In this document: one piece after another, positions 1 through 64,000 of the stretch | Numbering within the stretch: position 1 is the first letter of the stretch | Layout: each line of letters begins with the position of its first letter | Origin: Paramacrobiotus metropolitanus | Lineage: Eukaryota; Tardigrada; Eutardigrada; Parachela; Macrobiotidae | Direction: 5' to 3' | Assembly (NCBI RefSeq): GCF_019649055.1 | Contig: NW_026570362.1 | Span: 124,001 to 188,000, forward strand | DNA length: 64,000 nucleotides | Notes under the pieces: model-generated | What the model was told of the DNA's origin: nothing | Databases searched by the model: none | The model's input: only the letters and a program-made list of their open reading frames with translations | Program-made: the position numbers and the translations under genes

Positions 1-104
1 TCCCATAATTTGAAAATGAATTTTAAAGCTTCTGAAATTCATCTTAAAACTGGAAAAAAAGGTTCAAGAAGATCGGGTAATAACCAGAATTTTGGTACAC
101 AACA

Positions 105-240
105 ATGCATTTAAACTTTTCACCCCTTTTAGTTCGCCATATCTCAGCAACCGGATGTTGCGCGCGCAAACGGTTTGTGGAACAAAATGCATAAAAATCA
201 TTTAGCTTTCAACGACATAAAGTACAATGCTACAAGCCGA
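105..240 (+). repeat. Dispersed repeat family D1, left segment
   Basis: This stretch contains CAACCGGATGTTGCGCGCGC followed by AAACGGTTT and a short AT-rich run. The same order of words recurs at 42355-42480 and, more decayed, near 47610-47700. The copies are similar but not identical, so this is an old interspersed repeat. No coding potential is seen. The family's other end (ATGTAC...GTACCGG) appears at 935-1045. Confidence 0.6.
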
Positions 241-934
241 GCACAGATGAAAAAAAAATTTTAATTCTTGATTGTGCAGTATTGGCCGTAGTGGATTGAT
301 TGAATGTTATGTCGCTGCGTGAGCACAGATGAATATAGGCTCACGATTGATGGTAAATTTAATTCGTGTGAACTTTTACATGTACTGTAATGCAGCGTTG
401 TCAGAATGAAAACATTGTATTAAATTTAGCGAGGGCACCGGGAACATTGCAGTAATCGTTTATGAAATTTGGCCTGTTAACAGGGCTTTCAGTGTAACGT
501 TTACGGTATACTTGTGCTAGATTTCTGCGCTTATATCGATGCAAATGTGGACTCAGGTTGGTGCGTTCGATATTGGTAGAAACAGGTCGTTGAAATCTTA
601 ATACAACTTTAGGATCGGGACGTGTTCTCTGAACAGTAACTGAAGCACAGTGGTCGTAACCACTGTATGCTGTTTTCACTGTCATTTTGCATCGCATTTT
701 GCTGTGCACCACTATGCCCGTAGTTACAAAGCAGTCCACGCTAGACCTATGACATCCATGGTAACAAGTGTTTGGGCGTAACAAAATAAAGTTAGCGAAG
801 TACCAACAGTCCAGGAACACTCGCCGCAGCCTGAAGATTCTGCTGCACTTTAAATCAGCAAAATCGAGTGATTAGAAGCTGCGATCACTGGCCGGGAAGA
901 AGAGGGGCCGAAATTCTGGCACAGATAATTAGTA
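241..934. other. No recognisable gene; one unassigned open frame
   Basis: AT-rich DNA. The only sizeable open frame is on the minus strand at 401-820 (139 codons). It has an early cysteine/histidine-rich stretch but no family signature I recognise, and its base composition is like the surroundings, so I do not call it a gene. Confidence 0.5.
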
Positions 935-1045
935 TCCTTATAATTACAAAAAAGTAATTCGGAGTGCGCAAAAACGAGTTTGGATGTACTTTGGATGTAC
1001 CCAATTCTGACACCATGTACCGGCCATTTTCCTTACTCAAACTCT
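935..1045 (+). repeat. Dispersed repeat family D1, right end
   Basis: The sequence AAAAAAGTAATTCGGAGTGCG followed about 60 bases later by ATGTACCGGCCATTT recurs closely at 47690-47780. It also recurs inverted at 47177-47260 and 49479-49575, and with changes at 42490-42572. The conserved outer edge GTACCGGGCC in several copies suggests an element terminus. Confidence 0.6.
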
Positions 1046-1200
1046 TGCGCCTTGCGCAATGCACATTTTGGGACTAAACCGTCAACCGACATCTCAAAAG
1101 AACAAGAAACTTTTTGATACCAAACAGGCTATTTTTTATGAGATCTGAGATAAAATCGACCCTCTTCAATTTGTCGCACGCAAAGCCTAAGATCTCAGGC
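1046..1200 (+). repeat. Decayed copy of the arm of the 50.7-51.4 kb foldback element
   Basis: Read on the plus strand, this stretch carries the same words as the left arm of the inverted repeat at 50745-51439: TGCACATTT, a GGxxTAAACCG word, TCAAAAGAACAAGAAA, a GATACCA word and TATGAGA. In translation, both copies give HI(L/S)GLNR, a charged lysine/glutamate run, then FDT.Q...YE. This points to a coding relic of a transposon rather than simple sequence. Confidence 0.5.
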
Positions 1201-1230
1201 TACGGCTACCGTGAAAGCTGATCAGTGAAG

Positions 1231-1336
1231 TTTAAATCAGCGCATATTCACCAAAATATGAGACTTATACCACCTAGTAGAATAAAATGTGTATATTTTA
1301 ATAACTTTTTTATTTTCCGGTAAATATTACTAATTT
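1231..1336 (+). repeat. Left arm of a 4.6-kb-spaced inverted repeat
   Basis: About 105 bases starting AAATCAGCGCATATTCACC and ending TTTCCGGTAAATATTACT match the reverse complement of 5754-5863 with only scattered differences. The two arms face each other across 4.4 kb and could be the ends of one decayed element or two separate insertions. Confidence 0.65.
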
Positions 1337-1364
1337 TGTGTGTCTAATAATCAACCAAACCAAG

Positions 1365-1801
1365 TATGGAAAAACGTTCCGTGACGTCTACGCGCACACA
1401 TCAAAGATGCCGCCCATCGCGCACCTGAGATACGGATCTTCTCGAATGCTGATCGCGGATATGCTGCATCGCATGGTTATCAGTTGGCAGATCATATCCG
1501 CGGATTCAGTGCGAGCTAAATTGCAGTCGGCTGTATCTTCCAAGCAGTGAACGGCGTAATTTTTATTTCTGGTTCTACGAACCAGAAAAACTGATGTTCA
1601 GAGAATTCTAGAATTAAAAACCATGAAGATAATAATGATGTGTCGGCGCCCTATGTATAACGAAAATTAGAGCGAATAAAAATTATTCTTTTATTGCTAA
1701 CGCAGCTGCCGTACAGATCGGAGTGAAGATCGGTATCTCAGATGCGCGATGGGCGGCAATTCTGACGTGCGCGCGTAGACGTCACCGAACGTTCTCCCAT
1801 A
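1365..1801. repeat. Inverted-repeat (MITE-like) element
   Basis: The arms 1365-1443 and 1725-1801 are reverse complements over about 78 bases with roughly a dozen mismatches. Both contain GTGACGTCTACGCGC, GCCGCCCATCGCGCA and CTGAGATAC. The 280-base interior is AT-rich with no open frame. The compact palindromic layout without coding capacity fits a non-autonomous foldback or MITE-type element; I did not find a clear target duplication. Confidence 0.65.
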
Positions 1802-1836
1802 ATTATTTACTTTCGACGATTACTAGTATAGAAGGT

Positions 1837-2753
1837 CGTAACCGCCCTTAATGCAAGCGAGCGAGCGTGTAAGAGTTTTTTCATACAAACCTGCGTTGGA
1901 TAAAACATCAACAACAATAAACATGCGATGGTCTGTCTTACAGTTCCCAGTTGTATCATATGCTGAGAACATATCAGTAAGCTGTTTACGTCAGACGTGC
2001 TGTGCTAGGTCGGTCATGGCACCGACTTTTAGGATAAGACGATCGCATTGGTTTGTACACGCTTTTATCGGGCATAAATAGAGTATGAAGTCTGCTGCTG
2101 CTGCTGCTGTGAATTTTCAATGAGACTCCACAGCCAAACCCGATAAATGAACACATATAATTCCGGCAAGCCGCGAACTCTTCTGTTTATTATGGACCAA
2201 AGCGATTTAAACGGAGCGATTTTTTGTGCAGAAGTAGCGTTCACTATTTTTCAAATTAAACATGTTGAGGCTACCCGGTTAGAGCCGGCTTAGTGTGGTC
2301 AGCCCAAGATTCTGAGCCGTCTGTTCAACTTGTCGGTCACATCCAGCCGATAATCAAATGCTACACCTGGTGGAGTAAGGGATGGTACCGAAAGAGCAAC
2401 AAGAAGCGCATAGCTTTCTTTAAAATACAATAAAGAAGAAGCAGTGTTCCACTCAGTAGGATGCGTTTCTGCTGTGACTGCTAGGGATAGGGAGAGCAGT
2501 CGGCCGTCACTGCGCGGAAAGCGTATACGTAAGCCAATCGAAAGGAAAAGTATGATTGACACAACCAAAAGAGATAAATCAAATAAAAGCAAAAAGATTA
2601 GGGTTAACGATAACTACTTATGGCGGAAAATGATAAGGTAACTGACAATTAAACAACATGAATAAACGAATGCAAAACCGACATTTCCTAAACTCGTTCG
2701 AGTCCCAGATTGTGGCATGCGAAAGCGACTGCGGCCAAACAGCAGTAGGTTTA
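1837..2753. other. No gene seen; one CTG microsatellite
   Basis: AT-rich DNA with only short, unrecognised open frames on both strands. A (CTG)6 microsatellite sits at 2092-2110. I see no conserved protein motif here. Confidence 0.5.
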
Positions 2754-2803
2754 AATTGTTTAGCGCGTAATGACACACAATTGTTTAGCGCGTAATGACA
2801 CAC
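2754..2803. repeat. Perfect 25-bp tandem duplication
   Basis: The 25-base unit beginning AATTGTTTAGCGCG and ending GACACAC occurs twice head-to-tail (2754-2778 and 2779-2803) with no mismatch. The identity suggests a recent slippage or repair event. Confidence 0.85.
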
Positions 2804-5012
2804 GAAAGACTCAAAAAGGGAATTCGGTTACGATGATTAATAAATGTAAAAGCCAGATCCAAATGGATTTGTTTGGGAATGGCAGTTTGCATTGGACAGG
2901 GAATACATTCCTATTTGACACTTAATTTTTTGCGTTTAGTGGCGGGGTTATCTGGCTGCAGTGGTCGCTAGTTGAAGTATTTGGCTACAAGGGCTTCGCA
3001 ACCCGTAAACGATCGCTAAATGGGTAGGTTGGCCTCCCTGAGTCAGCAGGCTGCAGCCTTATGTTACCAACCTGGTTAACATACCAAGGGTCTTCCAGGT
3101 AGACCTTGTTGTATTCTGTCTCTATCGAAGTGATGGGGATTTGCCGTCTCTTGGATCACGGATACCACGATAACGATATCCATTTCGTCGTGCCAAATCT
3201 GGCATTTTACCGTTCAGCCATGATAACTGGAGTCGTCCACACGGTGGCCATTATTTTTTTCCACCTCCATCCAATTTTCGAACAGCCTGAACTGCAATTC
3301 CCGCACATAAGAGCCCGTCATTGGTCGGACCTTCATTAAACCTTCATTGGTAGAACCTTCGCTTTCATGAGATGCTCTCTGCAACATTTTCCGCACGACG
3401 TGCTGGTATCTGGTTTTCCAGACAGGTGGGGGTACTGTATGGACCAGCAGATAGCCCTGTGTAAATCTTGGCGAGACATCTCGAGGGCGTGTGATACGGA
3501 GATCCCTTACTCCGAAAACGCCATGTGGAAGACTATCAGCTTATCTTACCGCTCGATTACTTCTCCTTTCAAGGGTTTTAGAAAGCCAGAGATAACCGCG
3601 TGATCCGCTTTGCTTTTTTCTCAACCGCCCCGGGGAATCCGGTATTTGAATCGTTTGGGGCACCCCTGAGGTGGAGCTGGTTCGGTTGGAACGCCGTTCC
3701 ATTCTGTCTGGGGTTTTGTCTGCAGCGAGGCTTCAGCATCATGTCAAGGATTACAATTATTGGCGTTAGCCATTTGTGAAATTTGTGTGTCCATGTTCGG
3801 AATTTTTAGTCTACCTTGGTCGACTTCTCGAAAATAGCTTCCCAGATCACTTATCCACCAGTACTATAGAAGCTCGCTTGAGTTATACCACACAGTTGGT
3901 GCACGGGGAAAACGCGCAACAAATATACACGCACTGACCAGGCCAAATGCGTCAGAATCACCCAGGTTTTGCACTTCCCGACGGATGGCTGCATTGCTGC
4001 CATGTGCTGCGACTAAGTTTCGTGAAAGATGTAATCTTATTGTACAACTCCATTGACCAGTATGGGTCTTAAAACAGAGCGCAGCTTTTGCCAAAGCTCA
4101 CTATCCGTTTGTGTCAATTGGCAAGGATCTGCATCCTGCGGCTCGATAATAAAACAATGCATTTGCTTCCGAAAATTTGTCCACTGATCTCTGCAAGTTT
4201 TGTCCAGCAGAATCTTCCGCTTTTTGACGAGACACTCGGCTGCTGCGGGTACGATAAGTGTTTAGAACGTCGTTATCGCACCCTAGGTAAGCGTAGCGTA
4301 ACCTCTCGTGTTACCACGAGATCCGTAGTCAGGTGTAACGTTAATGGCAACAAACGGTCCGGAAAGTATGGTTACGTTAAAGACATTTGCCCTTCTCGGT
4401 GAAAACAAAGACCACACTGTCCCGTCGTACTTGCAGTCCCGGACGATAAGATCGCTGTTCAAGTACCGAGTTGCTCGGCTGAAGTTTCCCGGTCGAGCTG
4501 AGATCTGCCGGCTCCTTCACAGGATTCCAGTTACGACTTTGCTGCGAATGTTCTCTTGGTTCATTTAGACGGCGATTCTGCTGACACCTGCCACGACTCA
4601 GACAGAATTAACTTTGTCCAGTGCTTCAAGAGCGGGCTCAGCATAGCAGTGATCAAATGACCGTTCAGTCTTCGTTTGTTTATTATTTAATTTCCTGGTT
4701 CGTGTAACGCAAGTATTGTCAATTTTTCGAGTTTTGCTGGAGTCTCGACCACTCATTTCCGGGACTGGGCTTGGATTACCCTGTCGGACTGGGCATATCC
4801 TTTTATCGTCGGAGTGGGTGGCAGTTAAGAGTTGGCAACGGCGCAGTCGTAGTAGTTTGACCAGCAGGTGAGCCAACTTCGAATGAGCCTGCTGGATTCA
4901 AAAAATATAGCCGCAGCTGATGCAAGTTGAGTCGTCTAAGCCTACTTGGACTCCTAGCATACCGGGAACCAAGCCGATGCCTGTAAAAGGCTAGTGAATC
5001 AAAACAGCTTGA
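2804..5012. other. No recognisable gene
   Basis: Open frames of 60-104 codons exist on both strands (for example 3864-4094 minus and 4088-4402 plus), but they overlap each other and show no domain I recognise. The GC-richer part from 3000 to 4500 could be a decayed coding transposon; this is a guess from composition only. Confidence 0.4.
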
Positions 5013-5690
5013 AGCTCACCCGCGGGTTCGTCAATAATACCCGGGTAGGTTTCCATGTGACGATTATTTCAAAACACAAAACGCTACCTAGGCCGGTCAA
5101 AATTTCCAGACCGGGTCAAAATTTACGGCCCCGCCATACTTTGGTACGGCAGGTTCGTCAAAATGCCCGGGTGGTTCTCTGTGACGGTTCTTCCAAAACA
5201 CGCCACCTGGTCCGGTCAAATTTTCCGGACCGCGTCAAAATTTACGGCCCCGCCATACTTTAGTACGGCAGGTTCGTCAAAAATGCCCGGGTGGTTTTCT
5301 GTGTGACGGTTCTTCCAAAACACGCCACCTGGTCCGGTCAAAATTTCCGGACCGGGTCAAAATTTACGGCCCCGCCATACTTTAGTACGGCAGGTTCGTC
5401 AAAAATGCCCGGGTGGTTGCCCGTGTGACGGCTTCAAAACACGCCACCTGAGACGGTCAAAATTTCCGGACCGGGTCAAAATTTACGGCCCGACACACTT
5501 TAGTACAACGGGTTCGTCAAAAATGCCCGGGTGGTTCTCTGTGTGACGGTTCTTCCAAAACACGCCACCTGGGCCGGTCAAAATTTCCGGACCGGGTCAA
5601 AATTTACCCTCCTCCATACTTTAGTACGGGGGGTTCGTCAATAATGGCCCCTCCATACTTTAGTTCGCCCTTGGACCCCGGGGACTCAGC
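5013..5690 (+). repeat. Tandem satellite, ~120-bp unit, about 5.5 copies
   Basis: The anchor GGTTCGTCAA recurs at 5025, 5152, 5271, 5393, 5511 and 5632, giving spacings of 118-127 bases. Each unit holds GCCCGGGTGG, ACACGCCACCTG, CCGGTCAAAATTTCCGGACC and TTTACGGCCCC. The unit itself repeats GGTCAAAATTT twice. The outermost copies are the most diverged, as expected for an array homogenised in its middle. Confidence 0.9.
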
Positions 5691-5753
5691 TCTTCGCGTG
5701 ACGCACTAAACTTAAAAACGCTCGCTCGCTTCACTCGCTCGCTTGATTACACA

Positions 5754-5863
5754 AAAACAGTAATACTTACCGGAAAATAAAAAATTTGTTAAAAAAACTG
5801 CATATTTTATTCTACAGGATGATACAAGTCTCATATTTTGGTGAATATGCGCTGATTTCAACT
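5754..5863 (-). repeat. Right arm of the 1231-1336 inverted repeat
   Basis: The reverse complement of 1231-1336 with scattered differences, including TTACCGGAAAATAAAAAA at one side and GGTGAATATGCGCTGATTT at the other. See the left arm for interpretation. Confidence 0.65.
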
Positions 5864-6084
5864 TTATCTGTACTGGTGAGTGGCGTGTGCAAGACAGTAC
5901 GTACGCACTACACAGTTGCAGAACAGATTGTTATCTACAGAGAGCGTAATTTATTTTTACGAGTTTGGATGCCATACACTGCGAGTACTGAGTGGTTTTC
6001 AACGGCTCACCACCATTTTGTTGACTGAAAGTTTATCGGCCGACGCAAAGTCGACCACACTAACCGTTACGAGGGTGACGGATA

Positions 6085-6480
6085 ATAGCCAAAAAACCCA
6101 AGAAAATTAAGAAACCCGAGGAAAAACTAAGAAAACAGATGGGTTAGCTAAACGCTAGTTCTACGAAATAAATAGAAAAAAAAACGAAATAAATCAATTA
6201 AAAAACATATGTAAATAACAAAAAGATAAGAATACTTAACATAAGGAAACAGAAGAAAACATAACAAAGCAAGAAAAAAACATTGATAACATAAGAAAAC
6301 AATAAAAACATGATGACATAAGAAACATGAAACATGCAGCATAAAAAAATATAAAACAATAACAAAAAAGACTTGAAAAAAATGAACAAACAAACAAAAC
6401 ATAAAAATAACATAAGAAACCAAAGAAAACCTGAGAAGAAATGGGAAACCTAAGAAAAAAACTCGAAAAACCGATGAAAA
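6085..6480. repeat. A-rich low-complexity tract with AAGAAAAC words
   Basis: About 400 bases of AAGAAAAC, ACATAAGAAAC and CCTAAGAAAA words. Read on the minus strand it gives phenylalanine-rich open frames (6148-6423) that are artefacts of composition. A similar TTCTTAGGTTTT tract sits at 11730-11820 in the opposite orientation, again beside the GACATTTCG repeat, so the two may be one composite repeat. Confidence 0.7.
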
Positions 6481-6489
6481 TTAAACGTG

Positions 6490-6645
6490 CCCATTTTGTT
6501 CTGAGTGAATTGTCCGCGACCAGGCGTCCTGCGTTAAAATGTCGCTGAGGTAAATTGTCTCAGAATAACAAATATGTCCCGAACGAAAATGTCCTAGCGG
6601 CCGCATGTCCCGCGACGAATTGTCTTTGCGGTGAAATGACACACT
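6490..6645. repeat. GACATTTCG-type dispersed repeat, copy 1
   Basis: Short degenerate words of the form AA(T/A)TGTCC-GCG and GACAATTCG, including CCGCGACCAGGCGTC and CCCGCGACGAATTGTC, recur every 12-25 bases. Related blocks lie at 11575-11905 and 15595-15735. No coding sense is visible. Confidence 0.5.
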
Positions 6646-7305
6646 CCCAGTTATACGGGTGCGCAAACATTACATGCCGCACGCGCTGCTTGTCCGGGCT
6701 CCCGCAGCGTTTTTAAAATCCTGGATAACTCTCTTACCATTGTAATAAGAAAACTTCCTCCCAAATTTCAAAAACATCCACCATCCGTTTGCCTTTAATG
6801 GTGAGGAACCCGCGCACACACCAAGGAGACCGAATTTGTCCAGCTGTAACATCAGGTTTCGCTTTTAAAAAAATTTCGGTAAAAATACCGGTGCTAACAA
6901 AACGTATGTGTTCGAGGACAACTTTCTAATATTATTATTAAAATTATTAACCATCAATAATAATTTATCACTTACCTATAAGATAAAAATAACTGCTAAA
7001 ATACGTATTTAAACAGGTACCACACATACAACTGCGCTAACTACTAGCGTATATGTAATCTTACTTTATTATTATTTGAAAAATTAATGCCTGCTACTAT
7101 TATAGAATTTAAGTGCACTACGTACTACCGTACTACTTCTCAGTAGCGTTTCCGGAGCCAGTCCCATCCTCCCATCCGATGTGCGAGACCTTTTTCCTCC
7201 AAACCGCTGACGTAATTTGGAAACGCTCCCGTATGCATTATGCACTGGTACAAGCTTGTCCGGTAATTTCTGCCTGTTCAATACAGCGAAATACACAATT
7301 TTGCT
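6646..7305. other. No gene seen
   Basis: AT-rich sequence with short open frames only. A 30-base word around GACCGAATTTGTCC (6811-6840) reappears inverted at 10119-10150, which hints at another decayed element end. No protein motif is recognised. Confidence 0.4.
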
Positions 7306-7736
7306 TGTTACGCCAAACTCTATGCTACGGCGCCCCACGCCACACTGCTTAACATGCATTTGGTTGGCTGGTGGCTAGGTGCACGGCAGATAATTTAGCG
7401 TTAATGAGAATAACAGTAGTTGGCTGCCGGAAGGTGGTTAGATAACGGTCGATGTAGTAGTAATATAACTGCGGAGCGCATTTAAAAAATCCGATCAGCA
7501 AGTGACGCGGCCATCATTTTAAGCGCAAATTTCGCGCTAGCTGTACCTGTACGACAAATTATCGGACAAGCTTAAACAAGCCGGTCCGCGAACAATATAA
7601 ATTCATGGGTTACGCCAAACAACGTATTACACCACGCCACTCTGTTTAACACGTAACATGCGTTTGGCTGGCTAATGGCTTGGCGCACGCCATATATTTT
7701 AATGAGTATAATCCTAACTGCCTGGCGGAAGGTCGG
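7306..7736. repeat. Two diverged direct repeats of about 130 bp
   Basis: Segments 7306-7437 and 7608-7736 share GTTACGCCAAAC, CCACGCCAC, TGGCTGG, TTAATGAG, a CTGCC word and GGAAGGT in the same order and spacing. They are an old tandem or nested duplication with about 300 bases between starts. No conserved open frame spans them. Confidence 0.6.
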
Positions 7737-10673
7737 TGCAGAAAGGGACAACCCACATGTGGAGCGCATTTACGCATTGTGGTAAACATAGTGTAGTGGC
7801 CATCATGCTGTCTGTGACCTTTTATCCATAACCACTCCTTCGGCATCCGGTTTTGCTCGAGCCAACACCGTTTTGTCCACTCTACGAAAGGTCACCAGAA
7901 CACTGGGCAACATGGCTCGTCACGGTGTCGGAAACTGTAATGCAGTGAAAGGGATGTATTCGGCTTGCATTCCTGTAACGTGCAGCAAGTAACACTCAAT
8001 TGGAACTTCATATTCTCACCTACAATCCCATCTCGAAACGTTTAGACCGCTGTACGCGAGATATTACAACATGTGGGCCCGAGCCATTTAGCCATTGCGG
8101 TACACCACGCTGCTGTTCGCTAACGTCACTGCAACGTGAAAGAGGTTGTCGCAGACAAAATCGAGCGATTATTGTGTGCTCTACGCCAGTGCATCCAGTG
8201 GTGAGTAAATAAAATCTAACTTTTCAGTGCGCTATTCCGTGTGTCGTATCTACAGCGGTCTAAAGGTTTAGAGATGGGCTCTTCGGTAATTTTTAGCATC
8301 TGCGTGTGTACGAGGAGCAGCTGGACGAGCTCGCTAGCGGGCTGCATTCATAAAGCCATAAAGCAAGATCTGCAGCAAGCAAGCAATATTCGTTGATAGC
8401 AAGCATAAAGCAAGACTCGTTTCCCTGCACCGCTGCAGTCACCGACCTCGAGTTTAACGTTACGGCAGCACATATGGTTAAATCGGGCGCGGTACCTAAA
8501 CGCCACGTTCAGCCACAACTTCATGCTCCGGCCTCGTGAAGCCACCAGTACAGGGAAACGGTTTGAGTAGAATCGATGCCCTTCTTGTATGCATATTTAC
8601 GTACTGTACAGACACACTTCAGATAGCGAAAAGGATAGATATATTGTACGGTAAAAAAGTATATTTTTTCTATATATACCAATATAATGTTGTAATATTT
8701 TTGTTGGTGGTTTGTTGCTTACCTGAGTTACGTCCTGTGCGCTGACTGCTGAGTGTTATCTCCATTTACTCGTCGCGCAACTGAATGGATCCTAGTACAG
8801 GTAATTTCACACGAGGGCCTTCGAGTACTCCGGTGACATCTCCCACCTCTATAAAGGCTATTAGAAATGAATCCATCCGGGCAGAACGCTGCGCAAAATG
8901 AAATACCAGGGTGAAGAAATACCAGGTACCAGGGTACCTGTCAGTTTCAAAGTTCACAAAAATTCAGTATCAGAATGCTATGGAAGTGCTTATAAAATTG
9001 CGGTCTCATGTATTAATGTTATGCAAAAAAGCTGGGACTATCTATCGCTCTAACTTTAATTTTAAGGGGTAGAACGGTGACAAAATGCTAGTAAATATTT
9101 AAAGACTAATCTGAGAGCATTTGACATTATTGGGAAAAGTGATTTAGAATTGACAGGATTGTTTGACGCAAAAGGCAATGGTGTAAGAATAAATTTATTT
9201 ACTTACGTACTTCAGTACGCATTCTAACGAAGCAATACGCTCATACTACTCGGCGAGTACTCGCGTACCTTTTCTACGATAGTTTTTCGAATATCAGGTA
9301 CTAATTAGTTGCCAGGAGATTTTCTACAATGAGAACACAGTAAGTACTATACAGTAAGTACATAAATCATGATAAAATTTACTAGTACGGTGAAAGATTT
9401 TGCAAAACCGCCAAGTATCAGCAATAATCGGTAAAAACTTGTACGTACCAACGCTGGATTCCGGAACAGATGTTACAAATTAAGTATTGTAAAGACGCTG
9501 CATCAAACCCAGCGAGGAGCTCACCATAGTAATCCCGGAAGTACGGCTGCTCACTTTCGATTTGTAGTAACTGTACGTAGAGAATGTGCACATCCCAAGC
9601 CACTGTCGAACTCACAACATCGTTTAATGTACGAGTACAGATACACACCATAATATTTACGTTCTTCTTCAAGTATTGCCTGTTCCATAACTTAAAGAAC
9701 AAAAAAATTTCCGCTGACAGCACGCACAAAGAACAAGAACTTGTTGTTCTCAAATGCTGCTGAAAACGGAAACTTTTTAATTACGGTAATAGGTTACTTA
9801 TCTGTTATCAGTTCTAAGCAATTCCCAGTACTAACAATATTATCGTAACACCAACAAATTGGTACTGTCTTTAACCGCATGCAAATCAGCAAAACGAAAA
9901 GATACGTAGTCAAACAACACCTAATAATTACTTATATGAACACTTCCTAATTGGGACTCATAATGACTGTACAAATAAAAATTTACACGCTCTAGAAATA
10001 CGTAATTTTTTCAGCAGAACAGCTCTTGATCTTTAACCCCGACTAATAATTATCGAATTTTAAACATATAAATTTATTGCCGAATGAAGCGGGGCCATCT
10101 GTGCTTACTGTTAGGTTGGACAAATTCGGACTTCTTGGTGTGTGGGCCGCAGTGGGTCTGCGGAGAGTGCGTTTTTTAATTATTAAGTAGTAAGTACTTC
10201 AACTTTTATGCTACTGCCCACGTACACTTCCATACTACCGTAGTAGGGTTGCCTGTTCTAGCCAATGGCAATTGCTAAAACGCGCTATTTATATTTCTAT
10301 TGATGTATGCGTAGCTTCTATGCATACAAGTAACATTGGCTTAGACCTCTTGCAGTGGAAACGGGAACCATCCAGGATTCAAAAATCATAGTTTTGTTAT
10401 TACAATAGTGAGGGGGTGCTTGAGAGGGAAAAATGGCATACCGATCACTGGAAAAGGAATTATTCCAGATTTTCAGAAAAACAACTTACATGTCCGAGTA
10501 ACCAAGTTTCCAAGAAAAAGAAATCAAAAAATACTCCCCGAAGGCAGATCTGCCGTCTACGCTAAGCTGAACAATTAAATAATGCTTCATTTCGTGATAC
10601 TGCAAACTTTGATGCACTTGTACTAGTTCCAGTAGAAAACATTAAAAAGTACTGACTACGGAAAGGAGATACC
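7737..10673. other. No recognisable gene
   Basis: AT-rich DNA with many GTAC-containing words. The best open frame is 9418-9753 on the minus strand (111 codons, cysteine-rich ends, an acidic/aromatic middle around YFRDYYGELL). I cannot place it in a family and would treat it as a possible transposon relic at most. Confidence 0.4.
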
Positions 10674-10689
10674 ATGGGTCTAGAAAGTT

Positions 10690-10946
10690 CGGGCACTGTG
10701 GATTGGAAAGCACGCAATACCGCGGTATCGGCCGCTATTAGCGATCGGATGGGCTATCAGAACACGGTCGCTGTTCGCAATGCTCATGACATTTTGTGGC
10801 TGGGATACATTCATTACGCGGACACCAACCACCCACTTACCCCCTTTGACTCCATAAAGGCCACGACGCGTCGAATTCGGGAAGTATCTGGCCGTTGCCG
10901 TTCTACTGGGAGATCGGTGCACATTCGCAACACTGATGAATTTTGA
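10690..10946 (+). pseudogene. Unidentified coding relic, copy A
   Basis: The plus-strand frame reads ...AVSAAI, GYQNT, a (Y/T)I..DT word, FD, then a serine/arginine run ending RSTGR. A second copy on the minus strand at 17330-17614 gives the same words in the same order, and the DNA is clearly related too. Conservation of protein words between two divergent copies implies that both descend from a coding mobile element. The frame here is broken downstream by an (ACAAC)n microsatellite. I cannot assign a transposase family and see no catalytic triad. Confidence 0.4.
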
Positions 10947-10960
10947 TCGCAGCACAATAA

Positions 10961-11011
10961 CAACACAACACAACACAACACAACACAACACAACACAACA
11001 CAACACAACAC
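10961..11011 (+). repeat. (ACAAC)n microsatellite
   Basis: Ten uninterrupted copies of the pentamer. On the minus strand this produces a spurious leucine/cysteine/valine repeat ORF (VVLCC), which is not a real gene. Confidence 0.95.
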
Positions 11012-11574
11012 TGAAATTTGAGGACGATCGCAGGCCGTTCGGCGTTCCGCTCTTACGCGCTACGTTACCTGAACGGTCGTGATGGACACCTGTGGAATGT
11101 TCGACGGGACCAACGCCACTGCCCGGATGGCGGCTGCTGTCTGCAAGCCGCACGGTCTCTATAACCTAGACCATAATGCCACTTGTTCCGAACTGGTCGA
11201 TAAAGGCCCAGTTACCGGGCTTTGGCGCCACCCCCGGATCCGCCACTGCTGAAGCGTCACAGCGGTCGGTTGCACATCGTACAACACTTCATCACTTTTG
11301 GAGGAGCGCAGCATGTTCTCGAGGATGCCTCCCACAAATTACACACCATCAAGGCTTTTTGCGGCACTTTCTGGACATCACGCGAATGGCATGCAGCCTG
11401 TCTGTTTAACCGCTGTCGCTCTCACCTTCGTGTTGAACAGCATGGTTGAATGTTTGTTTTCGACAGTTTTACAAGGAAGGTGAAGATAGCGCTGGCGATG
11501 GACACGGTTTCGGCCACAGTGCTGCAGACACATTTAGCCAGCTGGGTGGATGTGCCCTGCGCACCCGGACAATT
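11012..11574. other. GC-richer degenerate sequence, probably continuation of copy A
   Basis: Several overlapping plus-strand open frames between 11176 and 11483 and a GC content above the surroundings suggest that the decayed element continues. No motif could be recognised. Confidence 0.3.
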
Positions 11575-11905
11575 GGGAGTGTGACATTTCGTCGCAATTA
11601 AAATCCATGCACGACTTTTCGCGGACATTTCGACGCTGGGAGACGTCGTTTGGAACAATTTGCACTGAGACATTTTGACGCAAGACGTCTGGTCGCAGAC
11701 ACTTCGCCGCAAAACGAATTTTGCACGCTCAGTTTTCGGGGGTTTTCCGGATTTCTTGGAAGGTTTTCTTAGGTTTTTTAGGCTTCTTAGGTTATTCTTA
11801 GGTTAGTCTTAAGTTATTTTCTTGACCTTGCGTCGGAATGTCTGCGACTAGTCCTCGGCGAAATGTCGCGGTGCTATCTGCCGACCATTCGGTACCGCGG
11901 CATCC
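11575..11905. repeat. GACATTTCG-type dispersed repeat, copy 2, with TTCTTAGG tract
   Basis: Contains GACATTTCGTCGC, CGGACATTTCGACGC, GACGTCTGGTCGC and GGCGAAATGTCGCGG, split by a TTTTCTTAGG-type pyrimidine-rich tract (11730-11825). The pairing of these two sequence types also occurs at 6085-6645. Confidence 0.5.
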
Positions 11906-12502
11906 GTCTACAGGAAGTCAGTTAATGGCCTGGCGTAAGCTATTCTTCTACGCTTATTTTGTTCGTAATCAGTATGGTTTGCTGTCAACGTTTGGAAAGC
12001 CACGTTGAGCGGCCGACGGCGCGAAGGGACTAACTAACTGCCGCCGTGGCGGTTAAACGACATCGTGTCGCATCTGGGCGTGCAAATAAGGTCCACACGA
12101 CAAGAGACAATATATTTTATTAATCTGGCGTGTGTTTGTAGTCTGTTGAGCTTTAGGCCGTGTTGCAATATGGTATGCGCATTGTTACCTGCTGTTGAAT
12201 AAACCCCGCCCGGCGGAAGCGTCCGGTCGCGGATTTACGGTATTCAAAGACGCGCTAGTTCGAAACCGGACCACATACTCGGCGTGTCCGCCCATCCCTA
12301 GCGCCTCTAAAACACTCGGCAGCGCTCGTTGCATTTGGTGCATAAGCGAGACTGTGCAGTTGGACAGTCGGCGACCTATCTGACCCGATAATGCACTATG
12401 CATTCGCGTGAGATCTGTAGCAACCGCGTAATCTGAACGCGCATCTGTTGTATGATGCGGCATCTCACCTCTGAGTCGCACGCGCTGGGCAATGGACATT
12501 GA

Positions 12503-12922
12503 CAAATTACAGATCAGCATTCCGCGGTTACTTGTGCGCTGCAGCGAAGGCAAAACGCGCCTGACTGCCCCTTCAAGCACGTTATCAACGACAACTTCCC
12601 GCCGATTACAAAGGAGACGCGGGCAAAGGTCACGGCTGTCTGTGCACAGCCTGGCAATCCCGAATATCTGGAGGCGATTCGCAATCAAATTAATTTTTCT
12701 GTGTGTTTAATGTTGGCGGCCGCTGGATTTATCCCATCTGAGCAACCTGGCCATCTGCGGTATCTGCAAAGCATTCCACAAGTAAAGCACTTATATCAAC
12801 GTCTCCAAATGTTAATATTGTACGAGGCAGTTCTCCTAGAAACAAGTATTTGGAAAAACTTACAAAAAATAAAATGCTCAGAGAAGATAGAGACAACTCT
12901 GCTTTACCAATGGGCAAATTAG
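12503..12922 (+). CDS. Unidentified open frame, possible coding fragment
   Basis: The plus-strand frame is open for 139 codons after a TGA at 12500-12502 and runs to a TAA near 12922. It includes word-like segments such as HVINDNFPPITKETRAKV and PGNPEYLEAI, followed by a helical stretch. The first half is GC-rich and the second half AT-rich, so an exon/intron edge near 12690 is possible. A minus-strand frame at 12185-12688 overlaps it and cannot be excluded. No family is recognised and there is no clear start codon, so this is at best a fragment of a decayed gene or element. Confidence 0.3.
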   Translation, partial: QITDQHSAVTCALQRRQNAPDCPFKHVINDNFPPITKETRAKVTAVCAQPGNPEYLEAIRNQINFSVCLMLAAAGFIPSEQPGHLRYLQSIPQVKHLYQRLQMLILYEAVLLETSIWKNLQKIKCSEKIETTLLYQWAN

Positions 12923-15594
12923 TTTTCCGTATTTTTCAGAAAGATAACCCGACGGAAAAAGATTCCACCGACTCTCTAATCGCACGCCCTATGGTACTGC
13001 CGGCAGCAATGTCTATGGTACTGCCGAGAGGCCGACTGACTGCCCATGTAACAGCGGTTATAATTATAGACAATCACATGTTGCCCGATATCCATGTGAC
13101 CTTTCACATAACAGACACTGTCGATGGTATATTTTGTGTTGATTGTTGAAAAGGTAATCTTGTCAGTAATCTCTATAAAATGCGACATTAAATTCATCAG
13201 GTGTCGCGGGTTTACATAATATTTAAGTACTTTTCCACGTCACGGCAAAATGGCATGATGGACTACAATCTCACGCGTTCCTATTAGTCCACATACAGGA
13301 ATGCCGGCCAGGTTTTGCTGTTGGATAAAATAAAAATGTTTCCGTACTTCGTATTGCTTTGATCTTTCTACTTTTCGAGTACAAACTTTAATTGCGGATC
13401 TAGTAGTGTTAAAGTTAAGATTATCAGTGGTGTGGCAAGTAAGTAGCTAGGCCGCGGGACTCAGGGGGCGGGTGGTCGTAAATTTTCAAACGCTTATAAT
13501 AGTATCTCTGTTAAATCCAATAGTAGATGTTTTTGAACGGAGACTTTTGAAAACTAGTAAATAACCCGGAAGGCATCCCTTAGGAGCCACAAGAAGGGTG
13601 TTGCGCGAGCATTGGTCGAAGTAACATCGAAACAAGGCGTATTTTTCGTAGGCCTCTATGAGGCCGCGGATTGCGGTTGCCAGATGTTAGTGTAATTGTA
13701 AAAACAAAAGTTAGGAAAGGCATGTGAGAAACTACGCTTGATGTGATAATTCTCAGACTCTTTCAGTTTTTAAATTATTGTCGAATAAATATGTTGTTTT
13801 TTAGTAAGCAACATATTTATGTTAGGTGATTTTGCATAAAAACTCAAATGAAAATTCGGTCACCGTTCCATGTACTTTGGGTTTTCGCACATAGACAAAA
13901 TTATTAAAGGTGCCACAGACCAAGCTGTACAATCACGCAAACGCTAAATAAAAATTTTAGATTTTGTTGGTAGCGGCAGAGAAATGCTTTGAACTGCCCC
14001 AAAATCTTCGCCGGGGCCGTACCTGTACTAGCAAATCATAGTGACGCACCCACCTGCTACATCCACGTTTTTATCGACGCTCCTTCGTCATCCAGCGAAA
14101 AATTGGAGCCATACAAGATGGCATGGCGCGGGTGCTAATACAGATACAGGCAGTATAGGGTTTGTTAATTGTAACTCAATACACTTTACGTATTCGTACC
14201 CGTACGACGTCAGCAACAATTTGTTACTTTAATAAATCAATAAATGTGTAATGCTCAATAAATTAATAAATAAATAAATAATGTGTAAGTTTACGTAGCA
14301 ACCTGGGCAAATATTCAAGAAAAACCCAAATAAACGACGTACTTGACAAACATGCAACGACATAATGAATCGAACGAGAACTACACATGGTTCAACCATG
14401 AAAGAACATGCCTATACACCTAAAAAAAGAATATTTTTATACGCCTTTTTTTATTAAAAAATATTCTACTGCCTGCAAAGCAATAAATCTGAAGCCTTCT
14501 CTAAATGTTTCGTAGCTGTCCATAGGTACCCGCGCACCAGAAACCTTACCCATCGACCTCCCGTTAGAAAATTATTCACAGAAATATTATCGCCAACTGT
14601 TAATAAACACTCAAATGATGCTACGATAAATAGGTTCCGGGGCTTGCATCGTAAATATGCAACCAACCCGTATCCGAATTCGAACAGAAAGCCGAAATCT
14701 CTACGCACCCGGATGTGAATTACCCCGCACGAGCCATTTTTCGTACAAAGAACTCTGCTAACAACCTAACGCTACTTACCACAGGCGCTCCGGCGCCGAA
14801 TTAATTCTGGGCTGGCCGTATTGTATACATGTATATGAACCCGGGGAAAGTCCCAGTTCCATTTTTCAACGGTACAGGCAATTCGCGTCGTTCACCTCTA
14901 CATATTTGAAGAAAGTGCATTATGGTTCCGGGATAGGTTCACCAGTTTCGAATTCTTGAGCTCTCTGCGAGAGTAATTGTTAACTGCGTATTGCCATCAA
15001 GTTCTATGCGTTCTTTGAAGACTACAGAAGAGGTCATCAATCGGCGTCGACTTACGCCAAGTTGTTAAGTATTCTGGAAAAGCTTAACAACATAATCCCC
15101 TTTTTCGCACGCCTCTCACATGCAGCACATGGAAGGGGTCCGCAAAACAAATTCTGCGTGGCAAAAGTTAGAAACAAAATCTCTAACGACAAAATCTAGC
15201 AATTAAAATATCTCCCAGATTCAGAACCTGGTAAATGCAAAAAATACTAGTAGCAAAACTGCAAAATACCTCAGTAACAGCCGACTGAGGGCGGGTGGAC
15301 GGAGAGGCCACTCCTCCTCTGCCGGAAATCATCTACATCGCATCAACTTCACAACAATTATTAATTTTTCATGAATTATATCATACAAGTACTTTATAGC
15401 TCGTAAAAACACGACTAAGTACTCGTGCTTCGCAATGGTACTTTGTTTTACCTTGCAACATGGCAACAACACTGAACACTGTTACCAGTTGCTACGGCGC
15501 ATGATCCACAGGACACGGCTGCAGACTCACGAAATACTCTTGATCCTACTCGTACTCCTAATGCAGGTACGTAAATTTAAATAATAATGGGTTT
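12923..15594. other. No recognisable gene
   Basis: AT-rich DNA. The short open frames (14041-14232 plus, 14466-14708 minus) carry no recognisable motifs. The word CTCAGGGGGCGGGTGG at 13460 has a near copy at 15287, suggesting further old repeats. Confidence 0.4.
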
Positions 15595-15735
15595 ACGCCG
15601 CGAAAACATTTCGCCGCGGGATATACGGATGCTGGGACATTTCGGTTTGGGATATACTGCATTGAGACCTGTTGCATGAGCGGCATTTCGACCAAAGACC
15701 TCTGGTCGCGGGTATGTCTGTATACGAATGTCCTG
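15595..15735. repeat. GACATTTCG-type dispersed repeat, copy 3
   Basis: Contains ACATTTCGCCGCGGGATATA, GGGACATTTCG and ACCTCTGGTCGCGGG, matching words of the copies at 6490-6645 and 11575-11905. Confidence 0.5.
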
Positions 15736-16659
15736 TGTATCCATTAGCGCGAATATCCTGAATGTATCTCAGCCTTCAAATATCAACGGCTTTTCTTGGG
15801 ACGTATTACTTATTGACTGTATTGGCTGTCTTCGTGCTACGGGCGATGCCCGTCAACGGCAGTGGACAATAAATTTCAAATTCCCGGGTGCGGCTAATTT
15901 GTATATCAGGATAATAAATGAGGAATCTAGTGTCATTAAGCGACGGGCGGCGCCCAATTTACCGCAGCGGACAATAAAATCAGTGATGGATACAACGTTG
16001 GAGGATAGCATGAAAATACGTACAGTACATGATCAAGCAGTACGGGCAGTAGATCATCGATCGAACTTAAAAACCAGTTTCTTAGCAGACATATGTATTC
16101 TCGTATGAACATATTTGACGGCCGTTTTCATCTTATTCCGCATATAATTTTCTTAAATCTTCTCGAATGTGCCCACACGGGCAAATGTTGACGTTTAATT
16201 CCGTTCCAATAAGCGGAGCATCAGCTGTTTTCGGTTTATATTGAAAAAATGAATATGAAAAAATAAGGCTTTAATTAGGAGAGCTAATTAATTTTATCTA
16301 CGTCGTATTGACCTGCGCCGACGTTTTTGACAATAACGTAATTCCACCGGCGGTTCGAGATTGGCCGTAACAATGTAGGCCTTTAATAATGCGAGATTCC
16401 GCCGCAATGCGGCTTTACGCGAGGCACTGAGAAAGCAGTCCGGCTTCCGGCAGCAGTGTGAGTCACCCGTTCAGCGCCATGTTATCGCTGTCGGGCTAAA
16501 AATGGGCCTTAAAGCTTTCGATGGAGATGCCGACATGATCCCGCTAAATGACTGGCAAAGGCGGAGCCCGTCAGTGTTCTCTCTGAAGGGTTGTCGCAAA
16601 ACCGGTAAAGAATGCCTGAACCAGCTCCACCGCAGGTCCACGTGGGTCAGAGTGTCGCT
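15736..16659. other. No recognisable gene
   Basis: A plus-strand frame at 15728-16108 (126 codons) and overlapping GC-richer frames at 16471-16768 on both strands show no family signature. The latter may be the tail of the coding relic annotated to the right. Confidence 0.35.
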
Positions 16660-17614
16660 CAACAGTCACGGCGTCACTCGTACAGATACAGTTCGTGCGG
16701 TCGGCCGCTCAACATCTTTTTGCCAACCTGCAACCGGGCGTCGCGATTTCGGATGGCAGGCAGAGTGACCCGCCTGTGTAAATGCTCTTTTAGAGCTTGC
16801 GCCAACATACTGTAAGCGGCCGTCGAGTGCGCTGTCTCCGCGTCCATTGCACAACCGACGACAACAGACATGCCATTCTTCATGTCGTCCAGGTACCCAG
16901 TAAAAGTTTGTTCCATTCCGGGAAACACGCAGGCGAAAGTACCTAAAAAGATTATTTAAAAGTGCATAAATAATAAAAATAATGAATGAATTTAATAAAA
17001 GAAATAAAGTGTCTTGCAAAGAGACGGCCATTCTGCCGCTTCAACATTAGCGGATCCAAAGGCGGCCAAAACCGACAACTGAGTCTTTGTCGAGCATTTC
17101 ACAAGCCGTGGTAGGAAGATGTTCGTCACAGACGCGAGTATATATGAGCGCAGTCGGGATGAATTGCGTTGTTATGTGGATTCTACATCACGACGGCATT
17201 TCCTTATAACTATGGAGTATACCACAAAAGTCGCGACTTCCGGTCAGTCAGGTAACGCAGCCATGTGGCGGGTGGAAGCGGAATGGTCTGCCATCTTCCG
17301 ATCTTCGTCACGCAAGGCCACGTAGCCTTCGCTGACCTCGTTGTTATGGATGTCGGGAGGTTCGTCGCTCTCCCGGTAGAACGGCTGCCTATGTGTCTCT
17401 GCTTCCCGCGCTCCGTGGCCAGTGTGGTGTCAAAATGAATGAGGGCCCGTTCCATGTCCGTGTCCTGAATGAACGTTCCGGATACGAAAGACGAGGCCTT
17501 CTCAATCGCCGCCGTGTTCTGGTAGCCATCCAGTTGGCATCCGCCCACAGCGGCCGATACCGTGGCATCGTTTGCTTTTTTGGCGAATCCACCTCGAAAA
17601 GAAAATGCTTGCAT
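16660..17614 (-). pseudogene. Unidentified coding relic, copy B
   Basis: Read on the minus strand from 17614, the frame gives VSAA, GYQNTAAI, a TFIQDTD word, HFDTT, then GSRSTGR, mirroring copy A at 10690-10946. Further along (16674-16928) an alanine-rich segment around VVVGCAMDAET occurs; its layout loosely resembles the core of a DDE transposase, but this is only an impression. Frames are interrupted between the segments by an AT-rich stretch (16940-17100). The left LTR of E1 lies 126 bases away. Confidence 0.4.
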
Positions 17615-17739
17615 ATCTCCATAAAACAGCTTTTATATGGATGAATAATGATATTAAGATATGCCAGCAATAGTAACGAAAATTTTTTTTGCCCGCTTAC
17701 TCCAGATTGCTCCGTTTTTATTTATTGACCCAACAGTGG

Positions 17740-18188
17740 TGTGACAGGCAAGCGCAGGGGGCTCACAGGTGCCTTTATTGTACAAATAAAGGGGAGCAAA
17801 TACCGCGTGATTGCGGGGAAAAACACAACAAAGCCAATGTCTGGCAGAAATCAGCAGTCAAGTTGCTGCGAGCGAGTTCTAACGCGTAATGAAATGTAGA
17901 GAAAGAAGTGTGCTGGCGGCAACGGCGTCACGCTGTCCAGACACATGGAATGTGAGTGCGCAGACTGGACTCGTATCCAACGCGAGCGAATATACGCTGA
18001 GTCATACAGCGAGAGAGAGGAGCGAGAGAGCAAGTATGCTCAGTGAGTGCGCCCGCGGTGTATCCGCATAGGCGGAGAGTGCAGTGCAGCCACTCACGTA
18101 CGTACAAGAGAGGGCGAATCAGCATGTGTGCAGTGATACGCATACGCAAAGTGGCGTATCTATCACGCAGGCTGTCGTGCCTCTAACA
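17740..18188 (-). repeat. E1 3' LTR (left)
   Basis: 449 bases bounded by TG and CA. It aligns with 41832-42283 with 12 substitutions and 2 short indels, all inside the first ~175 bases on the plus strand; the remaining ~275 bases are identical. Near its outer edge is TTTATTGTACAAATAA (from 17774), which gives an AATAAA polyadenylation hexamer on the element's sense strand and another on the opposite strand. A purine-rich GAGAGAGAGGAGCGAGAGAG run lies around 18010. Confidence 0.95.
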
Positions 18189-21100
18189 TGCCTCTGGGCG
18201 GGAATCCGAGCTCCTGCGAGGATGCTCAGACTCGGTACCGCGCCAGCGTCGCACCTCTCCGGTCGACCCATGTGGGGTCGCCGGTACGCGTCCTCTTCCG
18301 GCGGGAGTCCGGTGTCTGTTGACCGTCCCATCCTTCACTTCCAGATCCATGAGAGGCAAGCAACTCACGGCCGCAAATCTGGAAGCCGCTCGGGGTTCGT
18401 TGTTGGACCGGTATTGCTTCTGTTGGCCTGGCATCTTGCTTCTGTTGGCTCGCGGAGAAAGTAAAAGAAACGTAATGACAGTTAAGCAGCGCGAAGTAAA
18501 AAAAAAGTAATAAAGTTTTAATCACAATTCCAGTGAGCAAAAAGTAAATGCAAAACAGATCTGGTTAGAGATTCTAAGTAAAATACAATTCCGTTTGTTA
18601 GAAAATGTACAAAAATACTAAAAAAAAAGATCTGTCCGGGGGGCTTATTCCGACTAGGATGACGTCCACGGGTCTTGAGTTTCCACGGGGTCTCCTGTCT
18701 AAATGCAGTCCGGTGTGTCAGGTCCGGGGCGTCGGTTCCCGGGTTACCCAACGTAACCGGTAAGTTCTTCCGAGGTCGGGTAAGCACGGCTGACACTTAC
18801 GTCCGACTCGTATTCGTCCGTTCCGGAGGGAGAGGCACTGTCGCTGTTGCGAATGCCGAAGCATCCTCTCTAATTAGGGGGAATAGACCAAGGTCATCGG
18901 ACCAAGGTCGGCCTGCCGGTAAGTTAACCGGCGGCAAGGGAGTTCGGCTAAGTCCCGAATTCCAGAAAGTCAGGTCGGACAAAACCGTACTTGTGTCATG
19001 CGACTTCTGTAGTCGCCAAGTGGTAATGCCGATGGAATGTGGTCGGTTAAAACCGTTAAATCTGCTACCACGAGCCTGGGTGTGACTTCCGATACGAACT
19101 GGCTCGAAGGTCCGGTCGGAATTTCGTGTTCCTCCATCCAATGGTGGTTTATCTGACCTTCTGCCGGTTGAGGATGGATATCCGACCTGAGATCGGTTAT
19201 AACGTTATCCGACCTGAGGTCGGTGATAACGCACCTCCATGGTCGACCTCGGTAACTCGTGTTATTTAGGCCCATGTGGGGCCAAACAAGTCCCGTTAGG
19301 TCGAATTCGTCCATTCCGAGGTCGTTTCAGTTCCTTCACCGACCTGTTATCGGTGGCTCCTGATGTCCGACCTGAGGTCAGGTATGATGTTATCCAACCC
19401 GTGGTCGGTGGTAATGTTATACGACCTGAGGTCGGTTACCACGTGACTGGTCCGTTCAAAGGTCGTATCCCGGCTAATCCGCTGGTGTTCCGAGCGGAAC
19501 CGAGCGATCCGACGTTCCTAACCGACTTCTGTGGTCGGTTGGACCGGTTCTCCGACCTGAGGTCGGTGATAATGTTATCCGACTGGAGGTCGGTTACTCC
19601 AAGTCCCAGGTCGATTAAGATCGATTCCTTCTGTCCGGAAGTCGTTTTCCGTGAAGATCTTGGATGGCGTCTCCATCCACCGACCTGTTGTCGGTTACTT
19701 CTGATGTCCGACCCGAGGTCGGTTACAACGTTATCCGACCTGAGGTCGGTGATTCCGTAATTCCGTGTTCAACCGAAGTGAGTTCCGGTATGCAGGCTCA
19801 AAGTAGAGCCATACAAGTCCATTTCGGTGGAATCATCCTTATAGCCGACCTGTTGTCGGTTATTCCACTTTATCCGACCTGAGGTTGGACGTAATGTTAT
19901 CCAACTCGAGGTCGGTGATTCCTCATCCAGGTCGGTTCCGTTCGTCAAGAGGTCAGTTTCAAGCCTCTGGGCACTCATCCGATCTCTGCGAAGTTCGTTT
20001 GGAGCGATGGTCCCATCCGTGCCTCTAACATGCCCTGGTTCGGGTCGATGGTTTTTGCCTCTGGACGGGTCCGAATTCCGTCGAGTTCGGCCGTTCCATG
20101 GCGTCTGTTGGCCATTCAGCATGCAATCCCGGTCGCTTGTGGCATCAAGGGACTTCTGTGGTCCCACTCCCCAAGACAGACTCTTTGGTTTCAGGCCGGC
20201 GTACAATTCTCGCGCCTTGGCAGCGTTGTGCCTCGGGCCCCGACTTATGTCAGACTGCCCGTTCCCATCCCCATGCAGCATGCAAACTGAGGTGAAATCA
20301 GATCACTTCACTTCCCTGGTTTGGAGTTCCTTCGTTCGGTTCCGCGAACCTGTGACGCCTTGCCGCTTCTGTTGGGGGAAGACATCACACGTCCGTAGGG
20401 ATCTGTATGGGGGTGCAAGCCGTGTGTCCTAACACGGTTTGCCTAAGATGTTCCATTAAGACGTGGGGAAGCAGGTCGCGGCGGAGTCGTTGGTACATCA
20501 GTAGCCAAATCACCGTCGCTGTTCCTCTTCAGGTAATGGCAGCACGGTCAAGCCGCGCGTAGTCGTGGTCACCGGTGAATCGGTTGGTTTATCCGATATC
20601 CGCCGGGGGAGACTGCGGTTGGACTCCAGGTACAGGTTCCTGGTTGAGAGCCTGTAGATCCGGGTTCAAACGGAGAATCCGTCCAGACTAAAATCGTAGT
20701 CGGGTGTCGCGGTTTGCGGTCACCATTACCGACTTCTGTGGTCAGTAAAGGCTACGATAAACCATCCCGTCTGTAATTTCCATATGCTTCCGTCAGGTCG
20801 ACGTCGGTTGGTCGAATGGTGACTTCTGAGGTCGGCTACCGTTGACAAATCGACTTCTGTGGTCGATTCTAGGTAGCAGGTCGTAGTTGACACAGTCCGC
20901 CTTGTTACGGTCCGTTAGTTCCTAGTTCTTACTTCTGGAGTTCGGTTGCCGGAGTGAGCCATGGGTGCATTGGCAAGCATGGCCTGGAACACGCCGTAAA
21001 GCCGTGTTTCGGGCCATGCTAGCGGAATCCTCGCTGGTTTATACTCCGGAGTCCGGTTGCCGGAGTGTCTTGATTCCGATCATCTACCTCGGGAGTGGTT

Positions 21101-22053
21101 GGCTTTCGTTGTCAACTGAGGTAGTAGATCATGGTTAACCGACACGGTCTGCGTTGGGCATAACCTTCTATACGACTTATCCTTCGGATGTAGAGTTGAA
21201 ACTTCACCGACTTCTGTGGTCGGTTAAGTCATCCGAGTCGTAGTAAGAGTTCCGATTTCTATCTCGGGAATGGTCGACTTCCGTGGTCGACTGAGGTAGT
21301 AAGGTCTGGGCGGGGATCCGGTTCTTCGGTCCTGTCTTCGGTCAATTCATTGCGTCATGTCGTAACAGGTCGGTTTTGACTTCTGTGGTCAATTCCGAAC
21401 CATGTGACATTCCAAACCGGTGAGGATACCACTGTCTGCGGCGACGAAAGTTACTGGTCGGTTACCCGGTCCCAAAGTCGGCCACGGGTGCCAGGCAAAC
21501 ACGGTGTGAAACAAGCGCAGCAGCTTATTTCGCACCATGTTAGCGTAATCCTCTCGGTCTATACTCCAGAGTCGGTTGGCCGGAGTAATTTTCTTCGGTA
21601 GCAGAACGTGGTTCACGATATGCTATGTTAGCAGGCCGGGGCGTCTGTTGTCGCCGGTCAAAGCAGATGTGCTTGTCGATCTGCTCTTGCCATGCTGGGG
21701 AACTGAGGTCAGTTGCCCAGTTCGTTCCAGGGGATTCCTCGGGGGACGTACCGGTACGGTGAAAGAACCGGAACACCCAGGTCTTGACCACGCGTTTCCG
21801 GGTCTGACCGAAGGATCCGGCCAACTTATGTGGTTGGCTCTTCTGGCTTATTCGTGGTTCACGACTGCTGTCTTAGGATCTGTAAGAAAAGTAAAAACAA
21901 ATCGGTTCCATGTTTCCACGCCATTTCTTGACGGTGCTGTTTCTCAGCTGGGCAGGTTCTCTGCCAGGTCGATTCTCGACTCCGCCGTTTCTCGGCTGAA
22001 TGTCCCTTCCTTGCTGTTGAAGTGGGGGACTCAGGTTCGCCTGTGGGAACCTG
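18189..22053 (-). repeat. E1 3' non-coding region packed with short palindromes
   Basis: This ~3.9-kb stretch between ORFb and the 3' LTR has no credible ORF in the element's sense. It is rich in the palindromes CCGACCTGAGGTCGG (perfect copies at 19209-19223, 19552-19566 and 19735-19749) and CCGACTTCTGTGGTCGG (19522-19538, 21207-21223). Variants with matched arm changes occur at 19000-19016, 20850-20866 and 21376-21392. Between copies the word GATAA(C/T)GTTATC, itself palindromic, recurs. Open frames on the plus strand (19239-19760, 21576-22325) are shadows of this repetition. A possible role in RNA packaging, RNA stability or protein binding is inference. Confidence 0.75.
20925..21590. repeat. 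Direct repeats with TCGGTTGCCGGAGT core
   Basis: Segments around 20960-21070 and 21483-21590 share a ~100-base order of words: a GGCAA(G/A)CA start, a CACCATGTTAGCG or CCATGCTAGCGG word, AATCCTC, TATACTCC and GGTTG(C/G)CCGGAGT. A third partial copy is at 20930-20960. They lie inside the non-coding tail of E1. Confidence 0.6.
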
Positions 22054-23541
22054 TTATCCCAAGGGGACTGAGATCGGCGGGTCTCCACCGAAGTAGTCCT
22101 CATCTTCTTCTTCGTCAGGCTTCGGTGGTTTACCAAGGCGCCGGAAGACATCGGGTTTGCATGTTGCTGGTGGCTGCCCACTCTGTTGTGGAGTGTCTTC
22201 CTGGCCGGGATGTTCCGCTCGCGCCTTCTTGGCTTTCTGGACCTTCCTACGGAGTTTGTGTGCGTTGGGTACTGCACCGGGTGCCAAGTCGTCCGACATC
22301 CCTTCTCCGTAAGGTCGAGAGGTGAATCCGCTGGGTAGTGCCTTTTCTTCTCGGTACCATTTCACGAATTCAGCCGCATCATCATCAGGATCTTTAAAGT
22401 CCTTTCGAAAGGCGTACTTGGACGCGTGCCGTTCCTGTATGTAAAGGAGGTCGCGTAACCAAACTGCCAAGATGATGCTTCGCATGGGTGAGCCAAGTTG
22501 TGCGACGACTGTGTCGAGTTCTGGTGGTATATGGCCGGTTCGGCGTGCTCCCCACAGGGTGTAATGGCAAAAGTAGTTGCCCAACCTTGCTGCGAAGATA
22601 TACCGTAATATGGTTGCGTTATGGTCCTCCGGTCCTGGTTCTTCTTCCGGCAAGTACTGGAGTAAGTCCAGGGCCGCTCGAGCTGCTGCGATGACGAAAG
22701 CTGGGTGGGCGTCGGTGATGACAAACTGAGCCACGCTCTCCAGTTGATCGCGCGAGTACTCCTGAGGTCCGAGCTGACTTAAACTCGTCCTCTCCGGTGT
22801 GGACAGGGGTATGTCCAACAATGCCGGGTCAGTCACCGAAGGCAAGGCGTTTGCTCGATTGATCGGGTGATCCACATTAAGGTGGTCGTTCATGTTGAAC
22901 TCGCCCATCCAATTATTCAGTTGGAATCGGGTCTGAAATCCAGATCGGATGAGGAACTGACGCAGGTTTTCTACCATCCGCCAAATCTGTGGTCGGTGTC
23001 GCTCCTCGTATCCCATAGTATTCATAATGTAATTCGTCCGTTCGTTCGGATGTGGCATAACGACTTCAACTCCCTGTCGTCGGGCGTTGTCGTAGCGAGG
23101 GTCGTCTTGGCTTGGCACTTGCACTGTTGGCATCAAAGCCATCTGATTTGCCACTTCAACATCCATTTCCTCGGGTTGATCTGCCGGTTCCGCCATGTGG
23201 GCTTCCGGTTCCTGTTGTTGTTCAGGTGGGACAAAGTTCCGTTTCGACTTGCTAGTTGAGTCGACAACCAGTCCCATACCTATCTTCTCCGGACTTGACC
23301 GTTTACCAGGTGAAGGTCTGGCCGCTTCACTGCTACCGTGTCCAGCAGAGGCTCGTCGTTCCTCGATTCTGTGTCGAGCATCATGTCCGAGCCTATGTCG
23401 AAGGTCGTGTCCGGCCAATGGTTTGGCAGGTCGGCGCTGCTGTTGAGTCGTCGACGGGGCAACTGGTTGTGCCGAAGGTCCAGGTTGGGGAATTTGCTGG
23501 GGAACGGATGGCTGGGTTTGTGTGACCACTGGAACGACCAT
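22054..23541 (-). CDS. E1 ORFb: accessory protein with undescribed helical domain (495 aa)
   Basis: Intact ORF with ATG at 23541. Residues 1-165 are proline/glutamine-rich and low complexity. Residues ~168-370 form a predicted helical domain with the words TNYIM, MVENL, RANAL, AQFV, HPAF, LGNY..H, PPEL, LGSPMR and WLRDL. Residues ~428-445 are strongly basic (KLRRKVQKAKKAR), a possible nuclear-localisation or RNA-binding patch, and the C-terminus is acidic. The domain words recur in the same order in the plus-strand ORF at 55556-57619 beside the E2 pol, so this is a shared protein family. There is no signal peptide or membrane segment, so it is not env-like. No named family is recognised; a structural or nucleic-acid-binding role is a guess. 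Confidence 0.8.
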   Translation of the reverse strand: MVVPVVTQTQPSVPQQIPQPGPSAQPVAPSTTQQQRRPAKPLAGHDLRHRLGHDARHRIEERRASAGHGSSEAARPSPGKRSSPEKIGMGLVVDSTSKSKRNFVPPEQQQEPEAHMAEPADQPEEMDVEVANQMALMPTVQVPSQDDPRYDNARRQGVEVVMPHPNERTNYIMNTMGYEERHRPQIWRMVENLRQFLIRSGFQTRFQLNNWMGEFNMNDHLNVDHPINRANALPSVTDPALLDIPLSTPERTSLSQLGPQEYSRDQLESVAQFVITDAHPAFVIAAARAALDLLQYLPEEEPGPEDHNATILRYIFAARLGNYFCHYTLWGARRTGHIPPELDTVVAQLGSPMRSIILAVWLRDLLYIQERHASKYAFRKDFKDPDDDAAEFVKWYREEKALPSGFTSRPYGEGMSDDLAPGAVPNAHKLRRKVQKAKKARAEHPGQEDTPQQSGQPPATCKPDVFRRLGKPPKPDEEEDEDYFGGDPPISVPLG

Positions 23542-23573
23542 TCTGATGCGGATTGGATCGTCTGACTATCATC

Positions 23574-24089
23574 TCACGTCATGAAGCACCTGTTCCGACT
23601 CTGGAGCGGCCTTGTGTGGGCTGCTGTAGGTGAACAATGTTGTGGCTCGTGCTTCGTTGGTGGCGGATGGACCTTCATGGTGGCAATTCTTTCGTTGACT
23701 GCCTTAAGTTTCGCACGGTCCTCCTCCTGGCGCCGCAGGTCCTGTTGCTGACGGTATTCCAGAAGCCGATGAGTCAAGGTCGGTGGCACTGTATTAGTCC
23801 ATCCGGGGTCGGAAGCGCGGTTGCGTTGGATTTCCGACAAGTGATCCTGTTCGTAAGCCCGTAACTGGTTAATTAGACGTTCGCTGCGGGCTAAACGTCG
23901 GTATGCGCTGATGTTCCCAGCGACGACGTTTATGTACAACGCCGCTGCTTGCATCGCGTCACGACGTCCGACTTGTGGGGTATGTTCATCCGAGAAAGAA
24001 ATGATGCAGTCCGCGCATGGGAGTCTGTTGCCCTGCGGAGTTGAGTTCTCTCTGCAATGTCGGCAGTCCGCCGTACGCCTCCGTTCGCG
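23574..24089 (-). CDS. E1 ORFa: CRxCREN cysteine motif protein segment
   Basis: An open stretch of about 170 codons ending at TGA 23574-23576. Near its start is a cysteine cluster of the form CRHCREN...CADC (C-x2-C...C-x2-C), which looks like a zinc-binding ribbon. It is followed by a helical, charged region containing VVAGNISAY and later an arginine/glutamate-rich coiled-coil-like run (QQQDLRRQEEDRAKL). The frame opens just after a pyrimidine tract and AG (24091-24107), and no ATG lies near its start, so it may be joined by splicing or belong to the larger broken frame upstream. E2 has the counterpart at 55043-55504. ORFb begins 32 bases downstream in another frame. Confidence 0.6.
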   Translation of the reverse strand, partial: RERRRTADCRHCRENSTPQGNRLPCADCIISFSDEHTPQVGRRDAMQAAALYINVVAGNISAYRRLARSERLINQLRAYEQDHLSEIQRNRASDPGWTNTVPPTLTHRLLEYRQQQDLRRQEEDRAKLKAVNERIATMKVHPPPTKHEPQHCSPTAAHTRPLQSRNRCFMT

Positions 24090-24090
24090 G

Positions 24091-24107
24091 CTGTTAAAAG
24101 AAAATTA
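24091..24107 (-). promoter_or_regulatory. Possible 3' splice acceptor before E1 ORFa
   Basis: On the minus strand TAATTTTCTTTTAACAG directly precedes the ORFa frame. E2 has TTTATAATTTTAATTACAG in the same position before its ORFa. A pyrimidine/T-rich run ending in AG, conserved in position in two divergent elements, is what a spliced accessory transcript would need. There is no RNA evidence. Confidence 0.35.
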
Positions 24108-24109
24108 GA

Positions 24110-27100
24110 CGATCCGTTTCTCGGATTCGTTAGCCTATACGTGTTACGTCCTATGATTACAACGGTCGGGCCGGGTCGGTTCTCGAGCTGGTCCAAGGCA
24201 TATGTGGTGCCTAATGAGGTAGGTTGGGACATTCTGTTGTGTCCGAGGGGAGGTCGGTGATCACAAGTACTTGTGTGGTACTGAAAGAGGTCGATTCTAC
24301 GACTCTTCCGACGTATTCCATGTCTCCTCATCCGTTAGTCGATTCCACCCGGTTCACCTGGAGAGTCGGTTTCGGCCTGACGCTGTCCGACTTTATTATT
24401 CTCCGGTGACTCTCGGTGCGTAACTTATCGATTTTGTTGCGAGGTCGGAGACGCATATCTGGGAAATCTCAGTTGGCTTTCCAACGCTCTCTTCACATTA
24501 GCCATGGGTTGGGTCGTGACCTTCCATCTTATTAATCTGGACCTGGAGGTTGGCCGCAATCTGTTCTGCTCATACGAAGTCTGTTTTCAACTTCTTCATT
24601 TCCTCCTGGTCAAGTTCTGACTGTGACTTCGTGGGAGCCGGCCCTGTTTGTTGGGTCGGTGGGAGGTGAACCGTCCGTGGATTCGTCTCCAATATCTTCC
24701 ACAAGTCATCAACTCGTCTGGAGCAGATGGTATGCTGATGTTCCAGCGCCACTCTCAGACGGTCCTCCGATTTATCCGCTGGGTTGAGGTCGCGAAGCTG
24801 TTTGGCTAGGTTCTCCAGCACATCTACGGCTTCACGATACTGATTTTCGACCTCGTCCAGATTGACCTCTTGTTGGTCTCTGGCGTCTTCAGCGAATTCA
24901 AGTCTATCGGCAGGCCCCGGTGATGGGGCTGGAGGTGGCTCCGCTTCAGGTGGCGTCGCCTCTCTGGCTGGTGCTTGTGTTGGCACTGGCTGATCTTAAC
25001 ATGATTATTGACCAGCTTCCCAACCGTTCTCTGGGCCGCCATGTTGGGACGCCCCATTCGCTAAGTGTTTCAGCGAAATCCAGCTCGATCCGTAGGTGTC
25101 GATCCGTTCGTTCGAGGTCGGTCACTTCGTTGGTGACATCGGTCGGTTCAGCTGGTAATTGTAAATTTCGCCAAGTCCCGTCCAGCATGGTTGATTGTTT
25201 CAACATGCTTGACGTCAGGTATCGGCGTTGTCCACCAACGTCATTACTGCTGCTGTTGTAGTCGGTGCTGGCCGTTGAGGAGGTAATGGTGTACGATCCG
25301 AGTACGACGATTCTGAGTCGAGGATTTCTACGATCCTTTCAACTACCGACCTGAGTTGTCGGCTTTCAGTGTCGTTTTGATCGACCTTATCGAAGAGGTC
25401 CTGGGCTTGCTTTTAGCAAGCAGCCAGGTATCGATCTTCTGACGCCGTTCTAATGGCATCCTGGGTCCCGTGGTGTCCGAGGTGTACGTATGCCCGTTGA
25501 AGGTCGTCGAGCCGGTCCCATCCATCCGAAATGTGGGTGGATATCCGGTTTGGCGGTCTTCCTGTACTTTGTTGTGCAGGGCCGTCCTCGGCGACGTCAC
25601 TGGACTTACTGACTGTGTGGAGAAGTCCGGGATACCACATAGTTCCGGTTCGGTAGGGGTATCTGCGGTGGCGGGTTCTTTTCAGAGAGATTTTCTCAAT
25701 CCACTCGACCGCCATCCGAAGCTGGTGTTTCTCCTGCACTGTTGCGGTTGACGGTCTTTCTTAACCAGTCTCTGCGAGCTTTATGTAAGCTCGGAGGTCG
25801 GCAATTTTGGTTAAGGCTCTGGTTCGGTGCCCAGCAAGACGCGTTCGTAGATTGTCCGAAGCGTTTCTTTACCTTCGAGAATGGCTCTCCGCTTCCGTCT
25901 GCTTGGACTGCTCCGTTTGGAGTGCCATTGCTTGATACTTCCTATCGCGGTTTTGGGGAACTTGTTGTTCCGCCATTAAAGGTCTGTTCTGGATCAGAGT
26001 TTTTAATCGCTCCAGGATGTTAATGAGCCGTCGAGCTTCATCGTCCGTTGTTGGTCGACCTCGACTGCTAAGGCGTTCTGCCGAGTATATGGCTCTGTCC
26101 ATGTCGGCAAGTCGTTGTGCGTTGCCGATTACTGCACCTAAGTCCATTATGTGGTCAGTCATGGTCCATACCTGGCGAAGTCGTCTGGCCTCATTCAGCG
26201 TGGAAGCGATGGGCCAGGGTCGGTATCCGTAGTTGTTCGATCGCCCTTCTGACGCTTCTAAGTTTTGGGAGTACTGGGGTACTGGTCCATTAACTGCCGA
26301 AGGTGAGCTATCTTTGGTGGAAGGTCGCTAAGGGCAGTTGTTCCTTGGGGAATGCCGTTCTTGATCGCATGTTGGATCTGGGCATTGGTTTTCTTAATAT
26401 CTTGGGAGTCCCTTCCCAGTCGGGTTGACTCGTGCAGTTCGAGTCTCGATCTTGTCCGACCGCCTCCATTCGGGTCATCATTATGTCTGATACCCGCTGG
26501 AGATACTGTAGTTCTGTATAATCGGATCTACTACCGCCTCCTGTTGGGCCGGTGGGTTCGGTGCTGGTTGAGGTTGCACGTTCGGCATATTGGGCACCGT
26601 AGCTGGCGAGGTCGGACTCGGCTGAACCGGTTGTATCTGCTGAGTCGGGGGGACAATGGCGAGTTCCGGAGGCGGTGTTCCCTCTTTCTCGATTTGTTCA
26701 TCCATATCCCTCATGTAATGGTCCCAACCAATTAGTTGGTCCATGACCTCTTTCCATGCGGCATGGTTGTCGGTTGTTCAGTAGACAGCTTATGTAGCGT
26801 CTGTCTGAGTTCAACCGTTTCGTTCCACGCGTCTTCTCGTTGTTGTCGGAGTTCGTCCAACTTCGATCGTTTCAGCTCAGCATCCCGCCGCTTTCTGCGT
26901 TCCATGGCCTCCGCGAAGGATGTCCGACTACCAGGCTGTGTGGTAGACGAGGTCGGTTCCTGTGGTGGAGGCATCGACGTAACGACTTGCGTGGTCGTTG
27001 TCGATGACGGTTGAGCTGTGGAGGCGGACGTCGGTTGGGCCGCTCGTTGGTTCCGAATCGCGAATATATTCGTGTTGTCGTTAATGAAGGTCTGGAGTCC

Positions 27101-28349
27101 GGAGATTCGATCCAGGATTTCCACTCCTTTTCTGTCCGGTAACCAGGAGTTGTCGGTGTAATTGTCGACAACTGGTGCGTCAAGTCACGCGCCTGGTCAC
27201 GAGCGATTTGGTCGAGTTTCCGTAACTCTCCTGCGTTGGTATCGACCTACTTTGCGTAGAGGTCGGTATGGGAAGTTCAGTCGGTGGTGGCGGAGGAGGT
27301 CGGCGGTACGACTTGTGTGGTCGTCGCCAGTACAGTCCCATGTGGGCCTGTCCTCCGTACTGACTCAAGTGCTGGTTAAGCGACTGAATCAAGTACTGTG
27401 CCACCTGTGGATTCCCCATGGAATCGGTTGTCCCGGGAGTCCGATGTGAGTCGGTGAGACTGGTCCTGCAGCGGTAAAGGTGGAACCACTCCCGCAATGC
27501 TGAATGTTCCAAGTCGGGGAGGTGATAGGGTATTGTTTGGCCCTATCGCGCTGAACGTTCCGAATCGCGTTGGTGACGTCGGAGTTATCGTTCCCATTCC
27601 TCCCGACACTGGCACGTATCGAGTTACAGGTCCAGCCCATGTCGGCTGGCTCGACGCCAAAGTAGGCGTTGTGAAAATCGGCGGTACGTTCACCACTGGT
27701 CCCGTAAGCGGTAGGTGGAACCACTCCCGCAATGCTGAATGTTCCAAGTCGGGAGGTGATAGGGTATTGTTTTGCCTATCGCGCTGAACGTTCCGAATCG
27801 CGTTGGTGACGCGGAGTTATTTCCCATTCCTCCCGACACTGGCACGTATCGAGTTACAGGTCCAGCCCATGTCGGCTGGCCTGACGCCAAAGCAGGCGTT
27901 GTGAAAATCGGCGGTGGTACGTTCACCATTCCAGGCACTAACGTAGGCACTGGATAGGTCGGACCAACCGGTTTGGTGCCGACCATCGGTAGGTTGCGCT
28001 GACCAGTGGGTCTCCGCAGTTACCGTGGCGGATTGGTTACCGTTCGCGCCATAGTTGACGAGTCCGCCAGTAGTAAATCCAGTGTTCGGTGGCAGATGCT
28101 GCGGTGGTACAGGTCGATATTGTGGGCTTCGTTCTGGCCCGACCGTTAAACCTGCTAAGACATTAGCTGTATCGTTAGCATGCGTACCTGCGGCAGCGGT
28201 GTGTTCGTTGCCGACCGCGAATTATCCGATCGCGAAGTCGAGCGATGGTGAGACGAGTATGTATTTGCGAGGTGGGTCGACCTGATGCTACCACTACGTC
28301 CGCTGTTGGATCCGCTAGAAGGTGGGTCGTTGCGTTGTCGGCCCGACAT
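24110..28349 (-). pseudogene. E1: frame-broken proline-rich and coiled-coil coding region
   Basis: Between integrase and ORFa, minus-strand open segments follow each other in shifting frames: an ATG segment at 28349, a proline/threonine-rich part (27180-28080) with a 235-bp tandem duplication, glutamine/proline-rich pieces (26481-27124), and helical charged pieces (25343-26162 and 24570-24986). Their composition matches the neighbouring intact ORFs of E1, so this was probably one long structural ORF now broken by small indels. I recognise no enzyme motif. The plus-strand frames in this stretch are shadows. Confidence 0.5.
27479..27945 (-). repeat. 235-bp tandem duplication inside E1
   Basis: Copy 1 is 27479-27713 and copy 2 is 27714-27945, both starting GGTGGAACCACTCCCGC. 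The copies differ mostly by 1-3-base deletions, largely in copy 2 (for example GACGTCGGAG versus GACGCGGAG), and these shift the reading frame. Substitutions are few. Confidence 0.9.
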
Positions 28350-29309
28350 TGTTGTCTGCTGTTATGAGAGGAATACGGCGCGTTAATTCTACCAACTCCT
28401 GTAATTCAACTGAAGATGTTCCGTCAACTGAAGAGGTTCCATTTCGACACCAGGGTCGGCCTATACCTAGCTTACCGTTGCTACCTATCTATAACTTATT
28501 CTTGCCTATGGCCCTATGACTGAGTCTGTTCTGTTGTGACTGCTTGTTTAGGTGTCTTTGATTTTGCTGTTTTGACTGGTTTCTCCGAGTCCGCTCGTCC
28601 TTCCGAAATTCTATCGAGGATCTCCTTGTGAGCTTCGTCTTCAGCGACTTCAGTTTCCTCCAGCACTTGTTGTGCTGTTATTTCGGTTTCTTAACCGTTC
28701 CGATCTTCCGTCTTTTTGGCAGTCCGACCTCCTGGTCGGTCACTTGACTTCCGTGGTCGGTGCCGCCGGGTCGGTTGATTTAACCGTCCTTTTCTTGTAA
28801 GTCCGTTTTGGCTTCGTCGGTGCGACTGCCGGGTCGGCTACTTCGACTTCTGTGGTCGGTGCCGCCTGGTCGGTCGTCTTATCCGACTTCTTCTTCCGCC
28901 GGTTTAGTCACCGACCTCGATTCTTCCGTGGGTTGATTGGATGGCTGAACCGGTTCTTCGGACTTGTTGTCCGACTCCTTAGGCTTCCGAGGTCGGTTCG
29001 GCTGGTTCATCCGGTATCACATTTTGCTTCTGCAATTCCTGCAGGGCTGGTGTCTCAAGTCCATCGGCGGTTTCTTCCGAGGTCGACCTCGACCTCTTCT
29101 TAACCGTTACTTGGGTTGGTCGGTTAAGTTCGATTTCTCCGATTGTTCGATGGTTACTTCGGCTTTTTTAGTCGACTTACTGGTCGCCTTCCCTTCTGTG
29201 GGTCGGTTCCCAGGTCGTTATCCGGCTTCTTTTGACCAGATGACCGAGTTATCGTGCGTCGGAGAAAGTGTTTCACTCGGTCGACGGCTACGGTGTCTTC
29301 CGTCCGTCC
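28350..29309 (-). other. E1: basic tail of pol or linker, frame-broken
   Basis: In pieces, this stretch encodes lysine/proline-rich sequence. An AT-hook-like run (RGRGRPRKKP) is readable at about 29068-29100 in one minus-strand frame. Several copies of the CCGAC...GTCGG palindrome occur (28730-28870), read as TTEV(G/K). No complete ORF remains. Confidence 0.4.
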
Positions 29310-30500
29310 TCACTTGGAGTAGTAGGTTGTTTCGGGCCAACGTAAGCTGATGACCGTCCACTCTCCGTCGTATCGTTCCATCCTGGCGGGGTCCTTAGTT
29401 GGGAATTCCACCGTTACCTTGTCTCGTGGTTTGAAGGTCGGTGATGACTTCTTCTTATTATAAACTTGCGCTCCGTTCAAAGGCTTCATCAATGTTGATG
29501 CGCGCAATTTCGTGAGCCATCTGAAGTCGTTCCTTTATCCGCCTGATGTAATGTTCCTTATCCGTATACTGTTCCGGTGCGTTTGTTCCGGCCACTAAGT
29601 CCTGTGGCATGGTCATTCTCGACCATACAGCATATGGTAAGGTGAAAATTTGGTCGAGGCATGGACTGCTCTGTTCATCCCGCAGACGATATGGTAAGGC
29701 TCTGTGCCAACGGTGTCCGTCCTTTATGTTTGCAAAACGTATTCCGTCCCATATCGTCTGCATTTGCCGTTCGACTTGTCTTGACCTTCCGGGTGATAGG
29801 CCGTTCCAAGCGTATGTTGGATGCCGAAGATCCTCGCAACCTTGGCAAATGTTTTCGCCGTAAAGTCCTCTCGGTCCGAGTGGATGAAGGTCGGCATTCC
29901 GTACTTCAGCAGGACATCTTCCACAAAGAACTTTTCAAATTCCTTCGCGGTGTTTGTTTTGTTGCTCAAGGATGGTGAACTTCGTCAGCTGGTCGGTTAC
30001 CACTGCGATGTATTGGTATCCTTTCGTCTGCGTTCGAGGTAAAGGTCCTTGAAGTCCGCGTAGATACGATACCAAGCTTCACCAACTTCCATCTTTTGAG
30101 TTTACCCGGTGGGGACGTCGGACCTTGTTGGCCAAAATGCACTGTCGGCATTTCCGAATGTATTCGAACACGTCGGTTGACATCCGTTCCCAGTAGTAGC
30201 GCAACTTCAATGCTTCTACGGTTTTATGGCGTCCGAAGTGGTTTCCGGTTTTCCCATCGTGTAGCGAACGTATGATGTTAGTTCGCATGAAGAGAGGTAC
30301 GACGAAACATCGTTCCAGCTTGTCGTTTATTGTCTTCAATCGATACAGGAGTCCTTGAGCCATCTGGTAGTGCTCGGTGTACTTCGACTTGTAGTCGAGT
30401 TTATCCAGGTTCTCCAGTTCATCGATAATTTTCCTCAGGTGCGGGTCTCGCAGCTGTGCTTTCCGCACCTGCGTCGTTGACACGGCGGTACGAGTATATC
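29310..30500 (-). pseudogene. E1 integrase, frame-disrupted
   Basis: The zinc-binding N-terminus is readable at 30079-30483 (H...H...CRQC after a LRYYW word). The catalytic core follows in other frames: an (H)SDRE.F word and AYHPEGQ at 29724-29969, and VERQMQTI in a third frame just downstream. So the second Asp and the Glu of the DDE triad are present but separated by a frameshift. The C-terminal GPF/Y-like segment (29310-29507) is in yet another frame. Homologous to the intact integrase of E2 (59.8-61.4 kb). Confidence 0.85.
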
Positions 30501-30769
30501 GCCATGTGGGCTCAACTCGTCCGTCTCTTCCGCCGCGGTCCGGATGGTCGGTTCCAATATGTTGAGGTCCGACGTCTTCGGAGCTGGTACGTTGACGACC
30601 CGTATGTGGTACTTAGGTCATCCCAGTCCGAAATGACGTTACATCCGGGAAGAGGTGGTGGAGGGATTTCCGGTGGTTCCTTCTCATCCCTCTTCTTTTT
30701 CTGCATGTCCTTCAGACGTCGTAGGGTCCGTATGGTGCAGACTTTAATTTCGTCCTTAAAGTCTTCGAA

Positions 30770-31200
30770 GTTAGGCACCTGATCCAACTCTTCGTGTGGA
30801 TCTTTGTCATCACTCCGTTCGAGTGGCCACCTCGACAAGGCGTCCGCATTGTCGCAGAAAACTCCTGGCTTATACTTGATGGTTATGTCCCGCCCCAGAG
30901 CCAGTGCCCATCGTGTTAGTCGAGGGTTGATGCCGGGTCGGTTTGACCTGCATCTGAGCAGGTTCTGCAGTGCTCGATCCGTTTGTACGGTGAAAGGTCC
31001 ATGGTCGATGTAGTGCTTAAATTTTTGCACTGCCCATACCACGGCCAAACATTCCCATTCTGTAACTCCATAGTTGAGTTCAGGTCCGTGTAAGACTCTG
31101 CTGGCGTAGGCGATCGGATGTCCGTCCTGGGATAACACCGCGCCAAGTCCGGCTCCGCTTGCGTCACATTCAATGACGGTCTCTTTTGTCGGGTCGAACT
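30770..31200 (-). pseudogene. E1 RNase H domain, frame-disrupted at its start
   Basis: The words GHPIAYASRVL, WECLAVVWAV, FTVQTDRAL and NADALSR identify the RNase H of a Ty3/Gypsy pol. The first catalytic Asp (ECDAS-like) is readable just upstream of 31138. Compared with E2 one residue is missing after the third catalytic Asp. The ORF then continues through a proline-rich linker to 30512. Confidence 0.85.
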
Positions 31201-31239
31201 TCGCCAGTACCGCGCTTCTGTTAACGCCTTCTTGATTTC

Positions 31240-32120
31240 GTTGAACTCAGCCGTGGGCCTCCGTCCAATCCTCTTTTGATGTTCTGGTCCTTCCGTGAGC
31301 TCGTACATCTTCGATGTCTTCTGGGCGTATCCTCGGATGAACTTACGGTAGTAGTTAGCCAGACCCAGGAACGACCTCAGTTGGCGTTCCGTCCTCGGGT
31401 AGTCATGTTGAGCTATGGCTGCGACTTTTTTCATCGTCGGTTTGGACTCACTTTGCTGAGGACGTGTCCGAGGAACAGCATTTTATCCGTTCCGACCTCG
31501 CATTTGAGGGCTTAATGGTAAATCCGGCATCTCTGAGGCATTCGAGGTCGCTCGGAAAGCCTCGACAAAATCTTCGAAAGTTTTGCCGAAGAAGATGATG
31601 TCGTCAATGTGCGAACACGCCTTTCTTCCGGGCTGATGCCGTTATCTTATCCATATGCATCTGGAAGGTCGCTGGTCCGTTGCAGACTCCAAATGGCATG
31701 AATCTCACATTCCTCCGGTGTTACAGGTTGTGTAGTCCTTGGAGTTTTCATCCATATTTTGAAAAGACCTGACAGTCTACTTACCGTAGTACTCCATTCC
31801 GCGCACTGGTCCAGTAACTCGTCCGTTCGGTAACGGTAATTATTCTTCGTTACTGCATTCAACTTTATGTAGTTGATGCAGAAACGAGTTCCAACCGTGC
31901 CGTCTCCGTTCCGTTTGCTAAGACGACGGGGAAGCTCCATGCAGCCGATGAAGGTTCAATAACTCCTTGGTCGAGCATTTCCTGCACATGTTTTTGGATG
32001 AACTCCCTTCCTTTCCAGCTTGTTCTGGTGGGGTTCATCTTAATCGGCTGCACCTTGGACGTCGATGGTGTGTGTTACCTTTGACATCTCCATATGGTTT
32101 CTTTGAGGTTGGGAAGACGG
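31240..32120 (-). pseudogene. E1 reverse transcriptase, frame-disrupted
   Basis: Successive frames carry FPTSKKPYGD, TRTSWKGREFIQ, GTRFCINYI, the active-site segment and LRSFLGLANYYRKF, in the order of E2's RT. At least four frameshifts lie within 900 bases. The catalytic box reads A-H-I-D-D instead of the usual Y-x-D-D, with both Asp kept. Between GTRFCINYI and the box the expected FD..SGF..I segment is scrambled. Not functional as read. Confidence 0.85.
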
Positions 32121-32529
32121 TCCATTCCCAGGCGACTGCCTTAAGTTGGGCAAGTTGCTCATCGGTTAAGTTCTTACCGAAGTTCATGGAGTCGATGATT
32201 CTTCGTCGCTCCTCCTGGGATTCCGCGTCTCTTCCTCTACTTGAGCTGAGCGTATTCTTGTTTCTTCGATTCTCTGGTCGTCCGTCATCATTTGGAACGG
32301 TTCGACCTGACCCATGGGGCACCTTTTCGTAAGGTGACCTCACGGTGGTGTGGTTGGCTACCATGATGGTAAATCGTCTCCCATCATGTTTAGTTACGCC
32401 ATCCATCATTTCGACTCCGTCTCGTTGGGGGTCGGATCCACCAAGGTACATGAGTCTGTCCGGTGGCTACTGCAACATCAATACTTGGGTTATCGCGAGT
32501 AGGTGGCCAAGTCCATGGTTTCTGGATGT

Positions 32530-35500
32530 TTATCCCATGGCCGTTGTCGATCTGAGGTCGTGTATCTCAATCTTAGCTTCTATCGGTCGGATAGGTCGGT
32601 GCTTCCGCCGTAAAGTGCAGAAGTAGATGGGTCTCATCAGGTCCATTGGTTTGGCTGTCCGTACCTTGATAGAACACGTTGAGTAAGGTGGGAGAGAGAC
32701 TCGCTCGCTGTTAAAGACCACCTGTCGGTCTAGCGGCTTCGAGTCGATGAACGGGTCCAGTGCTAGATGATGGACTTGTGGGTGCTTGTTGCCCAAGTTC
32801 AACTCCGTAATCGAGTTAACTTTTGCAATCCGGACCTTCTGTGGGCGCGGCTGCTCCGACTTCTGTTGGTCAGTTAAGTTAACCGAGGTCGATTGTTCGG
32901 TTGACAGCTGCTGGACTACTATGGTCGGAGGTCGGAGGTCGTGTTCCTCCGGTTGGCCTCCTCCAAATTCCCGTAAAATTTGAAGTTGTTCAAGTTCCGC
33001 TTGTTGTTCGACATCGACTGGCTTTTCCTGTCCGGTTTGTTCCGGGGGAAGGTCGACTATGAATTCAGTGTGAATGACGGACCGCAAGGCTTTTGTCAAC
33101 CGGACGTCATAGGTCGGTTCTTCGTCCTCCTCGGATGAGTCGTCCGAGTCGTCCGTCCGCGGTTTATCCGACCTGCAGTTTCGTACTGACAGGGCGAATT
33201 CTTCGTCATCATCCTCTTCCTCGGATTCTTCCGAAGGTTGGTTATCGGAGTCTGTGTCCGGTGAATCGCTCGAACTTTGTACGTCCGAGCCATCCGAGTT
33301 GTATTCCTCGGATTCTTGCTCATCTTCAGGGTTAACGTCAGGTGTGTTGCCATGTCCGACTTCTGTGGTCGGTGGCGCACTACCTTCTCCGACTTCCGTG
33401 GTCGGTGCACCCTGGTCGGCCGTTTCCTTCGGTTGGGTCGGTCGACTCTCTTCGTCCTGTTTCTCCAGGTCGGATGGCTGTGAGCTTATGTTGCTCAGCC
33501 ATTGGTTAACTACCGACTTGGTCTTCCGGCTTGAGTTTACCTTCCGTTCTGGTTGCGGAGGGGCTGGTGACGACGGTCTGCCGTCAATCCAAGTCAAGTC
33601 ATGGTGCGTCTTCAGCGTCCGGACGACTCCATCAATATTATCGTTGCAAATTATGCAGCGATCAGGTCGGTCAATTTCGCCAATTTGCGTGTGCTCAGTT
33701 GGCTTCTTCAGGTCGTTGACGAATTTGACTTCCTTCGGAAAGTGTTCCATGATTGGCGGTAACGGGTCGGGGATCTTCCTTGTTATTGAGGTGTCCTCGC
33801 CGTACCGTTTCCAAAACGCAGTTGTAGTCGATTCTCCGTATAACTGTACTTGTCGCATGTAACTGAAGAGTGCTCCGCCTAGTTCTTGGCAGGGTATCTC
33901 CAGAGGGCGTGGTACTGGAAGTCCGTATTCCATGTACTGCCGGTGAATTGGGACTCGTTCGTCTTCCCATTCCCAAGCTTCATCGTCGATGTCTTCGGCG
34001 AGAGCCAATACAGGTTCGCAAGTCCGTTGTGCTTCCTGTATCTGGTCCGTGGTCACCGCTCCGTTCTGTTGCAGAGTGGCCAACATTTCCAACGTCCGTC
34101 GGTCGAGAAAGTGTTGTGTTCCCGTAAACCAAGTCCGGTACTTTTGTTGGACTTCTAAGATGGCATCCGCTTCCGTTGCGGATGCCTCTGGTATCGGGAT
34201 AGACTTTACTGCCGTCTTCAGTATGCGTTTCTTCGGACGTAGTTTTCCAGTTCGTATCCTTTCTTCGTACGCTTCGATGGCGTTGTGCAGTTGCATCTCC
34301 TCGATCAGAGTCCGGTTGGTATCCCGGCAGTCACGGCAAATGTTGGGCGGGGGGTTTGACGGGTGATCAAGCCGACTTATCCTCGCTTCAGTTATTACCG
34401 TGCCCGATGCCTCTGGTATCGGGATAGACTGCACTACCGTCATTCCTCCAGGTCGTTCCGGATTAGGAATGGGCGTTAACACGAAGGTGAACTTGGAATG
34501 AAGGTAATCACATCCAAGTAACACTGGGATATCCGCGTTGTTCGGTTGAACGTGGAATGTATGATGGCTCGTAAATCCCTGCAGCGTTACCGGTACGGTG
34601 CAGCAGTGGGTTACGGTGAAGGCAACTTGTCCGCCTACGCCAAGTATCCGAGTGTAATGGCCAAGAGGTTGCATTGGCAAGTCGTTTTGTTCGCAGAATC
34701 GTTGTTCGATCAGCGAAGTCTCTGCTCCTGTGTCGAGCATCGCCATTGTGGGCGTCGGTCCGATCCGGATTTCGTGTGTCCAGGCTCTGACCGTCTTCGG
34801 TTTCTTGTGAGTCCCTTTTTCGAAGGTCACTTCCCGTACTGTCGGTGTAACGGGAATTAAGGAGGCTGATCCGCCTTCTGTTGGCGTCAGCGTACCTTGA
34901 ATTGGTTCCACTTCGGGTGCGACCACTTCATGTACCTGAGGTCGGTTAGCTACTCCGTCCTCCAGCACGTCGGTGGGAGTTTCGAACCGTCGTGTTTGTT
35001 CTCGTATCCGTTCTTCTATCGAGGTTTCCGTTGGCCTCACTTGCGACCATATGTAGTCGAGGTTGACGAACGTCCGAGGTCCGGCTACTGTTCTAGCCGG
35101 TTGAGGTTGTTGCTGGGAGAGGCCCGACTCCTGCTGCAGCCAGTGAGCGGGTGCCTGTGCTTCCAGAGGGAATGTTTCCCATATTTCGACTTCTCCGTCC
35201 GATTCTTCGGTGAGGTCGATGGCTGCCATTGTTGCAGCGTATCTATCCGTTGCGCGTCCGGATGATACGTTGGGGAAGTTTCTGTTGCCCCTTTGCGTGA
35301 ATCGGCGTCCCGGTCCCCCGCGTCTTGGCCCTTGTCTGGGCTGCTCGGTTGAGTTTCTTCTCACCGGCAGTCCGGTCCAGCTTCCGTGGCCGGTCCGTCC
35401 TGCGTCACTTTCTGTGGCGGGCGGCGCAGTCACATTGTTCGTGCTGCGTAGGTCGGGCATTTCTTGCGTTCCGACCTGCGACGTTCCAATGCCAAGTTGA

Positions 35501-35895
35501 GGTATTGGGTTGGCCGTTCCGGGCAATCCCTGCGTTCCGGCCTCCGACGTTCCAACGCCAAGTTGATGCGCTGGGTCGGGTAAGTCGGGCATTCGTTGCG
35601 TTCCGGTCCGGATTTCGATTTTGCCATTGTTGACAGAAATTCCAAGTCGTTCTGCCATTGTTCTGGCCGTTGTGGCTTCATCTGTTGAAGCCATCAATGC
35701 ACTGACGAATTCTTCTTCTGTACTGTTATGGTCCAGACCTAGTTGTCTGACCAAGGCATCCATCCGTTGGATGACTTCCCCTTCTGTTGTGGGTATGGGT
35801 GGTTCTCCCCCGTTAAAGTGCGGTTGGTTAGTGGGGTTATCCTTGTCCGGTGGTTCGGTGGGATGTCGCAGGTCGAATGAGTCACCGGGGCTCAT
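32530..35895 (-). CDS. E1 pol N-terminal ORF with aspartic protease (1121 aa)
   Basis: Open from ATG 35895, in the -1 frame relative to gag, whose stop is 5 bases upstream. Residues ~375-475 are a retropepsin: active site LDTGAETS (Asp 388) and a VLLGCDYL word near 460. A CRDCR cysteine pair sits at ~520-523 and a CIIC...HH zinc-finger-like segment lies about 100 residues further on. A very acidic, serine-rich region follows, containing PTTEVG repeats encoded by the E1 palindrome. The word SIPIPEAS occurs twice. The frame ends before the RT; in a working copy it would presumably continue. The long plus-strand ORFs here are antisense shadows. Confidence 0.85.
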   Translation of the reverse strand: MSPGDSFDLRHPTEPPDKDNPTNQPHFNGGEPPIPTTEGEVIQRMDALVRQLGLDHNSTEEEFVSALMASTDEATTARTMAERLGISVNNGKIEIRTGTQRMPDLPDPAHQLGVGTSEAGTQGLPGTANPIPQLGIGTSQVGTQEMPDLRSTNNVTAPPATESDAGRTGHGSWTGLPVRRNSTEQPRQGPRRGGPGRRFTQRGNRNFPNVSSGRATDRYAATMAAIDLTEESDGEVEIWETFPLEAQAPAHWLQQESGLSQQQPQPARTVAGPRTFVNLDYIWSQVRPTETSIEERIREQTRRFETPTDVLEDGVANRPQVHEVVAPEVEPIQGTLTPTEGGSASLIPVTPTVREVTFEKGTHKKPKTVRAWTHEIRIGPTPTMAMLDTGAETSLIEQRFCEQNDLPMQPLGHYTRILGVGGQVAFTVTHCCTVPVTLQGFTSHHTFHVQPNNADIPVLLGCDYLHSKFTFVLTPIPNPERPGGMTVVQSIPIPEASGTVITEARISRLDHPSNPPPNICRDCRDTNRTLIEEMQLHNAIEAYEERIRTGKLRPKKRILKTAVKSIPIPEASATEADAILEVQQKYRTWFTGTQHFLDRRTLEMLATLQQNGAVTTDQIQEAQRTCEPVLALAEDIDDEAWEWEDERVPIHRQYMEYGLPVPRPLEIPCQELGGALFSYMRQVQLYGESTTTAFWKRYGEDTSITRKIPDPLPPIMEHFPKEVKFVNDLKKPTEHTQIGEIDRPDRCIICNDNIDGVVRTLKTHHDLTWIDGRPSSPAPPQPERKVNSSRKTKSVVNQWLSNISSQPSDLEKQDEESRPTQPKETADQGAPTTEVGEGSAPPTTEVGHGNTPDVNPEDEQESEEYNSDGSDVQSSSDSPDTDSDNQPSEESEEEDDDEEFALSVRNCRSDKPRTDDSDDSSEEDEEPTYDVRLTKALRSVIHTEFIVDLPPEQTGQEKPVDVEQQAELEQLQILREFGGGQPEEHDLRPPTIVVQQLSTEQSTSVNLTDQQKSEQPRPQKVRIAKVNSITELNLGNKHPQVHHLALDPFIDSKPLDRQVVFNSERVSLPPYSTCSIKVRTAKPMDLMRPIYFCTLRRKHRPIRPIEAKIEIHDLRSTTAMG

Positions 35896-35925
35896 CGACC
35901 TTAGGCGTTTCCCGAGGAGTTTCCC
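35847..35925 (-). promoter_or_regulatory. -1 ribosomal frameshift signal at the gag/pol junction
   Basis: On the minus strand two copies of the slippery heptamer GGGAAAC (35925-35919 and 35913-35907) are both in the gag frame as G GGA AAC. The second is followed by a 6-base spacer (GCCTAA, containing the gag stop), then a stem GGTCGATGAG paired with CTCATTCGACC (one bulge) around a 9-base loop. Loop bases CCGGTG can pair with CACCGG at 35852-35847, giving a possible pseudoknot. After a -1 slip the frame is open into pol. Confidence 0.75.
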
Positions 35926-38900
35926 CGAGCCGGCCCATTGTTGGGTGACGGCGAGCCAAAGGGCTGATGTGGCGGTAGCATTTGCCGCTGTTCCGGAGAT
36001 CCCTGTTGACCTCCACCGCTATTCCCGCGGTTTCCGCCCGACCCATTTCCTGAGCCGGCCTGCTGGTTTCCGTAACCAGCTCCGCCCGAGCCTCCTCCCT
36101 GTTGGCGTTGGCGCGGGGGTGGCACGATCTGTGCCGAGTTCGGGTTGGCCGAACCCAACGGTCCTCCCGTCAGGTATCGCGTATGCCAATCCTCGTACCA
36201 ACGACGGTTCGGGTTGTCTTGTACCCGAGTGCCGATGAACGCGCAGCGTGCCTGGGGATGGTTCCCGAACTTGCAGAAGTGGCAAGTAAAGCTGTCCGCC
36301 AGCGTCCACTGAAGGAACAGTTGTTCCATCTTATCCGCATAAGTAGTAAACTGCCGAGCACCTTGTTGTGCTTGGGAAGGTCGGTTACCCTGTGGGTTTC
36401 CGCCTCCGCCGCGGTTACCGCGGCCGCGATTTCCGCCGCCACGTCCTTTTCCGCGACCGTAGCCTCCGCCGCCGAATCCTTGTGTCGGACTCTGACCGTA
36501 CGCGGAGTATCCCTGGTTTGGGTTTTGGTTGTACCCAGAACTCCCGTCGTTCTGGTTGCTTCCAGAGCCAGGACTTGGGCCTCCGTAGTTGTTTACTGGG
36601 GCTCCGGCTGCTGGTTGAGGTGCTGCCAAGTTGACAGCTGCCACTCCTGCCCAGGTCGGTTGCTGGACCGGCATCATTTGCGCTGGTGGCGTTATCGGTG
36701 TGGTCGGTTGCACGTATGTTGCCGAGGGACTTTGATATCCCGGCATCATGTACGGCTGGTACACTGTTTGTACTGGTGCCTGCGGTAAAGGAGCTGGTGT
36801 CGGCGTTGTTGCTCGGACCCGGGCATAGTCTGTATCCCGTGATCCCTTCACCACATCGTACATCTCCTTTCCGTTCACGAACTGACGTATGTAGTCACGC
36901 AGTTCTACCGGAGTCGCCAATCCGGCATACGTAATGGTGTCATCGTCTCGTAGCTTGGGTTCGTGAATGTTGTCCTTCAAATGGAAAAGTGCCATCTGGT
37001 CCGTGATGGTGTCACATCGGGACTTGATATTCATCATGGCGTCATAGTACTGTTCCGGTGTCTCTTGTCCGAAACGGTACTTTCGTTTAGCCATGGCGGT
37101 TACGGCGTTAATTTCCTTGTTCTTGTCTCCGAACCGCTCTTCGAATTTAGTCAACCACACGTTGACTGGCCACCCTCCGTCAGGTTCGGCTCCGGCTGTG
37201 TCCCGGTGCCATTGGGCGGCTTGGCCTTCGAGTCGTGAGATGAGGTCGGTCATGAATGTGTGGTCCGATTCATGCCATTCCTGTGCTTCCGCGTGGAATC
37301 GACGGATTTGTTTTAACCATCCTTCGAGTTTGTTATGGTCGCCATCGAATTCCGGTAGCTTCTGTGTGCGTCCGCGGGCACATACGCGTATCATAGTTTC
37401 CTGAAATGCCCGGGTAGCCGCTTGTTGGGCGTCCGCGGCATAGGGTGGTGGGGGAGGGTTTGCTTCCCAACCTTGTTCCGCATGGTATCCCCGACCTTGT
37501 TGGTCTGGGTAGTACTGGTTCTGTTGCTCCGGATATCCATAATTCTGTTGTTGTGGATATCCTCGACCTTGTTGGTCTGGGTATGCCCGACCTTGTTGGT
37601 CTGGGTATCCAGCCGGGTACGGTTCCGGCTGAGGAGCTGGTGCTCGTGGTGGCCGTTGTGGCTGTTGGTAGAATCCCGGTGGAAGGTCGTTCACCCTTCC
37701 ATGCTGACTTCTGAACGGCCTTCTCGGTGGTGCCCGACCTTCTGTTGGTCGGAACCGAGGCACGTTCTGCGAGTCTTGTGGGTAATCGGCGGGAGGGCGT
37801 TCCGGATTCGGTTGTCCGCTTCGTCCTCCTGGAGGTAGGTCGTTATTGTATGACCTAGCTCGTTCACGCCGGTAATCGGAGTCGCTTATCGTCAAGCGGC
37901 CGAAGTCATCCATGTTGGGATGTGAGCTTGTTCGCTCTCCTAGTCGCCGTCCTGCGCCCCATTGATTAGGCGCTGGTCCGTTCGGGTGGGACGTGGTGGG
38001 CGCTGGCGCATGCATCGATGTGTGTGTCGCATACGTGGTACTAGTGTAGGTACCTGACGTGGCCGTCGTCGTTGTCGGCACGTTTGACGTTGGCACATGT
38101 GGTGCCGCTGTCGACGTATTCCGTTCCGGTTCTGGACGGTGGGGCAGAGGCTGTTGCTGCGGAGGAGTTCCGATGAGCGGGTTAGTTGTCACCACGCCCA
38201 CGAAGAAGTTCTGTTCCTTCTTCTCCTCTTTGGGTTTAATATCCCACAGGATATCTCGGACTGTTTGCGACGGTTCAAAGTGGAAATCCGCTGCCATCGA
38301 AGTCCTGTAGGATGGAGGCTCCGTCCTGGATTGTTCCAGGTGTTTCGTTTCCTCCTGAAGGCATCGTACCTCCGTATCCAAGTCGTCGGTATACGTGGTC
38401 ATCTCGTCAATATATCGATTTAAGTCATCGATATATTTATCCGCGTCCAGACCGTAGTTGTACAGGTCGTTTTCGCGGACTTCCAAGTGTGCGATGCGAT
38501 TCTGTTGCGCTTCGTACACCTTCTGGGCTTCTGCCAGGCTGTGTTCCAGCTGTGCTCGGAGTCTTTGTTCTTCCTTCAGCACATCATTTAGTCCGTGGAC
38601 CTGGTCGGCCAGTTGGGCGTTTGCTTGTTCCAGGTCGGTGATGGCTCTGCTTCGGTCGGGTGAGGCAGGTTGCTGGCCGTAGTGAGCCATTAGCTGTCGT
38701 CCTGCCCTGACCAGGAGAGTTTCCATCTCCCTTTCGAGCTGCTCGATTCGATATTTCTGCCGGTCGACCTCGTCGTCGGCCTGCTTGAGTTCGACAATGT
38801 ATCTGTCGACCTCGTTCCGGTACACTTCGGCCTCTTCATTGGCCTGCTTCAACTGTTGGTGGAACGTCCCTGCTGCCAGTTCCGATTCGACCAAGGCTGT

Positions 38901-40571
38901 TTGTGTGTCAGCCAGGTCTTTTTCCGCGGTGGCCAGGCGTCTCTTCAGTTCGAAGACCGATTCCACTGACGTTGCAAGTGTACTTCGGAGTCGTTCGATC
39001 TCTTCGAAGTCGTACCGACATGGGTTGTCGGACCTCTTGAGATGACTCTCCAAATGTTCGATGCGGCGCTGTTGCGCAGCTATGCCATTGTTGGCCTCAG
39101 CCAGTTCCTTCTCCCATCGCTTCCGTTCGAGCTTGTGGGTGTCCTCCGATCGCGACATCTGATTCTCCGTAGAGTTAACGAGTTGGTCGGCCAGGACGAT
39201 TTGTGTTATCAAATCCTGGCATCGTTTCCGGAGTCGGTCAACGTCTTCGATCTTTTCTGGAGGAGTGGATGCGATCCACTTCCGTGCCGTGTACTCAAGC
39301 ATGCTTGCTTGGTACCTGTGGTTACCCAAGTGAGATGCCACTGGCGTTCGGAAGGATCCATCCCGGCTGCTGGGACGTGACACTTGTGTCGTGTCGAATA
39401 CATCGTCCGTGGGTGGCGGGGTTCCACTACCCGAGTCGCCAAGTTCGAACATAAGTGGCGAGCTCTTCTTCAGTAGGTCGGCAGGTCGACTTGTTGGCGA
39501 CTTGTCGGACTTCACCTTCGGTTGAGTTTCTGTTGCTCGGGTCGACTTGCCTTCTGTTGGCGAAGGTCGACTTAGCGGTGAAATAGCCTTTTCGTTAGGC
39601 ATCGGTATGTCGGTTGGTGATCCAGCCGGGTAAGGTCCGCTTCGTGGCGGAGCTTCGGTTTCTCCCGTTCTGCCCGGTAGTTTAGGCCACTGGATATCCA
39701 TATCTGACCTTGTATCGACTGGCTTCTTTTCCAGGGAGGTCGGTTGTACTTGACCGACTTGCTGTTGTCCGACCTTTGAGGTCGGTGGACTTCCATCCTT
39801 CTTGGTCGGCGAAATCCTCCCGACTTCTGTTGTCGGTTGGACTTTGCCAACTTCCTTGTTTGGTGATTGCTGTGGTCGTCCGACCTCGATTCCGACTTGT
39901 GTTGTCAGATGAGGTCCGACCTCCGGTTGAGGGTGACCGACCTCCGAGGTCGGTTTCCGTTGACCGTCCTTAGAGGTTGGTGAAGCCCTACCGACTTCTG
40001 TGGTCGGTTGGACTTGACCGATTTCCGTTATCGGTTGCTTCTCTCCGACCTTCGAGGTCGGTGAAGTCGCTCTACCCGAGTTGGGCGATGTCGACCTCTT
40101 CACGTCATCCGTCTGGTTGGGTGATGTGTGTCCGGCGTCGGTGACTTTGGTATTCGTTACCGACTCCTGAGCTTTCTGTGAGCTCAGTTGAAGTCCTTCT
40201 GTTGAATCCGTAGAGGTCGGTACACCATGTGGGTGTTCCGCCTCGGCATGAGACAATGTGGTCTCAGCCTGCAGCTTCTCCAATTCCCCCCCGGTCGGGT
40301 GGGACGGGGCTGCTAAGCCAGCTCGGGGCTCGAGGAACGTCTTGTCGTGGGCGTCCTCGAAGCTGTCATCGGACGTTGGATTGGAATCGGCGAGGAGGAT
40401 CCGCTCGTTGCGCTTCTCCCTTGCCTCGGCCGACTTCGTTGAGTCCGTTGATGACGGCTGACTTTTATCCTGACCGGAGTGCCGAAGTGCGTACGGCGCG
40501 TTGGAGGTCAGGCGCCGCGAATAGTCCGTGTTGAACTTTCGGGCGTATTCGTTTTCCTTCGGGTTCGACAT
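35901..40571 (-). CDS. E1 giant Gag polyprotein (1556 aa)
   Basis: ATG at 40571; an in-frame TTG lies 24 bases upstream. Domains from the ATG: low-complexity N-terminus with PT(T/S)EVG repeats (~160-280); a long coiled coil (~445-750); a proline/glutamine-rich part with YPDQQGRG repeats (~980-1035); a capsid-like helical region (~1060-1240, around LPEFDGD...L.GWL and RYRFGQETPEQYYD-type words); an RGG/glycine-rich stretch (~1365-1395); and a zinc knuckle C1430-x2-C-x4-H-x4-C1443. Typical Gypsy Gags are 250-500 aa, so the coiled-coil N-terminal half is an extension. It would form the particle and bind genomic RNA through the RGG and knuckle. Antisense frames at 36.1-40.5 kb are shadows. Confidence 0.88.
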   Translation of the reverse strand: MSNPKENEYARKFNTDYSRRLTSNAPYALRHSGQDKSQPSSTDSTKSAEAREKRNERILLADSNPTSDDSFEDAHDKTFLEPRAGLAAPSHPTGGELEKLQAETTLSHAEAEHPHGVPTSTDSTEGLQLSSQKAQESVTNTKVTDAGHTSPNQTDDVKRSTSPNSGRATSPTSKVGEKQPITEIGQVQPTTEVGRASPTSKDGQRKPTSEVGHPQPEVGPHLTTQVGIEVGRPQQSPNKEVGKVQPTTEVGRISPTKKDGSPPTSKVGQQQVGQVQPTSLEKKPVDTRSDMDIQWPKLPGRTGETEAPPRSGPYPAGSPTDIPMPNEKAISPLSRPSPTEGKSTRATETQPKVKSDKSPTSRPADLLKKSSPLMFELGDSGSGTPPPTDDVFDTTQVSRPSSRDGSFRTPVASHLGNHRYQASMLEYTARKWIASTPPEKIEDVDRLRKRCQDLITQIVLADQLVNSTENQMSRSEDTHKLERKRWEKELAEANNGIAAQQRRIEHLESHLKRSDNPCRYDFEEIERLRSTLATSVESVFELKRRLATAEKDLADTQTALVESELAAGTFHQQLKQANEEAEVYRNEVDRYIVELKQADDEVDRQKYRIEQLEREMETLLVRAGRQLMAHYGQQPASPDRSRAITDLEQANAQLADQVHGLNDVLKEEQRLRAQLEHSLAEAQKVYEAQQNRIAHLEVRENDLYNYGLDADKYIDDLNRYIDEMTTYTDDLDTEVRCLQEETKHLEQSRTEPPSYRTSMAADFHFEPSQTVRDILWDIKPKEEKKEQNFFVGVVTTNPLIGTPPQQQPLPHRPEPERNTSTAAPHVPTSNVPTTTTATSGTYTSTTYATHTSMHAPAPTTSHPNGPAPNQWGAGRRLGERTSSHPNMDDFGRLTISDSDYRRERARSYNNDLPPGGRSGQPNPERPPADYPQDSQNVPRFRPTEGRAPPRRPFRSQHGRVNDLPPGFYQQPQRPPRAPAPQPEPYPAGYPDQQGRAYPDQQGRGYPQQQNYGYPEQQNQYYPDQQGRGYHAEQGWEANPPPPPYAADAQQAATRAFQETMIRVCARGRTQKLPEFDGDHNKLEGWLKQIRRFHAEAQEWHESDHTFMTDLISRLEGQAAQWHRDTAGAEPDGGWPVNVWLTKFEERFGDKNKEINAVTAMAKRKYRFGQETPEQYYDAMMNIKSRCDTITDQMALFHLKDNIHEPKLRDDDTITYAGLATPVELRDYIRQFVNGKEMYDVVKGSRDTDYARVRATTPTPAPLPQAPVQTVYQPYMMPGYQSPSATYVQPTTPITPPAQMMPVQQPTWAGVAAVNLAAPQPAAGAPVNNYGGPSPGSGSNQNDGSSGYNQNPNQGYSAYGQSPTQGFGGGGYGRGKGRGGGNRGRGNRGGGGNPQGNRPSQAQQGARQFTTYADKMEQLFLQWTLADSFTCHFCKFGNHPQARCAFIGTRVQDNPNRRWYEDWHTRYLTGGPLGSANPNSAQIVPPPRQRQQGGGSGGAGYGNQQAGSGNGSGGNRGNSGGGQQGSPEQRQMLPPHQPFGSPSPNNGPARGNSSGNA

Positions 40572-41813
40572 TGTTGTCGGGTTAGGTCGGTTCAAGTGGA
40601 ACCAACGAGAGACTTGTACTGTTGTACAGTAAATTGAACAATCCCTTATGTGGGGATGTTCAATTGAATCAGGAACATCTTTAGGTTCAGGAACTTCCGT
40701 GGGTCAGGATGGTCCGACTTGATGTTGTTGTTGTTGTGTTGATGTGTCTGTGTATGACTCAGTACACAACGTTACAATACAGTACTATGGTACAGTACAG
40801 TATGATAAGGTACTACAGTAGAGTACGTCCTATACTACTGTGCTGACCAGTATGACGTCACAGGGCTAAGTGGTCTTGCACTTCACTGCCTACGTCACAG
40901 AATGCGAGCCGCGTGCAAAATTTAAAAAATGATGATTCACGCCTATGTTAAGCGTATGGGAAGTTTCCCCTGCACGCTGATTGGCTAGCCTCAAAGTACT
41001 GAAAATCGGGCGTTCTGACGTCACAAGGAAATTCAAGAATTTTCGCGCTTATTTTCGCGGAAAAACAAGAATATTTTTAAATCGATCAGAGATGTTTTCT
41101 GGTCGAAATTTTAATTTTTAAGCCGTTAGAAATAATTTCTAGGTTCTCAGAAATTTTTCTGACGGTGGAAAGTCCGTCAAATCAAGAAAGTAAGAAGATG
41201 ACCGACCTCTGCTCCGTTACACAGGGTGGTCAGTTAGGTCGGTAAAGTAATTTTGTAGGTTGGTTTCTCCGACAAAAATTAACTTTTTACCGTAGAAAAA
41301 TTATTTCTAGTTCTTAGAAATAGGTTTCAACCATTAACAACTAGGAATTCTACCTAGATTCGACCTGTATTGACCTGTAACCAGGACTTTACCGGTTCGT
41401 TACGGTGTCCGTGGAGGTCGGTGATCCGCCGTTGGGAGGTCGATTTCCGTTAGAGTTGCGGGTCGCCGTTCAAGGCGAAGGTCCCCGATTGTTGAGAGGC
41501 TCCTTCCGCGCTGCAGGCTACTGTCCGAGCCTGATCCGTCAGTTGGGATTGGGGAAGTTCCCGTTCGTCCGTCTGGGGCAGTCAGCCGAAGTGCTCTCCT
41601 TGTGTGGAAGAGCCAAAAGATAGGGCAAGCGAAGGTGGCAGGGATCGCTTTTGCGATCAACCTGTTGCTACCACAGTCGCTAGACAGCAAAGACCAGGTT
41701 GAAGCAGAGGCTGCGTTCGCAGTCAATCTGACTTTCAACCACGGGTTCTTCAGGGTTCTCCGCGAAAATTATGCCTTTACCGTCTCCTCAAAGGATCCGG
41801 TAGAACGAAAAAC
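40572..41813 (-). other. E1 5' leader
   Basis: The untranslated leader between primer site and gag ATG. It contains a GTAC/TACAG-rich stretch (40740-40860), AGAAAT...ATTTCT inverted words near 41130-41160 and 41290-41330, and GACC(T)...AGGTCGG words of the palindrome family near 41200-41260 and 41410-41440. No ORF of note is seen in the element's sense. Confidence 0.6.
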
Positions 41814-41831
41814 CAGACGATCTGCTTACCA
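41814..41831 (-). other. E1 primer-binding site
   Basis: Directly inside the 5' LTR the element strand reads TGGTAAGCAGATCGTCTG. TGG at the LTR edge is complementary to a tRNA CCA end. The start resembles initiator-Met sites (TGGTAGCAGA) with one extra A, but the match fails after ~10 bases, so the tRNA is not certain. Confidence 0.65.
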
Positions 41832-42283
41832 TGTGACAGGCAAGCACAGAGAGCTCACAGATGACTTTATTGTACAAATAAAGTGGAGCAAATGCCGCGT
41901 GATTGCGGGGAAAAACACAACAAAAGCCAATGTCTGGCAGAAAAGTGAGCAGTCAAGTTGCTGCGAGCTAGTTCTAGAGCGTAATGAAATGTAGAGAAAG
42001 AAATGTGCTGGCGGCAACGGCGTCACGCTGTCCAGACACATGGAATGTGAGTGCGCAGACTGGACTCGTATCCAACGCGAGCGAATATACGCTGAGTCAT
42101 ACAGCGAGAGAGAGGAGCGAGAGAGCAAGTATGCTCAGTGAGTGCGCCCGCGGTGTATCCGCATAGGCGGAGAGTGCAGTGCAGCCACTCACGTACGTAC
42201 AAGAGAGGGCGAATCAGCATGTGTGCAGTGATACGCATACGCAAAGTGGCGTATCTATCACGCAGGCTGTCGTGCCTCTAACA
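41832..42283 (-). repeat. E1 5' LTR (right)
   Basis: 452 bases, TG...CA. It drives transcription leftwards in this orientation. A GTATATTC word and a CTCTCTC-rich pyrimidine run occur in the U3-like part on the element strand. AATAAA for 3' end formation is at 41871-41866. See the left LTR for the uneven divergence. Confidence 0.95.
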
Positions 42284-42354
42284 AAACGATCTTCATGGTA
42301 ATGTGCATTTACGTGCAAAATTTGAAAGGGATCGGTCCATAATGAGACTTTTGG

Positions 42355-42572
42355 TAAACCTGAATGCATTTAAACTTTTTGGAATTTTGATACCCTCATA
42401 ACTTCGCAACCGGATGTTGCGCGCGCAAACGGTTTTCTCACCTAGGTATACAATTCTTCTGGCTACAAAATACCATAAAGCAATGCAAAAAAGTGTTTGG
42501 AAGCGCGCAACAGCGAAAGTTCCCCTGGATGTACACGAACTTGGTGCTATGTACCGGGCCAGATCCCTGAAA
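42355..42572 (+). repeat. Dispersed repeat family D1 copy
   Basis: Shares ATGCATTTAAACTTTT, CAACCGGATGTTGCGCGCGC, AAACGGTTTT and, at its right end, GTACCGGGCCAG with the copies at 105-240/935-1045 and 47.2-47.8 kb. It begins about 70 bases outside the E1 5' LTR. Confidence 0.65.
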
Positions 42573-42631
42573 TAACCTTCTTTTATTGATTTAGTTAGCA
42601 GGAAGAAGTATAAACATCACATTCCGAAACA

Positions 42632-43022
42632 TTACAAAACAAAATAAACAGCATTAAGACCGTCCGAACGTGGAACAGTCGACGTTATCGACAGCGCATT
42701 TCCTCTCTGTATCTCAATGCTAAGACGCTGTAGCAAAAACTCGTAAGAGCGTGCTTCTCCACTAGCATCCTTTAACCGCCTCCCCAGTTCGCGTAAGAAC
42801 TTCAGACAGGCTGGGCCGGTGACACCGGAAGTCTCAAAAGCTAAAGGTTCAAAGTCGTACTCATTGGCTAGGTAGTCGTACTTCCGGCGCTTTTCTTCTT
42901 CCGCTTTCCTTGCTGCTTCTCCGGCTTTGGTACTGCTACTGATGACATTAGATAAGGCAAACGAGTCCACGCATGTGACATCCCAAGCAAGCCGTCGTCC
43001 GTTTCTCCAAGGCAACCAGATC
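42632..43022 (-). pseudogene. Fragment of a reverse-transcriptase-associated ORF (non-LTR type)
   Basis: About 127 codons on the minus strand. It begins PWRNGRRLAWDVTC and contains FEPLAFETSGVTGP, FLRELGRRL and LLQRLSIEIQRGNA. This pattern (a WDVTC..D start, ETSG, LGRR, QRLS...QRGN) is one I associate with the C-terminal end of reverse-transcriptase ORFs from LINE-like elements in many eukaryotes. It is 5'-truncated by a stop just upstream of PWRN, and there is no ATG. The family name comes from memory of the pattern and is not verified by search. Confidence 0.5.
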
Positions 43023-43280
43023 CCTTAAGATTGCACTAGTAACACACGAATCGTTTTCGGTTTCAGTAGCATTTCTTTTCTTCAGAAAGTTTTACTAATG
43101 CAGATGTCAAGAAAAATGTAATATCTGAAATAATAACAATTGATTTTAAAGCAGTGATTAAAAGAATTAAATTCATGATAATTATTAGAAAATTTTATTT
43201 CTCCATTCCTGCTTACGCAATATGACTCACATTAATTCATTAATAAATTAATATAACTGTTTTAAAAAATTCTCTGTTGG

Positions 43281-43510
43281 TAGATACCGCTTCGATCAGC
43301 CGCGCCCGCTCGCCCTCCGTCAAACAGACCTCCACCGCGTCCGCCCCGAATTTAGAAGAGGAGGTGCGGCATTTGCGCGAGGAAGTGAAAAACCTAAAAG
43401 AATCCTTCGCCAACCAAATCCAGGAATTCGAAGCGCTCCTCAAAGCGCAAACCGCGCGGGTCACCGCGTTGGAGAAGGAGCTGGAGGAGCTGCGGAAGGC
43501 AGCCAAATAA
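43281..43510 (+). CDS. C-terminal coiled-coil exon or ORF fragment
   Basis: A GC-rich block, abruptly different from the AT-rich DNA upstream, is open to a TAA at 43508. It encodes a serine/threonine-rich start, then a heptad-patterned coiled coil (LEEEVRHLREEVKNL, later ALEKELEELRKAAK). The frame has no ATG, and CTCTGTTGGTAG just before it could be a splice acceptor, so it may be the last exon of a gene or the 5'-truncated 3' end of a retroelement. The minus-strand frame here is a serine-rich shadow. Confidence 0.4.
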
Positions 43511-43920
43511 CCCGACCTACCTTGCGCAGCGACGATAGCCCAAAGGCAGAGATGAGAGACAGAGCACGCGCCTGGTTTTTATTGCCTTTTTTATTTTTAT
43601 TGTTTTTCTTATAAATGGATGGCGTCGTAGTGCTTTTTATATTAGACTTCAACGGGGGAGGTGAGTTGTGATTGCACGGGAATTTTAGTACTTCTTTTTG
43701 GGCGGAATGCCGTTTCCGGTTAGTGTGGTGGATGTTCCTGGGAGTGGCAGCAGAAAGGGGCGGGGTCGGGTGGGGAAATAGTCCAGAATTTGTCCTGGTG
43801 TCGCGCTGTTCTTTCTCTGTGTGCGTTCTGCCGGGTTGTCTCTTTCCGGTCGTGGTTGACCGTTGTAAGCTGTTAATAAAGCAATAATAGCCATTATTAT
43901 TATTATTATTATTTTTCCTA
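43511..43920 (+). other. 3'-UTR-like segment ending in AATAAAGC and (ATT)n
   Basis: Follows the coiled-coil frame without another credible ORF. It ends TTAATAAAGCAATAATAGCC and then seven ATT repeats. A polyadenylation-like hexamer next to a short microsatellite is how several LINE families end; a host gene 3' end with a microsatellite is the alternative. Confidence 0.4.
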
Positions 43921-45611
43921 CAGTAGCCAACTTTTTCAGCGTAAGTTGATGAAGATACGCGTGTCTTACCATGTTATTGGAAAATTTTTTTGGTACATGT
44001 TGAAAGTTTTATGCTTTTTTGGTTTGATTTTATGAGATAAAAGTTACCCAACCTTAGGAATCGTACCCAGGACATACTGTACAATCTAAAGCCAGACGTA
44101 CTACCACCAGGCTGTGGGCAGATTAACATAATTTTGGTTTTATCATTGAATTATGTATTTCGGTTTCTTGTTTATTTTGATCATTTTAAGGGAAGCGATC
44201 CTGTACTATAAGGCGCACTCACGGATGTGTGCTGGGCGCTACGCTAGTTTGCCCGCATGCCGTTCTAACTGCTTCTGGCTTCAGCCCTGCCAGTGCCAAG
44301 CCAAGTTGGGGCAGTTTGTCCAGAAAATTACCACAGGTCAACGGTCAAGCAGATACATGATATTTTGGAGTCTCAGCGGTTCACTATGTGTCACTATACC
44401 TGTTCTGACCAACTCACCACGCTCATGGCAGGACTAGACAGAAGAAAAGTCTCTTCTCTAGACACCTATCGGGAGCTGCCCATTCTCTTTCTGCTTCCGT
44501 TCGTACGGGACGACGTCTAATAAATCAGGCCCGGCGATCTGGCCGCACAGTGAACTGGTGTTTGTCTCCCTTCTGGTAATACGCATAGCTGATTCGTGAC
44601 CTTGCATCCTTTTCCAACCTGTACAGTCGTAAGCTCCCTGGAAGCGCTGAGTAAGCAATTCCAGTTGAGATGCTTTATGAGCATCGTTTTATTATTATAT
44701 CTTATTTTATTATTAAATCTTATTTTATCGTTTTATTATTAAATAATTTTTATTATTATCACCGTATAATTATGTCTAACATCTGTTGCGGTCGGGATTC
44801 TCGAACCGGGAGCCGGTTTGAAAACGCCGTACTGTGAACAAAACAACAACGACCGGCTAAAAAAAGCGGCTTAACCCTGTTGCTTTAAAACCCATCCTCC
44901 CACAGTTCCACTTAAAATTCGCTCTCCAGTTTGGTTGAAGCCAGAATACAAAGGCGATAGGTTTGAACACTTAGTTTGGCATTGAATGCTCTTCGGGAAT
45001 ATGCTATACACAGTCGATTCCTACTAAGATTACGAGACCTTGCAGTATTTCTGCGGGCCCTGTGAAAGAGGAGAATGACCTTCTAGTCCCACTTCCCGTG
45101 CATGTAACCACAGGTGATCATATGCAACTGTTTTTGATAAATTTTGAATGGTAGAGTACTGAGCGCCAAACAGAATTCGGGTGGAACGTGCTGTTTCAAG
45201 AACCTCAAAGATCAGCCACAATTTTTCTTGCTCATCGCTTTTTTGGTTTTTGTTCCTCTCTTTTCGCACTTGCATCGTCCGCAAGCAGAAATGTTTCATT
45301 TTTCCCCATCCGCTCTAGTTTTCTACATTATCGTATAGATATAAAAATGTTTTTACATCTTTGGAAAACGTGTCGGCCGTAGTCCGAGACTTCGAGTTAC
45401 AGTCATGCAGCCGCAGCGAATGTCGAGTTTGTAGTGTAAAAAAAGATTTTGCAGACTACACTTGATTTTTTGCAGTATAACGTGTATAAGGCAGTTAGAT
45501 CTGCAGTTAAACGCCTGTTGTATTCGAACAGGGCTTGTTAATTTGCTAATCTCTGTCTGACCGTGGTCTTCCGTTCTGCCCGTCCGACCACTTCGGCCGC
45601 ACAGGTTCACT
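43921..45611. other. No recognisable gene
   Basis: Mostly AT-rich. Two spots look vaguely tRNA-like (44050-44130 and 44785-44870, both on the minus strand) but fail base pairing. Open frames at 44153-44520 plus and 45030-45299 minus carry no motif I recognise. Confidence 0.4.
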
Positions 45612-45820
45612 GCCTTCCGGATCGACCGGCTTCGCCAGCGCGCGCATGGCACCACAGCCAGACAAGTCCACGTTAGCCGCATGCACCACCAAGATAATGT
45701 TGTCGGGTTGTTCGGCATAATGGCGGACAAGATTGTCAATTAATTCTGGTTTTTGTAGACTGATTCTGCCCGTCCGGCACCACTCCGATCAAACCGGGCG
45801 GGTCCAGCAAAGTCACCCTG
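45612..45820 (-). pseudogene. Dynamin-family GTPase domain fragment
   Basis: Read on the minus strand in two frames: VTLLDPPGLIGVV followed by a DGQ.QS word (45816 leftwards), then, after a +1 shift near 45750, IDNLVRHYAEQPDNIIL, HAANVDL and ALAKPVDPEG. Dynamin-like GTPases have at this place a DLPG switch (G3), a helix ending EQPxxIILAV, PANxDL and A.xVDPEG. Here DLPG has become DPPG, there is a stop and a frameshift, and the sequence after VDPEG, where TKxD (G4) is expected, is unrecognisable. This is a decayed gene piece of about 70 residues. Confidence 0.6.
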
Positions 45821-45893
45821 CTCATTTTTCTGGATTACACCTTGATTACGATTGGCTCTTCGCAGATATGATTGGGATTGGTTTCCATTGGAA

Positions 45894-45947
45894 AAGGGTC
45901 CCTTCCAGTCCTGCATGGAAATAAGCCCAGGACTGGAAGGGACCCTT
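45894..45947. repeat. Hairpin with a perfect 20-bp stem
   Basis: Arms 45894-45913 and 45928-45947 (AAGGGTCCCTTCCAGTCCTG and its exact complement) flank a 14-base loop. It lies about 75 bases beyond the dynamin relic. Confidence 0.9.
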
Positions 45948-46093
45948 ACGGCCTTATCCAATTATTTTTGACTTGCGCTAATAATATCACACAGAGGGAA
46001 CGCAGGAAGCAGGTTTGTGCTCGCAGTATCTACTTATTATTTGCGGGATATTTAATATTTCAGTCTTTGCAGCCAGCCGCGGCCGGTACCAAG

Positions 46094-46179
46094 GATGAGA
46101 ACAGTAACACAGTGAAGGATGCCATCAGGGTGTCATGATGGCTGATGATGCCATCCTCGACTGTCCTACTGTTCTCATG
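46094..46179. repeat. Imperfect long hairpin
   Basis: Arms of about 35 bases (46094-46128 and 46145-46179) pair with four or five mismatches or bulges; both carry GAGAACAGTA and AGGATG words. The loop is about 16 bases. It resembles a small-RNA precursor or foldback remnant in shape only. Confidence 0.8.
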
Positions 46180-46370
46180 GCAATGCCATCGTTTCTTCCA
46201 GCGTCAACAGTGCATCTACGGCCGTTTTCCTCCATCTTCCCGGGTAGCCAGGCAGTTTGCTTATCAACGTGGAGAAAATGGACAAGACCAGACCCAAAAT
46301 TAATAACGATTTACATGCTTATAATACTTCGTAAATCTCTTTGAAGCAGATTGTAGCATTCAAAGTACAG

Positions 46371-46936
46371 TACTGTAGCCGCTAGATGAAGTGGCTCCAC
46401 AGAGTCTGGTATACGGGAAAATGCAAGCTTAATATACACACTTTGCTTGTGCAGAATTATTTCTGATTCCAAACATTTTCACTCTGACGCTACCGACATT
46501 CTACATGTTTTACTTTTCTTTTGCTTTCTCTTATTACTGCATTTGTTAGGGACGTACGATAATTATAGTAAGAGCATAATGCCAGAGCTCTGATGTTTAT
46601 AAATCAGGTTTGTTGTGGTTTTGGGGGTGCCCCTGGCAGGGGCAGGGGTGTGATATTCCATCTGAATGGGCATTCTGGCCATACTTTATGATAATCAGAG
46701 CTCTCACGAAGGGAAGGAGAATATTTTTGAACAAAAATTATCTTGAAACGAGAATTAGCATTTAGAAAGTGATGATATGATTATCTGCGAGACGAGTTTG
46801 ATTGATAAAATAGTACTAATATTAAAAAACAAAGTGCGCGCCTCCCGGTGGGAGAACGTCTCGTGCTCAGTGCCCGGCCAGGGCCAGGCAGCGGCCGGAT
46901 CTAAAAGTGGAGCCACTTCATCTAGCGGCTACAGTA
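46371..46936. repeat. Nested foldback element
   Basis: Outer arms 46371-46400 and 46907-46936 are a perfect 30-bp inverted repeat. Inner arms AGAGCTCTGAT (near 46585) and ATCAGAGCTCT (near 46695) and a central palindrome GCCCCTGGCAGGGGC (46629-46643) share almost the same centre. Multi-level symmetry without an ORF fits a non-autonomous inverted-repeat transposon. Confidence 0.75.
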
Positions 46937-47176
46937 TTTGTTTTTCCGCTTTCCGGTTGACTTTTCTCGAAATATTCTTTATAGTCATCCTAATCTGATG
47001 ATCTTATGTGATTATCGATCATCCAGCAGTTTTCCCTTTTTTTTGGTTATGGACATATGGTTATCAGTAGCCGTACATTAATTATCAGGTGGCCAGACAT
47101 TACGTAGTAATTTGGTTCCGGCAACAATGTTCTCCATGCCGGTTTCTTGCATGTTTTGATCATTCTAACGGTAGTT

Positions 47177-47772
47177 ACCCGGTACATAGAACTAAATTCT
47201 GGTATATCCACGAAAACTTTCAATTTCGCGCCATTCCAAACACTTTTTGGGATTACGTTGTGGCGTCCTGTAGCCAAATGTTGTGCTTACAGAGGCGACA
47301 GGCGTGAAACCGATTGTGCGTGCAACACCCGGTTGCGGATCCACCGAGCTCCTCGTATGAGGGTAACAAAATTCCAAACAGTGGAAATGCATTCAGATAC
47401 ACCAAAAGCCTCATTGTGGACCGATCCCTTGAGATTTGCATGGAAACGCATGGAATCTCGTGCATTTCTGCCACCGAGACCCTTGAGGTTGGATGTGACT
47501 GCGCCCGCCATTAAAGCGAGCCGTAGAGGCACTTAGAGGAAATCCCTATAGCTAGTGAGTTTCGCTTTTCCGCTGAAAGTTTACATATTTGCTATCTAAA
47601 TTTTGCACGGTTTTCAGAACAATGTAATGCAAAATTATTTGTATACATTCAACGTATACAAATCATTTAGCTTCAGAATGACATAACTTATTTCAAAAAA
47701 GTAATTCGGAGTGCGCGAAAGCGAAAGTTTTAGGGTATGTACTGTATATCATTTTGACACATGTACCGGGCC
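47177..47772. repeat. D1 element with inverted ends
   Basis: The left end ACCCGGTACATAG...AAAACTTTC and the right end (reverse complement GGCCCGGTACATG...AAAACTTTCGC) are inverted copies of the D1 terminus over about 80 bases. The 430-base interior is GC-richer with a plus-strand frame (47147-47536) of unknown meaning. No target duplication is obvious. Confidence 0.6.
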
Positions 47773-48313
47773 ATTTCTCTTAAGTAAAAGTGTGCCGCAC
47801 AGCGGCCCGTTGTTTACTTCATATTTTACTGTTGGCTGTTGTACACACTCTTTTCACGTTGCATGTGTACCTACTGTATTTCTATCATATTAAACAGCAA
47901 AGAATGAATAATAACTACTTTTTATTAAAAATTTTCATTCATTCATTCAGTGCTGAATGCTGATAGAGAGCGGTACTGATACAGGCATACAGCTACAGAC
48001 TGTAAGATCGACATTGCAGAGAAACCTTCTTTTCTCACAGCTTTAATTAACCGCTACAAATTCTACACTAGTTTCATGAAAGGTCAACTAATATTAAGCA
48101 TTTCCTCGTTCAATGTATTTCCAAAAGCTGGACATCCCTATCTTTAAAATATGGACGGATCAGCGCAAGTCAGCTATGTACTTACCGTCGGTAAATTTTA
48201 AGCCGAAGTAAAAACCAGTGCTACTATATCCGGTCAGAACTGACTGAAAAATAAAATATAATTTAATTTGAAAAAGCAAGTCATGAAAAATTAGCAGTTT
48301 TTGTGCGAACAGT
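47773..48313. other. No gene seen
   Basis: AT-rich DNA with only short unrecognised frames. Confidence 0.5.
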
Positions 48314-48608
48314 ATTGCATGTAGAGACCGAAAACAGTAGTACTGTACTGCCGTATACGGCATACTGTACGGTCTGCCGTACGTAACCGTATAGGAAAAG
48401 ACTACGGCAAACAACTGCCGTACCGTAACCGTATGCCAAAAACACGATTTTACAATGGACTTGCCGTATACGGTACTGCCGTATACGGTATACCGTACGG
48501 TCAATCCGGTTCTTTTTGCCGTAAGCGTATCGTACCCGTAGGAGCCGTAAGCAAAACCGTACGTAGCCGTACAAAACTTTAGTACTGTTTTCGGTCTCTA
48601 ATTGCATG
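48314..48608. mobile_element. hAT-type MITE with 8-bp target duplication
   Basis: The 279-base element 48322-48600 begins and ends with the inverted repeat TAGAGACCGAAAACAGTA (18 of 18). It is flanked on both sides by the direct repeat ATTGCATG (48314-48321 and 48601-48608). An 8-bp duplication and a terminus fitting YARNG are hallmarks of hAT transposons. The interior has many CCGTA/TACGG words, including GCCGTATACGGC-type palindromes, as expected for subterminal transposase-binding sites. It has no ORF of its own, so it is non-autonomous. Confidence 0.88.
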
Positions 48609-49394
48609 TTTGTGTGCGAATCGGGCCAGATCATGAACGGCATTCTCCTGTTAAGTTCTATTTCTTTCTGCCATAAGAGAACGGCAGGGGTCAGCTTCGT
48701 CATTTCACTATGCCAGTTAAGATAATGTCGGTTCTTTGTCAAACTTCATTTCGGCTGTTTGACTGAATTTACTAACTTAAGTTTTTTATTTGAAAAGTGT
48801 ATAAATAAATTCTTATTAAACTGGAAATGGGAATTCAAAAGTAAAAGGAATAAAGTTATGTACGTAATTAAATTTGTTCAGTAAAAGGTAAGTTTAAAAC
48901 GGCTGGTATTAGTTTACCGACTGTATACAACACAGCCAAATAAAATAGCCATCCGGGCCTCTGGCTGTGCTCGGCATCTTATTTAGCAACGGTACCATCA
49001 GCCGTGCCGAGGGTATATGAGGCGTACCGTGCCTAGCGCTTGTCATTTAAAATGAGAGAATCATGCGAGACATCGAACCTGTTACACAGTCATATTATGT
49101 TAAAAACTCCATTCGGAATCAGATATTTTTTTCAACAAACACGGTCGTTCAATTTTGTTTTGCTTTTGATTTTGTTTACTACAATAACAATTAAAATTTT
49201 GAATAAAGTTCTACATTTAATTGTTAAAATACCATACTTAGTATGGCATAATCGGTCAGTTTACTACATAAGAATGCCCACAGTAAAAGCAAAACACAGC
49301 ATGTTCTGAGCAGAAAATCAGAACAATGCAACGAGTACAACAAAGGTATCGTCGATGCCGATTGATGTACAGATACAGTACAGATATATTAAGG
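48609..49394. other. No gene seen
   Basis: AT-rich. The open frame at 49040-49309 (plus, 89 codons) is hydrophobic in part but not recognised. Confidence 0.45.
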
Positions 49395-49463
49395 CAGTGC
49401 CGCTCTACAGTAGTATAGGCTTCTGGCGAAGCTAGAAGCCTATACTACTGTAGAGCGGCACTG
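49395..49463. repeat. Long perfect hairpin
   Basis: Arms 49395-49424 and 49434-49463 are exact reverse complements (30 bp). The 9-base loop GGCGAAGCT can pair further to leave a GAA triloop. This is a ~33-bp uninterrupted stem. Confidence 0.93.
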
Positions 49464-49478
49464 ATTAAGGGGTTTGGT

Positions 49479-49575
49479 GCCGGTACGTAACACCAAATTT
49501 GTGTACATCCACGGGAATTTTCGCTGTCGCACACTCCAAAACACTTTTTTGTATTGCTTTATGAATATTAGCACT
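49479..49575 (-). repeat. Dispersed repeat family D1 terminus, inverted
   Basis: Reads GCCGGTAC, TGTACATCCACGGGAATTTTC and CACTCCAAAACACTTTTTTG, the complement of the D1 right end. It directly follows the long hairpin at 49395-49463. Confidence 0.6.
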
Positions 49576-49600
49576 TAGCAGTCGCCGGTCGGACATATAA

Positions 49601-49644
49601 CTCCATTCAATGCTAGGACTGATTTTCCTAGCAATTGAATGGAG
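49601..49644. repeat. 18-bp hairpin
   Basis: CTCCATTCAATGCTAGGA (49601-49618) pairs with TCCTAGCAATTGAATGGAG (49626-49644) with one bulged base, around a 7-base loop. Confidence 0.85.
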
Positions 49645-50744
49645 GTGCACCATGCGCCGTGCACGCCCTGACATAGAATCGATAGCGTTATTGCTTTTGC
49701 TTGTGACACTCCAAAAATCCGCTTAAACTTTTCAAAATTAGTTTGGTTTTGTATAAATTCAGAAAATGGTAATAAATTCCGGAGAAATGCAATTCCACGA
49801 TAAGGCCTCAGTGGAGAAGGTAGTCCCAGATATATCGGTGAAACAAGCATTTATGTACAAGATTTTTGCTAAAAACAATCGTTGTAACGACAAGTACATC
49901 GCGCTCAGAGATCACCGGTTCTGTACAAGAGTTACGCAAAGTTACGAGTCACGAAAGCCACGCAAGCACAGCGAATTGAACAATAGCCGCCGCCTTCACT
50001 GCATGTACATGGCAAGAGCTAAAATTTGGGACGTTATTGACTTTTGCCGAAAACCGTTGGTAACTCGGTAATTGATAACGATGGTGCCGTTATCAGTTGG
50101 AAAGCAAAGAAAGTGTCCCGATTTTGCCGCAGCCGTTTGTACCCATATCAATAGAGATTGACTCTGCGCAGCGTGGAACGGCTATCCACTGGCGGTGGAC
50201 AAAGCCCGGATGCGGCTGCAAACATTTTTAAGCGAGCTGTGGCTCTGCCGCCAGTGGGCACTGGGCAACCGACTGTCACTGCGCACAGTTGATCAATATG
50301 TGCACAAAACAGCTGTTGTAAATGCGGGGCACTTTGTTTGCTTACTAATTAAGATTGCTGGCACTCAGATCGAGCAGAGCTGACCGTCGTGGGTAATACG
50401 AGTTGGCTCGATCACCGACGACGGTGCCCGGTCGCGACGTTGCTCCTCGCACGTATAATTTCTAGAAGGTCATCATCGAAAAGAGACTCTAGCTTCGCCC
50501 AGTTAAGCCAGCCATCGACGCTGAGGTAACTAAAAGGGATCGACTAATATTTCCCAGACAACTGCGGGTGAGATGGATTGTTTCGACAAATCGCTGACAG
50601 GGTCGCCTGACACCAGAGATCCCGTAAAACTACATACTTCAAGTATGTAACTTGATATGGTCCCGTAAGACTATCCTGTTTTTTGCTAACTCTCCTGTTT
50701 TTTCTCGTTTTTCATGGTCTATTTGGATATATGCAAATGAAGCA
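49645..50744. other. No recognisable gene
   Basis: A plus-strand frame at 49766-50071 (101 codons) has ordinary-looking composition but no motif I know. A GC-richer island lies at 50180-50460 with partial inverted words (CCACTGGCGG). Confidence 0.4.
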
Positions 50745-51439
50745 TACGAGGAGGGGGTAAATACACGGGATAGACAGAAAAAACGGCAATAACAAGGGAT
50801 AACCATTCACGTGTTGTGCAGCACGGCCAGCCACCAAGGGAAGGCAGTCCAGCGACACTACATAAAATTCAGGCTTTGAGACCCGAGCTGCCTTCTCCGT
50901 ACGCTTCCATGTTAAACTTAAACACCTGCATCTTGCACATTTCAGGATTAAACCGCACAATCAATGGCTCAAAAGAACAAGAAAAAATTAACAAGATTTT
51001 CGATACCACGCAAACCGTGATCTATGAGAAATAAGACAAGCTAGAGCCAATTAAGTTTTCCATAGACAAAGCATAGGAGCTCCGTGGAAGCAAACCATCC
51101 AACTCCTATGCTTAGTCTACGATACTCAAATGGCTCAATCTTGCCTCAGTTTTCGTAAGTGGCAAGTTGTTTGGTATAAAAAATCTTGTAAATTTTTTCT
51201 TGTTCTTTTGAGCTATCGATTGTGCGGATTAGTTCTGAAATGTGCAAGACGAAGGTGGTTGAATTTAACATAGAAGTCTACGGAGAAACAGCTCGAGACT
51301 GGAGTCTCAACGGCTGTTCTGCACTGTGTTACTGAACTGCCTTCCCTTGGTGGCTGGCCGTGTTGCACAACACGTGAATGGTTATCCCTTATTATTGCCG
51401 TTTTTTCTGTCTATCCCGTGTATTTACCCCCTCCTCGTA
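50745..51439. mobile_element. Large foldback element
   Basis: The two halves are inverted copies over about 330 bases each (50745-51075 and 51105-51439) at roughly 80% identity, meeting at a short centre. Outer words are TACGAGGAGGGGGTAAATAC and GGGATAACCATTCACGTG; inner words are TCAAAAGAACAAGAAAAAA and AAGCATAGGAG. Each arm also carries the relic coding words seen at 1046-1200. Confidence 0.8.
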
Positions 51440-52687
51440 CGCACGGAGGGTAATTTTTATTAACTCATTGCAAAAGCATTTATGTCTAGCCACAACCTCA
51501 AACTCTAGGCGGCTGTGGGCAGCAAGCACAAGGAGTACTGAAATTGCACTACCGTCATCCCTTCGTATATGTTAAGACTAGTCTCACATACTCGTATATT
51601 ATTGCGTTTACGTACATATCTTGCCTTTAGACGTTCTCACTGTGGCACCGTATAGCGCTACGCCTCCGGAAAAGTATCTTTTTGTATGATTATAATACAA
51701 AAAGCACCTTGAGCTTCTATTCGTATTATGACATTCACCACTCGCCAGTGCAGTGAATTGTCCTAAGATGAATTGCCTTATTGCCAAGAAAAGTCTTACG
51801 CAATACAAACCCCAAATACCATCAGATTCAACACATCTCGAACCTGTGCTATCTTATTTTTTGAAAAGAAGTTTCTTTTGAAAAAAGTTGTTCTGCAACG
51901 ATCGAATTTTAAAAATGGCCAACAAACGAAGCTGTACGTGTGTGACCTTACTGCAATTATTTTCGAAGCGTACAACATATTTTACAGAGTAAAATGAGTT
52001 ATCTTTGGCATTGCTTCACATGCTCTGGCGTCTACAGTTACCTCACTGGAAAATACGCAAACTTTGTGTGATCTAAAATTTCAACGTATTTCAATGTAAT
52101 TGTCGGCATATTATAATATTATGACACAGTTGTAATGTTTCTGTTCTGTATGTCATATGGGTTTTCCTGCGTAAACAGGTTTTCCCGTTTTCTATGCAAA
52201 CCTTAAAAAACCTTATGTACTTTGTTGAAAGTGATTTCCGTGACTTTCGAAGTGGGCAATCACAGTGGTAGCCCGCGCTGGACGTATATGCAAACGTAGA
52301 ACATCGCTGGTCGTGCTAAGCGTCACATCTTCCCGTGTCGAATGATCGCATCTGCCACGATATAATTTTACTAATTTTGCTCCCAAAAACTGTTGATTTT
52401 TTTCCCCTTAAAATTATCTACGTTGGCGTCTGCCGTATTGATGCTGTCTATGTAGCTGTTAAAACTATGTTAAGCACAAGTACACGAAATAATTCTGGTA
52501 ACCAATGAAATCCGGAAAACCAAGGGTTTCTCAGAGATGAGGTCAGGAAACACGGGCGCTATCTGCGCAGCGGAAGTCAGGAGGAAACAAGCAGGCAGGA
52601 TCCATACATGTGGACATTAAGAAATCTGAAAAGAAACCAGATGACTAGATTGCTGTATGTGCCAGTATTAAGATCATCAGTAGTACT
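51440..52687. other. No gene; one shared repeat segment
   Basis: Segment 51530-51572 (around TTGCACTACCGTCATCCCTTCG) has a direct counterpart at 53836-53877. The rest is AT-rich without recognised features. Confidence 0.45.
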
Positions 52688-53458
52688 ACTCGAAACGGAC
52701 TTTAAATGTGTTCTGTAAGATACAGAGCCGGGAGTTCTGTAAAAGTGAATCTACCAATGGTACAGCGCTGAATCTTATAGAGCGTTACAGAGCAACGAGA
52801 CCACGGTTTCTAAAAGCGCCCAGTTACCCTAGTTGAATTGGTAAACGATTTATTGATTTTTCACAACAATTTTGTGGCAGTTTCCTTTCTGTTTTTCTGG
52901 CGATCTGAAGTTTTGTTAAGTTAAGAAATCAAACGACTGGTGAAAAAGCGAAAGGCCATTGCATGTAAAGTACGCTGAGGTATTCCTCGCGCTGACGGCT
53001 ATGGCGAAGCCGCGAAGCTGCTTGTTGCCACGATACAAACTCAAACATGCACAGTCGGAGGCAGCTAAAATCAGTGAACAAAGCAGAACTGGAATGTTGA
53101 TTCGATAGAAACAATTATTACTCCCGTTAATTACACCCTCAAAACTTGAAAATTAAAAATAGGACTTAGACGTACAGCGGACGTCTGACTTAGACGTACA
53201 GCGGACGTCTAAGTCCACATCCACATCAAAATCAAAAATCCCATCAAAAAATCCCAAATCACATCAAAATCCACATCAAAAATAACTCTGACCTAGCAAG
53301 AAATGCGAGTTCTGTATCGTAACGGAGCCAGGAGAGTTCCCTTTAGATACAGAACACTTTAACTCGGCCGTCCAATCAGAGGTAGGGGGGTGTGATCGAA
53401 AAATTACAGAACTTCCGGCTCTGTATCGTACAGAACGCATTTAAAGTGCCTTTCGAGT
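52688..53458. mobile_element. Element with 55-bp terminal inverted repeats
   Basis: 52688-52742 and 53404-53458 are reverse complements over 55 bases with a few mismatches, starting ACTCGAAA and containing TTTAAATG, a GTTCTGTA word and ATACAGAGCCGG. The ~660-base interior has no ORF. An additional palindrome CTTAGACGT...ACGTCTAAG with a tandem copy lies at 53164-53215, followed by CACATCAAAAATC low-complexity sequence to 53290. No certain target duplication. Confidence 0.75.
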
Positions 53459-53835
53459 CTAGCTAGTATGCAATAAGAGTGTTAAAGCTTTAGGAGAACA
53501 CGTCACACAGAGTACCTGCAACTGGCTGCAAGGCAAGTGTCACCACCAAGCAATGATCGAGTGTCATTGACCTTGGGATATTCAAAATCAAATAAAATTA
53601 ATAGAAAATGCTATACGGTACGATTCTTGAAAGTTTTATTGCACGCTAAAGTTCATTTATTTGTCAATAAATAATAAAATTCAGCTCGGTCGGGTTATTA
53701 TAATTATTTTGAATTATGTAATTATAATTATGTAATTATTTTGAATTATCAAAAAATTTGTACCGCGCCAGATTTAGTGTAGCCATATTTAATGCCGTGA
53801 CGTTACACTCCAGGCGGGTGACGGCAGCAATACAG

Positions 53836-53877
53836 GGGAGTGCTGAATTGCGCTACCGTCATCCCCTCGTATATTGC
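53836..53877 (+). repeat. Repeat segment shared with 51530-51572
   Basis: The words GCTGAATTGCGCTACCGTC and ATCCCCTCGTATAT match the upstream copy with few changes. Both lie beside inverted-repeat elements. Confidence 0.6.
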
Positions 53878-53936
53878 CTTTGGTCTTTGCCTTTAGGCAT
53901 GAACTTAAGTCGTTTCCTATTCTGGGAACTGTTAAG

Positions 53937-54098
53937 GTCCGGCTCAAACTCTAACCGTAGCCGAGTACGGTGCAGCTGCCTACCACACAAGGTAGCTCTG
54001 TATGCAGAGGCCACGCCGGCAGATACGGTTCGCACAACCACCTCGTAAGGTGAAGCTGCAGTGCCGTAACCGGATACGGTTGGAATTTGAGCGCAGGC
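53937..54098. repeat. Foldback with ~40-base arms
   Basis: Left arm words GGCTCAAACTCTAACCGTAGC and CGGTGCAGCTGCC pair with GCAGTGCCGTAACC and TACGGTTGGAATTTGAGCG on the right, with several mismatches. Confidence 0.6.
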
Positions 54099-54284
54099 CT
54101 AAGAAAGTGTGCTGTAAAGTGTAAAACTTGTAATTCTGTAACACAAGACAGACCAAAATGTAGCTCTGGACGGTGTAACACTGGACAGAAATGAAATCCT
54201 GCATTCTGTATCTGAGGAGACAGAAATAAGGGAGATGCATGTCATGTGAACGCACAATTCACCCTGGACGCACAATTCCGCCGC

Positions 54285-54337
54285 TACCGGCATCTGTGCG
54301 ACGGACTTTGATCAGGTCCGTTGCACAGATGCCGGTA
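54285..54337. repeat. Hairpin with 21-bp stem
   Basis: TACCGGCATCTGTGC plus ACGGAC pairs with GTCCGT plus GCACAGATGCCGGTA around a ~10-base loop, with one mismatch. Confidence 0.85.
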
Positions 54338-54344
54338 ATATATT

Positions 54345-55042
54345 ATGTCCGCGCTCTGTTCAGGGGTTGGTTTCAGACCTTCTGGCTTCTGAAGGTTTCC
54401 GAGACGCGGTAGTTTGATCTTGCTTAAGTTATTTGAGTTATTGCCAACGTCGAACACAGGGCGGGTTACGAGTCTCAATAGTTAAAAGAAGCTCCAAGCT
54501 AAAACATTGGTTGCTGAAATCGTTGTAGCTACTTAGAATGTTATAAGCATCAGTAAAAATGACCGGTGTCCGACTCCCTCAAGCACTGCTTGGTTCATTA
54601 TTGACACTTCGAAACCTTTCCGTTTTAATGCTGTTGAATTACCTACAAAAAGGTATACACCATAACAAGATTTGGAAGAAAACTAAACGGCGCGCACAGA
54701 GTGATTTTTAAATTTATTTTGTAAAACTGCCCGTGAAACAGGGTAATATGAAATACGGAAAAGGCAATAAAGACTTATTATTGCAGCTGTTTGAGCAGAA
54801 ACCTAGTACGAGCAGTGCACGGACAGTTTTGAAGTATAGAACTGGGCAAATTCTTTAATTAAATTTTAACTCCATTTACTGAACGTTGCTGGCTTTTATG
54901 TACTGCAACAAACTTTTGTACGTATATATTTATATAAACTTTTATATTATACGAGCATACATACTTTATAACACGTATAATATACGTCATATCGATTTCC
55001 GATTTTCCCGATAAGGAAATGATCGATTAATAACGTGCGTTT
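54345..55042 (+). other. AT-rich region upstream of the plus-strand E2 ORFs
   Basis: No gene. TATATTTATATAAAC near 54925 could serve as a TATA element for the ORFs that begin at 55043-55070, and TTTATAATTTTAATTACAG (55046-55064) looks like a 3' splice acceptor. The 3' LTR of E2 would be expected in or left of this stretch if the ORFs belong to E2, but it cannot be recognised without the partner LTR. Confidence 0.4.
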
Positions 55043-55504
55043 ATGTTTATAATTTTAATTACAGTAATAATGGCTTCGCAGAGACCGACGGAACAGGAGC
55101 AGTGGCAAGGACATTCGCGGATTTGTCGCGACTGCAGAGAGAACACGCCAAAGCGCCGATGCCATCGTCATATTGCAGAAGATCAATCGGAATTGCTGGA
55201 TCGATACCGTGTGTGGCGAGATGAGGTGGTGTTCGAAGGGAATCTCGACTGTTACCTTCACCTGCTGCAAAATTGGGACCACCCTTACCTGTCGACAAAC
55301 CAAAGAGAAATCGCGCGCGCTGCAAACGAGCATACTGACAGTCGACATGGAAACTGGGCCAATGCCCCACGGCCACAAGAAGTACCGATGCCACCGCGGA
55401 ATCGAGAAGAACAACGAGCCAGAGAAGAAGCAGACGCTGCGGATCGACAGCTGGGTGAACGAAGAGAAAGAGAACGACGCGACAGAGAAATGCTCCAGCG
55501 TTAG
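55043..55504 (+). CDS. E2 ORFa: CRxCREN motif protein (145-154 aa)
   Basis: ATGs occur at 55043 and 55070. The second follows a T-rich tract and AG and gives MASQRPTEQ, so I favour 55070 as the start of a spliced message. Residues 20-35 carry RICRDCRENTPKRRCHRH, a C-x2-C...C-x2-H zinc-ribbon-like cluster. A helical region with VVFEGNLDCY follows, then a highly charged arginine/glutamate tail. The order cysteine motif, V..GN..xY helix and charged tail matches E1 ORFa (23574-24089). It ends at a TAG (55502-55504), after which the same frame stays open into ORFb. No named family is recognised. Confidence 0.75.
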   Translation: MFIILITVIMASQRPTEQEQWQGHSRICRDCRENTPKRRCHRHIAEDQSELLDRYRVWRDEVVFEGNLDCYLHLLQNWDHPYLSTNQREIARAANEHTDSRHGNWANAPRPQEVPMPPRNREEQRAREEADAADRQLGERRERERRDREMLQR

Positions 55505-55555
55505 AACGAACCACGCAGTGCATCCAGTGGAAGTTCACGCGAGCGTCCACCGATC

Positions 55556-57619
55556 ATGCGATACTTTATTACCGGAATCGATGAATATGGGAAGGAATCT
55601 GAATCGCTTGAAATCGCGACCCATTCCATGAACATTCACGATGTTAGAGAAGCGGTGAGGAATCAGGATAATCAGACGCAACAACAGCAGCGTGAACACC
55701 GTAAACCGATTCTGCCGCCAACTCAAGAAGAACTCCATCGTCCATTTCAACGAATCCGAGTAATCCATAATACGGGACCGCGACTGATGAAACCGTTGGA
55801 AGAAGATTATGACGATCCATCCTTCAACGACCCGATGAAAGATCCCGCGGTGCAGCGAATGATGAAAACTCCACAGTTTCCACGCCCAGGAAGCCGTGCT
55901 TACCTTGATCGCGACCGTCCAGTAATGGATAGCAATCGCCCAAGCGGAAGTCGTGGCCCAGCAGGAAACCGACGCCCAGTTGCTTTCGGGAATATTCGAA
56001 GTGATCGCGGAATCGACTTGGAAACGCTGAAGCCGAGAGGAGCCGGAGAAGGGCCAGAACGAGAAGTGAGCTTCGATTTCAACGATTACCAGACGGAAAC
56101 TAACCTGATTATGGACATGTTGGATGTGGATGTACCCGATCACCAGTATAAGAAGATCCAAGATATCGTCGAGCAGTTGGTAATGAATGCCCATCGATTT
56201 CTGCGCGAAGTTGAGTTCGAAGCGGCATATATGAATTTGGCAAATACCAGTCAGTTCCGCCCACGACCAGGAGACGCAACCCGACGATATTCAGCACGAC
56301 GAGCGAACGGATTGCGAAGTTCCTTACGACTGGAAGAACTTACCGAATTGATTCAACATCCGAAATATGAAGAATTGTTCCAGTTCGCGATGCGACCGAT
56401 GCCCGACGCCGAAGCTTTTGCCGCACAGTTTCTTCATGAAAATGCGAATCCAGCGATGTATCTGTATGCGTGCCGAGTCATTGCGGGATTGGTGCGAGCA
56501 ATGGACAAGTTCAAAATCGACAACTCTGAATTGTGGCCAATGCCAGAACGAGGAAACACGCAGTCGACGACTTACCGAGCGAAACCGAAGGTATATTTAC
56601 GACGTGCGCTGGCAGCGATCCTTGGCCATTACGACAGCCATAACAGACTCCATCATAACGACCCAACTGTCCCGGAACTGTATTACCTACTCGAACGAAT
56701 CGGGCGTCCTCAGCGGATGATCGATGTGGCAACTTCCCTGCGCCGACTGATGGAAGGAACCCTCAACGATCCGGATATTACGCCATACGATTTAAGCTGC
56801 GCAGATTACATTGATGAACACTTGAAGAATATCGAGGAAAGAGAGAAGGATAAGTCCTGGAATAAAAATAAGAAACGTCCTTCAACGACAGCGCAGGACT
56901 TGGATCGCGAACTTGAAGGGTTGTCAGAAGAAACAAAACGCATTCGCCGGGAAGAGCATGTCGAAAACCGGGGAAATCGTGATCGTCGTCCTGGCGGTCT
57001 GGAACACCTAAATCGAAACCGTCATCCTGGCGGTGTGGATAACCCGAATCGACTCCCCCAGTCAGGTGGTTATGGATGCAACCCAAATCGTGATCGCCAA
57101 TCAGGCATTCTGGAAGACCCAAATCGTAGTCGTCATATGGGCGGCTTGGATAACCCAAATCGTAGCCACAAGTCTCGTGGCTTGGACGTCCCAAATCGAA
57201 GTCGTCATATTGGCGGCATGGATTCCCCAAATCGCGATCACCGAAAGGCTGATCAGGGATCTCGACGAACGGAAAAGTCAATCAGCGAAGAGTCAGATTC
57301 CGGGGAGGATAAACCGAAAGGGCGAGGAAACATGCGGCAGGATGTTGAAGTCCCGAATTTCCAGAAGTCAACCGAAATGGAAATCGACTCAAACGACAAA
57401 GAGAAGGGACAGAATAAGAAGCCGCACGGTGACGATGAGAAAATGGACACGTCGGCGCCCGCTAATGCGCCTGAACAGAGCAGTGTCGGAAACGTGAATA
57501 ACTTACCTGTGTGTCCATCGCTTGACGACATGGAACAGTTGAATCTGGAAGAGGTTGGTTTGGTGAAGAAAACCGATGATGATAAACCGGACGAGAAGCC
57601 GGATGATGAAACGAAGTGA
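55556..57619 (+). CDS. E2 ORFb: helical-domain protein with 12-residue repeats (687 aa)
   Basis: ATG at 55556, in the same frame as ORFa and separated from its TAG by 17 sense codons. Residues ~175-400 form the shared helical domain: TNLIM, DIVEQL, RANGL, AQFL, NPAM, LGHY..H, PEL, IGRPQR and LRRLM, in the order found in E1 ORFb. Residues ~474-562 are seven 12-residue repeats of the type NR.R..GGLDNP. The C-terminal part is acidic and lysine-rich. No membrane segment, protease or polymerase motif is seen. It runs convergently with the minus-strand pol, 2.2 kb apart. A nucleic-acid-binding or structural role is possible but not shown. Confidence 0.8.
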   Translation: MRYFITGIDEYGKESESLEIATHSMNIHDVREAVRNQDNQTQQQQREHRKPILPPTQEELHRPFQRIRVIHNTGPRLMKPLEEDYDDPSFNDPMKDPAVQRMMKTPQFPRPGSRAYLDRDRPVMDSNRPSGSRGPAGNRRPVAFGNIRSDRGIDLETLKPRGAGEGPEREVSFDFNDYQTETNLIMDMLDVDVPDHQYKKIQDIVEQLVMNAHRFLREVEFEAAYMNLANTSQFRPRPGDATRRYSARRANGLRSSLRLEELTELIQHPKYEELFQFAMRPMPDAEAFAAQFLHENANPAMYLYACRVIAGLVRAMDKFKIDNSELWPMPERGNTQSTTYRAKPKVYLRRALAAILGHYDSHNRLHHNDPTVPELYYLLERIGRPQRMIDVATSLRRLMEGTLNDPDITPYDLSCADYIDEHLKNIEEREKDKSWNKNKKRPSTTAQDLDRELEGLSEETKRIRREEHVENRGNRDRRPGGLEHLNRNRHPGGVDNPNRLPQSGGYGCNPNRDRQSGILEDPNRSRHMGGLDNPNRSHKSRGLDVPNRSRHIGGMDSPNRDHRKADQGSRRTEKSISEESDSGEDKPKGRGNMRQDVEVPNFQKSTEMEIDSNDKEKGQNKKPHGDDEKMDTSAPANAPEQSSVGNVNNLPVCPSLDDMEQLNLEEVGLVKKTDDDKPDEKPDDETK
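56975..57244 (+). repeat. 36-bp in-frame minisatellite in E2 ORFb
   Basis: Seven diverged 36-base units each encode NR, basic residues, GG(L/V/M)D.P. All unit lengths are multiples of three (one unit is 39), so the frame is kept, which argues for selection on the protein. Confidence 0.85.
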
Positions 57620-58675
57620 CGTGATGAATACGATGCGCAGTGATGAAACGGCCAACCACGACAGTTTAACGATAATCGCCCCGTGAAACTGTAAGACTCC
57701 TCCCGGAATCCATTTTACGCCCAGTGGAATAAAGTTTTCATTATTGTTCCGATTTATTAGGCATTTAAGAATGCATTTGATAACGATTGAATTGTGTTAA
57801 CGATTTTGACGATCGTCTTACGTTGTGATTTGGCTAACGATTTTCTAATCGTGTGATAAAATGCGCATTTGACTTTTGTTTCTCATTAACGATGATCTCT
57901 AGGATCGGAATTGTGTTTTTACGATTTGCTTATTCATGTTAAAATCGCCATTAAGCAGCGAGTCATCCCCCGATGCCGATGTGGATCCGATAGACATCGG
58001 AGGACCTCCGTGTCCCCACCCGTGGCATGCCAGAGCGTTCGGCTGAGCTCATGTCGGTCTCGGATTGGACCGCCGATTCGGAGCTGCCGAGCCGCTCTTG
58101 TGCAGCGATCTCCATTCATCGGATTCCACCGATTCATTACGATGATTTTGGCCTCAGTGAAAGATCTCTAGATTTTCACTTCGGTGTTTTTCTGTTTTTC
58201 TTTTCGCTGATGATTGGTCTTTTTGTTTACGATCTAATAAAATACGATTTTATTCGATCTCGTTTGGTTGCATTTCCGATCCCGATTCTCGCTCACGTAC
58301 AAACGTATCGCTCAAATCAGCCATCCTTTCACGCCATTGGCGGTAGCGTGATATCATCTCCAGCGTGATGTCGTCCGGCCCGGCTTAGGCGACCGGATCT
58401 GTTATATAGAGCAACTGGGTATCGTAAATAAATAAACAAAATAAATAACTAATGAAATTCAGAGGGACACCTAACTTCCGTATCGTTTAGAGAGAAAACC
58501 GTTTTTGCTTACCGGTGTGTTCTCTTAACGGTACGGTAGTCGGGCTTCGGGATCGTGGTGCTCGGTTCCGAGCTTCCGTCGGCGGCGGCGGCGGCCGCCG
58601 GGAACGGCATCGCCAGGCAAAAGCGAGGACCAGGAGCAGGGTTATTATGGAGCCAGCCAGGTATCCGGTTCCGAA
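57620..58675. other. Intergenic region between convergent E2 ORFs, part 1
   Basis: Non-coding. AATAAAG at 57730 lies about 110 bases after the ORFb stop and could end its message. Words TAACGATT, GACGATCGTC and AATCG recur between 57770 and 57920. Short frames on both strands are not convincing. Confidence 0.5.
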
Positions 58676-58746
58676 ATACACTAGTTGCGTAGCTCATCCA
58701 ATTACGTAATTTACGTAAAAGGATGAGCTACGAACAACTAGTGTAT
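58676..58746. repeat. Hairpin with ~24-bp stem
   Basis: ATACACTAGTTGCGTAGCTC (58676-58699 with the next bases) pairs with 58721-58746 apart from a 2-base bulge. The loop contains the small palindrome AATTACGTAATT. Confidence 0.88.
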
Positions 58747-59795
58747 AATAATTAGTACGTACCTTAATTTAGTAGGAAGATAAATTTAGCATGCAGTGTA
58801 TTACACGGATGTTGTGCGTATTATGCGGATATTATGTTTATATACTTTCTGGTGTTGCCGTAAGGATAATTACTCTACATATGCTTACGGCTACGCAACA
58901 AGGAAATCCATGAGCGATTGTCGGCACCGTTCCCGACATCGCTCATGCTGTTTATTACAATTGTAAAACTGGAGTCTTTTGAATTAAGTAAATTCCTTCC
59001 TCAGGAAGCAACGAAAAATTGGCTCATTAGTATTGCTGCTGAGAAATTGGCTCATTAGTATTGGTGTGAGAATAATGCTGAGCAATTTCTCGTTACTTCA
59101 GCATGAACGGTAATCGGTTTGTTATATAATTGTCGTGATTCTTAAAAAGCAAATCGACAAAACAACTACGGCAATAATATTAGAAATTTTCTGTATTAGT
59201 CCAATCGAAATAATCACAAAATAATCATGACAAAAAATAATAATCACAAATCGGTTTTCTTTCGCTGAGAAGTTTGTAGTGCCAAGGAGAGTGCGTTCAT
59301 CCATATGATACACATTTTCATCATGACTACCCAGCTATACGATTGGTCATTGGACACAAAACCGAAGCCCATATTTTTGGGCGCATTGATGCGCTAACCG
59401 CTGCATCCACAATTGGATCGATAATTATGCAGGTTAATCTCCACCATGAAATGATTTCTTCGTGAAATCACCACCATGAGCGGTTAGTATGCGAATCGAC
59501 GGAATTAAATCAACAAATTTCCGAAATTAAATTAAACACCACCATGAACCACAATCGATGTTGTAGTTCACGTCGACAATCAAACAAATTCATTAATATT
59601 ATTATTTTTTTCGATTTCTGCCATAAAATTTAATTAAACAAATCGATGCAGTTACAAAATCGATACTCGAATCAATTCGGAAATCACACCACAAAAACAA
59701 ATCGATTAGTTTCCAACACGTTATTTGCGCTGCTGCGCCGGCGACTGTTGTGCATGCACACACTTTAGCCACAGTATCTACGTCGCTACATCGAT
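58747..59795. other. Intergenic region between convergent E2 ORFs, part 2
   Basis: Non-coding. It holds a second hairpin (58909-58947, CATGAGCGAT...ATCGCTCATG). A 20-base direct repeat AAATTGGCTCATTAGTATTG occurs at 59016 and 59044, inside an inverted repeat (59005-59025 with 59080-59099). CACCATGA words recur between 59440 and 59550. This is the 3' untranslated side of pol. Confidence 0.6.
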
Positions 59796-62700
59796 TTAAT
59801 TAAATCGCGGTTTCTTCTTCTTCTCCCTTTGGAGCTTCTGAAGAAACGCTTGATCTTCTGGCTCGATCGGCTCATCCAGGGCGTTATCGACGGCTTTATC
59901 TTCATCAATTTTATCGGCCATGCCATCTTTCTGCGCAGCGTGCACAGGCTGGGCGGGGTCATCGGCCTTCGATTTAAACAGCGGATTTCGCAATTTAATT
60001 TTTAATTTACCGCTCGATTTTATTTTCGGCTCTTTACCATCGTTATTATCGTTTTCCTTATTCTCTCCACCATGAAGGGTGTTATGAGAGGACTTATCGG
60101 TTTCATCCGCAACAGGTTCATCGATTATCATCTCAGTTTCTGCTGCGTCATCGACTTCTGCCACTTCATCGTTATTCGCATTTACAAGTAAATCGTCATC
60201 AGAAACATACGGCTTTAATCGGGAAACTGTCACTCTTATCTTTTCTTTACCGCCCTGTTTCTGAATTATCGCTGCACCATCGTATGGGAAATCGATAATT
60301 TCATACGGACCGTCGTAACGATCACGTAAGCTTTTCGATTCACCTTTCTTCTTCGGAATACTCAGCCAAACGGCATCACCGATAATAAATTCACTTTGCG
60401 TACGCTTTTTATCGAATCGATTCGCGGTTTTATCGTGCTCTTGCTGAATATAAATTTTAGCTAATTCATGCGCTTCATTCAAATTCGATCGAAGAGCATC
60501 CATGTACTCCTTAATCGTACCGTGCTCGACAGGAACATTCGTTTTCGTTACGGTGTCGGCGGGGATCACCTGTTCCCGGCCGTACAGCATATAAAACGGA
60601 GAAAATCGCGTCGTCGCCTGTACAACACGATTTCTAGCTGATACGATAAACGGTAGGACTAAATCCCAATCGGTCTTATTTTTATCTTTAACATAAATCG
60701 ATAACGAATCTGCGATCGTCTGCATTTGCCTTTCGACCAGGCCGCGCCCGATCGGATGGTATGCAGATCCAAAATGGTGCGATATTTTCAGTTCACGTAA
60801 TAACGATTGCATAAGGCGTCCCATGAAATTTGTACCTTGATCGGTATTAATCTCATGAGGCACACCATACGGTAAAATTACATCGTATAGCAGGAAGTTC
60901 GCTACTTCCCGTGCAGACTCCGTTTTTATCGGTTTAGCGATTACGAACTTTGTTAACTCATCGACAACGACTGCAATGTGGTCATTACCACGTTCGGTTT
61001 TAGGAAGCGGTCCCTTGATGTCCAGCTGGACGCGAAAGAACGGCTCACCGACTTTAACGTCTCGCAGTTTGCCAGGCGGGGCGCGACGGGGCGCCTTCCG
61101 GGCGTGGCACCCGCGACACTTTCTCACATAATCGTCAATATCGGTTGTCATATTATGCCAATAATATCGTAAAGAAATCGCATCGTAAGTTTTCTTTAAA
61201 CCGAGATGTCCACTGGCTGGACTATCGTGCATTCCTTTCAGAATATCGAGTCGCCAGTGTTTCGGCACAACAAATCGTCGGTTAATTCGATCATTAGCTG
61301 TAGATAATCGATACAGTACACCCTGATACATTTCGAACTCTGAATGTTGCTTTTTTACGAGCATACTTTCGGCACGACTTTCGATATCATGGATAATTTT
61401 CTCGAGACTGGGATCGCGTAATTGTTCGTTACGAAGGAACGTGTACGAGGACTCTTCCGGTCGCATCTCGTCGGCGGGATCGCTCAACGACATTACTCGT
61501 ACCGTTCGACTACTAAATTTATCGTCTTTTAATTCATCACATTCATCGACTTCCTCTGGAGGACCGACAGGGTTGCGACTCAACGCGTCAGCGTTTTCGC
61601 ACTGTTTTCCCGGTCGATATTTTATCGTCATATCGTGGCTACCCAATAAGAGTGCCCATCGCGTTAATCGACCATTCGTTCCTTGTTTATTCGATGCAGA
61701 TCGTATTAAATTCGTTAATGCCTGATGGTCAGTTCGTACCGTAAACGGCATATGATCGATATAATGGCGAAATTTCGTAACTGCAAAAACGACCGCCAAG
61801 CATTCGAGTTGATTAATCGGATACTTCTGATCTGCTGGCGTTAATAAGCGACTTGCGTAAGCGATCGGGTGGTCGTCTTGATGAAGAACTGCACCAACGC
61901 CTATCGTACTAGCGTCACACTCGATTACTGTTGGTTTCAACGGATCGAATTTTACCAAGCAAGGCGCATTCGTCAGCGCCTGCTTTAACGATTCAAATTC
62001 CGCATCGTGGACCGAAGTCCAATCTTTAACGACATCCTTTTTGTTTTTAAATAAATCGTACAAGTTTCGAGTGATTTTCGCGTAATCTTTCACGAATTTT
62101 CGATAGTAATTGGCTAAGCCAAGAAACGATCTTAATTTAGTTTCGGTAGTCGGCTTAGGGAATTCTCGAATCGCTGAAATCTTATCCTCATCGGTTCGAA
62201 TACCACTTTCCGATATAACATGACCGAGAAAATGTAACTCGGTCTTAGCGATGTGACACTTCGACGGTTTAAGCGTTAAACCAGCTGCACGCAATCGCTC
62301 GAATAATCGTCGTATTTTTATGAGTAATTCCGCTATCGTTTTAGCAGCGCAAATCAAATCGTCGAGGTAACCGAAAATTCCTTCGTCGCGTAGCGGACCG
62401 AGAATCTTATCGATCATCGCCTGAAACGTTGCATGCCCGTTACAAACACCAAACGGCATACGAAGGAATTCGTAGAGGCCGTCCTGCGTTATAAACGCAG
62501 TTTTCGCAATCGACTCTTCATCCATCGGGATTTGCCAGAATCCCGCGGAGCAATCGAAACCACAAAAATATTTATTGCCGGTTACCGCATCGAGTAAGAC
62601 ATCGGGGTTTGGGAGGGGATAGCTGTTCTTTTTCGTAACGTTATTTAAAGCGATATAATTAATACAAAATCGAGTACCGATCGTCCCGTCTGGGTTCTTT

Positions 62701-64000
62701 TTCACCGCGAGAACCACGGGAAAACACCAGTCGGAAATCGATGGTCGGATCACGCCTTGCTCAAGCATTTCTTCGACGTGCTCTTGGATGAAAGCACGGC
62801 CTTTCCAGCTCGTTCGATGAGGTCTCGATTTAATCGGTTTCGCATCACCAGTATCGATTGTATGTTTATAACACGTAACATTTCCGTACGGTCGTTTCGA
62901 CGTAGGAAATAAATCGGCAAATTCGACAAACAATTCCTGAACCTTTTTGTTTTCAGCATCGGTTAAATCGGGATTTATATGCATCTCATTAATCGATTTT
63001 AAAACCTCGCTGTGCTCTTCCAGCGTACGCGGCTTCACGTCTGCTGTAGCAACTACGGGGTCATCGTCCTCTTCGTAAGTTTCGATCACGCCAACCCAGG
63101 CGCCTTTCTTGACTTTCCGTCGAGACATCGAATGATTCGATACGAGTACTTCGAATGTACCATCGTTCGGTTTCACAAGCCCACATTCCGGCACCATTTT
63201 ACCGGAAGAGTACAGACTGGGATTACCGATGAAAATGTGCAACGGTGTGTCCAACTCAGCATTCCGCCTCGTTGAAACTGACACCCACGTCGCACCTGGA
63301 TCGATCGTGAAGTCATCGACTGCGTAAACTTTCACCATTTTTCGTTTCGGGCAAGGATTAGCGATCTCACACACTTCGAACGCATCCTCAAATTCCCATT
63401 TATCGGTATTCGATTCAATTACAGGTACCGATTTCTGTGAATTTTCAACTTTATCGACTGGCGTATTATTCCAAGCAGCAACGATTTCTTTCGGAGTTTT
63501 ATCGATCAACATTTTATCGTATTTATCCGCTTCTGCTGCATATTTAACTGCGGTTTCCTTCATCGATTGGCCGATTTTTAAAAGAGCCGACAAAGATGTT
63601 GACGCAGCGATTAAATTCTTATTCGAATATCCTGGATACGTATCGTGGATATTATGTCCTCTGCTTTTAAAAACATCATCGCTTTCTCGATAGTTAATCT
63701 TAACAGTATCGTCAATCTTCGGATTTTTATCGTTTTCCACTATGGGAGGTTTATCGGGTTTCGATATGGGATCGCTCGCTAGGGGCTTCTTGCTCTTTTT
63801 CATGCATGAATGCACGATAGGAGGGCCAAAAGACGGGAGGGGCGTATCGGTGCTTTGGATGTCCGGTGCAGCCGCCGCAGGGCTGCTTACCGGTACAACC
63901 GTGACGATTTTAGTAAATTCTGGTAGCTCGTCTTCAAATCGTATTCGTTTTGGCGTTTTAGGCTTAATTTTATCGTGAGTTATCGATAGAAGTTCCTTAA
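59796..64000 (-). CDS. E2 Pol polyprotein: RT, RNase H, integrase (3'-complete, 5' end outside window)
   Basis: The frame is open from the right edge to the stop at 59796 (at least 1400 codons). Numbering from the codon at 63815: reverse transcriptase ~300-580 with FDCSAGFWQI (Asp 421) and YLDD (483-486); RNase H ~625-745 with Asp 634, Glu 671, Asp 696, Asp 743; integrase zinc domain His 863, His 870, Cys 900, Cys 903; core Asp 932, Asp 992, Glu 1028 with exactly 35 residues between the last two (DD35E); then a GPY/F module near 1169. All catalytic residues are present and no frameshift is seen, so this copy could encode active enzymes. The protease should lie upstream, outside the window. 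There is no chromodomain; the tail is acidic then lysine-rich (EKKKKPRFN). Confidence 0.95.
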   Translation of the reverse strand, partial: KELLSITHDKIKPKTPKRIRFEDELPEFTKIVTVVPVSSPAAAAPDIQSTDTPLPSFGPPIVHSCMKKSKKPLASDPISKPDKPPIVENDKNPKIDDTVKINYRESDDVFKSRGHNIHDTYPGYSNKNLIAASTSLSALLKIGQSMKETAVKYAAEADKYDKMLIDKTPKEIVAAWNNTPVDKVENSQKSVPVIESNTDKWEFEDAFEVCEIANPCPKRKMVKVYAVDDFTIDPGATWVSVSTRRNAELDTPLHIFIGNPSLYSSGKMVPECGLVKPNDGTFEVLVSNHSMSRRKVKKGAWVGVIETYEEDDDPVVATADVKPRTLEEHSEVLKSINEMHINPDLTDAENKKVQELFVEFADLFPTSKRPYGNVTCYKHTIDTGDAKPIKSRPHRTSWKGRAFIQEHVEEMLEQGVIRPSISDWCFPVVLAVKKNPDGTIGTRFCINYIALNNVTKKNSYPLPNPDVLLDAVTGNKYFCGFDCSAGFWQIPMDEESIAKTAFITQDGLYEFLRMPFGVCNGHATFQAMIDKILGPLRDEGIFGYLDDLICAAKTIAELLIKIRRLFERLRAAGLTLKPSKCHIAKTELHFLGHVISESGIRTDEDKISAIREFPKPTTETKLRSFLGLANYYRKFVKDYAKITRNLYDLFKNKKDVVKDWTSVHDAEFESLKQALTNAPCLVKFDPLKPTVIECDASTIGVGAVLHQDDHPIAYASRLLTPADQKYPINQLECLAVVFAVTKFRHYIDHMPFTVRTDHQALTNLIRSASNKQGTNGRLTRWALLLGSHDMTIKYRPGKQCENADALSRNPVGPPEEVDECDELKDDKFSSRTVRVMSLSDPADEMRPEESSYTFLRNEQLRDPSLEKIIHDIESRAESMLVKKQHSEFEMYQGVLYRLSTANDRINRRFVVPKHWRLDILKGMHDSPASGHLGLKKTYDAISLRYYWHNMTTDIDDYVRKCRGCHARKAPRRAPPGKLRDVKVGEPFFRVQLDIKGPLPKTERGNDHIAVVVDELTKFVIAKPIKTESAREVANFLLYDVILPYGVPHEINTDQGTNFMGRLMQSLLRELKISHHFGSAYHPIGRGLVERQMQTIADSLSIYVKDKNKTDWDLVLPFIVSARNRVVQATTRFSPFYMLYGREQVIPADTVTKTNVPVEHGTIKEYMDALRSNLNEAHELAKIYIQQEHDKTANRFDKKRTQSEFIIGDAVWLSIPKKKGESKSLRDRYDGPYEIIDFPYDGAAIIQKQGGKEKIRVTVSRLKPYVSDDDLLVNANNDEVAEVDDAAETEMIIDEPVADETDKSSHNTLHGGENKENDNNDGKEPKIKSSGKLKIKLRNPLFKSKADDPAQPVHAAQKDGMADKIDEDKAVDNALDEPIEPEDQAFLQKLQREKKKKPRFN

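Follow-up and report, generated by a model that had tools for sequence, protein, structure and literature searches.

Many long LTR retrotransposons of the tardigrade Paramacrobiotus metropolitanus carry a conserved gene, referred to here as ORF3, behind pol. ORF3 sits downstream of pol on the same strand, is under purifying selection and encodes a single protein, the two ends of which are regions that an earlier note had named ORFa and ORFb. This anatomy (gene, position, strand and exon joint) is regarded as almost certain. In E1-type elements ORF3 is assembled by splicing and shares its start codon with a giant frame, ORFX. A role in regulating the unspliced RNA of the element is proposed, with a probability of about 0.35.

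Elements of the window

The window, which is the whole 64,000-nucleotide stretch of P. metropolitanus DNA analysed, contains two elements with ORF3, E1 and E2. E1 (17740..42283, minus strand) is a decayed LTR element recognised by its LTR pair and by domains assigned through Pfam and comparison with the pol of E2. Its 5' LTR (41832..42283) and 3' LTR (17740..18188) are 97.3% identical over 447 aligned bases. The order of a gag-like frame, protease, reverse transcriptase (RT) with RNase H, and integrase is that of Ty3/Gypsy elements, and an LTR pair around gag, protease, RT, RNase H and integrase in this order is found for both E1 and E2. The gag-like open frame of 1600 aa (35901..40703, minus strand) matches, in its part 1110-1276, the sequence that precedes the protease of E2-type elements. 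It is followed on the same strand by a frame with a retroviral aspartic protease (32530..35895; PF13975, PF13650 and PF00077 above the cut-off) and by a frame-broken pol (29461..32466) with RT, RNase H and integrase pieces that match E2 pol in several frames, the RNase H being also assigned by Pfam.

The pol of E2 (59796..63998, minus strand), with RT, RNase H and integrase assigned by Pfam, is an open frame of 1583 aa that stays open past the window edge; its DNA is 93-95% identical to that of copies C37, C80, C7 and C39. Order and strand in these four copies identify 54986..59408 (plus strand), comprising ORF3, the 3' LTR and a stretch of about 1.1 kb regarded as 3' flank, as a segment inverted relative to E2 pol; the plus strand, on which the module had been read earlier, is not the natural orientation in E2. 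An assembly error may lie behind the inversion. The 3' LTR inverted with the segment (58025..58331, plus strand) shares 99% identity across 309 bases with the 5' LTR, which lies outside the window at C142:192992-193300. An antisense accessory gene was considered and rejected, the opposite strand being a product of the local inversion.

ORF3 is a single gene

The N-terminal half (55043..55504, plus strand) and the C-terminal half (55556..57619, plus strand) of the E2 ORF3, recognised as open frames with the motif words, share one reading frame with a single stop between them; the likely start is at 55070, and an acceptor-like ...TTACAG ends at 55064. The corresponding halves of E1 occupy 23574..24090, with a four-ligand Cys motif, and 22054..23541 (both minus strand), the latter assigned by its frame (stop-to-stop 22054-23565) and by a profile match to E2. 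Two disruptions break the E1 frame: one follows directly on the splice acceptor, and the other falls between the halves, in a linker that has also lost part of its length. Both window copies are broken and ORF3 is open elsewhere. A stop-free frame of 700 aa or more exists in 24 of the 58 scored E1-type copies, copy C37 has both halves within a single 725-aa frame, and the 780-aa protein P0007 contains both. The frames and the words reported earlier, from CR.CREN of ORFa to LR.L of ORFb, were found in both elements at the places and in the order given; the division into two separate proteins is rejected on the evidence of P0007, C37 and further single-frame copies.

The N-terminal motif, C-x2-C-x7-12-C-x2-(C/H), occurs with a helical segment, is complete in eight of nine aligned sequences and differs from the CCHC zinc knuckle of Gag nucleocapsid, the spacing of which is taken from general knowledge. 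It is followed by a long linker, a core domain and an acidic tail. The linkers are charged, and the C-terminal half in E2 has charged repeats in addition to its acidic tail. The core domain, which is triplicated naturally in one element (L027), is predicted at low confidence to be helical.

Relatedness, selection and cassette exchange

Profile alignment of E1 with E2 extends across 218 columns and scores 32.7 (E = 3.8e-6), the maximum in 100 column shuffles being 12.5, and BLASTP relates the two ORFb regions at E = 6e-5 over 55 aa. Omega is 0.08-0.18 in 28 pairs among eight E1-type sequences, 0.12-0.20 in three E2-type pairs, and 0.12 and 0.23 in the two remaining pairs, from other lineages, or 0.08-0.23 over the 33 pairs yielding values; dS was saturated in eight of the ten pairs among five other-lineage sequences, which yielded no value. 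Identity among distant matches falls to 24-33%. The shuffle comparison and the dN/dS estimate, both proposed in the earlier note, together with the position behind pol bear out its view of a module of common ancestry that resides in LTR elements and is conserved, not recently copied. E1 and E2 are otherwise divergent, as it had stated, the RNase H sequences sharing 54% identity across 173 aa.

The ORF3 of E2 is 75-77% identical to six near copies, which are 91-96% identical among themselves. For E2, dS is 0.80-0.84 in ORFb and 0.16-0.19 in pol, with omega of about 0.2, values consistent with segment exchange. The divergence fits a swap of the whole cassette, pol not being likewise diverged; fast evolution of ORF3 through positive selection is rejected on the same values. 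A relic at C11:1842180-1844171 is mostly 79-89% identical to the E2 ORF3.

Searches with the four frames of the window brought no Pfam family to E 0.1, and eight family members gave matches to single members only (best E 0.019, an unrelated family). Nothing above chance was found among PDB sequences (best E 3.4). The set of 5.8 billion proteins, where only candidates sharing words with the query are scored, returned just two unnamed P. metropolitanus proteins, and viral contigs gave no match to P0002 or P0003. No relative beyond P. metropolitanus was found in Pfam, PDB sequences or the large protein set, which is consistent with the earlier description of the module as undescribed; in the parts of the literature covered, including PMC11071193 and PMC11191345, no account of ORF3 in tardigrade elements was found. 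The predicted model of E1 ORFb has a pLDDT of 41, and the core domain is poorly modelled in both ORF3 predictions. Block means of 73-88 were obtained for residues 31-100 of the P0008 model. Among the matches to E 10 returned by fold searches with this model, 19 came from PDB and 76 were viral, and none reached 0.001. No relation was found between ORFb and the last 1594 aa of ORFX.

Position behind pol

A listed pol lies upstream of E1-type ORF3, on its strand and no more than 25 kb away, in 29 of 58 places, against a chance expectation of about 0.32, and in none on the opposite strand or downstream (76 of 2436 pol candidates scored). In the E2 clade, ORF3 follows pol on its own strand, at a distance of up to 15 kb, in 26 of 33 pol places; it lies on the opposite strand in one (the inverted window copy) and is not listed downstream in six, among them C112, where it is 13.5 kb away on the other side and opposite strand. 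ORF3 stands behind only 6 of 150 integrase places in general. The 33 places remain from 38 rows after removal of five second pieces. The ORF3 list used for the E2-clade and integrase counts omitted second pieces and five weak places and kept a similar weak place on C43; restoring the five leaves 26 of 33 unchanged, whereas the integrase control goes up from 5 to the 6 of 150 given above. ORF3 is a conserved additional sense ORF between pol and the 3' LTR, the LTR behind it being seen for E1 and E2-type copies.

The copies are many, near-identical and dispersed (one of 59 listed rows was dropped as a second piece), and two of them, P0007 and P0008, hold NCBI gene names. These names would suit host genes that form a family and only happen to lie beside the elements, a reading made extremely improbable by the dispersal and by the association with pol when set against integrase places generally.

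Splicing and ORFX

ORF3 of E1-type elements begins with an exon of 54 codons (MSGR...TPLPQ) carrying the shared start, and an intron is removed to connect this exon with exon 2. In E1 this exon (28188..28349, minus strand) ends at the donor CAG/GTACGC and recurs in C176, C152, C183 and C69. The intron of 4097 nt (24091..28187, minus strand) has GT...AG ends and is exactly absent in C176 and C152, which show the exact exon joint. The point near 24089, taken earlier as the start of the E1 module, is the splice acceptor; exon 2 runs from 24090, and exon 1 lies upstream at 28349-28188. GT and AG are also present at the intron ends in C183, and the donor in C69, where the intron is about 10 kb long; in the majority of the other copies for which a pol is listed, the spacing indicates a similar length.

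The body of ORFX lies inside the ORF3 intron, and ORFX is read from the same ATG. In C69 the unspliced frame from this ATG enters ORFX and is open for about 3,300 aa (3302 aa reported); in the 35-row listing behind this open frame six second pieces were dropped and 29 rows kept. In C183 exon 1 and the part of ORFX compared are not in one frame. The E1 intron retains a remnant of the ORFX start, with ORFX-like words in another frame, and no match to the last 1594 aa was found in E1. Just before the shared ATG a sequence pattern resembling an acceptor site is present, and ORFX would therefore be singly spliced and ORF3 doubly spliced. Ahead of the ORF3 start, lineage L027 lacks an acceptor-like site, and those of L028 and E2 are weak.

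Possible roles of ORF3

ORF3 may be a regulator, made from spliced mRNA, that acts on the unspliced RNA of its element in the manner of CERV. It would be translated early, from fully spliced mRNA, and the protein would then enter the nucleus, bind the unspliced RNA of its own element and promote its export for use as genome and as gag-pol mRNA, ORFX being the singly and ORF3 the doubly spliced product as in complex retroviruses. A real intron in the element speaks for such a regulator, since intron-bearing RNA must leave the nucleus. C176 and C152 are intronless and yet have ORF3 open, and it may therefore serve beyond export of the intron.

Eight of nine proteins have basic clusters behind the core, a count made without comparison with chance expectation, and eight of nine lack a strongly hydrophobic segment; both observations would suit a regulator. 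The likeness to Rev, Rex or CERV is one of putative role; no sequence similarity to them is claimed.

Slightly more doubtful is the wider proposal that a clade of giant tardigrade LTR elements independently evolved layered expression like that of complex retroviruses. Gag-pol would come from unspliced RNA, a protein of about 3,300 aa from a message spliced once and a Rev/CERV-like regulator from one spliced twice; the regulator would start at the same ATG as that protein and be an exchangeable cassette from a protein family not known otherwise.

It is rather unlikely that ORF3 is instead a component of the particle, a second nucleocapsid- or tegument-like protein packing the very long genome, in which the Cys motif would bind nucleic acid and the helical core oligomerise. 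The largely complete Cys motif (8/9), the charged linkers and the triplicated core of L027 would agree with this, and a genome of at least 24 kb may need an additional packing protein. However, the motif is not a CCHC knuckle, E1 already has its 1600-aa gag-like frame, and the hhalign score of ORFb against the gag capsid region (22.7) hardly exceeds the maximum of 60 shuffles (22.6). The statement of the earlier note that the module is not gag may stand.

An antagonist of host silencing, acting on small RNA or chromatin and exchanged as a cassette while the host adapts, is less probable still. The whole-cassette replacement in E2 and the strong divergence of lineages would be expected of it, but the low omega of the measured pairs gives no hint of an arms race, and no silencing-suppressor domain turned up in Pfam.

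A diverged Env-like fusion or membrane protein is very hard to reconcile with the data: ORF3 has the position of env and, by the gene anatomy of E1-type elements, its spliced message, but it has long charged parts and, as the earlier note had held, does not look like a membrane protein, the maximum 19-residue hydropathy in nine proteins being 0.88-1.36 in eight and 1.76, near the C-terminus, in L028, values that speak against the transmembrane segment of an Env-like protein. Near copies L006, L007, L011, L012, L014 and L017, with no start by the pattern used, were outside the hydropathy and start test.

Comparison with known systems

Complex retroviruses make singly and multiply spliced mRNAs, splicing selects among nested frames, and the regulator comes from fully spliced RNA. 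The inferred nested-frame splicing of ORF3 is alike, with no homology claimed; the first splice is so far a pattern in the sequence.

Among LTR elements, bdelloid rotifers have varied non-env ORF3s behind pol, common to unlike elements, and these are GDSL esterases, DEDDy exonucleases or Env-like according to the sections of PMC5408684 drawn on, whereas the tardigrade ORF3 has no Pfam match above chance. The giant Burro elements of planarians also exceed 20 kb and carry additional protein domains, but these lie mainly in ORF1, and a spliced ORF3 is not described in the parts of PMC6431247 considered. The additional ORFs in PMC7264820, compared by their description in the portions used, resemble ORF3 in position, in conservation in most family copies and in the splicing reported for some; unlike ORF3, they are termed env-like and some have transmembrane segments.

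The closest parallel is CERV of the Ty3/Gypsy element Cer1 of C. elegans, which, in the portions of PMC10309623 covered, is encoded behind pol, is translated from a spliced mRNA and is required for the export of genomic RNA. CERV is a larger protein whose C-terminal half is encoded in the env position, and the Cer1 ORF has no obvious homology outside Caenorhabditis (PMC10309623, same portions). CERV and ORF3 are alike in lying behind pol, in being spliced and in not being Env; these portions mention neither a Cys motif nor an alternative giant product for CERV. The likeness is one of position and splicing; homology is not claimed, and the role of ORF3 is putative.

The env position of many LTR elements holds an ORF without an assigned use, and CERV is the only non-Env case with a tested role among those compared, as far as the cited portions go. 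The ORF3 family, hosted by a cultured animal, has open copies by the dozen across several lineages, an intron of measured length, a start shared with a giant protein and a natural cassette swap. Its switchable splicing, reminiscent of complex retroviruses, gives a handle on the function of such additional genes. If ORF3 is not a regulator, its true role can be tested on the same elements; if it does regulate unspliced RNA, Rev-like control would have arisen again outside retroviruses and nematodes.

One ORF3 protein in two divergent elements

The window carries two divergent LTR elements of the Ty3/Gypsy type, E1 and E2. E1 lies on the minus strand; its LTRs, 449 and 452 bases long, agree at 97.3% of 447 aligned bases, and it contains a 1600-aa gag-like frame, a protease frame assigned by Pfam and a frame-broken pol. 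The E2 pol (59796-63998, minus strand) is an open frame of 1583 aa extending beyond the window, and the E2 LTR pair is 99% identical across 309 bases. Other repeats in the window are a tandem array of about 5 units of 119-122 bases (5056-5658), nested inverted repeats (50742-51442; arm complementarity 95% and 79%) that are perhaps a non-autonomous DNA element, and copies of one repeat, 71-88% alike and scattered in both orientations (42326-42558, 47178-47430 and 49480-49563).

The homology of the accessory regions of E1 and E2 suggested in the earlier note is borne out by a profile score of 32.7 against a maximum of 12.5 across 100 column shuffles. Profiles of four lineages align in all six pairs (208-232 columns, scores 32.7-141.9), E1 versus E2 being the weakest. 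Of nine aligned sequences, which include E1 and the database protein P0007 from a single lineage, eight have the full N-terminal motif C-x2-C-x7-12-C-x2-(C/H), and locus L026 lacks part of it.

ORFa and ORFb had been described as two proteins, a view that has to be abandoned, since both halves and a linker are found in the single chain of P0007 (LOC129596996, 780 aa) and single-frame copies occur elsewhere. P0007 is matched by E1 ORFb with 60% identity over the whole query in a protein search, which also matched P0008. The window corresponds to G000:C142:124001-188000 in the 169.8 Mb P. metropolitanus assembly. A search of this assembly with P0007 revealed 58 places (59 rows) aligned over at least two thirds of the query, the best 58 of 790 candidates. 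Of these 58 places, 49 lie in an open frame of 700 aa or more, the match is free of stops in 27, and 24 combine both properties. Further lineages encode ORF3 as a single frame of about 580-1059 aa; in the 1059-aa protein (L027:3456-6632) the core domain is present in three near-identical tandem copies. ORF3 is broken in both window copies, the E1 frame being disrupted and the E2 halves separated by one in-frame stop, and intact copies are present elsewhere. In C37, a sister copy of E2, both halves share a single frame of 725 aa, and a stop occurs farther along.

Position and selection

Among the best 76 of 2436 pol candidates, a scored pol lies at most 25 kb upstream in the same orientation for 29 of the 58 E1-type ORF3 places (chance 0.32), none lies downstream or on the opposite strand, and the other 29 places have no pol among the matches listed. 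In the E2 clade (best 33 of 2268 pol candidates) 26 pol places are followed by ORF3 in the same orientation no more than 15 kb away, one, the E2 of the window, has it on the opposite strand, and for 6 there is none among the matches listed. The integrase control gave a same-strand downstream ORF3 at no fewer than 6 of 150 places (best 150 of 1178 candidates), and the gene therefore marks part of the elements.

The dN/dS of ORF3 is 0.08-0.18 in the E1 type (28 pairs, 8 sequences), 0.19-0.20 for E2 against its relatives C37 and C80, 0.12 for C37 against C80, 0.23 for L019 against L020 and 0.12 for L021 against L023. Values for pol are 0.09-0.11.

Rearrangement of E2

The antisense ORF3 of E2 is secondary and not the original arrangement, since the piece 54986-59408 is turned relative to C37, C80, C7 and C39, which have pol then ORF3 on the same strand. 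Position 54986 is the point expected to join 59409, and the turned piece carries the 3' LTR together with roughly 1.1 kb interpreted as flank. C37 and C80 have, between pol and ORF3, some 1.4 kb that are absent from E2 and for the most part from C7 (window 59409-59753 against L011, L012 and L014).

The ORF3 segment of E2 has also been exchanged. In pol, E2 is 93-95% identical to four copies, but in ORF3 it reaches no more than 75-77% against six near copies that share 91-96% among themselves. Compared with C80, C37 and C7 in 100-base windows, identity is 61-85% from 55000 to 57200, 85-94% from 57200 to 57600 and at least 94% behind 57600 to 58300, except one window of 87%. The dS of ORFb is 0.80 (C80) and 0.84 (C37), that of pol 0.16-0.19. 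Template switching would be the simplest route. Pieces mostly 79-89% identical to E2 ORF3 lie near one another on both strands at G000:C11:1842180-1844171, a possible remnant of the donor sublineage.

Splicing of ORF3 and a second product

E1-type ORF3 is split by an intron, of 4097 bases in E1. Exon 1 (minus strand, ATG at 28349, last base 28188) comprises 162 bases and ends in CAG before GTACGC; exon 2 starts at 24090, preceded by TTTTAACAG. In C176 the exons are joined exactly, and the resulting frame of 786 aa is open and follows closely on an open pol; the exons are joined in C152 as well. In a tree of eight ORF3s these intronless copies stand apart, C176 with C183 and C104, and C152 with C60 and E1 (supports 1.000); the branch separating these two groups from C54 and C40 is supported at 0.839. 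Since exon 1 and both splice sites are found in C183 and E1 and the acceptor in C54, the simplest account of these five copies is that the intron was lost twice, independently. Exact loss implies reverse transcription of spliced RNA, and from this anatomy splicing would take place in the germ line.

Acceptor-like sites immediately ahead of ORF3, ranked against 2968 background ATGs, fall in the top 0.4-1.5% at 8 loci of three lineages, including L022, whose start is ACG. By the same ranking the site stands at 5% in E2 and at 10% in L028; L027 has none.

E1-type elements have a second frame between pol and ORF3, ORFX, which reaches about 3,300 aa and is seen in C183 (L037:3-4784, L040) and C69 (L041); its last 1594 aa have no Pfam match above chance. 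In C69 the ATG of exon 1 (411980) shares its reading frame with the ORFX match (417248 to 421867), which ends 3296 codons on, and by the figure that the search reported the frame would be open over 3302 aa. Among the best 29 of 1531 candidates, 22 ORFX places end 193-674 bases ahead of an E1-type ORF3. On this layout, retaining the intron yields ORFX and removing it ORF3. Exon 1 and ORFX are in different frames in C183, and E1 has only an ORFX remnant in another frame. A pyrimidine-rich putative acceptor site lies directly ahead of the ATG in C69, C183 and C176, with a similar one in E1.

Possible role of ORF3

No strongly hydrophobic segment is seen in eight of nine ORF3 proteins, which have basic clusters and charged linkers. 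A real intron in the element genome means that unspliced RNA must be exported. On these features, and on a likeness to the CERV protein of Cer1, a Ty3/Gypsy element of C. elegans, ORF3 may be a regulator of RNA export, the role we place first at a rough probability of 0.35. A protein of the particle comes second and is rather doubtful; an antagonist of silencing, third, is less likely still. For the preferred role in RNA export, CERV is the nearest studied case, going by its description (PMC10309623): the two are alike in position, splicing and absence of Env features.
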